Origin: an uncultured Bacilli bacterium
Lineage (GTDB): Bacteria; Bacillota_I; Bacilli_A; RFN20; CAG-826
Assembly (NCBI GenBank): GCA_944351395.1
Contig: CALVPP010000009.1
Span: forward strand, 1 to 34,699
Length of the DNA stretch: 34,699 nt
Direction of reading: 5' to 3'
Shown: in pieces, positions 1-34,699 of the stretch
Numbering within the stretch: position 1 is the first letter of the stretch
How the letters are laid out: every line of letters starts with the position of its first letter
The notes under the pieces: generated by a model
Seen by the model: only the letters and a program-made list of their open reading frames with translations
Database searches by the model: none
What the model was told of the DNA's origin: nothing
Position numbers and translations under genes: made by a program

Positions 1-81
1 AGTATTGGATAACTTAATTATAAGCGAGGACTATTTTTTATGCTTTAATTTAGTCTCACATCATTTGAATTAGTACAAAAA
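1..81. other. Left-edge non-coding stretch
   Basis: These 81 bases lie downstream of the gpsA stop on the minus strand. They are AT-rich and I see no open frame. An imperfect inverted repeat (arms around 25-32 and 51-58) has no good T-run after it, so I do not call a terminator. The neighbour to the left is outside the window. Confidence 0.4.
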
Positions 82-1080
82 TTAATCCTCACTCTTGAGA
101 GGTCTAAGCATGAGAGAGCGACAAATTATAGACGGTTTCTTTCCTTCGTAGATAATTTGATAAAGCGCTTCAATTATTGGTAGACGTAAACGATGTCTTT
201 CTCCTAATTCATGTAACACTTTAACAGTTCTAATACCTTCAACAGTTTTTGTATTCGTCTTTAAAAAATCTTTTACATCATCGTCACGTCCAATTTTTAA
301 ACCAGCTTCGAAATTACGCGAATGATAAGAATAGCATGTGACCATTAAATCGCCTATGCCAGTTAAACCATAAAGCGTTTCCTTTTTGGCACCGAAGTGG
401 CTGGCTACAAGACCAATTTCAACAAGTCCGCGCGTCACTAATGCGGCACGTGCATTATCGCCAAGTTTTAAACCTTCGATCATACCACTCGCTAGCGCAA
501 TAGCGTTTTTCATCGCTGTTTGATATTCAGCACCAATCTCATCTTTTAAGGTATAGACTCTAAAATAATCGTTAGAAAAAATGTTTTGAATAATGCGAGC
601 TTTATCTTCATCATTCGATACCGCACAAATAAGTGTGATGTGTCTTAATATGACTTCTTCTGCATGACTTGGTCCCAATAATGAACATGGTTCTCCTCTT
701 AAAGATGAAGGAATGATTTCTCTAATCAAATTAGAAATAGTAATATCCTCTTCTGGATCAAATCCTTTAGCGGTATTTAAGAAAATGACTTGACGATTTA
801 AACTATTTTTAATTTTTGACAATATTGAACGCATCGCAACAGTAGGAACAGAAAGAAGAAAAATCTCTCCAAAGTTTACCACTTCATCAATATTAGTTGT
901 CACACGCAAAGATGAAGGTAGAACAATGTTAGGGAAGTAACGAGTGTTTTCGTGTTTTAAATTGACGTTATTCGCATCTCCTTCATCATACGTCCAACAA
1001 AAAACGTCATGTCCATTATCGATGAGAACTTGCGCTAGAGCTGTTCCCCAAGTTCCAAGACCAAAAATGCTAATTTTCAT
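82..1080 (-). CDS. gpsA: NAD(P)-dependent glycerol-3-phosphate dehydrogenase
   Basis: GpsA reduces dihydroxyacetone phosphate to sn-glycerol 3-phosphate, the backbone of phospholipids, in the cytosol. The 332-residue length is typical. The N-terminus carries the Rossmann glycine motif GLGTWG (residues 7-12). NTAKG lies near 102-106, GPSHAEE near 136-142, and the catalytic lysine region AMKNAIALASG has Lys191; GLTGIGDLMVTC (238-249) is also family-typical. The ATG overlaps the der stop as ATGA (1077-1080), and a strong AGGAGG lies 9 nt upstream inside the der 3' end, so translation is probably coupled. It is the last gene of the small protein-cmk-der-gpsA run; der-gpsA adjacency is common in Firmicutes. 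Nothing looks broken. Confidence 0.96.
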   Translation of the reverse strand: MKISIFGLGTWGTALAQVLIDNGHDVFCWTYDEGDANNVNLKHENTRYFPNIVLPSSLRVTTNIDEVVNFGEIFLLSVPTVAMRSILSKIKNSLNRQVIFLNTAKGFDPEEDITISNLIREIIPSSLRGEPCSLLGPSHAEEVILRHITLICAVSNDEDKARIIQNIFSNDYFRVYTLKDEIGAEYQTAMKNAIALASGMIEGLKLGDNARAALVTRGLVEIGLVASHFGAKKETLYGLTGIGDLMVTCYSYHSRNFEAGLKIGRDDDVKDFLKTNTKTVEGIRTVKVLHELGERHRLRLPIIEALYQIIYEGKKPSIICRSLMLRPLKSED

Positions 1081-2390
1081 TGACTCTTCCTCCTGAAGAT
1101 AAGTTTTATAGGCGAACCATCGAAGACAAAAGTTTCGCGAAGTTTATTTTTCAAATATCGTTCATAAGAAAAGTGTACATAATTTGGATCATTGCAAAAA
1201 AGAACAATTGTCGGAGGTTTAATCGAAACTTGATTAGCGTAGTAAATTCGTAAACGACCACCATTAAAATCTGGAGCTTCGTTCATAATTTGTGCATCTT
1301 CCATAACGCTATTAAGCAAGGATGTTTGAATACGGCTAACATAACCATCATAAGCGACATCAATTGCTTTAAAAATAGTGTTGATTCTTTGCTTTTTTAA
1401 AGCAGATACGAAAACTATTGGAGCGTAGTCTAAAAACTTAAATTCTCTTCTAATTTTCTTTTCAAATTCTTGCATCGTATTAGTGTTTTTCTCCACTAAA
1501 TCCCACTTATTTACAACTATAATAATTGCTTTATCTTGCTCGATAGCGTAGCCGATGACATGCTTATCTTGCTCGATAATACCAGTCGATGCATCGATGA
1601 GTAAAAGGACGATATCACTTCTTTCAATAGCCTTAAGTGCCCGCAAGGCACTATATTTATCAATAGCTTCATAAATTTTTCCACGTCTTTTAAGACCGGC
1701 TGTATCAATAATTTTATACGTTCTCTCATCACGTCTAAAATCTATATCAATAGCGTCACGTGTCGTCCCTTCGATGTTGGATGTGATAAGCCTATCTTCG
1801 CCGACGATCGCGTTGGCTAAAGAAGATTTACCAACATTAGGTCTACCGACGAGAGTAAAACATATTTTACCTTCATCTTCATTCGTTTCAATATTCTTAG
1901 GCAAATAAGAAACGATTTTATCTAATAAATCGCCTATACCGATGCCGTGCACTCCACTCACTAGAAGTGGTTCCCCTAGTCCTAAAGCGTAAAAATCATC
2001 TAAATTGGCCTCTTTACTACGATTGTCTACCTTATTGACAGCAAGAATGATTGGTTTCTTAAATTTGCGTAATAGACGAGAAACTAGCATGTCGTCTTTT
2101 GTCACACCTAAATTGCCATCCGCTAAAAAGACGATGACGTCAGCTTCTTCCATCGCTATTTCAGTTTGAATTCTAATTTCTTCTTGAAAAGGGCGATCTT
2201 TTACTTCGATACCACCAGTATCAATGAGATAAAATTCATGTTCTAACCAAGAACATCTGCCATACATCCTATCGCGAGTAACACCAGGCATATCGTCGAC
2301 GATAGCGAGTCTTGTACCGAGTAATCGATTAAAAATCGTCGATTTACCAACATTAGGTGAACCGACGAGAGCGACGTAACCTTTATGCAT
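1077..2390 (-). CDS. der: Ribosome assembly GTPase Der (EngA)
   Basis: Der is an essential tandem-GTPase acting in 50S subunit maturation. From the ATG at 2390 the protein has 437 residues. Domain 1 shows the P-loop GSPNVGKST (10-18), DTGG and NKVD (about 119-122). Domain 2 shows GRPNVGKSS (about 182-190), EGTTRD, DTAG (about 229-232) and NKWD (294-297). A KH-like C-terminal domain follows and ends in a basic tail. I prefer ATG 2390 to an in-frame TTG at 2417: it matches the family N-terminus, has a GGTGA-type site upstream and overlaps cmk by only 8 nt. It overlaps gpsA by 4 nt. In many Firmicutes rpsA lies between cmk and der; here it does not. Confidence 0.96.
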   Translation of the reverse strand: MHKGYVALVGSPNVGKSTIFNRLLGTRLAIVDDMPGVTRDRMYGRCSWLEHEFYLIDTGGIEVKDRPFQEEIRIQTEIAMEEADVIVFLADGNLGVTKDDMLVSRLLRKFKKPIILAVNKVDNRSKEANLDDFYALGLGEPLLVSGVHGIGIGDLLDKIVSYLPKNIETNEDEGKICFTLVGRPNVGKSSLANAIVGEDRLITSNIEGTTRDAIDIDFRRDERTYKIIDTAGLKRRGKIYEAIDKYSALRALKAIERSDIVLLLIDASTGIIEQDKHVIGYAIEQDKAIIIVVNKWDLVEKNTNTMQEFEKKIRREFKFLDYAPIVFVSALKKQRINTIFKAIDVAYDGYVSRIQTSLLNSVMEDAQIMNEAPDFNGGRLRIYYANQVSIKPPTIVLFCNDPNYVHFSYERYLKNKLRETFVFDGSPIKLIFRRKSQ

Positions 2391-3057
2391 TGAAATCACC
2401 ACACTTATTTTTGACAATTTCTAATACAGCATTGACGACTTCATCAACGCTCATGAACGACGTATCGACGAGCACGCTATCAGGTGCAGCTTTAAGAGGA
2501 GCAAAATCTCTATGCGAATCAATATAATCTCTTTTACGCACGTCATTCTCAATATCCTCTAAAGTGCAAGGGATACCTTTTTGCATGTTTTCTTCGTATC
2601 GACGAATAGCCCTAGTTTCGACTGATGCGATTTGAAATATTTTCACGCTTGCATCAGGTAAAACGTATGTACCAATATCACGCCCATCCATCACGACGTT
2701 ATCATTCTTAGCCATCTTGCGTTGTTGTTCTACTAAAGCTAGCCTAATATCTTTATAACTCGCAATATAAGAAACATTCGCATTGACATCTGGTTCTCTA
2801 ATTCTACGCGTGACATCTTCCCCATTTAAATAGACTTTGTTGTCTGAAGTCAACTTAATATCGACATCTGGGATGAGAGAACAACTAACTTTTTCATCTT
2901 TCGGATCTAATCCTTTATTTAAAACATGAACTGTAAAAGCGCGATACATCGCCCCTGTATCGATGTAAGTAAAACCTAAAATTTCAGCGACGCGTTTAGC
3001 GACAGTCGACTTACCTGCTGCGGCAGGACCATCAATAGCAATACTAATATGATTCAT
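2383..3057 (-). CDS. cmk: Cytidylate kinase
   Basis: Cmk phosphorylates CMP and dCMP with ATP in the cytosol, feeding CTP and dCTP pools. The 224 residues match the bacterial family. The P-loop IDGPAAAGKST spans residues 8-18, DTGAMYR 33-39, and the NMP-binding signature MDGRDIGT 123-130. RRYEENMQKG-type lid residues follow. A GAGGAAG ribosome site lies upstream of the ATG. The 3' end overlaps the der start by 8 nt and the upstream small gene ends 17 nt before it, so this is operonic. Confidence 0.96.
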   Translation of the reverse strand: MNHISIAIDGPAAAGKSTVAKRVAEILGFTYIDTGAMYRAFTVHVLNKGLDPKDEKVSCSLIPDVDIKLTSDNKVYLNGEDVTRRIREPDVNANVSYIASYKDIRLALVEQQRKMAKNDNVVMDGRDIGTYVLPDASVKIFQIASVETRAIRRYEENMQKGIPCTLEDIENDVRKRDYIDSHRDFAPLKAAPDSVLVDTSFMSVDEVVNAVLEIVKNKCGDFNA

Positions 3058-3074
3058 AAAGCAAACTTCCTCTA

Positions 3075-3416
3075 TTATCTAAAAAGAGCAATACCGAAGC
3101 CAATTATGAGTCCGATAATCGCAAGAGAAATGATACAGACGATGATGTAATAAACACGAATACTCTTTTTCATTCGCATATATGAAAAAGTAGATAATTT
3201 AAGATTTTGGTCTTTTTTACCATCATCATAAAGTTCCTCATAATCGAGCCCTAAATCTGGATGAGACATAAGATTGCTTAATTCTTTTTGTTTTGCAAAA
3301 TCAACACTAGATTTAGGTGACTGAAAAGTTGTCACAGTATCAAAATCGTCATCGTCCATAGAATCGATGGCTTCTCTTTTTTTACGGAATAATTCTTTAC
3401 GTGTTCTTTTCGTCAT
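3075..3416 (-). CDS. Small tail-anchored membrane protein, unknown function
   Basis: I do not recognise this 113-residue protein. The first 20 residues are strongly basic (TKRTRKELFRKKREA), followed by an acidic patch (DDDDFD, 21-26) and a hydrophilic middle. Residues 88-112 form one hydrophobic segment ending three residues from the C-terminus, so it is probably a tail-anchored or single-pass protein with a cytosolic N-terminal domain. AGAAGG lies upstream of the ATG. It is the first gene of the cmk-der-gpsA run (17 nt from cmk). A weak divergent promoter could lie in the 3417-3480 gap it shares with the ferredoxin gene. The function is open. Confidence 0.7.
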   Translation of the reverse strand: MTKRTRKELFRKKREAIDSMDDDDFDTVTTFQSPKSSVDFAKQKELSNLMSHPDLGLDYEELYDDGKKDQNLKLSTFSYMRMKKSIRVYYIIVCIISLAIIGLIIGFGIALFR

Positions 3417-3480
3417 ATGTAACCTTCTAAATACTTATTTTAGTTTAAAATAAAGAACAAGTCATCAACAAAGACCATTC

Positions 3481-3508
3481 TTGACAAAATTTGCATATAT
3501 TTTATAAT
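3481..3508 (+). promoter_or_regulatory. Sigma-A-type promoter of the ferredoxin gene
   Basis: TTGACA (3481-3486), 16 nt, then TATAAT (3503-3508): a consensus pair ending 27 nt before the ferredoxin ATG, with AGGAGG at 3520-3525. Confidence 0.85.
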
Positions 3509-3535
3509 TACTTACGTCTAGGAGGACGAAAGTTT

Positions 3536-3724
3536 ATGGCAAAAAAAGTCCATGTTAATAAGGATGCTTGCATCGGCTGTGGTCTCTGCACAGGCTTACT
3601 TCCATCCGTCTTCGAATTCGATGATGATGGCAAAGCTAAAGCGAACGATGTCCCAGCAGAAGACGAAGGCTCAATCGCCGATGTCGTCGCTCAGTGCCCA
3701 GTAGGCGCGATCGAAGAAGAATAG
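3536..3724 (+). CDS. fer: 4Fe-4S ferredoxin
   Basis: This is a small soluble electron carrier. From the ATG at 3536 it has 62 residues, the size of the Bacillus-type single-cluster ferredoxin. The ligands are C12-x2-C15-x2-C18 and C54 in the CPVGAI motif, one [4Fe-4S] cluster. The chain is very acidic, as usual. The ATG is favoured by AGGAGG 10 nt upstream; an in-frame upstream extension to 3491 would start inside the promoter and is rejected. It is monocistronic, with its own consensus promoter and a bidirectional terminator after it. The suf genes about 6 kb away could supply its cluster. Confidence 0.93.
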   Translation: MAKKVHVNKDACIGCGLCTGLLPSVFEFDDDGKAKANDVPAEDEGSIADVVAQCPVGAIEEE

Positions 3725-3751
3725 TTAATTCTTCAAAATATTGCAAAAAAG

Positions 3752-3772
3752 AAAAGAGCAATTAGCTCTTTT
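3752..3772. terminator. Bidirectional terminator between fer and the ECF gene
   Basis: Arms AAAAGAGC (3752-3759) and GCTCTTTT (3765-3772) enclose a 5-nt loop, with T-runs on both strands. It serves fer on plus. On minus it overlaps the stop codon of the ECF S-component gene. Confidence 0.85.
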
Positions 3773-4433
3773 TTTCTTGCTCACTTTGATCTATAACTTC
3801 TGCTTCAACTATTTTATGATGCTTTTTATTATAAATGTTTGCTAATTTTTCAATCGTTTTTCGCATGAGTTTATAAATGAGAAGAGTGGCTACTATAACT
3901 ATTGCATCTTTAAATAAATTAAACGGTAGAGCGATGTAGAAACCATAAGACCAGTCGAGATTAGTGACCATTGGAAATTGTTCTTGAATCATAGATAAAT
4001 CTAAATTGAATAAATAACAATAAAAAGGAACTGATACATAAATATTTAATATAAGAGCGAATAATAATTGTGACACTAAGCCAATTGATAAACCGAATAA
4101 AGCCCATTTAAATTTGCGATGATATTTGTAGATGAATATTGCTGGTAAAATAAAAGCTAAAGACAGTAAAAGATCAGTGGCTTCACCTACACACATGGTG
4201 GAAGTAAAAGGTAATTTAATAATTGTCTTTATTAATATAGTCGTCGCCCCCACTAATGGTCCGTATGCAAAACCAGCGATAAAACATGGAATTTCATCCA
4301 AATGTATTTCTAAAAATGATGGTGCAAAAGGGACTTTAAATTGTAATCCAGGAACGACATATAAGATAGTAGCAATAGCACCAAATATTGCCGATCGCGT
4401 CATGAAGAGAATGATGTTGTGTGTCTTTGACAT
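3762..4433 (-). CDS. ribU: Riboflavin ECF transporter S component
   Basis: This is a membrane substrate-binding subunit of an energy-coupling-factor transporter. The 223 residues contain about six hydrophobic helices and a charged C-terminal tail. The conserved ECF S segment PSFLEIHLDEIPCFIAGF near residues 38-55, followed by YGPLVG, resembles RibU. Riboflavin specificity is inferred mainly from the FMN riboswitch directly upstream. The ATG at 4433 lies only 8 nt after the riboswitch expression hairpin, whose right arm holds part of the AGGAG ribosome site. The shared ECF ATPases and T subunit are not in the window; in Firmicutes they often sit near rplQ-truA-rplM, beyond the right edge of this window. 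Confidence 0.87.
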   Translation of the reverse strand: MSKTHNIILFMTRSAIFGAIATILYVVPGLQFKVPFAPSFLEIHLDEIPCFIAGFAYGPLVGATTILIKTIIKLPFTSTMCVGEATDLLLSLAFILPAIFIYKYHRKFKWALFGLSIGLVSQLLFALILNIYVSVPFYCYLFNLDLSMIQEQFPMVTNLDWSYGFYIALPFNLFKDAIVIVATLLIYKLMRKTIEKLANIYNKKHHKIVEAEVIDQSEQEKKS

Positions 4434-4439
4434 AAAAAA

Positions 4440-4457
4440 CTCCTAGCCAGGGCTAGG
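4440..4457 (-). terminator. Riboswitch expression-platform hairpin
   Basis: Read on minus, CCTAGCC (4457-4451) pairs with GGCTAGG (4448-4442) and is followed by AG and six T directly before the ATG. The same bases carry the AGGAG ribosome site (4444-4440). The hairpin could therefore act as an intrinsic terminator, as a ribosome-site sequestering stem, or both. Confidence 0.75.
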
Positions 4458-4471
4458 AAAAAAGTAAATTG

Positions 4472-4579
4472 TACTTCTTTCATCTTGACTATAACAATCG
4501 CCACTTGAATCACGCAAGTTCAGCCGTTTTGGCTCGCGGGGTATACCGCCGGTCGGAAATTTCATCCTGCCCTGAAGTA
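4472..4579 (-). ncRNA. FMN riboswitch (RFN element)
   Basis: The minus strand shows the hallmark RFN core TTCAGGGCAGG, then GAAATTTCCGACCGGCGGT, and further GCGAGCC with its partner GGCT. P1 is formed by TACTTC (4579-4574) and GAAGTA (4477-4472), which sets both ends. It lies upstream of the ECF S-component gene. In this family FMN binding switches expression off. The expression hairpin lies at 4440-4457. Confidence 0.95.
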
Positions 4580-4584
4580 ATTTA

Positions 4585-4615
4585 ATTATAAACCATTGTT
4601 AATAAAAAGAATCAA
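4585..4615 (-). promoter_or_regulatory. Probable promoter of the riboswitch transcript
   Basis: On minus, TATAAT at 4590-4585 puts transcription start near 4578, at the first base of riboswitch P1. TTGATT (4615-4610) could be the -35, with a long 19-nt spacer. Confidence 0.55.
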
Positions 4616-4744
4616 TAAAAAATTAATTAGAAAAACAACTATGATCATATTTTCTAAATTAGATAATAGAATTAGAGAAACCGCTATACTCAAAATTTTA
4701 AGATTTTTTAAATTTTTTTATTAAATTTTTTATTCAAATATTTT
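4616..4744. other. AT-rich intergenic stretch
   Basis: This is the left part of the 433-nt gap between ribU and hsp20. It is almost pure A/T from 4690 to 4744 with long T-runs. I see no open frame or RNA gene. It may act as an upstream AT-rich element for the hsp20 promoter. Confidence 0.4.
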
Positions 4745-4763
4745 TAATTCACATAGTGAATTA
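4745..4763. promoter_or_regulatory. Perfect palindrome upstream of hsp20
   Basis: TAATTCAC-ATA-GTGAATTA is a perfect 8+8 inverted repeat around 3 nt, 28 nt upstream of the hsp20 -35. It is unlike CIRCE. It could be an operator for another regulator; no T-run makes it a clear terminator. Confidence 0.45.
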
Positions 4764-4777
4764 TTTTTCTAAAATAT

Positions 4778-4804
4778 TTAGCACTTAAATCTTGACAGTG
4801 CTAA
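4778..4804 (+). promoter_or_regulatory. CIRCE operator 1 (HrcA site)
   Basis: TTAGCACTT-N9-CAGTGCTAA, with the 9-9-9 architecture of CIRCE. The hsp20 -35 hexamer TTGACA (4792-4797) lies inside it, so repressor binding would block RNA polymerase. Confidence 0.9.
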
Positions 4805-4819
4805 TATTAGGTCTATAAT
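4792..4819 (+). promoter_or_regulatory. hsp20 promoter
   Basis: TTGACA (4792-4797), 16 nt, TATAAT (4814-4819). The expected start near 4826 falls in CIRCE 2. Confidence 0.9.
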
Positions 4820-4823
4820 ATAG

Positions 4824-4850
4824 TTAGCACTTAAAAAGTAAGAGTGCTAA
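4824..4850 (+). promoter_or_regulatory. CIRCE operator 2 (HrcA site)
   Basis: TTAGCACTT-N9-GAGTGCTAA. It covers the predicted transcription start and ends just before the AAGGAGG ribosome site (4852-4858). It is closer to the CIRCE consensus than copy 1. Confidence 0.93.
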
Positions 4851-4867
4851 TAAGGAGGCTAAAATTT

Positions 4868-5296
4868 ATGGCAAAATATGAAACACAACTTCGTCATCAC
4901 TATGATGACTATCTCTTCCCATTCGATAATCTATTCGAGGACTTCTTCCCTACTTCTACTAGAAATAGCGAGATGCTTAAAACTGATATCGAAGAAACTA
5001 ACGATCACTACATCTTAAAAATGGAAGTTCCTGGCGTTAAGAAAGAAGATGTCAAAATGTCTTATGAAGATGGTTATCTAACTATTTCTTGTACAAAGAA
5101 CGAACATCGTGATGAAAAAGAACATCGCAAATATGTGCGTAAAGAAAGATACTTTGGTCAATATTCTCGTTCTTTCTACATCGGTGAAATGGACGAAAAG
5201 AACATTGAAGCTAAGTTAGAAGATGGCATTTTGAACATTACTCTTCCAAAAGAAGAACAAAAAGTTTCCTCGAAAAAATATATCGAAATTAAATAA
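4868..5296 (+). CDS. hsp20: Small heat-shock protein (Hsp20/alpha-crystallin)
   Basis: This is an ATP-independent holdase that binds unfolding proteins under stress. It has 142 residues. The N-terminal arm contains FDNLFEDFFP, typical of bacterial Hsp20. The alpha-crystallin domain runs from about residue 37 (LKTDIEETNDHYILKMEVPG) to GILNITLPKEE near the end. The start is ATG 4868, 9 nt after AAGGAGG; a GTG at 4844 lies in CIRCE 2 and is rejected. Tandem CIRCE boxes predict HrcA repression. The CDS stands alone, and its terminator lies inside the convergent parB 3' end. Confidence 0.95.
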   Translation: MAKYETQLRHHYDDYLFPFDNLFEDFFPTSTRNSEMLKTDIEETNDHYILKMEVPGVKKEDVKMSYEDGYLTISCTKNEHRDEKEHRKYVRKERYFGQYSRSFYIGEMDEKNIEAKLEDGILNITLPKEEQKVSSKKYIEIK

Positions 5297-5310
5297 GAGT
5301 TTGTTGCCTA

Positions 5311-6183
5311 TTATTTAGATGAGGGTTTCCTAGGTCTAGGGGCCCTCTTTTTTGATTTATTTTGCAATAATTCAGCTAAGAATTTATCTCTTTCATTTTC
5401 ACTATTAAATTTAAAAGTTACTTGTAATCTAGCATAGCTTGAATCACAGTGATATTTGCTATCAATTTTTTTCTTAAATTTTTCGTCATTAACATCATGC
5501 TTATAGGCATAAACTAATTTCTCAACATCGTGAACACTTAAATTATCAGCATATATTCTTTTTAATAAGTCTTGCATGATAGATTCTGGCAGTGCAACTA
5601 AAGCTTTAGCGTGCCCGTAGGTCAATCTACCGGAACTTAAATCATTTAATACAGGTTCTGGTAATGTTAATAAACGAACGATGTTTGTCACCTGAGGACG
5701 AGAAATATGGATGAGAGTGGCAAGATTATTTTGCGAGTAATTATATTCTTTTATAATCTTATCGAGCACAAGAGCCATTTCGACAATATTTCTCTCTTTA
5801 TGATCGTTGATGTCGCTTAGTAAAGTAAATAAAAGATCTTCATCACTCACATTTAAAACGATACAAGGAATAGGAGATATCTTAAGCATCTTAGCGGCTA
5901 GTAATCTCTTTCTTCCTAAGACTATTTCATAATGGTCTTTTTTGCCTCTGACGATAAGAGGTGTTCGAAAGCCATTTTTCTTCAAAGTTTCGCCGATGGA
6001 CTTTAAAAGAGTTTCACTAAGTTTTGCTTTCTTCAAGAATGCATTGTCATCGATGAGTTTCGTTTCAATGTCTTTGATAGAATTAGATTGATATTCCTTT
6101 TCCATGTCGCGAATGACATCGCTTTTAGCAAATTTTTTCACTAATTCTTTCAAATCTTGGTCAATGATTTTGTTGTTGTTCAT
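5311..6183 (-). CDS. parB: ParB/Spo0J-like chromosome segregation protein, divergent
   Basis: ParB proteins bind parS, slide as CTP-dependent clamps and recruit SMC. This 290-residue protein keeps the family order: an N-terminal nuclease-like fold (about 40-130), a helix-turn-helix (about 150-170, [20 protein letters not shown]), [11 protein letters not shown] (185-195) and a basic C-terminus. The clamp motifs are unusual: the usual GERR box reads GRKR (90-93), and the ENxxR region reads SDIND (123-127). The N-terminal QPR signature is missing. The ATG at 6183 has GGAG upstream and lies 23 nt inside parA, so translation is coupled. It is the last gene of the suf-mnmG-rsmG-parAB run. A Noc-like role is an alternative, but the position after parA favours ParB. 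I found no canonical parS in the window. Confidence 0.85.
5321..5353 (+). terminator. hsp20 terminator inside the parB 3' coding end
   Basis: Plus strand: GAGGG (5321-5325) pairs with CCCTC (5343-5347) and inner CCTAG (5329-5333) with CTAGG (5336-5340), followed by six T (5348-5353). It starts 25 nt after the hsp20 stop and lies wholly within parB codons, encoding the basic and proline-rich tail of ParB. Confidence 0.8.
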
Positions 6184-6943
6184 AATCTAAAATCTCCTTT
6201 GCTAAATTTAAATATGAAGTAGACCCAAGAGAAGTGGGTCGATAAAGAATGGAAGGTAGGCCTCTAGCGTTCGCTTCTGGCAATGTCACATTACGAGGAA
6301 TATGAGTAAGGAATGTTTTCTCTTTGAATAAGCCTCGAATTTGACTCATCACTTCTGTTGCTAATCTAATACGTGCGTCGTACATCGTAAGCAGAAACCC
6401 TTCAATTGCTAAACTATGGTTGTATTCTGATTGTATTTTAGAAATGCTTGCGAGCACTTGTGCGACAGCCTCTAGAGCAAAATATTCGCATTGTACAGGT
6501 ATGATCACAGTATCACACGCTACAAGAGCGTTTATGCTGAGCAAACCTAAAGAGGGTGGACAATCGATAATCATGTAATCATATATTTTCTTAATTTTTG
6601 ACAAGACGTTTTTTAAAAGAAAATAAGGTTGTTCATTTTTGCCATTACTTTGTAGATAAGATTCTAAAGAAGTTAATTTAATGTTAGCAGGAAGCAAATC
6701 TAAACCATTCATCGTCGATTTTTTTATAATACGATTGACGTCGTAATCATAAGCTAAACAATCAAAAATAGAACGATTTAAAAGAGTAATATCGATTCCG
6801 ACACCGCGAGAAGAATTACCCTGTGGATCCATATCGATGAGAAGCACTCTTTTACCAAGATGAGCAAAAGAGGCACTTAAATTAATGGCAGTAGTAGTTT
6901 TACCGACTCCACCTTTTTGATTAGCAATAGCGATAATCTTCAT
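6161..6943 (-). CDS. parA: ParA/Soj chromosome partitioning ATPase
   Basis: This is a deviant Walker-type ATPase that works with ParB in origin segregation and, in Bacillus, modulates DnaA. It has 260 residues. The deviant Walker A KGGVGKTT spans residues 10-17, DMDPQGN 37-43 and IIDCPPSLG 125-133. It lies 35 nt after rsmG, the conserved mnmG-rsmG-soj-spo0J order near many Firmicute origins. No Shine-Dalgarno precedes the ATG; instead TATAAT (6955-6950) lies 6 nt before it, so an internal leaderless transcript is possible. parB starts 23 nt before its end. Confidence 0.95.
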
Positions 6944-6949
6944 ATTTAA

Positions 6950-6955
6950 ATTATA
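6950..6955 (-). promoter_or_regulatory. -10 box 6 nt upstream of parA
   Basis: TATAAT on minus followed by TTAAAT and the parA ATG. The expected start coincides with the A of ATG. The -35 region is only T-rich, so the call rests on the -10 and the absent ribosome site. Confidence 0.5.
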
Positions 6956-6978
6956 GAATAAAAATGTCGTGAAAAAAA

Positions 6979-7674
6979 CTACAAAGGTTTATTTTTAATC
7001 AAAGAATACTCACGAGGATATATTTTGCTATTTTCACGATGTTTTTTAAAAGTGAGAACATAACGTTCGCCCATGTTGTTTGGTAAAATAAAATTAGAAG
7101 TATTAACCAAAGTTAAGTTTAGTTTTTTTGCAACTCTTAAAATGTCTTCTTTTTCTTCAAGATAGTGTTTACTTTTTAATGCGATAAGGGCACCACCAAC
7201 TTTGACAAAAGGTGCTAAGATTTCTAATTCAATTGTACTAGGCGCAAAAGCACGTGCGGTGACGATATCAAATGAGTCACGAAAAGTTTTATGCGCTAAT
7301 ATTTCTGCTCTACCGTTAATGATATGTAAATTATCCATACCAAGTTCATTTTTAACCTTATTAAGAAAGAATATTTTTTTGTTATTAGAATCAATTGCAT
7401 AACCTACCATGCGATTATTTAACAAACATAATGGAACTATTGGAAATCCTGCACCACTTCCGATATCTAATACTTTTTTCCCGGTTAAATCCAAGTCTTT
7501 GAACGGAAATAAAGAATCATAAAAATGTTTGATGAGCACTTCTTCTTCACTTATTAAAGAAGTCAAATTATATTTTTGATTTTCACTCACTAATAAATGA
7601 TAAAAAGCTTCTAACTTAAGAAACGCATCATCACTAGTATAAGGTAAAATTTCTTTGATGATTTTAAAATCCAT
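6979..7674 (-). CDS. rsmG: 16S rRNA (guanine-N7) methyltransferase RsmG
   Basis: RsmG (GidB) methylates N7 of G527 in 16S rRNA using S-adenosylmethionine. The 231 residues fit the family. KYNLTSL (34-40) precedes the SAM-binding motif [14 protein letters not shown] (69-82). VTARAFAPS and the GALIALKS strand follow. The ATG at 7674 is 2 nt from the mnmG stop, with AGAGAGG inside the mnmG 3' end. It sits in the conserved mnmG-rsmG-parA order. The last 20 residues are a basic tail. Confidence 0.95.
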
Positions 7675-7676
7675 AG

Positions 7677-9554
7677 TTAACCTCTCTTTTTAAGATATAT
7701 CAAAAGAGTGTTAATGTCACTAGGATTGATACCTGAAATTCTGCTCGCTTGTGCAATAGATAAAGGGCGTATTTTTGCTAATTTTTCTCTTGCTTCAAGA
7801 GCTAAACCATCAATATTTGAATAATCTAAATCATAAGGTAATGTGACGCTTTCAAGTTTTTTAAGTTTAATCGCATCATGCTCTTGTTTTTTAAGATATC
7901 CTTCATATTTAATTTTAACTTCAAGTTTAACGACACTAATTGAATCAAGTTCAAGAGAGGATATATATGGGATTTGTTCAATAATTTTTATTAGTGAAAC
8001 ACCTTCTCTTCTAATCAATTCTAAAGCGTTAACCCCATGATTTAATTTTTCGTAATTCAACTGTTCAAGATAATCATTAATCCAATTATCTTTTGGTCCG
8101 AAATGAATTTTAGAAAGGAAATCATAAGCCTTAGCTATTTTCGCTTCTTCATTTTTAAAATGGCTGTAACGTTCGTCGCTTATCAAGCCGAGTTGATGAC
8201 CATATTCACTTAGACGCGTATCAGCATTATCGTGTCTTAAAAGCAAACGATATTCTGCTCTTGATGATAATAAGCGGTAAGGTTCACTAATACCTTTCGT
8301 CACTAAGTCATCGATCATTACACCAATATATGCTTCATCACGTCGTAAAATAAAAGGTTTTAACCCTTTTATCTTTAAACTCGCGTTTATACCTGCCATA
8401 AGTCCTAAAGCGGCAGCTTCTTCATAACCTGATGTACCAGCAATTTGACCAGCGATATATAATCCGTCATATTTTTTGGTCTCTAATGTTTTCTTAAGTT
8501 CCAGAGGAGATAAAGCATCGTATTCAATTGCGTATGCATACTTTAAAATTTCTGCATTTTCTAAACCTGGCAAACTATGAACCATATCTACTTGCACTTC
8601 TTTACACATCGAGGTGGCAAATCCTTGTAGATATATTGATGTCAAATCGTGTCCTTCAGGTTCTAAAAATAATTGATGTCGTTCGTGTTTTGGAAATTGT
8701 ACGATTTTTGCTTCTATTGAAGGACAATATCTCGGGCCTATACCTTTCACGTTGCCGCTATAAAGAGCAGTTTCATGTAGATGATTTCGCACGATTTCGT
8801 GTGTCTTATCGTTAGTATAAATTAAATAACAAGGATATTGTTCATTTATAGGAATAAATTTATTCGTTTCATACGAAAATGCTAAAGGCTCATCACTACC
8901 TAATTCAATTTTAGCTTTGCTAAAATCGATTGATGACCTTTTGATACGTGGTGGTGTCCCTGTCTTGAGACGAATAATTTCAAGACCCATTTCTTTCAAA
9001 GATGAGCTAATTTCCTTAACAGTTTTTTCACCATCTGGTCCACCCTCATGTCGAGTAAGACCTACCAATATTTCACTATTAGCGTACGTGCCTAACGCTA
9101 AAATTGTCGCTTTTGCATAAAAAGATGAACCGTCTTTTAAAATAACTCCCAAACATCTGTTTTCATCGTGAATTAAAGCAGTAACAGCCCCATCTAGATA
9201 AGTTAAATTAGACTGTTTAACGATTTTATCCTGCATAATTTTTCGATAGAGTGCACGATCATTTTGTGACCTTAACGCCCAAACACCAGGTCCTTTACCT
9301 CGATTGAGCATTTTCATCTGCATATATCGATCATCTGCACTTTTAGCCATCTCTCCACCTAGAGCATCGATTTCTCTAACTACGATACCTTTAGCGCTTC
9401 CTCCAATAGATGGATTACAAGGCATATTAGCTACATTGTTAAAATTAAGCGAAATAAGCAAAGTTTTTAGCCCCATTCTCGCACTAGCTAGAGATGCTTC
9501 AATGCCAGCATGCCCACCACCGACGACGATGATGTCATATTTATCATTCATCAT
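7677..9554 (-). CDS. mnmG: tRNA uridine-5-carboxymethylaminomethyl modification enzyme MnmG
   Basis: MnmG (GidA) is the FAD-dependent partner of MnmE that installs the cmnm5 modification at wobble uridine 34. The 625-residue length is normal. The FAD dinucleotide-binding motif [18 protein letters not shown] lies near residues 11-28. [15 protein letters not shown], with the conserved Cys, follows near 43-57. [14 protein letters not shown] and the helical C-terminal domain, ending in [17 protein letters not shown], are present. Two ATGs are tandem (9554, 9551); GGAAGG lies upstream. The first ATG overlaps the sufB stop as ATGA, linking it to the suf genes. Confidence 0.97.
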
Positions 9555-10954
9555 CCAACACTACCTTCCATATCTAGTTTGATAAGTTGATTAAGTTCAA
9601 CAGCGTACTCCATTGGTAGTTCTTTAGAAAATGGTTCTATAAATCCCATGACAATCATCTCTTTGGCGTGAGCTTCGTCAATACCACGTGACATGAGATA
9701 AAATAATTGTTCCTCATCAATTTTTGAAACGGTGGCTTCGTGAGCAACATATGAGCTATTATTTAAAAGTTCATTTTTTGGAAGAGTATCAGATTTAGAA
9801 ATATCATCCAATATTAAAGTATCACAATTAACACTAGCACGTGAGTTTATGGCACTATTTAAAATTCTTACGGTTCCACGATAATTTGAAACACCACCAT
9901 TTTTAACGATAGTTTTACTAATGATAGTTGAACTCGTATGCGGTGCTTCGTGAATCATTCTAGCACCAGCATCTTGATATTGTCCCTTACTTGCAACAGC
10001 AATTGAAATACAAGTGCCTTTTGCACCTTCACCACGTAATATGCAAGCTGGGTATTTCATATTAACGCTGCTGCCGATGTTACCATCGATCCATTCCATA
10101 AGAGCGTTTTCGTAACATACAGCTCTTTTTGTGACGAGATTGACGATATTGCGCGACCAATTTTGTACTGTCGAGTAACGGCATCTAGCATTTTTATGAA
10201 CGAAAATTTCAACGACTGCTGCGTGTAATGATTCTTTTGAATAAATAGGTGCAGTACATCCTTCAACATAATGCACATCTGCTCCTTCATCCACTATGAT
10301 GAGCGTTCTTTCAAATTGCCCCATTTTTTCTTGATTAATACGGAAATAAGATTGCAATGGTTTTTCCAATTTGACACCTTTAGGAACATAAATAAATGAT
10401 CCTCCAGACCATACTGCTCCATTGAGTGCAGCGAATTTATTATCAGAATATGGAACAATTGTTCCAAAATATTTTTTTACTAGTTCAGGACATACTTTTA
10501 AAGCCTGGTCTGTCGATAAGAAAATGACGCCTTTTTCATCTATTTCACTAAGCATATTGTGATAGACGACTTCAGATTCGTATTGAGCGCTGACACCTGC
10601 TAGAAATTTTTGTTCTGCTTCTGGAATGCCAAGTCTATCAAAAGTATGTTTGATAGTGATAGGAACATCTTCCCAAGAATGTGATTCTTTGTCACTCGTT
10701 CTAATGAAATAAGTATAAGAATCAAAGTCTAATGAAGAAAGATCAGGACCAAAATTTGGTAAAGGCATCGCTTTGAACGCTTTAAAAGATTTAAGACGAT
10801 ATTCGAGCATCCAATCTGGTTCGTGTTTAAGACGAGAAATCGTTTTGACAACTTCTTCATTTAATCCAATACCAGTTGAACTAACAGATTTAACATCGTC
10901 TTTAAACCCATAAGCGTATTGTTCATCATTCAATTTCTTAATATCGTCATTCAT
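9551..10954 (-). CDS. sufB: Fe-S cluster scaffold subunit SufB
   Basis: SufB with SufC and SufD forms the SufBCD scaffold on which Fe-S clusters are built from SufS/SufU sulfur. From ATG 10954 it has 467 residues, as in Bacillus. Diagnostic stretches are GLNEEVV near the N-terminus, YKTEWM-like [38 protein letters not shown]-type sequence, [13 protein letters not shown], and the SufB/D C-terminal signature [19 protein letters not shown]. An in-frame TTG at 10966 is a possible start: AGGAGG (10975-10970) is 3 nt from TTG but 15 nt from ATG, and an AGAAGG touches ATG, so the start is not fully settled. It overlaps sufU by 8 nt and mnmG by 4 nt. Confidence 0.96.
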
Positions 10955-11387
10955 CCTTCTTATCAATTGCCTCCTTTAAGGCGTTCCAACCTATGGTCGC
11001 ACATTTGATTCTAGCAGCTTGCTTATGAGTGTTTTTAAAAGCGTTCGCTTCTTCTAAAATGTCACTATCAAATGGTTTTTCAAAAATCATATTTAAATAT
11101 GATTCAATAATTTTATTTGCCTCTTCTATTGGCTTACCGATAATCAAGTCGCACATGATATCCGTGCTGCTTGATGTAATAGTACAGGCGACACCATCAA
11201 ACATAGCATCGATTACCTTGCCGTCATCTACTTTTACGTAAAGGATAATATCATCTATACAATTTTCGGAATCTTTATGCACTTGTCTATATTCCGATAA
11301 ATTTAAAGGTACGCCTTTATGACGTGGATTAGAAAAATGGTCCATGATGATAGAACGCATCATATGATCATCAAGCAAAATAGGCAT
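10947..11387 (-). CDS. sufU: Zinc-dependent sulfurtransferase SufU
   Basis: SufU accepts persulfide sulfur from SufS and passes it to SufBCD in Gram-positive bacteria. It has 146 residues. The expected ligands are present: C43 and D45 (ENCIDD), C68 (GVACTIT) and C129 ([12 protein letters not shown]). The N-terminal [13 protein letters not shown] is the IscU/SufU signature. The SufU-type insertion between residues 68 and 129 fits Gram-positive SufU rather than IscU. GGGGGA lies upstream of the ATG. It overlaps the sufS end by 17 nt and the sufB start by 8 nt. Confidence 0.95.
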
Positions 11388-12606
11388 CTAAGAATCCCCC
11401 GCTTCCTTTTAATGCATCGACCAAAATGTCGATTTCCTCTTTTGTGTTATATGGCGCTAATGAGATACGAACAGTCGCTAATGAATGTAAATGATCGATC
11501 AAAATCTTAGCACAATGCTGACCACTACGAGTCGCAATCCCTTTACTATTTAAATATGTTGATAAATCTTGTGCAAATATATCTTTAACATTAATAGTAA
11601 TAATAGCGGCTTCAGCTAATTCATTATAGATGATAACGTTTGGAAGTTCTTTTAATCTTTTAATCGCATATTCTCTCAGTTCTTTTTCGTATTCGTTCAT
11701 TTTTTCAATATCATATTTTTCGATGAAATCAATTGCAGCGTTTAAACCGTAGATACCTTCAAGATTTAAAGTTCCAGCCTCTAATCTTTCTGGAGCACTT
11801 AAATATCTAACATCACCGCATGCTAAAAATTTTGCGTTCATGCCGCCACCAGTTAATAGAGGCTGCATCTTATCTAATAATTCTTTTTTACCATAGATGA
11901 CACCAAGCCCTGTCGGACCATACATCTTATGTGCTGAAAAGACTAAAAAATCGCAATCTAAATCGATGACATCAGTTTTCATATGCGGTACTGATTGGGC
12001 GCCATCTAAAACAAAATAAGCACCAAAGATATGGCAAATTGCCGCCATTTCTTTGGATTCACTAATAAATCCTAAAACGTTAGTTACATGTGCTACGCTT
12101 ACTACTTTCGTCTTATTTGTAATAACTTCTTTTAAATTGGAAGCAAGTAAACGTCCTTCTTTAGATAAAGGAATATATTTGATTTTAGCGCCTTTAAGTT
12201 CTGCTACCCTAAACCAAGGTAGAACATTAGAAGCATGTTCGGCCTCATCTATGATTATTTCATCGCCTTCATTAATTTCGTTCATCAAACCATATGCGAT
12301 GATATTGAGGGACATTGACGCGCCAGAAGTGAAAACAATTTCTTCAGGTTTTCTAGCATTTATAAATTGAGCAACTTTTGTGCGAGTTTCATACACTTTT
12401 TGATCCATTTCGTAACAAAGATCATAATCACCGCGATGTGAATTAGAAGTATGTTCAAAATAATATTGTCTAATAGCATCAAATACTTCAATGGGTTTAA
12501 ATGTCGTCGAGGCATTGTCTAAAAAAACAAGAGGCTCATTCTGCATTTTTTTACCATTAAGCATTGGAAAATGTGAACGAAATTCAAACACATTAAACTG
12601 ACTCAT
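11371..12606 (-). CDS. sufS: Cysteine desulfurase SufS
   Basis: SufS is a class II PLP-dependent cysteine desulfurase that yields alanine and an enzyme persulfide. It has 411 residues. LDNASTTFKP opens the fold (29-38); EAEHASNVLPW (121-131) carries the PLP-stacking His124. D201 and Q204 lie in VLDGAQSVPH, the PLP lysine is K227 in FSAHKMYGPTG, and the catalytic cysteine is C365 in RSGQHCAK. The C-terminal TVRISLAPYNTKEEID is typical. The ATG overlaps the sufD stop as ATGA, with AAGGA upstream. Confidence 0.97.
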   Translation of the reverse strand: MSQFNVFEFRSHFPMLNGKKMQNEPLVFLDNASTTFKPIEVFDAIRQYYFEHTSNSHRGDYDLCYEMDQKVYETRTKVAQFINARKPEEIVFTSGASMSLNIIAYGLMNEINEGDEIIIDEAEHASNVLPWFRVAELKGAKIKYIPLSKEGRLLASNLKEVITNKTKVVSVAHVTNVLGFISESKEMAAICHIFGAYFVLDGAQSVPHMKTDVIDLDCDFLVFSAHKMYGPTGLGVIYGKKELLDKMQPLLTGGGMNAKFLACGDVRYLSAPERLEAGTLNLEGIYGLNAAIDFIEKYDIEKMNEYEKELREYAIKRLKELPNVIIYNELAEAAIITINVKDIFAQDLSTYLNSKGIATRSGQHCAKILIDHLHSLATVRISLAPYNTKEEIDILVDALKGSGGFLDAYFA

Positions 12607-13328
12607 AATAATTCCTTAATCTCCTTAATCACTCTTTCTTTCGCTACTTCATCTTTAATTTTTTCAATAGCAGGAGAAAGATGTGCTAAAGTTAATAACG
12701 CCTTTGCGTCACTTTCTTTTAAACCTCTTGATTGTAAGTAAAACAAAGCATTTTCGTCAACCTTACCAACACTGGCGCTATGCATAGCAACCACATCATC
12801 ACAATCTATTGAAAGAATTGGTCTAGCACTACTAAACGCTCTTTCATCGTAATTAATAATTTTTGCTACTTGAGACACTTTTGCGCCATTTGCTCTAGGA
12901 TATATTTTACCTACTCCTGCAAAAGATAATCTTCCATTCGATAAAACTACGCCATAGTTATACATATGGGCAGTAGTACGACCAACTATTTGATCGATAG
13001 ATACATCAATCTTTTTATCATCATCATTGTTAGAAATACTGGCCAAACACCATTCAAAAGAAGATTTTTCTTCATTCATTATAACATTTGCGCTTAAATC
13101 TAATTTTCCTTTGCTCGTGTCGATGAGGACAATATTAGCCCGTGCATTCTTTTTTAAGTCAAAGAAAATTTTAAAGGACACTACTGTAGCACTTAAATAG
13201 ATAGTTAAATCTAAACACTTATCTTGTTTAACAATGTACATTAAATTTTTAGAAGAATTGATTTCTATTTCTTCTATCACATCGTCATTTACTTCTATTT
13301 TTAAAGTGTTATCATCATTCAGCATCAT
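12603..13328 (-). CDS. sufD: Short SufD-like Fe-S assembly subunit
   Basis: SufD pairs with SufB in the SufBC2D scaffold. At 241 residues this protein is a little over half the usual SufD length (about 430); it holds only the beta-helix core and the C-terminal helices. Recognisable parts are PRANGAKVSQVAKIIN, the CDDVVAMHSASVGKVDE segment with the conserved His, and LFYLQSRGLKESDAKALL, the SufB/D terminal signature. The frame is intact, with 4-nt overlaps on both sides (sufC and sufS), so this is a natively short form and not a broken gene. Start choice between two tandem ATGs (13328, 13325) is uncertain, and the ribosome site is weak. Confidence 0.88.
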   Translation of the reverse strand: MMLNDDNTLKIEVNDDVIEEIEINSSKNLMYIVKQDKCLDLTIYLSATVVSFKIFFDLKKNARANIVLIDTSKGKLDLSANVIMNEEKSSFEWCLASISNNDDDKKIDVSIDQIVGRTTAHMYNYGVVLSNGRLSFAGVGKIYPRANGAKVSQVAKIINYDERAFSSARPILSIDCDDVVAMHSASVGKVDENALFYLQSRGLKESDAKALLTLAHLSPAIEKIKDEVAKERVIKEIKELL

Positions 13329-14149
13329 TTAGCTCTATTTTTCCTTATCGCACATGTACCGAGCGAAATAACTTTTGGTTTCGCTTCGCTTCCTTTTTTC
13401 AAAGAAATATTGAATTCACTCTCAAGCCATTCATAACCTTCAACATCAATTTTTTCGACATAACTATTGTCGCCTTCAAAAGCTATTCTCCCATCAACGA
13501 TGATAGCGACACGGGATGGTTTCACAATTTCATAAAGTCTAGCGTAATGCGAAATAATTAAGATACCTTTGCCTTTTTCTTGTTCTTCCTTTAATGCCTT
13601 TGCCACGTAATTGATAGCGTCGACATCTAAACCACTATCAATTTCATCAACTAAATCAAAAATTGGATTTAATATGAGCATCTGCATGATTTCATTTTTC
13701 TTTTTCTCTCCACCGCTAAATCCTTCATTCAATGAACGATTAACCATATCGAATGGAAAGTTAACTTCTTTCGTTGCTTCATTCAAAAGTTTATAAAATT
13801 CACTTAAGGAGATTGGTTTATCTCGCCTAGAATTTATCGCACTTCTTAGAAAATCAGCTGTAGGAACGCCAGGCACTTCAATTGGCATTTGCATAGCGAG
13901 GAATAGACCTTTTTTGGATCTTTCACTTGCGTCCATCATCAAAATGTTTTCGCCATCAAGTAAAATTTCGCCACTATCGACGTGATAACGAGGATGTCCC
14001 ATAATAGTCATTAGTAAAGTAGATTTGCCATGTCCATTTGGACCATATAAAGCAACTGTCTCATTTTCATCAATTTTAAGGTTCACACCTTTTAATATTT
14101 CTTTACCATCTATCGAGACGTGGAGATCTTTTATTTCTAATGTGTGCAT
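13325..14149 (-). CDS. sufC: Fe-S assembly ATPase SufC
   Basis: SufC is the ABC-type ATPase of the SufBCD scaffold. It has 274 residues. Walker A GPNGHGKST spans 36-44, the signature FSGGEKKK 144-151, Walker B with the catalytic glutamate LVDEIDSGLD 166-175, and the H-loop ISH lies near residue 201. MQMPIEVPGV (87-96) is a SufC hallmark Q-loop region. The C-terminus is about 25 residues longer than usual, basic and cysteine-containing (GTCAIRKNRAK). GAGGAAG precedes the ATG. It is the first gene of the minus-strand run, so its upstream region holds the likely promoter. Confidence 0.96.
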   Translation of the reverse strand: MHTLEIKDLHVSIDGKEILKGVNLKIDENETVALYGPNGHGKSTLLMTIMGHPRYHVDSGEILLDGENILMMDASERSKKGLFLAMQMPIEVPGVPTADFLRSAINSRRDKPISLSEFYKLLNEATKEVNFPFDMVNRSLNEGFSGGEKKKNEIMQMLILNPIFDLVDEIDSGLDVDAINYVAKALKEEQEKGKGILIISHYARLYEIVKPSRVAIIVDGRIAFEGDNSYVEKIDVEGYEWLESEFNISLKKGSEAKPKVISLGTCAIRKNRAK

Positions 14150-14177
14150 ATTTTCTTCCTCACCGTGCCTTATATTT

Positions 14178-14206
14178 TATATAATCGTTTTTGATTTTAC
14201 CACTAA
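14178..14206 (-). promoter_or_regulatory. Weak candidate promoter for the suf run
   Basis: Minus: TTAGTG (14206-14201), 17 nt, TATATA (14183-14178), about 22 nt before the sufC ribosome site. The match is modest and overlapping TATAAA/TATAAG hexamers are possible alternatives. Confidence 0.35.
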
Positions 14207-14271
14207 GACGATAAAAAAGTGCATTTTCTTTTTAACCTTTTGATTTTAATTTGAACGCGCACATTTGTATG

Positions 14272-14298
14272 TTGATATTTAAAAAAAGTATGTATAAA
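14272..14298 (+). promoter_or_regulatory. Probable promoter of the lipoprotein pair
   Basis: TTGATA (14272-14277), 15 nt, TATAAA (14293-14298), preceded by TG. It is followed by AAGGAGG at 14320-14326 and the ATG at 14338. Confidence 0.6.
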
Positions 14299-14337
14299 AT
14301 AAATAACGCTATGCATACGAAGGAGGAAAACTAGTGT

Positions 14338-16143
14338 ATGAAAAAAAGCAAGCTTACATTCGGTCTCGCTTTTACTCTCTTACCACTTCTTGCGGTCGCA
14401 TGTTCCCCAACTGTCGTAGCCGATGATAAGAACATCGTTTCTTTCACCGGTGCGAATGGTGATAAAGTCGAAATTCCAGTCGACGAAATCTATGCGAACT
14501 ACAAAGTCGACTCCGATGGCGTTGAAAGATTTTGGAACGCTCTCGTCGAAGTCGTCGTCCGTAACGAAATGGATAAACCAGAAAACGCTGCAACGAAATC
14601 ATTATGTGAATCTTTAGCACGTAACCGTGTCGAAGGTTCAAAAGAACAAGCTCAAAGCAACGCTGAAGCGAACGGAACGTCCTACGATGAGGAATTTGAG
14701 AACATCCTCAATAGTAACAGTTGTGAAGATGAAGATGAATTATTCGATCTTTACACCTATCAAGAGATGACTAATGAATTGGAAGATGATTTCTTCTCTA
14801 CTGAGAGATTATCTGAAATTCTCGCCGATCAAGATGGTGGTTATCTCGTGACAGAAGTTCCTTATCACGTTCGTCACATCTTAGTGAACGTGACCGCTTC
14901 TATCCCAGAAAATTTAAATATCGCCACGACACCATTCACTTCACAAGAAATTACTGCTGGTGAAGCGAATAAACTCTCAAACGTCGTCGCTGCTCTCGCT
15001 CGTGGTAATCAAACATTTGGTCAAGTCGCTTATCAATATAGCGATGATGCAAGCGGTGATACTTCAAGTCGTAATAATTATGGTGATGTCGGTATCATGG
15101 GTCGTTCAACATCATTCGTAAACGAATTCAAACTTGGTCTTTATACGTATGATTTAATCTATAACTCAGGTAGAGATTCTGACTTAGTCGCTGAAACTTT
15201 ACGCATCGAAAGTGAAGTAAAAACTGACTTCTCAGCTATCGATGGTTTAGATAGCATTGGCACGATTCCATATGGTGCATTCATGGAATTAGGTGAAGTT
15301 GCTAACATTCAAACTTCCGATGATGGTCGTCCAGTGAATAATAACGTCACTCTTTACTACCCAAGAAATATTCTTTTCAACAAATATCTAAATAAACATA
15401 ACGTTAGCATCATCACACCAAATGACGTCGTCGTCGATGAAACCGCTACTACGACTGTCGTAGAAAACTTCGTTGGTGAAGTAAATCCTGAATACGAAGC
15501 TCTTCCACGTTTCAAAGAAATTCAAGGTTTAGGTAACCAAAAAGCTCTCTGTGATGAAAAAGGCAACGTCATCTTAGTCGTCCGTGCTGGTTCTGGCTAT
15601 GAAGGAATTCACTTCATGGTCGTCGAACGCAATTACTTCGACGGTGATGGAACTGGTGATATGGCTACTTTACAAGAATATTACACGACTGCTATCCCAG
15701 GAGAAGAATTATATCCAACTACTTCTACTGGTGCTGATAAAGCGACATTCGTAAATTTCATCCAAGGTAATAACACTACTTATAATACCCGTGCTGAAAC
15801 TGTAAGAAACGCTATCATGGATTACAATCCATACATCACTGATGACATGTATCTTGATTTATTTAACGAACAAAATCTTAAGATTCATGACACCGAATTA
15901 AGTGAGATGATCTTCGAATTCCTCAAAGTGCGTGAAGATGATCAAACTTACACGAGTAATGAAACATTCAGCGATAGCTGGGATACCTACATGAAATTAT
16001 TAACTCTACAACAAGAATTACGTCGTGTTGATGAAAACGGCAAACCAGTCCGTCTCGTCTCCGAAACTTGTGCAGTTCTATTTAGAACTAATCCTGATTC
16101 ACCTGCATTTGAACAAGGAGGTCTCTGCTATTATGCGCAATAA
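14338..16143 (+). CDS. PrsA-like parvulin foldase lipoprotein
   Basis: This is a 601-residue lipoprotein. Residues 1-22 form a signal peptide ending in a lipobox-like AVAC, with C22 the lipidated cysteine. It resembles PrsA/SurA foldases: a SurA_N-like helical part (about 45-165), then a parvulin-type domain starting YHVRHILVNV (176-185), with LARGNQTFGQVAYQYSDD (220-237), YGDVGIMG (248-255) and VNEFKLGLY (261-269). The usual closing strand of parvulin (G-x-H-I-x-x-V) seems to recur as GIHFMVVE near residue 425, implying a large insertion. It has extra extracellular cysteines (for example C90 and C129) and is highly acidic. Good AAGGAGG upstream. The next lipoprotein starts 11 nt before its stop. 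hit and yhaM, which also neighbour prsA in Bacillus, follow. Confidence 0.8.
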   Translation: MKKSKLTFGLAFTLLPLLAVACSPTVVADDKNIVSFTGANGDKVEIPVDEIYANYKVDSDGVERFWNALVEVVVRNEMDKPENAATKSLCESLARNRVEGSKEQAQSNAEANGTSYDEEFENILNSNSCEDEDELFDLYTYQEMTNELEDDFFSTERLSEILADQDGGYLVTEVPYHVRHILVNVTASIPENLNIATTPFTSQEITAGEANKLSNVVAALARGNQTFGQVAYQYSDDASGDTSSRNNYGDVGIMGRSTSFVNEFKLGLYTYDLIYNSGRDSDLVAETLRIESEVKTDFSAIDGLDSIGTIPYGAFMELGEVANIQTSDDGRPVNNNVTLYYPRNILFNKYLNKHNVSIITPNDVVVDETATTTVVENFVGEVNPEYEALPRFKEIQGLGNQKALCDEKGNVILVVRAGSGYEGIHFMVVERNYFDGDGTGDMATLQEYYTTAIPGEELYPTTSTGADKATFVNFIQGNNTTYNTRAETVRNAIMDYNPYITDDMYLDLFNEQNLKIHDTELSEMIFEFLKVREDDQTYTSNETFSDSWDTYMKLLTLQQELRRVDENGKPVRLVSETCAVLFRTNPDSPAFEQGGLCYYAQ

Positions 16144-17821
16144 GAAAATATTAACGCTCACAGCTTTAGGCGCTATCGTACTCACAGGGTGTAGCGAAAT
16201 TAGATCTCGCCCATCCGATTACGATGATCCTATCATTGACGATACGATTCAAGAAGTCGTCAACAACATCAATAGCGTCGTTTACGATGCATTAGATGAA
16301 GCTGGCACGACGAATGAAGAAGTATTAAAACGTGTCAAAGTCACATTTGCTGAATCTATATTTGGCACGCTAGAAGAAATTCGCGACGCTCTTGATAGCG
16401 GTGCTGATAGTGAGGCATTCAAAACATTGAAGGATGCTCATGCATTCTATACTGAAGAAGTTGACGAATCTTTAACTGATGCTGAGAAAAATGCATATTC
16501 CTTCAAACGTTTAGAGTGGTTAGAAGCTCAAATTTCTGAACGCGTCAACAAAGAATTCTATGATTTGATTATGGGTGGTGAGTTCTCGACCGACTCATTA
16601 TTCGATGAAGAAGAATTAGCGAATGATATTCGTTCTCAACTTTATACCGTCGTCGATCCGACGACTGGTGCATATCCTACCACATTCCATAGTGAAGTTC
16701 TCATCCTCCCAAGTATGACAGAAGAAAACGTCACAGAATGGGGTATCCATCTCGAATATTATAATGATTATGTCTTACGTGCACTTGTTCCAGATATATT
16801 CATCGACCTCGCTACTGAGCAATATTTATTCGATGAAAACTATTCTAGTTTAGGAAGAAGTTACGCTCGTAAGGTCAATTATATTGCCATTACCGCTAGC
16901 GAAGAGTTCTCAAACGCTGTTCCTTACCTCATGAGAGAATTTATCGATGAGAACATTCTCGGCGCTGAAGCGACGAAAGAAACGGCAAATTTAGAAATTC
17001 TTGCCAGCGCATGGAGAGGCTATGCCGATGATTACATCGGAAACGCTAGTGAATTGCTAAGTGCTTCCGCAGGTGCTGGCTCATTCGTCAACAAGACGAG
17101 CCGCCACACCATTGGTGATTCTACTATCAACTATTACAGCGGAACTCAATATGGTAACGTCATCGATGATTATGATCTCATCTACGAAGACAACCCACAA
17201 CAAACGAATCAAGAAGTTGAATCTGATTTCACTGGTTCTTATGCTTACACTGCATCGCACGGTCTTGAACTAAAAACTCGTTCCGTCCGTACGACTGACT
17301 ATACGACTGATGGATGGTACATCCAAAATGGTGGCTTAACGAGCTTACCTTCTTGGATTAGAACGCGTCTATTTAATATCGGTGTCGCTAATGGTGTCGA
17401 TACAGTTACAGATGAAAAGGATGCTTCTATTACTGAAGAAAATGTTCGTACTTCGAACTTCGTCCGCAACATCAATGGTTATTACTACCTCCTCCCCGCC
17501 ACTAGCGAGGCTGGAAGTGATGCCAAAGACTTCCTCCTTTACGATAACGATACATCCACCTATTACATCGTCCAAATTGAAGAAGCTGTTTCTTCATCAA
17601 AGATGAACCGCGATAGTCAAAACAACTACACTCATCTCAAAGAAGATGATGGTTGGTTCATGGAAGATGTCGCACGTGAAATCGCTATGACGATGGCTGA
17701 AGGTGGTAGTTATGACGATCAAGCGACACTCTTCTACTTTGAAGAGATGAACATTCAATATTATGATGAGGATCTTTACGACTACTTCGTCGAAACATTC
17801 CCTGATTTGTTTGAAGACTAA
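16133..17821 (+). CDS. Large acidic lipoprotein, possible foldase partner
   Basis: From ATG 16133 this is a 562-residue lipoprotein with a short signal peptide and lipobox LTGC (C20). The mature chain is very acidic and cysteine-free. I do not recognise a catalytic domain. Segments resemble the helical parts of its neighbour, and YYIVQIEEA near residue 490 looks like a closing strand of a foldase domain, so a diverged SurA/PrsA-type chaperone is plausible but unproven. AAGGAGG (16115-16121) lies within the upstream gene and the ATG overlaps it by 11 nt, so the two are translated together. An in-frame upstream extension to 16025 is rejected because the signal peptide begins at 16133. Both genes are rich in C-ending codons (GTC, ATC, AAC, TTC), suggesting high expression. 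A strong terminator follows. Confidence 0.8.
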   Translation: MRNKKILTLTALGAIVLTGCSEIRSRPSDYDDPIIDDTIQEVVNNINSVVYDALDEAGTTNEEVLKRVKVTFAESIFGTLEEIRDALDSGADSEAFKTLKDAHAFYTEEVDESLTDAEKNAYSFKRLEWLEAQISERVNKEFYDLIMGGEFSTDSLFDEEELANDIRSQLYTVVDPTTGAYPTTFHSEVLILPSMTEENVTEWGIHLEYYNDYVLRALVPDIFIDLATEQYLFDENYSSLGRSYARKVNYIAITASEEFSNAVPYLMREFIDENILGAEATKETANLEILASAWRGYADDYIGNASELLSASAGAGSFVNKTSRHTIGDSTINYYSGTQYGNVIDDYDLIYEDNPQQTNQEVESDFTGSYAYTASHGLELKTRSVRTTDYTTDGWYIQNGGLTSLPSWIRTRLFNIGVANGVDTVTDEKDASITEENVRTSNFVRNINGYYYLLPATSEAGSDAKDFLLYDNDTSTYYIVQIEEAVSSSKMNRDSQNNYTHLKEDDGWFMEDVAREIAMTMAEGGSYDDQATLFYFEEMNIQYYDEDLYDYFVETFPDLFED

Positions 17822-17846
17822 TCGTCAATCAATCATAAAAATTATT

Positions 17847-17881
17847 AAGGGTTAGGGTTTAATTATCCTAACCTTTTTTTA
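17847..17881 (+). terminator. Terminator of the lipoprotein pair
   Basis: GGTTAGG (17850-17856) and CCTAACC (17867-17873) around a 10-nt loop, with A/G-T extension and a T-run at 17874-17880. Confidence 0.9.
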
Positions 17882-17932
17882 TAAATAGAATTAAAATATT
17901 ATTATAAAAAGCATACTGGAGGACGTTATAAC

Positions 17933-18769
17933 GTGAGTAAAGAAGAAACTATTAAAATGTTTAATGAAGCTTTTTATGAATTGGGTTACGCCTTTAATCC
18001 TAATAATCTAGATCAAGAAGCGTTTAAAAAAGCTGCTACTGAAACGATTAATAAAGCAGATAGTATTTATCTAGCGTTAGAATTGGTCAATTATTATGCT
18101 ACATTGCTCGGTAATTGGAAAAAGGTCAATAAATTTATCGCTAAAACCCCGGAACTTTTTTCAAATTATAAATCTGATACACCTAGAAAAGTAGACACGA
18201 TTAAAAAAGATGAAAAAGTTCTCGATAAATATATCGCTACTAATGGGATTACGAGAGAAAAATATGTTCATTTTTTTAACGATAAATATGAAGGAAAGAA
18301 CCTCATCATAAAGCTCAAAGGTGAATTCAACCGTCTTAACTTCGAAGGCGGTAACTATACTTCTACAACTTGTCTTTTCACGACTAAAAAGGGAAAGATA
18401 AAAAATCAAAATAAAGAACTTATTTGCCAACTCGTCATGAAAAAAGGCACTAATGAGTTTACTTTAAAGAAAAGTAAGAACAATACAAAATATATGATAA
18501 TTCCATATAATAATGTAAATTACGTGTTTCTAAAAGAATATGCAGAAAACAATCAACACGTCGATACGGATGAAGCCATCGCTACGATTACATTCACTCC
18601 GTTATTAGATAAGCCGTTTGGTATCTCACTATTAAACATTTTAAAAGATGGTGAGGATGAGGAATTATTGTTACATTTTCTCGCTCTTACAAACATGATA
18701 TTTACAAATAATGTTCGCATGAAACAAGCGATACTAGGTGCAATCGCATATGGATTCTCAAGAAGCTAA
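17933..18769 (+). CDS. Uncharacterised cytosolic protein
   Basis: I do not recognise this 278-residue protein. It begins with GTG, preceded by GGAGG at 17918-17922 (10-nt spacing). There is no signal peptide or membrane helix. The N-terminal half (1-100) is helical and lysine-rich, with repeat-like helices around ALELVNYYATLLGNWKKV. The middle (115-230) looks beta-rich (LIIKLKGEFNRLNFEGGNYT, KYMIIPYNNVNYVFLKEY). The C-terminus is helical. Codon use is more AT-rich than in the upstream lipoproteins. It ends 17 nt before the HIT gene, so the two are probably cotranscribed. The function is open. Confidence 0.75.
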   Translation: MSKEETIKMFNEAFYELGYAFNPNNLDQEAFKKAATETINKADSIYLALELVNYYATLLGNWKKVNKFIAKTPELFSNYKSDTPRKVDTIKKDEKVLDKYIATNGITREKYVHFFNDKYEGKNLIIKLKGEFNRLNFEGGNYTSTTCLFTTKKGKIKNQNKELICQLVMKKGTNEFTLKKSKNNTKYMIIPYNNVNYVFLKEYAENNQHVDTDEAIATITFTPLLDKPFGISLLNILKDGEDEELLLHFLALTNMIFTNNVRMKQAILGAIAYGFSRS

Positions 18770-18786
18770 TTAAAGGAGGAAAAAAG

Positions 18787-19212
18787 ATGAAATATTATGA
18801 TTCAAATTGCATATTTTGTAAAATTGCACACGGGGAAATAAAGGCATATAAAATCTATGAAGATGATCATGTCATCGCCTTCCTCGATACGAATCCTAAA
18901 TCGATGGGGCATGCTTTAGTCATCCCAAAAAAACATTACGATAATTTTTTAAACGTCGATAAAGCGATTATGCATCGCGTCTATGACGTCGCTCAAAAAA
19001 TCGGACAAGCTGATATGGTTGCTTTAGGCGCGGTCGGTATTAATGTCCTCACCAATTGCTATGAACCAGCTGGACAAACCGTCATGCATTTTCACGTCCA
19101 CGTCATCCCTCGCTACATCAATAATGAGCGTCATCAAATCGATATGAAAAATGATATAGACGATAAAAATCTACCTGCTATCGTCACAAAAATACAACAA
19201 TATATCAAATAA
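18787..19212 (+). CDS. hit: HIT-family nucleotide-binding hydrolase
   Basis: HIT proteins hydrolyse or transfer nucleoside monophosphate groups (Hint-like). It has 141 residues. CIFCKIAHGEI (8-18) is the typical N-terminus with two zinc-site cysteines (C8, C11). GHALVIPKKHY (41-51) precedes the histidine triad H101-F-H103-V-H105-VIPRY. AAAGGAGG lies upstream of the ATG. The stop is immediately adjacent (0 nt) to the convergent yhaM stop, and its terminator lies inside yhaM. In Bacillus subtilis hit is a neighbour of prsA and yhaM, as here. Confidence 0.95.
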   Translation: MKYYDSNCIFCKIAHGEIKAYKIYEDDHVIAFLDTNPKSMGHALVIPKKHYDNFLNVDKAIMHRVYDVAQKIGQADMVALGAVGINVLTNCYEPAGQTVMHFHVHVIPRYINNERHQIDMKNDIDDKNLPAIVTKIQQYIK

Positions 19213-20148
19213 TTAGTGCTTCTTTTTCGGTTGATAGAACATACGGTCATCAAAAGCAAATATTTTCTGAGACCATTCCCCGCCCTTCACCTCGTGGAGG
19301 GCTTTTTCTAACATGTCCATCCTCGCATCTAAATCGTCTATCATATTCAAAACAACTGCTTCTTTTATCATCGGTTCGACTGGTGAGCCATAATCTTTTT
19401 TGCCGTGATGCGACAAAATGAGATGCTCGATGATGATGCGTGCTTCTTCATCGATATTTAAAGCTTTAGCTCTTTCACTTATAATCGCGTGCCCAATTGA
19501 GATGTGACCCACTAATCTTCCTTCATTCGTATATTTAGACAAAATAGGACCACTAAATTCGATAACTTTACCTAAATCGTGGAGAAGAACGCCAGTGAGA
19601 AGAATATCGATGTCTAAACTTGGATATAAAGCTTCAATAGCTTTAGCAAGTCTTGACATATGAATAGTGTGCACTAATAGGCCGCCACTAAAATCATGGT
19701 GATTTTTGCTCGCTGCAGGATAAGAGATAAACTTATTTTTGTAATCATTAAATAAGGAAACTAATAATGCGTGATAATCTTTATCTTTAACAAGGGAGAT
19801 GCATTCTTCTAATTCGTTTTCATATTTTTTTAAATCGTAAGGAGGTCTTTGAATAAAATCGTCGAGACGATATTCGTCTTCTTTTACGAGAAGTATCTTA
19901 AAAATCTTAATTTGCATCTGCTCACGATATAAATATGTGACACCATCTAATCTTATGACATTGCCTGGGACACAAATATCGTAATCATTATTTTCTACTT
20001 CCCATTTTTTAGCTTCAATCGTTCCTGTTTTATCTTGTAAGGTAATCGATAAATAGGGCGTGCCGCTATTATTGACACCGCGTAACACATTCGCAATTAA
20101 AAACTTTTCTCCATATAATTCTTCATTAGCTTCGAAATCTTTAATCAT
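19213..20148 (-). CDS. yhaM: 3'-5' exoribonuclease YhaM
   Basis: YhaM is a metal-dependent 3'-5' exoribonuclease with an N-terminal OB-fold and a C-terminal HD domain. It has 311 residues (Bacillus about 314). The OB-fold spans about 15-90 (LSITLQDKTGTIEAKKW). HD-domain ligands include H160 (GGLLVHTIHM), H190-D191 (LLHDLGK), H215/H220 and H247-H248 (LSHHGKKDYGSP). GGGAGGAAAG precedes the ATG. It overlaps the recX-like gene by 8 nt. The 3' coding region also holds the terminator for the convergent HIT gene. Confidence 0.93.
   Translation of the reverse strand: MIKDFEANEELYGEKFLIANVLRGVNNSGTPYLSITLQDKTGTIEAKKWEVENNDYDICVPGNVIRLDGVTYLYREQMQIKIFKILLVKEDEYRLDDFIQRPPYDLKKYENELEECISLVKDKDYHALLVSLFNDYKNKFISYPAASKNHHDFSGGLLVHTIHMSRLAKAIEALYPSLDIDILLTGVLLHDLGKVIEFSGPILSKYTNEGRLVGHISIGHAIISERAKALNIDEEARIIIEHLILSHHGKKDYGSPVEPMIKEAVVLNMIDDLDARMDMLEKALHEVKGGEWSQKIFAFDDRMFYQPKKKH
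19282..19307 (+). terminator. HIT gene terminator inside yhaM coding sequence
   Basis: GCCCTTCAC (19282-19290) and GTGGAGGGC (19294-19302), nine pairs with one G-U, loop CTC, then five T (19303-19307). It starts 70 nt beyond the HIT stop, within the antisense of yhaM. Confidence 0.8.
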
Positions 20149-20926
20149 GTTCGCTTTCCTCCCACCATTTCATAATATCATTTTTATCATAACCTCTTCT
20201 AGACATCCAAACATAGAAATGTTCTTTGTTACAATTTGGTCTTTTAAGTAAAACATTGACAAGTTTTTCTGTTTTTAATTTATCTTCTTCATAGCTGAAG
20301 TGTAATTTATTAATTTCTTCATCGATAAACGATTGCTTAAATTTCTTGTTAATTAAAAAAATACGTATTTTTTGCTTAGCTTTTAAAGGTGGATAACGAT
20401 CAAATTTATGTTTAACTTTTGCAATTATTGCATTTAAATTGTTCTTTTCAATCGACACATCGAAAGGCATTTCTTCATTAAAATAAAACAAACCTTTATC
20501 TCTTAATTTATCTTTTGTAGCATCGTGTGAATAGCCACGCGATAAGTAATATTGTCGATATTCATCCCTTAAAGATAAATCGTCAAAATAACCTAGTTTT
20601 TTAAGTTCTAAACATATTTTTTTGGCTTCTTCGCCACTATAATGTTCTTTTTCAATAAGACGTATTTTAAATGCATAAGTAGATAATCTATGTTTATTTA
20701 AATACTCTTTAAAACGCTTTATCTTCAGATAAGTTTCGTTTTCATCTTTCATCTTCTTTAAGGTATAGAACGAGACTTCTTTACCTTTATAAAGACGATA
20801 GTTGAGAGATATCTCATCATCAAATAAAAGACTAGTGCCATCACTAAATACCGCTAAAACGCCGTTTTTTTGCTTTTTAAGAGCGATAATTTCTATCTTA
20901 CCAGTTTTTCTTGATAGCTCTTTCAT
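20141..20926 (-). CDS. recX: RecX-like regulatory protein
   Basis: RecX proteins limit RecA filament growth. It has 261 residues (Bacillus RecX about 264). After a short beta-rich N-terminus (about 10-50), the chain is built of three-helix repeats: YAFKIRLIEKEHYSGEEAKK near 85-104, LGYFDDLSLRDEYRQYYLS near 111-129, and similar units up to LLKRPNCNKEHFYVWMSRRG near the end. The Y/F-D-D and RGY spacing fits the RecX family, though no absolute motif exists, so the call is moderate. The ribosome site is weak and the ATG lies 29 nt inside the glycosyltransferase gene, suggesting coupled translation. It overlaps yhaM by 8 nt. Confidence 0.7.
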   Translation of the reverse strand: MKELSRKTGKIEIIALKKQKNGVLAVFSDGTSLLFDDEISLNYRLYKGKEVSFYTLKKMKDENETYLKIKRFKEYLNKHRLSTYAFKIRLIEKEHYSGEEAKKICLELKKLGYFDDLSLRDEYRQYYLSRGYSHDATKDKLRDKGLFYFNEEMPFDVSIEKNNLNAIIAKVKHKFDRYPPLKAKQKIRIFLINKKFKQSFIDEEINKLHFSYEEDKLKTEKLVNVLLKRPNCNKEHFYVWMSRRGYDKNDIMKWWEESEHD

Positions 20927-22082
20927 AAACTTTCTTTATGCGTTCGTAAAATGTTTCGATTGAATATTCATCGAGCTTTTTAAAAGCAAGTTCCTTCATC
21001 TTGTCTTTGCTAATTTCATCCATATCGATTATCGTCTCTAGTTTACGAATAAAATCTTCTTCGCTATTGAAGAAATAACCGCTTCGGCCTGAGTCTATTA
21101 AATCATAAAGGTTATCATCATAACGAACGAGAAGTATTCTTTTCGCTGCCATCGCTTCTAAATAGGTAAGACCTTGAGTTTCAGAAGTCGATGCAGAGAC
21201 GTATATATCAGCAAGATTATAATAAAATCCAACCTCGTCATTCATCACTTTACCTAAAAATAATATTTCGTCTTTTAAACCATATTTAATCGAAGTTGCT
21301 TCTAATTCGTCTTTATGCGGTCCGTCGCCGACGATGAGAAGTTTCATTTTTAAATTTTTATGTTTTTTTCTAAAACTATAATAATAATCGATGACGACAT
21401 CGACACTCTTGGCTTTGTCAACTCTGCCTAAACATAATAACGTAATAGTGTTTTCATCTATACCTAATTCTTCTTTTTTCTTCTTAAGAGCGTCACTATC
21501 TTGGCTCTCTGGCAAAAAACGTGTGAAGTCAATACCAGTTGGAACGATATTGATATATGATTCAATACCTATTTGTCTAAGATAATTTTTTATTTTTTTT
21601 GAAGGAGTAATAAATTCATCTGCCATATCAGCGATAAAGCCGACGAACCACCTAATTGCATTCTTAGCTATACGATCAAAATGACCTTTGAACATATCAC
21701 TAAAATAATAGGTATAATCTTCGTATTGCGTATGGTAAGTATATACTGCTGGAACGTGTAGCAAATAAGAGATGATGCGACCGTAAAATCCGACACCTAA
21801 ATCGCTTTGGACGTGGATGACATCTGGTTTAAATTTTTTCACATATTTAGTCACTTTTGAATGATAGAACCATGTAAAGCGATAGTTAAACATCTTCTTC
21901 ATGACAAGACCAGGTATACGAACGATATCTTTTTCATAAGTTATTTTGTTCGTAAAAGGATTTGTGGTAATGACTAATACTTCATGACCATGTGCTTCAA
22001 AAGCACGTTTCATGTACAAAGTAGATGTTGCCACGCCATTGATTTCTGGTGGATATGTATCAGTGCAAATAACTATACGCAT
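20898..22082 (-). CDS. GT4 glycosyltransferase, probable diacylglycerol glucosyltransferase
   Basis: A 394-residue GT-B fold enzyme. TDTYPPEINGVATS (7-20), VIHVQSDLGVGFYGR (88-102) and YHTQYEDYTYYF (116-127) match the GT4 group that makes monoglucosyl-diacylglycerol in Mollicutes and Bacilli (alMGS-like). The nucleotide-sugar site shows GRVDKAKS (219-226), VGDGPHKDEL (251-260) and the E-x7-E pair E301/E309. It probably acts at the inner membrane face by amphipathic helices. TAGGAT precedes the ATG, 9 nt after the flippase-like gene, which suggests synthesis and translocation of a glycolipid by one operon. The sugar (glucose or galactose) cannot be read from sequence. Confidence 0.87.
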   Translation of the reverse strand: MRIVICTDTYPPEINGVATSTLYMKRAFEAHGHEVLVITTNPFTNKITYEKDIVRIPGLVMKKMFNYRFTWFYHSKVTKYVKKFKPDVIHVQSDLGVGFYGRIISYLLHVPAVYTYHTQYEDYTYYFSDMFKGHFDRIAKNAIRWFVGFIADMADEFITPSKKIKNYLRQIGIESYINIVPTGIDFTRFLPESQDSDALKKKKEELGIDENTITLLCLGRVDKAKSVDVVIDYYYSFRKKHKNLKMKLLIVGDGPHKDELEATSIKYGLKDEILFLGKVMNDEVGFYYNLADIYVSASTSETQGLTYLEAMAAKRILLVRYDDNLYDLIDSGRSGYFFNSEEDFIRKLETIIDMDEISKDKMKELAFKKLDEYSIETFYERIKKVYERAIKKNW

Positions 22083-22091
22083 ATTAAAATC

Positions 22092-23558
22092 CTATAACTT
22101 ATTATCGATATCAATCTCGGTAAAAGGTTTATCTTTAGAGGCTATTTTAGTCTCTTTCATCTTGTCTTTTTTAAGTTCACTATAATAAGATGTGCTATCG
22201 AAATTGATAATAAGTGAATCTTCATCTTCGATGACATCTTGTTTTTTACGTCTAGTGAGATGCAGTTTCTCACGTAATGCTTTTCTAGATAACTGTGAGG
22301 TTTCATATTGAATGTTTGAAGATATACGCCGCTCTTCAAATGTACGTAGTTGTAGTTCTAGGTAAGTCTGACGCACTGACGTCTTATCGACATCAGTATC
22401 GGTGGGCGAAGCTTTATAGAAGGCAGTGACGAGGCCGGCGACGAACAATGGTACAGTATAAGTTGAAAAACGCCAAATGATTAAAGATGCATTAGTGACT
22501 GCTTGAGTAGTATAAAAGCCAGCTCCCGGATTCAAATTGTTATAAAACATCGTCGAGAAGAAAATTTCAGAAGCACCAGCAGTACCAGGAAGAGGGATCC
22601 AGCCTGTCACCATTTGGTGATAACTTGACATGAAACAAGCATCGAAGAATGATTGAACACCTGTATTATTTAAACCATCTAAAGCAAGGCCGGCAAAATA
22701 AGGAATAGAATATTTTATTGTCATAGTAATGCCAAAGCATAAAATGATGAGCAATGTAAATGGAATATTAGACTGCAAACGTCTAAGTTCAATTTTAAAA
22801 TTTTCTACTTGTATTCTTAATGCTTCTCTCTTTTTATCAGGATCTCGAATTAAATGTAATTTAGCAAAGAGGTTAATACCGTGTTTCATAACAAAGTTAT
22901 GAATATGATGGTTATATGACATTAAGAACAAAATGCCAATCAAAGATATATTGATGATGAAGCCGATGATAGTTAATGGCCAGATAGGCACACTTACATC
23001 CATGATGACGAAAGAACCAATGGAATTGATGAGGTCATATTTGAAGATGAAAGACAGTGCGCCATAAATGATAAGAACCGCTTGGTAAGTAATAAAAAAC
23101 ATGACCATGATAGATGCAGCATTAGAAATTGGTACACCTTGCTTAGAGAAAGTGCGAGCTTGAAATATTTGTTCACCCGTACCAGCAGGCAAAATACCAT
23201 CATAAAAAGTACCTACGAACTTATTCGCTATTGCCTGGTGAAATTTATATTTTCTAGTATAAAGTCTTGCGTAACAAAAGATGATGAATGATTCGACGAT
23301 AAAATATAAACACATCATGCCAGCGATGACAAGTATATAACGCCAATCCGTGCCAGTGAATGCGTTGACGACATCATTAAATGTATTGAATAAAGTTAAC
23401 GCTAAAGAGGCAGCTGTAAGAGCGAGGATGACGAAGATGTTAATCGTATACCTAGCAAGAGGAGACATGCGTTTCTTCTTACGATTTAATTCCCCCTCTT
23501 TTAATGCTTTTTTTGTTTCTTCATCTAGATGTTCATTTTGATTGTTATTAAATTCCAT
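22092..23558 (-). CDS. Flippase-like membrane protein (LPG synthase TM-region family)
   Basis: This 488-residue polytopic protein belongs to the UPF0104/MprF transmembrane-domain family, which includes flippase domains for lysyl-phosphatidylglycerol and other lipid-linked substrates. About eight helices lie between residues 33 and 390. Family features are the ILPAGTGEQIFQARTF stretch (about 120-135) and the GWIPLPGTAGASE segment (about 315-327). A charged C-terminal tail of about 95 residues (400-488) is cytosolic and lacks any synthetase domain. No clear Shine-Dalgarno precedes the ATG. Position next to the GT4 gene suggests glycolipid flipping. Confidence 0.83.
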   Translation of the reverse strand: MEFNNNQNEHLDEETKKALKEGELNRKKKRMSPLARYTINIFVILALTAASLALTLFNTFNDVVNAFTGTDWRYILVIAGMMCLYFIVESFIIFCYARLYTRKYKFHQAIANKFVGTFYDGILPAGTGEQIFQARTFSKQGVPISNAASIMVMFFITYQAVLIIYGALSFIFKYDLINSIGSFVIMDVSVPIWPLTIIGFIINISLIGILFLMSYNHHIHNFVMKHGINLFAKLHLIRDPDKKREALRIQVENFKIELRRLQSNIPFTLLIILCFGITMTIKYSIPYFAGLALDGLNNTGVQSFFDACFMSSYHQMVTGWIPLPGTAGASEIFFSTMFYNNLNPGAGFYTTQAVTNASLIIWRFSTYTVPLFVAGLVTAFYKASPTDTDVDKTSVRQTYLELQLRTFEERRISSNIQYETSQLSRKALREKLHLTRRKKQDVIEDEDSLIINFDSTSYYSELKKDKMKETKIASKDKPFTEIDIDNKL

Positions 23559-23601
23559 AAAATTTGGGTGACATCTATTTTAGACGTAGTAGTCATAAAA
23601 A

Positions 23602-24183
23602 TTAATAGATGAAACGATCCTCCCCTTCAAAATTACGGACGTAAGAGATGGTACTCACGAGCGAAAAAGGTGCGATGAATATCGATAAAGTTGGGACCGC
23701 TAATACGAAGGTAGACCCACCAATCATAAATAGATTCATCACTAATATATACACGCTTAATCCAATCGTCAGGACGATGAGGATTGTACACATAAGAGCG
23801 ATAGGAGCAACTTTTCTAAAAACTTCCATTCCGAATAATAAAGTAAATACAGCGATGACGAATGAATAAACGCTTAATATCGCAGAGATGATGATGATAC
23901 CTAAATCATATCGAGGCATGCATGCAATATAGATAAAAAGCATCGACATCGTCAAAGGAATGATAGTTGCACCAAAAGATAGCCAAAATTGTTCATTTTT
24001 GCCAAATTTGAACATGAGCGCGCTCGCTAATAAAAAAGCACCAGCAGGGTAACCTAAATAGCCAAATACACTAGCGCCAGAAAAAATACAATTCCATATC
24101 GCATCAAAAAAGAGAACTGCACTTCCAATTAAAGCGAAGACAAGGCCAATGTTCCGTGTTTTACTATTTTCAATGAGATGCAT
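23602..24183 (-). CDS. Six-helix membrane protein, unknown function
   Basis: A 193-residue integral membrane protein with about six hydrophobic segments separated by very short loops and a charged C-terminal tail (RNFEGEDRF). I see no recognised motif. AAAGGAAAA precedes the ATG, with promoter TTGCAA-17-TAAATT upstream. It lies 43 nt before the flippase-like gene and is probably first in that operon. A structural or accessory role in glycolipid handling is a guess from position only. Confidence 0.7.
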   Translation of the reverse strand: MHLIENSKTRNIGLVFALIGSAVLFFDAIWNCIFSGASVFGYLGYPAGAFLLASALMFKFGKNEQFWLSFGATIIPLTMSMLFIYIACMPRYDLGIIIISAILSVYSFVIAVFTLLFGMEVFRKVAPIALMCTILIVLTIGLSVYILVMNLFMIGGSTFVLAVPTLSIFIAPFSLVSTISYVRNFEGEDRFIY

Positions 24184-24198
24184 AATTTTCCTTTATTT

Positions 24199-24227
24199 AA
24201 TTTATCAAATTAACAATTGTTTTGCAA
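24199..24227 (-). promoter_or_regulatory. Promoter of the glycolipid operon
   Basis: Minus: TTGCAA (24227-24222), 17 nt, TAAATT (24204-24199), just upstream of the six-helix protein gene. Confidence 0.55.
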
Positions 24228-24229
24228 TC

Positions 24230-24258
24230 TTACAAAGATGTAAATTAAATGATACAAT
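24230..24258 (+). promoter_or_regulatory. Promoter of the ABC exporter genes, leaderless geometry
   Basis: TTACAA (24230-24235), 17 nt, TACAAT (24253-24258), then 8 nt to the ATG at 24267. No ribosome site lies between. Confidence 0.55.
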
Positions 24259-24266
24259 CATCTAAT

Positions 24267-26051
24267 ATGAAACAATATTTTCTTTTCGTTTCAAAACTAT
24301 TGAAAGAATATAAAGGGCGTTACGCCCTATGTTTTATACTTCAATTCGTAAGTGTTTTCTTCACGTTATTGAGCACCTTTTTATCGAAGATCTTAGTGGA
24401 TTGTTTAACAGGCGATATTTTCGAAATTGAAAAGATAGGTGTAGTCGAAAATACGATTACAAACATTCTAGGTGGTCCAAATCATCTCATCGCTAATTAC
24501 TGGCTTTTTGCCATCATTATTTTTACTGTTGGTCTCGCTATCACTTCCACTAATATCGCTAGAACATTATTAAACGCAAACGTCACAGTCGGCATTTCAA
24601 AGAAGATGAGACTACTTTTATTCGACCATGTGCAAAGGATGCCTTTTTCTAAAGTTAGAGGATTTAAAAGTGGCGACCTTATTCAAACTTGTACTAGAGA
24701 TGAACAAATTCTAAGAAGGTTTGCTATTCAAGAAACTTTACTTATTACGTATACAATATTTCTCGTCGTCTTGAGTTTCTTATTGCTTCTTTCTATCAAC
24801 TGGCTTATCGCTGTGACGAGCATCGTCCTCATACCATTCTTATTCATCTATTCCTTTTTCATCATAAAAATCGTAAGAAAGAGATATCGCGAAACTGATG
24901 ATTCTGAAGGTTTACTAACTGCTAAAATTGAAGAGAATATTTCGGCTGTGAGGTTAGTTAAAGCCTACAATAACGAAAAATATGAAATAGAAGACTTCCA
25001 AAAATATCTCGATGATTATCGAAAAAAATTCGTGAGATGGCGTTTTATGTCTTCTCTTTTCTTCTCCACTAGTGACATATTTATCTTCGGACAAATCACT
25101 CTCACTACTGTTTTAAGTCTCTACTTAACTATTATCGGTACAGTTTCAGTTGGTACATTCGTCATTTCTTTTACTTTTGTCAATATGATAATTTGGCCCG
25201 TTCGCGATGTAGCGACAACTTTATCTAATATGGCTCGAGCGTTCGTCAGTGTCGACAGGATGAACATCGTCTTAAATAGTGAAAGTGAGAACACCAAAAT
25301 TGGTTTAACTCCTCCCATCAAAGGTCGTATAGTCTTTGACCACGTCTACTTTCGTTATGTCGACGATAAAGAAGTTTTAGAAGATATTAGTTTTGATATT
25401 GAGCCTGGAGAAACGATCGCAATCATGGGTAAAACTGGAAGCGGTAAATCCACTCTCATCGAACTTTTATCTCGCCTATATGATGTGAGTAAAGGTCATA
25501 TTTATATCGATAATATCGATATCAGCAATATTCAAAAAGAATATTTAAGGCACAATGTTGCAATCGTCTTACAAGAACCTTTCCTCTTTTCAAAAACAAT
25601 TGAAGACAATTTAAAGATATCAAATGAGAATTTAAGACATGACGATGTTGAAATTGCTACACGCATTGCTAATGTCGATGAAACTATTTCCTCTTTTGAA
25701 GAAGGTTATGATACTCCGATTGGCGAAAAAGGAGTCACTTTATCTGGTGGACAAAAACAAAGACTTGCAATCGCTAGAACTTTGCTCATGGATGCACCAA
25801 TACTCGTCTTCGATGATTCATTAAGTGCATTAGATACTGAAACCGATTTAAAAATTAGATCTAATTTAAAAAATAGAAAGAAAAAACAGACGACAATTAT
25901 CATCACTCATCGTGTCGCTACTGCTAAAGATGCCGATAGAATATTAGTTCTAAATGAAGGTAAGATTGAGGCGTTAGGTAGGCACGATGATTTAATAAAA
26001 CAAGATGGTTTATATAAACGCATTTACGAAATACAGACGAGGATGGTATAA
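24267..26051 (+). CDS. ABC exporter half-transporter, degenerate ATPase-site subunit
   Basis: A 594-residue TMD-NBD half-exporter. Six helices lie in residues 20-310. The NBD shows Walker A GKTGSGKST (388-396), LQEPFLF Q-loop (435-441), canonical LSGGQ (492-496) and Walker B ILVFD followed by Asp517 where the catalytic Glu is expected; the H-loop reads ITHRV. This Asp is the mark of the non-catalytic site in heterodimers such as BmrCD and TM287/288. I choose ATG 24267: an in-frame ATG at 24249 would lie before or within the -10 box. Its partner starts 5 nt after its stop. Substrate unknown; lipid or drug export is typical. Confidence 0.9.
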   Translation: MKQYFLFVSKLLKEYKGRYALCFILQFVSVFFTLLSTFLSKILVDCLTGDIFEIEKIGVVENTITNILGGPNHLIANYWLFAIIIFTVGLAITSTNIARTLLNANVTVGISKKMRLLLFDHVQRMPFSKVRGFKSGDLIQTCTRDEQILRRFAIQETLLITYTIFLVVLSFLLLLSINWLIAVTSIVLIPFLFIYSFFIIKIVRKRYRETDDSEGLLTAKIEENISAVRLVKAYNNEKYEIEDFQKYLDDYRKKFVRWRFMSSLFFSTSDIFIFGQITLTTVLSLYLTIIGTVSVGTFVISFTFVNMIIWPVRDVATTLSNMARAFVSVDRMNIVLNSESENTKIGLTPPIKGRIVFDHVYFRYVDDKEVLEDISFDIEPGETIAIMGKTGSGKSTLIELLSRLYDVSKGHIYIDNIDISNIQKEYLRHNVAIVLQEPFLFSKTIEDNLKISNENLRHDDVEIATRIANVDETISSFEEGYDTPIGEKGVTLSGGQKQRLAIARTLLMDAPILVFDDSLSALDTETDLKIRSNLKNRKKKQTTIIITHRVATAKDADRILVLNEGKIEALGRHDDLIKQDGLYKRIYEIQTRMV

Positions 26052-26056
26052 ATTCT

Positions 26057-27988
26057 ATGGCTTTCGCATTTGAAGAAGAAGCATTACCGAAGAAGCTTAA
26101 TCTCTACGTCTGGAGAAGAATATTTTCTTACGCTTTAAGACATTATAAATTGCTTTTGCTCATTCTTCTTTTCGTCCTCGTCGTCACTTTTTACGATAGT
26201 GCATTCATTCCTCTTATGAATAAAGCCGCTATCGATAGCGTCGAAAATATATTAGTTAATAATGTCAATGATTTGGTCATTAAGATTGATATATATGGCT
26301 TAACATTTAATACATCGTTCTGGGGTTATATTTTCATGTTAATTGGTGGCATTATCGTTCGTTCATTCGCTATCATGGGTAACTTCTTCCTCATGAATTA
26401 TGTCGCTATGTGCATCGTCATGGACTTAAGAATGGATGGTTATAAACGTATCCAAGAATTATCTTTCTCTTACTTCGACCGCACTGCTTCTGGTTGGCTC
26501 ATCGCTAGATTACAAAATGATGCCAGTAGCGTTGGCGACTTACTTTCAAGTGGTCTTATCAATCTCATTTGGATTTTCTTCGAAATCATATTCACTCTCA
26601 TCACGATGTTCACCGTCTCTTGGCAAATGTCGCTCGTCATCCTCATCACTGTACCATTTCTCATGATTATTTCTCCTATTTTCGAAATAACGATACTCAA
26701 GAAACATCGTGTAGCACGAAGTGCATATTCAAATTATGTCCGTTGGCTCGCCGAGTGCATCAGCGGAGCGCTTACAATTAAATCGTTAGCTATCGAAGAT
26801 AAAGTATATGGCGAAGCAAACGATGTGACAGAAGATATTAGAAAGAAGATGTTTGGAGCAAGAAAAGTAAACGCCTTCTTTCAACCTTCTATTTCTTTAC
26901 TTTCTGCCATCGCTACTGCCCTCGTCATCGTCTTTGGCATATACGTCTTCAATGCGCAAGATGCAACTAGCATCGTCTCTATTTCAACTCTCGTTTTAGC
27001 GTTAGGCTTTGTTTCAAAAATATATAGTCCACTACAATCATTTTTTGAAATATTTGCTGAATTTATGGCACAACAAGCTAGTGCAGAAAAATTACTCGCA
27101 CTCATCGACACTAAACCAACTATCGTCGATAAAAAAGAAGTCGTCGATAAATATGGTGATATATTTAATCCAAAAAAAGAAAATTATGAACCGATGAATG
27201 GCGATATCAATTTTGATCACGTTTCATTCTCATATTTAAAAGACCAAGAAGTAATTCACGATTTAAATGTCCATATCGAAAAAGGTACATCGTTAGCAAT
27301 CGTCGGCGAGACAGGAAGTGGCAAATCGACATTCGTCAATCTTCTCGCTAGATTCTATGAACCAACAGAAGGTTCCATTAAGATTGATGGCGTAGATTAT
27401 CGTGAAAAATCAGTTGGTTGGTTAAGATCAAATATTGGTTTTGTCCAACAAAATCCCTTCATTTTCCGCGGCACTTTCTTAGATAACATCCGCTATGGCA
27501 AATTGGATGCAACATTAGAAGAAGTAAAAAAAGCAGCGATGCTAGTCGATATTGATTCATTCATCATGTCTTTTAAAGACGGATATAATCATCTTCTAAC
27601 TGATGGGGGAAATGAATTGTCCACTGGTCAAAAACAACTCATCTCTTTTGCTAGAGCTATCATAAGAAATCCCCGCATCATGATTTTAGACGAAGCGACA
27701 TCAAGCGTCGACACGGAGACAGAATTAACGATACAAAGTGCGATTAACATCATCTTGCACGGTAGGACGAGCATCATCATCGCCCATAGACTTAGCACAA
27801 TCGTGAATGCTAAACGTATCTTAGTCATGAAAGATGGGCGTGTCGTAGAAGACGGTAATCATAAATCACTCATGCAAAAAGGAGGTTATTATCATCGCCT
27901 CTATATGAATCAATTTAAAGAATTAACATTAGACGAGCAAATATCTACCTATGAAGCAGAACTTCGAGGACAAAAATTAGATGAATGA
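26057..27988 (+). CDS. ABC exporter half-transporter, catalytic subunit
   Basis: A 643-residue TMD-NBD half-exporter, partner of the preceding gene. Six helices span about 30-330, with a large outward loop between helices 1 and 2 (about 60-88). Walker A GETGSGKST (417-425), Q-loop VQQNPFIF, the signature altered to LSTGQ (521-525), Walker B IMILDE with catalytic Glu546, and H-loop IAHRLS. The altered signature is the partner half of the degenerate site formed with the first subunit. An A/G-rich stretch (GAGGATGG) at the end of the first gene serves as ribosome site. It ends with 0 nt to the convergent membrane-protein gene and no clear terminator. Confidence 0.92.
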   Translation: MAFAFEEEALPKKLNLYVWRRIFSYALRHYKLLLLILLFVLVVTFYDSAFIPLMNKAAIDSVENILVNNVNDLVIKIDIYGLTFNTSFWGYIFMLIGGIIVRSFAIMGNFFLMNYVAMCIVMDLRMDGYKRIQELSFSYFDRTASGWLIARLQNDASSVGDLLSSGLINLIWIFFEIIFTLITMFTVSWQMSLVILITVPFLMIISPIFEITILKKHRVARSAYSNYVRWLAECISGALTIKSLAIEDKVYGEANDVTEDIRKKMFGARKVNAFFQPSISLLSAIATALVIVFGIYVFNAQDATSIVSISTLVLALGFVSKIYSPLQSFFEIFAEFMAQQASAEKLLALIDTKPTIVDKKEVVDKYGDIFNPKKENYEPMNGDINFDHVSFSYLKDQEVIHDLNVHIEKGTSLAIVGETGSGKSTFVNLLARFYEPTEGSIKIDGVDYREKSVGWLRSNIGFVQQNPFIFRGTFLDNIRYGKLDATLEEVKKAAMLVDIDSFIMSFKDGYNHLLTDGGNELSTGQKQLISFARAIIRNPRIMILDEATSSVDTETELTIQSAINIILHGRTSIIIAHRLSTIVNAKRILVMKDGRVVEDGNHKSLMQKGGYYHRLYMNQFKELTLDEQISTYEAELRGQKLDE

Positions 27989-28468
27989 TTAATTATCTTT
28001 CTTGGTGAAAAAAATCGCCTTCACCACTAATGTAATTGCTAATAAGAATAAGATAGAAGCACTTACGATTGGGCCAAAGGACCAAGCAATATTTGCACCA
28101 TCAATTCCTTGCATCGCTAAAGCGATATTACGTGTAAAAAGAATACCTAAACCACTACCAAAATAAATTAATGCGACGATGAAGTTATACATCCTTTTAT
28201 CATTCACGAGGAAAACGAGCAAAGACCCGACTAGAGGTAATAACCAGAAGATGAGTAAAACAAAATTAAAATTAAATGGAACGAGGATATGAGTGCTACT
28301 CGCGTTTCCACCAAAAACGAGTATGTAACTAGCTACGTAAGATGTCGTATCGCCATCGTTAAAACTAATTGCAGGTAAGAACATCATGATGAGAGCAATG
28401 ATAGCCAAACCACCAACGATATTCATAATTATTTTCCAAACTTTTTGATCATTTACTCGTTCTTTCAT
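27989..28468 (-). CDS. Four-helix membrane protein, unknown function
   Basis: A 159-residue membrane protein with about four hydrophobic helices (roughly 12-32, 65-88, 92-112 and 126-152) and an outer loop after helix 1 (about 35-60) containing GDTTSYVASY. I recognise no motif. GGAG lies 9 nt upstream of the ATG. It follows the phosphoesterase by 28 nt and is probably last in that operon. Its stop touches the ABC exporter stop. Confidence 0.7.
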   Translation of the reverse strand: MKERVNDQKVWKIIMNIVGGLAIIALIMMFLPAISFNDGDTTSYVASYILVFGGNASSTHILVPFNFNFVLLIFWLLPLVGSLLVFLVNDKRMYNFIVALIYFGSGLGILFTRNIALAMQGIDGANIAWSFGPIVSASILFLLAITLVVKAIFFTKKDN

Positions 28469-28496
28469 AAATCATTTCTCCATCTATAATTTTACA

Positions 28497-29384
28497 TCAT
28501 CTTAGAGTTACTTGCACAATTTCTGGTGGACAATTATAACGAATTGCTAAGACATTATTCATCCCTAACCCAGCATTTATGTAAAGATGACTAGTGTGAC
28601 CTTCATAAGTTTCTACATATTCTCCTCTTACATAATGCGGAAATAAACCTTGTCCGTCGATGATGGGAACACCAATTCCTAACATGTTTATTTGTCCGCC
28701 ATGTGTATGACCGCTAAACACGTAATCAAAATTGTATTCTTTATAAATTGGCATGTATTCTGGGCGATGTGCTAATAGGATGTTAACATCATCTTCATCT
28801 ACTGGTAATTGTTTTACTAAATCATCAAGAAATGGTCTTACATCGACATCTTTTTGATTTAATTCTAATTGTTCTTTCTTGATATCGTGTAACCCATAGA
28901 TATTTATATCTATTCCATACCAAGAAAATGTTGCTACTTCGTCTTCTAACATCACCACACCATATCTATCTAAAAGTGTATATAATCTTTCCGGTTCATT
29001 TGCGTAATATTCATGATTCCCTCTTATGTAATAAATAGGAATACCATCTAGCGATTTCAATATTTCTTCAAAATCTTTTAAATCATCTTCGCTAGTGTAT
29101 TGGTCGATAATATCGCCAGTTAAGAAGACGATATCTTTTTCAACATCATTGATCGCGTCGATTAAATTTGTGTTAGGATAATCTAAACCATGATTATGAA
29201 AATCTGATAATTGCATTATTTTTAATGGTTCATCGATATGAGCGTCGTCTACTTCATAACGAGTGATAAGCAATGTGTCATCGTGTCCTAAGCCAAAAGA
29301 TAGGCATACACATCCAACGATGATAAGAAAGATGCCTAAGATTCTTAATAGAACATTTTTAAAAGTATGCATCACTTGAGCCAT
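28497..29384 (-). CDS. Membrane-anchored calcineurin-like metallophosphoesterase
   Basis: A 295-residue phosphoesterase. A hydrophobic segment (13-33) serves as N-terminal anchor, so the catalytic domain is extracytoplasmic. All metal motifs are present: SDFHNHG (60-66; D61, H63), GDIID (90-94), RGNHEYY (121-127), AHRPEY with H206, and GHTHGGQ (225-231). The arrangement is like YkuE/YaeI phosphoesterases, some of which act on lipid head groups such as UDP-diacylglucosamine; the substrate here is unknown. AGGA precedes the chosen ATG at 29384, which overlaps the hydrolase by 13 nt; a second in-frame ATG at 29372 has no ribosome site. Confidence 0.9.
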   Translation of the reverse strand: MAQVMHTFKNVLLRILGIFLIIVGCVCLSFGLGHDDTLLITRYEVDDAHIDEPLKIMQLSDFHNHGLDYPNTNLIDAINDVEKDIVFLTGDIIDQYTSEDDLKDFEEILKSLDGIPIYYIRGNHEYYANEPERLYTLLDRYGVVMLEDEVATFSWYGIDINIYGLHDIKKEQLELNQKDVDVRPFLDDLVKQLPVDEDDVNILLAHRPEYMPIYKEYNFDYVFSGHTHGGQINMLGIGVPIIDGQGLFPHYVRGEYVETYEGHTSHLYINAGLGMNNVLAIRYNCPPEIVQVTLR

Positions 29385-30337
29385 AAATCTATCCTATCTT
29401 CATCTATTTTACATGCCTTTTTCCAATTGATATTTTCGATAGCAACTTTTCTTTCTAATCCAGTTAAAGTAGAAGCTTTTCTTACCTCCTCCATCACTAC
29501 TTTTTCTCCTTCATTTGTCAAATATGGATTATGATAACTATTTTCATATTGATAGGTCGTAACGTTAGAAAAATTGTTTATTTTATTTAAAACTTTTTCT
29601 CGTTCCCTTAAAGGAACAATATCATCTTTATCACCATAAACTAAAATATAAGGAATGTTTTTTCTTCTTTTCATCACTTTAACAATATTTAAGAGTGAAA
29701 GGCGAGGATATAAACAATGATCACGCTCGATGATTAAATATGCGATAATTCTCAATTTCTTAGGCAAATATTCTTTCATAAAATTAAGGTCATAAAAAGG
29801 TGCAATAGCAATGACTTTCTTCACTATTTTTTCTTCTAGAAAATAACTTCCCATAATAGCAGTAAAAGCCCCATAAGAATGACCCATAATAGTCACTTCT
29901 TTATCTTTCAATTTTGGTTCAACAATCAAAAATTGTTCATAAATCTTTTTAAAACAATGTGCACCTTCTAAAAGTGATTTAAAAGAGTGACCACTACTAC
30001 GACCCATTCCATACATATCATAAGTAAGGACGAAATATCCATCTCTAACTAATTTTGCAATTGTAGACATATAGGCAAGATGCCCTGCACCTATACCGTG
30101 AAGAAACAAAATATAACCTTTAGAAGTATCTTTGCCCCAATACTTTGCACCTAATATGCTCTTATGCTTTCCAAGACGTAAATCGTACTTTTTAGAATGT
30201 ATATTTTCATAGTCACATTCGTCTTCATATTTAAAATCTTCTACATAGTCAAAACGTGGTAATTTAAAAGAAATATAGACGATGAACGCAATAAGAGAAA
30301 TAGGAATGATCAAGACGAGTAATGATAAATAGACCAT
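29372..30337 (-). CDS. Membrane-anchored alpha/beta hydrolase
   Basis: From ATG 30337 the protein has 321 residues. Residues 1-27 form a membrane anchor. The hydrolase fold shows the oxyanion loop LHGIGAGH (80-87), the nucleophile elbow GHSYG (153-157, Ser155), an acid in YGDKDD (235-240) and His270 in SYHNPY: a full S33/monoacylglycerol-lipase-like triad. An in-frame extension upstream to 30520 would run through the divergent acyltransferase gene and has no start signal, so it is rejected. There is no Shine-Dalgarno; GATAAT lies 6 nt before the ATG. It is first in the run with the phosphoesterase and the four-helix protein. Substrate unknown; an esterase or deacylase role is possible given the neighbouring acyltransferase. 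Confidence 0.85.
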   Translation of the reverse strand: MVYLSLLVLIIPISLIAFIVYISFKLPRFDYVEDFKYEDECDYENIHSKKYDLRLGKHKSILGAKYWGKDTSKGYILFLHGIGAGHLAYMSTIAKLVRDGYFVLTYDMYGMGRSSGHSFKSLLEGAHCFKKIYEQFLIVEPKLKDKEVTIMGHSYGAFTAIMGSYFLEEKIVKKVIAIAPFYDLNFMKEYLPKKLRIIAYLIIERDHCLYPRLSLLNIVKVMKRRKNIPYILVYGDKDDIVPLREREKVLNKINNFSNVTTYQYENSYHNPYLTNEGEKVVMEEVRKASTLTGLERKVAIENINWKKACKIDEDRIDLWLK

Positions 30338-30343
30338 AAAAGT

Positions 30344-30349
30344 ATTATC
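30344..30349 (-). promoter_or_regulatory. -10 box 6 nt upstream of the hydrolase ATG
   Basis: Minus: GATAAT followed by ACTTTT and ATG; no ribosome site. The -35 region is T-rich only. Confidence 0.4.
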
Positions 30350-30399
30350 TAACAGATGAGAATAAAAAACGATGATTTTTATTCTTAATCTTTTTGTTT

Positions 30400-30405
30400 T
30401 ATAAT
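30400..30405 (+). promoter_or_regulatory. -10 box 7 nt upstream of the acyltransferase ATG
   Basis: TATAAT (30400-30405), then TTTTAAC and ATG at 30413. There is no ribosome site, so transcription would begin at or next to the ATG. The -35 is weak. Confidence 0.5.
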
Positions 30406-30412
30406 TTTTAAC

Positions 30413-31345
30413 ATGCAGATAGCAACTATCCAACGTGCACCTTATAAAACCAAAAGGAAAAGAATTATCGAGATAGATTTTTTGCGTGGTGTTTGTGTCA
30501 TCCTCATGATCGTCGACCATTTCTTTTACGATTATGGCTTTCTCATGCCTAGTATTTTTGGTGAGATAACCGGACCTGCTCCGCTACTAGCATTACATAA
30601 TTGTGCTACTTGGTACTGGTTTTGGTCGGTGAGAGTCATTACTCGCTATGTAGTCATCGCTCTATTCTTCTTTTTGAGTGGCTTATCTACTCAATTTTCA
30701 AGAAGTAACGTCAAAAGAGGAGCTATTTATTTCTTCGTCGGTCTCATCATTTCGTTTACGTCTTATCAAATTGATGTTTGTTATAACATTGAGGGCTTAG
30801 CGATGATCATCAATACTATTCTTACTTTTGGTCTTGCTATATTAATATATGGCTTATACCAAATGTTCATTAATTTCATATTTAAGAAAAACAAATATCC
30901 AACCATCATCATCTCAACGTTAATCGGTGTCGCTATTATCATCGCTGGTTATTGTTCGCCTTATTTTTTCTCCGATGAATCAACTTTTTATTATCAAGAT
31001 ATCACTTTTAACAATTTGATGTGTTCCCTCTTCGGATACGGCAAATTTGGTCCAAATGGTGACTACATGCCACTTTTCCCTTATCTTGGTTACATTTTCT
31101 TAGGAAGTGCGATATCCGCACTTATTTATAAAGATAGAAAATCTCTTTTGACTCCTCTCATCTTAAAATACGAAAACATGAACGAAAGTATACTAAAAAA
31201 GACGTTAAATGGTCCAATATATTTTGCTAAAGGTGTTGGTTTTATGGGCCACCACGCTTTTATCATCTATTTTGCTCACCAAGTTATTCTCATCATCATC
31301 GCTTGTATCGTCATGCTATCATTAGGATATACTTTAAATCTATGA
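30413..31345 (+). CDS. Transmembrane acyltransferase (HGSNAT/DUF1624-like)
   Basis: A 310-residue polytopic protein with about seven to eight helices. The opening RIIEIDFLRGVCVILMIVDH (17-36), with D35-H36, is the hallmark of the heparan-alpha-glucosaminide N-acetyltransferase-like catalytic family (DUF1624), which carries acyl groups across the membrane from a cytosolic acyl-CoA. Further conserved-looking residues are LFGYGKFGPNGDYMPLFPYL and the terminal MGHHAFIIYFAHQV (278-291). There is no Shine-Dalgarno and TATAAT lies 7 nt before the ATG. The ligase gene starts at the ATGA overlap with its stop, implying a coupled pair. The acceptor is unknown; a surface glycan or glycolipid is likely. 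Confidence 0.85.
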   Translation: MQIATIQRAPYKTKRKRIIEIDFLRGVCVILMIVDHFFYDYGFLMPSIFGEITGPAPLLALHNCATWYWFWSVRVITRYVVIALFFFLSGLSTQFSRSNVKRGAIYFFVGLIISFTSYQIDVCYNIEGLAMIINTILTFGLAILIYGLYQMFINFIFKKNKYPTIIISTLIGVAIIIAGYCSPYFFSDESTFYYQDITFNNLMCSLFGYGKFGPNGDYMPLFPYLGYIFLGSAISALIYKDRKSLLTPLILKYENMNESILKKTLNGPIYFAKGVGFMGHHAFIIYFAHQVILIIIACIVMLSLGYTLNL

Positions 31346-32970
31346 GAAAAGATTATGAATTGACACTTTACGAATCATTAAGAAGAACGGCATTAAAATA
31401 TCCAAAATATCGCGCCTTACATTTTGAAGGCCATTTTATATCTTATGAAAGGATGCTTCATCGAGTAGATTTATACGCTACAAATTTAGTGAAATTAGGC
31501 ATTAAAAAAGATGATTGCATAACACTTTGCCTTCCTAACGTTCCAGGTGCCATTTATTTACTTTATGCCCTTAACAAGATTGGTGCAAAACTCAGTCTAG
31601 TACATCCACTGATGAATAAATTTATTCTTAAAAATACGATGATGAAAACATCTTCACATATCGTCTTCGTCTTAGACACGATGAAAGAAGAATTTTTAGA
31701 TTTAGAAAAAGATGAAAATTATCCTATCAAAGTCGCCATAGTCGATGTCGCAAACGATTTACACCTATTTAAACGCATCGGATATAAACTTATCAATAGA
31801 AAGAAATTAAAAATGAGTAAACCTTCGCTAAGTTCAAAAATATTATCGAAAGGTAAAATAGAATCGATAGAAATAGACGATGATATACATAACGATCGTT
31901 TCTATCTACAATCTGGTGGCACATCAGGTGCTTCGAAGACAATTGCTTTATCTAACTTAAACATAAACGCGAACGTACGACATTTTTTCAAATTATTAGA
32001 TTTAAAAACACCTAAAAATCAATATATGCTTGCAGTCTTACCAATGTTCCATGCTTTTGGTCTATGTATGGGCATTCACGTCCCACTTTATTTTGGTGGC
32101 GTTGATATGCTCATGCCAAAATTTAATGCTAAAAAAGTAGCGTCATTAATCAAACATAAACATTTATCATTTATCATCGGTATTCCATTACTCTACCAAA
32201 AACTTCTAAGAGAAAAAACATTTGACAACAAAGGATTAAAATATCTAAATGTTTGCTTTGTTGGGGGTGATTTTGTCGACCAAAAGATTATCGACGAATT
32301 CAACGATATTTGCGCAAAACGCCACTCAAAAGCTAGATTATATCGCGGTTATGGTCTAACAGAATTAAGTGGTGTCGTCTCTCTTAATACGCATCGTGAA
32401 CACGACCTCTCTAGCGTTGGTAAGGTTCTAGATGACATCGATGTGATGATTCGTTCTGAGGATGGGAAAAAAAGATTAAAAGATGAAGAAGATGGTCTCA
32501 TTTATCTAAGCGGAGAAACGCTTATGAATGGTTACTTAAATAATAACGATAATTCTTCTTATTTTATAGATGAGAAGGGTCTTAGATATTTTAATACAGG
32601 TGATTATGGTCACATAACAAAAGACCGTTTTTTAATCTACAAACAAAGAGCCAAAAGCATCATTAAAGTAAAAGGTATAAATGTCTTCCCTAACGAAATA
32701 GAAGACGCTATTAAATCATTGGATTTCGTTCACGCTGTAAAAGTAGTAGGTATTCCTGATGAAGATTTTGCATATAAAATTTGTCTATTTATCGTTAAAA
32801 ATAGAAACGCTAAACAAGTGATGACAGATGAACAAATAAAACAATACATCGACGACAAATGTGGTAAATACGCTAGACCACATATCATAAAATATATTGA
32901 CAAGATGCCATTTACAAACATTGGCAAAGTTGATGAGAATGGATTGATAAAATACATGAAATATTATTGA
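31342..32970 (+). CDS. AMP-forming acyl-CoA synthetase-like ligase
   Basis: A 542-residue class I adenylate-forming enzyme. The ATG at 31342 overlaps the acyltransferase stop (ATGA); an in-frame extension to 31303 is rejected. The phosphate loop reads SGGTSGASK (191-199), with YRGYGLTELSG (335-345), FNTGDYG (417-423), the hinge region KQRAKSIIKVKG, and the C-terminal catalytic lysine K529 in NIGKVDENG. It probably activates a carboxylic acid to acyl-AMP and then to a thioester. The acyl chain cannot be read; no acyl carrier protein gene is nearby. Position suggests it supplies the donor for the upstream membrane acyltransferase. Confidence 0.9.
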   Translation: MRKDYELTLYESLRRTALKYPKYRALHFEGHFISYERMLHRVDLYATNLVKLGIKKDDCITLCLPNVPGAIYLLYALNKIGAKLSLVHPLMNKFILKNTMMKTSSHIVFVLDTMKEEFLDLEKDENYPIKVAIVDVANDLHLFKRIGYKLINRKKLKMSKPSLSSKILSKGKIESIEIDDDIHNDRFYLQSGGTSGASKTIALSNLNINANVRHFFKLLDLKTPKNQYMLAVLPMFHAFGLCMGIHVPLYFGGVDMLMPKFNAKKVASLIKHKHLSFIIGIPLLYQKLLREKTFDNKGLKYLNVCFVGGDFVDQKIIDEFNDICAKRHSKARLYRGYGLTELSGVVSLNTHREHDLSSVGKVLDDIDVMIRSEDGKKRLKDEEDGLIYLSGETLMNGYLNNNDNSSYFIDEKGLRYFNTGDYGHITKDRFLIYKQRAKSIIKVKGINVFPNEIEDAIKSLDFVHAVKVVGIPDEDFAYKICLFIVKNRNAKQVMTDEQIKQYIDDKCGKYARPHIIKYIDKMPFTNIGKVDENGLIKYMKYY

Positions 32971-33070
32971 CAACTTTAACTTAATACCATATCTAGCATG
33001 GAATATTTTTTAAAATACGTCAGTTCAAACTAATTTTTATATAATAACAAAACGCCAAAAAATAAAAAAT

Positions 33071-33093
33071 CATAGTGCTACACTATGTTTTTT
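33071..33093. terminator. Bidirectional terminator between the ligase and tRNA genes
   Basis: CATAGTG (33071-33077), loop CTA, CACTATG (33081-33087), then six T on plus and an A-run upstream giving T on minus. It ends the minus-strand tRNA transcript, 7-30 nt after tRNA-Leu, and can also end the ligase transcript; the 100 nt before it hold no gene. Confidence 0.85.
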
Positions 33094-33099
33094 CCTTAT

Positions 33100-33184
33100 T
33101 GGTGCAGCTAACAGGACTTGAACCTGCACGAGTCGCCTCACTAGATCCTAAGTCTAGCGCGTCTGCCAATTCCGCCACAGCTGC
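33100..33184 (-). tRNA. tRNA-Leu (anticodon UAG)
   Basis: Minus strand, 85 nt with encoded CCA. The acceptor stem GCAGCTG pairs with TAGCTGC; the anticodon stem CTAGA/TCTAG encloses CTTAGGA with anticodon TAG. A long variable arm, as in class II tRNAs, precedes GGTTCAAGTCC. Confidence 0.95.
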
Positions 33185-33192
33185 ATATGCGA

Positions 33193-33268
33193 TGGTGCCG
33201 TCTAGAGGACTCGAACCTCCAACCTATTGATTACAAATCAATTGCACTGCCAATTGTGCTAAGACGGC
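33193..33268 (-). tRNA. tRNA-Thr (anticodon UGU)
   Basis: Minus strand, 76 nt with CCA. Acceptor GCCGTCT/AGACGGC; anticodon stem ATTGA/TCAAT around TTTGTAA, anticodon TGT; T-arm GGTTCGAGTCC. Confidence 0.95.
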
Positions 33269-33273
33269 ACGTC

Positions 33274-33349
33274 TGGTGGACACTATAGGGATCGAACCTA
33301 CGACCTCTTCCGTGTGAAGGAAACGCTCTCCCAACTGAGCTAAGTGTCC
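33274..33349 (-). tRNA. tRNA-Val (anticodon CAC)
   Basis: Minus strand, 76 nt with CCA. Acceptor GGACACT/AGTGTCC; anticodon stem TTTCC/GGAAG around TTCACAC, anticodon CAC reading GUG; T-arm GGTTCGATCCC. Confidence 0.92.
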
Positions 33350-33354
33350 TTTCC

Positions 33355-33383
33355 TTAAAAAATAAAGCCCCAACTGCTGGGGC
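33355..33383 (-). terminator. Terminator between tRNA-Ile and tRNA-Val
   Basis: Minus: GCCCCA (33383-33378) pairs with TGGGGC (33372-33367) around a 5-nt loop, followed by TTTATTTTTT. It lies 14 nt after tRNA-Ile and before tRNA-Val, splitting the cluster. Confidence 0.8.
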
Positions 33384-33396
33384 CTTTTGAGCTACT

Positions 33397-33473
<77 letters not shown>

Positions 33474-33493
33474 AATTTCGCTGACGGATTTAT

Positions 33494-33521
33494 ATTATAG
33501 TTATATCAAAATAAATTGCAA
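33494..33521 (-). promoter_or_regulatory. tRNA promoter
   Basis: Minus: TTGCAA (33521-33516), 16 nt, TATAAT (33499-33494), start near 33487, about 14 nt before tRNA-Ile. The -35 starts just after the T-run of the rpsI terminator. Confidence 0.8.
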
Positions 33522-33522
33522 C

Positions 33523-33550
33523 AAAAAAAGCCACCATAAGTTTGGTGACT
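33523..33550 (-). terminator. rplM-rpsI terminator
   Basis: Minus: AGTCACCA (33550-33543) and TGGTGGCT (33536-33529), loop 6 nt, then seven T. It begins 26 nt after the rpsI stop. Confidence 0.9.
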
Positions 33551-33575
33551 TCTTTGAACTCCATCTAATCTTGTA

Positions 33576-33974
33576 TTAACGCTTGACGAATTGTGGAGCA
33601 CGTCTAGCAGCTTTAAGACCATATTTCTTACGTTCTTTAGCTCTGCTATCACGCGTTAATAAGCCGTGGTCTTTTAATACTTTACGATCGATGCCAGCTT
33701 CAAGTAACGCTCTGGCAATACCTAAGCGTAATGCACCTGTTTGACCACTGAATCCACCACCAGTAACATTCGCGTTTACATCGAATTTATCAGCAGTGCC
33801 GCTAACCTCTAATGGTTGTCTTAGGTCCATTACTAATGTGTCATGGGGCATATATTCATTAACATCATGACCATTGACAGTAATTTTGCCCTTACCTGGA
33901 GTAATGTAGACTCTCGCTACTGAACTTTTACGACGTCCAGTACCATAGTATTGAACAGTATCTTTCTTTGCCAT
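33576..33974 (-). CDS. rpsI: 30S ribosomal protein S9
   Basis: S9 reaches the P-site tRNA with its basic C-terminal tail. It has 132 residues. [16 protein letters not shown] (9-24), the [19 protein letters not shown] stretch and the terminal RRAPQFVKR are diagnostic. AAGGAG precedes the ATG, 10 nt after rplM. It is expressed with rplM under the shared L13-type leader. Confidence 0.98.
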
Positions 33975-33984
33975 ACTTCACTCC

Positions 33985-34425
33985 TTATTTGACCACTTCG
34001 ATAGCGACAGGTTGCTGTGCTGCATGTGGATGTTCTTCTCCTTCGTAAACGAAGAGTTTTTTGATGATCTTACGTCCTAATGGACCTTTTGGTAACATAC
34101 CCCAAACCGAACGCTCGAGCAATTCACGAGGATAACGGTCGATCATCTCTTTTGCCGTTCTGGCGCGTAATCCACCAGCGTAACCGGATACGTTATAATA
34201 CTTCTTGCCAAGAAGCTTGTTGCCGCTTAAAGCAACTTTTTTTGCGTTGATGATGATGACATAATCACCACAATCGACGTTTGGCGTATAGCTGGGTTTA
34301 TTCTTACCCATTAAGATGATGGCTACTTCCGAAGCAAGTCGTCCTAACGGTTTGTCTTTAGCATCGACGACATACCATGTTCTTTTGACTTCTAGCGGTT
34401 TCGCTAACGTAGTTTGACGTTGCAT
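33985..34425 (-). CDS. rplM: 50S ribosomal protein L13
   Basis: L13 is an early-assembly 50S protein and, in Gram-positive bacteria, is thought to regulate its own operon through a leader. From ATG 34425 it has 146 residues. WYVVDAKDKPLGRLASEVA (17-35), DYVIIINAKKVALSGNK and MLPKGPLGRKIIKKLFVYEG are diagnostic. AAGGAG lies 8 nt upstream. An in-frame extension to 34488 would cover the leader and is rejected. First of the rplM-rpsI pair. Confidence 0.98.
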   Translation of the reverse strand: MQRQTTLAKPLEVKRTWYVVDAKDKPLGRLASEVAIILMGKNKPSYTPNVDCGDYVIIINAKKVALSGNKLLGKKYYNVSGYAGGLRARTAKEMIDRYPRELLERSVWGMLPKGPLGRKIIKKLFVYEGEEHPHAAQQPVAIEVVK

Positions 34426-34431
34426 TTTTAT

Positions 34432-34487
34432 TCTCCTTTTCCAAACTGTATTCTTACCGGGACTACAATTTAGGCAGATAAATGCCA
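34432..34487 (-). ncRNA. L13-type ribosomal protein leader
   Basis: The 60-nt 5' UTR of rplM folds into two hairpins on minus: GGCA/TGCC, and ATTGTA/TACAGT enclosing TCCCGGTAAGAA. Position, size and the conserved-looking GTCCCGGTAAGAATACA segment fit the L13 leader of low-GC Gram-positives, recalled from family knowledge. Binding of L13 would reduce expression of rplM-rpsI. Confidence 0.6.
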
Positions 34488-34493
34488 CGTATA

Positions 34494-34522
34494 AATATAC
34501 ATATTTAAAGTTACTAAGTCAA
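34494..34522 (-). promoter_or_regulatory. rplM promoter
   Basis: Minus: TTGACT (34522-34517), 17 nt, TATATT (34499-34494), start near 34487, giving the leader described. Confidence 0.75.
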
Positions 34523-34559
34523 AAAGAAATTATATTTGTGTAGGCAAGACGCTAATAAA

Positions 34560-34582
34560 ACTTCACGAATTTTTATCGTGAA
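34560..34582 (-). terminator. Hairpin, possible terminator of an upstream minus-strand gene
   Basis: TTCACGA and TCGTGAA form a perfect 7-bp stem with a 7-nt loop (34562-34582). On minus it is followed by G and TTTTATT, a weak T-run. It may end a gene beyond the right edge. Confidence 0.4.
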
Positions 34583-34620
34583 ACATAATATTTTTAAAAA
34601 TGAATAATGGGTTTTAAATT

Positions 34621-34629
34621 TGATATAAT
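34621..34629 (+). promoter_or_regulatory. Extended -10 promoter at the right edge
   Basis: TGATATAAT: a TGn extended -10 with perfect TATAAT (34624-34629), start near 34636. There is no clear -35. It points out of the window. Confidence 0.5.
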
Positions 34630-34655
34630 ATATCTATCTGTTTAACAAATAATGT

Positions 34656-34699
34656 AATCTAGCCATGTACTTGGTTAGATTTTCTTTTTATCTAACAAG
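34656..34699 (+). ncRNA. Competing hairpins in a plus-strand leader
   Basis: Hairpin A: AATCTAGCC (34656-34664) with GGTTAGATT (34673-34681), followed by TTCTTTTT, terminator-like. Hairpin B: GTTAGAT (34674-34680) with ATCTAAC at the window end. A and B share the same strand and exclude each other, as in an attenuator or riboswitch expression platform. The element is cut by the window edge and its class is unknown. Confidence 0.4.

Follow-up and report, generated by a model that had tools for sequence, protein, structure and literature searches.

A recurrent acyltransferase-ligase gene pair as a candidate surface acylation module in uncultured Bacilli

Two adjacent genes of an uncultured Bacilli bacterium encode a transmembrane acyltransferase and an AMP-forming acyl-CoA ligase. 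Based on sequence comparisons, we conclude that they form a real module, which would be a form of TmAT-based surface acylation that brings along a ligase for making the donor. Surface acylation as the outcome is suggested by analogy with the mechanism of the TmAT family. No description of such an acyltransferase-ligase pair was found in the literature searched, which covered few subscription journals. The genes are located in the window, which is the whole stretch of 34,699 nucleotides that was analyzed, on contig C9 of a host genome (G000) of 1.05 Mb that is 99.5% complete. The pair and its nearest features are as follows:

30413..31345, + strand: compact transmembrane acyltransferase of the HGSNAT_cat/TmAT superfamily, 310 aa, module gene 1 (Pfam PF07786 and conserved TmAT residues)
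31342..32970, + strand: AMP-forming acyl-CoA ligase of the ANL superfamily, long-chain-acyl-CoA-ligase-like, 542 aa, module gene 2 (PF00501, PF13193, motifs and Foldseek)
31342..31345, + strand: ATGA stop/start overlap (read from the sequence)
29372..30337, - strand: membrane-anchored alpha/beta hydrolase, divergent, genus-level neighbour (Abhydrolase_1, 69 bits)
28497..29384, - strand: metallophosphoesterase with one N-terminal TM segment, YaeI-like, genus-level neighbour (PF00149, 79 bits)
27989-28468, opposite strand to the pair: small membrane protein with four segments

The open reading frames, the Pfam matches and the sequence itself agree with the earlier note, which had described an HGSNAT-like acyltransferase and an AMP-forming ligase sharing an ATGA overlap at 31342-31345. 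The acyltransferase stop codon TGA (31343-31345) overlaps the ligase ATG (31342-31344), which suggests coupled translation of the two genes. The identical 4-base overlap was observed in three genomes of the sister genus and in two further genera. The mechanical ORF list puts the ligase start at TTG 31303; the ligases of relatives begin at ATG. The acyltransferase ATG is located at 30413, and position 30338, at which the range in the earlier note began, is intergenic. Positions 20898-28468 contain a GT4-like glycosyltransferase and an MprF/UPF0104-like membrane protein, together with small membrane proteins and an ABC exporter pair, all kept beside the module across the genus. At 14338-17821, two lipoprotein-like proteins are encoded in tandem, each about 600 aa long and with a lipobox-like N terminus; the mechanical ORF list shows the start of the second overlapping the preceding gene.

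Recurrence of the pair in relatives, which the earlier note had proposed as a check, was strong. In a survey of 58 relatives, the ligase was located directly downstream of the acyltransferase and on the same strand in 27 of the 29 genomes that carry the latter; G018 contains an additional pair, the acyltransferase of which escaped the single-sequence search. Class-wide, the two genes were adjacent in 34 of 38 acyltransferase-bearing genomes out of 247 sampled, with clear acyltransferases scoring above 180 bits and every other genome at most 25 bits. The named genome collection was scanned with a ligase profile from nine closer sequences. Among the 80 loci selected there on the ligase only, 73 had the acyltransferase immediately upstream. 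Simple ORF calling revealed 68 of these and a six-frame search 5 more, and the gap is at most 69 nt in the 68 measured loci. The remaining seven are four Clostridial ligases (L206, L207, L218 and L221), two loci cut by contig ends (L196 and L217) and one broken locus (L209). The carriers are dozens of mostly uncultured bacteria from gut, rumen and sediment, and include Bacilli, Izemoplasmatales, genomes labelled Erysipelotrichia and Tenericutes, Mycoplasmatota strain zrk2 and Clostridia such as Pumilibacter. Both genes are kept but located apart in G214, G286 and G044. An arrangement that recurs in about 85 non-duplicate loci is more than chance.

The acyltransferase of the window matched HGSNAT_cat (PF07786, formerly DUF1624) with 62 bits, as compared to a gathering cut-off of 22, and PF07786 was matched by 28/28 of the pair homologues (22/28 also matched Acyl_transf_3). 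The residues D22, R25, H36, G90 and Y286 were invariant in all 28, and F85 and R102 were present in 26 and 27, respectively. The marks of the TmAT superfamily are DxxR in TMH1, FxxxxG in TMH2, Arg in TMH3 and Tyr in TMH9 (PMC12423673). All four are present in the acyltransferase, with R102 assigned to TMH3 and Y286 to TMH9 by sequence position. The invariant H36 occupies the AT3-type DxxRx10H position, and the TMH1 Asn of HGSNAT proper is absent. The superfamily has a core fold of 10 TM helices; the confident AlphaFold model (pLDDT 89) displayed about eight long helices, and fewer than ten of its TM helices were clear. A Foldseek search of this model against the PDB and viral libraries gave no significant match (the best relevant one was GWT1, TM-score 0.31, E 4), and the sequence profile found no relative in the PDB. 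Against a two-sequence AT3 alignment, the profile reached a probability of 13.6%, with the GRHS-Y-H segment aligned.

Some acyltransferases are found without an intact linked ligase. No family ligase was detected at the thresholds used in the acyltransferase genomes G024, G162 and G227, and none is linked to the acyltransferase in G286, which belongs to the same genus as G015. In G015 itself, the linked ligase (L088:7218-8744, contig C8) has lost the P-loop and the C-terminal catalytic Lys and is placed on a very long branch; it is likely a dead enzyme that still adjoins the acyltransferase. An intact relative of the ligase (L087) is encoded elsewhere in that genome. These cases suggest that the acyltransferase may accept acyl-CoA from an unlinked ligase.

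The ligase of the window matched AMP-binding (PF00501, 170 bits) and AMP-binding_C (PF13193, 40 bits). Motifs A3, A5, A7 and A8 were intact, with 27-29 of 29 rows agreeing at most key positions, and Lys529 of A10 was present in 28/29; the enzyme thus retains the P-loop, YGxTE, TGD, Arg436 and Lys529. The A4 motif reads FHxFG in 28/29 rows, which is the form of acyl-/aryl-CoA ligases, and Foldseek retrieved acyl/aryl-CoA ligases at E about 1e-42. The top NCBIfam models were long-chain-fatty-acid CoA ligases for the window ligase, for L187 from Mycoplasmatota and for the Clostridial L205, all below the cut-off. For the window ligase, the best scores against the long-chain (FadD) equivalog or subfamily models were 242 bits with a cut-off of 766 and 241 bits with a cut-off of 476.

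Gene content was judged by family searches. No ketoacyl synthase was found in the window genome, and the same holds for almost all of the 44 relatives tested. A PBP transpeptidase was likewise not found in the window genome. Thus, the host is probably a wall-less fatty-acid auxotroph, the fatty acids of which must be imported. Loss of peptidoglycan has been predicted for some related uncultured orders (PMC10868615). Whether the pair goes along with wall loss was also considered: PBPs were present in 3/24 genomes with the pair and in 8/20 others, which does not establish such a link.

We consider it reasonably probable from the genomic evidence that the ligase makes the acyl-CoA that the acyltransferase uses on the outer side. 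The cytoplasmic ligase would convert a free carboxylic acid to acyl-CoA with ATP, the membrane acyltransferase would take up this acyl-CoA from the cytoplasmic side, and the acyl group would cross the membrane to an acceptor outside the cytoplasm, where it would be joined to a hydroxyl or amino group. In this scheme, we infer both the hand-over of acyl-CoA from ligase to acyltransferase and the transfer across the membrane. TmAT enzymes use acyl-CoA directly, without a carrier. The earlier note had reported no carrier protein gene, and this was borne out: in 145 loci, no small ORF of the ACP kind was found, the criteria being a length of 60-120 aa and a G/E-x-D-S-L/I/V motif. The ACP of the host genome (93 aa) is encoded on contig 19, away from the pair. 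Direct hand-over of acyl-CoA is thus the simplest reading. Outside the window, at G000:C6:31384-32307, a protein of about 672 aa matched both AMP-binding and PP-binding, and an AMP-binding protein of similar size is present in many relatives of the reduced lineage.

For the donor, we see about an even chance that it is a fatty acyl group, most likely imported and of medium or long chain. Three lines lean this way: the long-chain NCBIfam models, the acyltransferases found beside related ligases (see below) and the need of the host to import its fatty acids. The acceptor would most likely be a glycolipid or another membrane lipid of these mostly wall-less cells, although we propose a lipid only tentatively; among the flanks surveyed, no acceptor-making gene was consistently linked to the pair. 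A further reading, which we find quite unlikely, is that a fatty-acyl TmAT with its own ligase works from the outside on acceptors anchored in the membrane. These would be glycolipids of the outer leaflet or, alternatively, lipoproteins acylated at their free amino terminus. If true for lipoproteins, the pair would represent an unknown apolipoprotein N-acyltransferase of wall-less Bacilli.

Related ligases without the TmAT partner adjoined another acyltransferase in 9 of the 20 loci examined, as a raw count. This supports the hypothesis that the ligase supplies the acyltransferase next to it, and hints that the donors are fatty acyl groups. Within the nine, L253 is on a long branch and the genome of L256 (G214) contains a TmAT elsewhere. 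The neighbour is a PlsC-type protein (PF01553) at L241:2997-3653 and L242:6071-6664, and a TMEM164-family protein at L256:6011-6877. A standalone CoA-dependent acyltransferase of the 2-oxoacid-dehydrogenase type (PF00198, about 250-300 aa, without a lipoyl domain) is located beside the ligase in L239, L240, L248, L249, L251 and L253, an apparently undescribed pairing. Finally, a distantly related AMP-forming ligase adjoins an Acyl_transf_3 membrane acyltransferase at L255:4210-7019 and L091:4084-6890, and is possibly a second pairing of a ligase with the TmAT superfamily. These two loci were not counted as partner exchange because their ligases are placed on a very long branch.

The earlier note had described a divergent membrane-anchored hydrolase and an outward-facing phosphoesterase. 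Both are present and divergent, with one N-terminal hydrophobic segment each, and the flanking charges of the phosphoesterase suit an outward orientation; those of the hydrolase, with positive residues after the segment, suit a cytoplasmic domain if anything. The phosphoesterase matched PRK11340 (YaeI) with 85 bits, which is under the cut-off. The suggestion that these two enzymes remove the transferred groups fared poorly, since they adjoin the pair only in the genus of the window. In three lineages, the pair is flanked by membrane-anchored alpha/beta hydrolases that are unrelated or distantly similar to one another: in 4 genomes of the window genus, in 6 loci of the L069 group and in Clostridia (L200, L201, L205, L214 and L227). 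Such neighbours would suit either the removal of groups or the supply of free acid to the ligase. In one lineage, six loci have a PAP2-type lipid phosphatase upstream of the pair, and one also precedes the unlinked acyltransferase in L257. In the Clostridial locus L193, a protein of 1049 aa that combines a TIR domain with many Sel1 repeats is encoded directly upstream of the pair (786-3935), and is possibly a defence gene.

The main alternative concerns the acid and the acceptor. The acid could be a short-chain, dicarboxylic or aromatic one present in the gut or sediment, and it could be put on an exposed polysaccharide or glycolipid sugar, as by the AT3 O-acetylases but with an unusual acid. 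The best Foldseek matches of the ligase were MatB (malonate) and 4-coumarate ligases, these and luciferase folds ranking as high as the fatty acyl ones, and the hydrolases that flank the pair in Clostridia are of the esterase type (BD-FAE/Abhydrolase_3). Such a reading also agrees with known TmAT/AT3 proteins, which are mostly sugar-modifying and in some cases use succinyl-CoA (PMC12423673). However, the long-chain models were top-scoring for three divergent members of the ligase family, lipid acyltransferases of the PlsC and TMEM164 types adjoin related ligases, and no conserved polysaccharide locus was found next to the pair. We regard this alternative as somewhat unlikely.

It is very unlikely that the pair serves the uptake of fatty acids, with the ligase trapping acids as acyl-CoA and the membrane protein aiding entry or exchange without forming a surface ester. 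The hosts lack fatty acid synthesis and need import, as this explanation would predict. However, DegV (FakB-type) fatty-acid-binding proteins were identified in all 44 genomes, with or without the pair, suggesting that an acyl-phosphate route is probably available and that the module ligase is probably not the general route of uptake. Furthermore, the pair is absent from half of the equally auxotrophic relatives, and the catalytic TmAT marks are strictly conserved.

The pair INDEPENDENCE from synteny: across 85 non-duplicate loci, counted only if in tandem with the acyltransferase first, the neighbours belong to 36 families upstream and 39 downstream. Flanking genes share the strand of the pair about half the time (40/81 upstream and 40/82 downstream). 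An amidohydrolase downstream in 13-15 loci and a converging TetR gene in 17 loci look lineage-specific. The protein distances of the acyltransferase and the ligase are correlated (Mantel r 0.81, with 0/1000 permutations as high), to which host kinship contributes. In the ligase tree, the acyltransferase-linked ligases cluster, with four label changes as compared to a mean of 23 in shuffles (rough bootstrap). Since the pair stays together while nearly all surroundings change, it looks like one acylation machine. The proposal of the earlier note that the two genes form one module is thus strongly supported: the pair is conserved in at least two classes although its flanks change, and the motifs are intact. 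Inherited synteny without functional meaning is scarcely credible, for although many of the loci derive from related uncultured Bacilli, the flanking families differ and the pair holds in both Bacilli and Clostridia between distant members of about 30% identity.

TmAT proteins are usually described as using general pools of acyl-CoA. If two genes are conserved as a unit and one of them is a dedicated ligase, a specific, non-acetyl donor would be predicted, and the selection of the acyl group by TmAT proteins could be studied in a simple system. The pair points to a modification of the surface in bacterial orders for which metagenomes are almost the only source, and is a candidate source of acylated lipids in wall-less cells. 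Some carriers are recorded as strains and are possibly testable: Pumilibacter intestinalis CLA-AA-M10 (L201), Pumilibacter muris CLA-AA-M08 (L214) and Mycoplasmatota bacterium zrk2 (L187).

Among known systems, the acyltransferase resembles the TmAT superfamily (HGSNAT, the AT3 proteins OafB/OacB and GWT1/PIG-W) in its Pfam family, the DxxR and FxxxxG motifs, the TMH3 Arg, the TMH9 Tyr and the AT3-style His. It differs in that the family is compact (260-380 aa), has His for the Asn of HGSNAT and is partnered by a dedicated acyl-CoA ligase, of which no mention was found beside TmAT/AT3 proteins in the TmAT/AT3 literature searched.

The dlt system consists of DltA, the carrier DltC, the MBOAT protein DltB and DltD, and the A domains of DltA and of NRPS enzymes have an amino-acid-binding Asp, seen as the FD form of A4. 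The earlier note had likened the pair to dlt, and as a logic the likeness holds: an adenylating enzyme is located beside a membrane acyltransferase for surface modification. The parts do not correspond, as the ligase lacks the amino-acid-binding Asp and the pair has neither a carrier protein nor an MBOAT. An amino acid donor such as D-alanine was considered and is unlikely, given FH rather than FD in A4 (28/29) and no carrier.

The Aas protein of E. coli is an acyl-ACP synthetase fused to a 2-acyl-glycerophosphoethanolamine acyltransferase. Like the pair, it couples an AMP-forming ligase to an acyltransferase that consumes the product, and the window ligase matched NF006386 with 160 bits. Unlike Aas, the pair consists of two genes, has an acyltransferase of unrelated fold, probably uses CoA rather than ACP and probably acts on the outer face.
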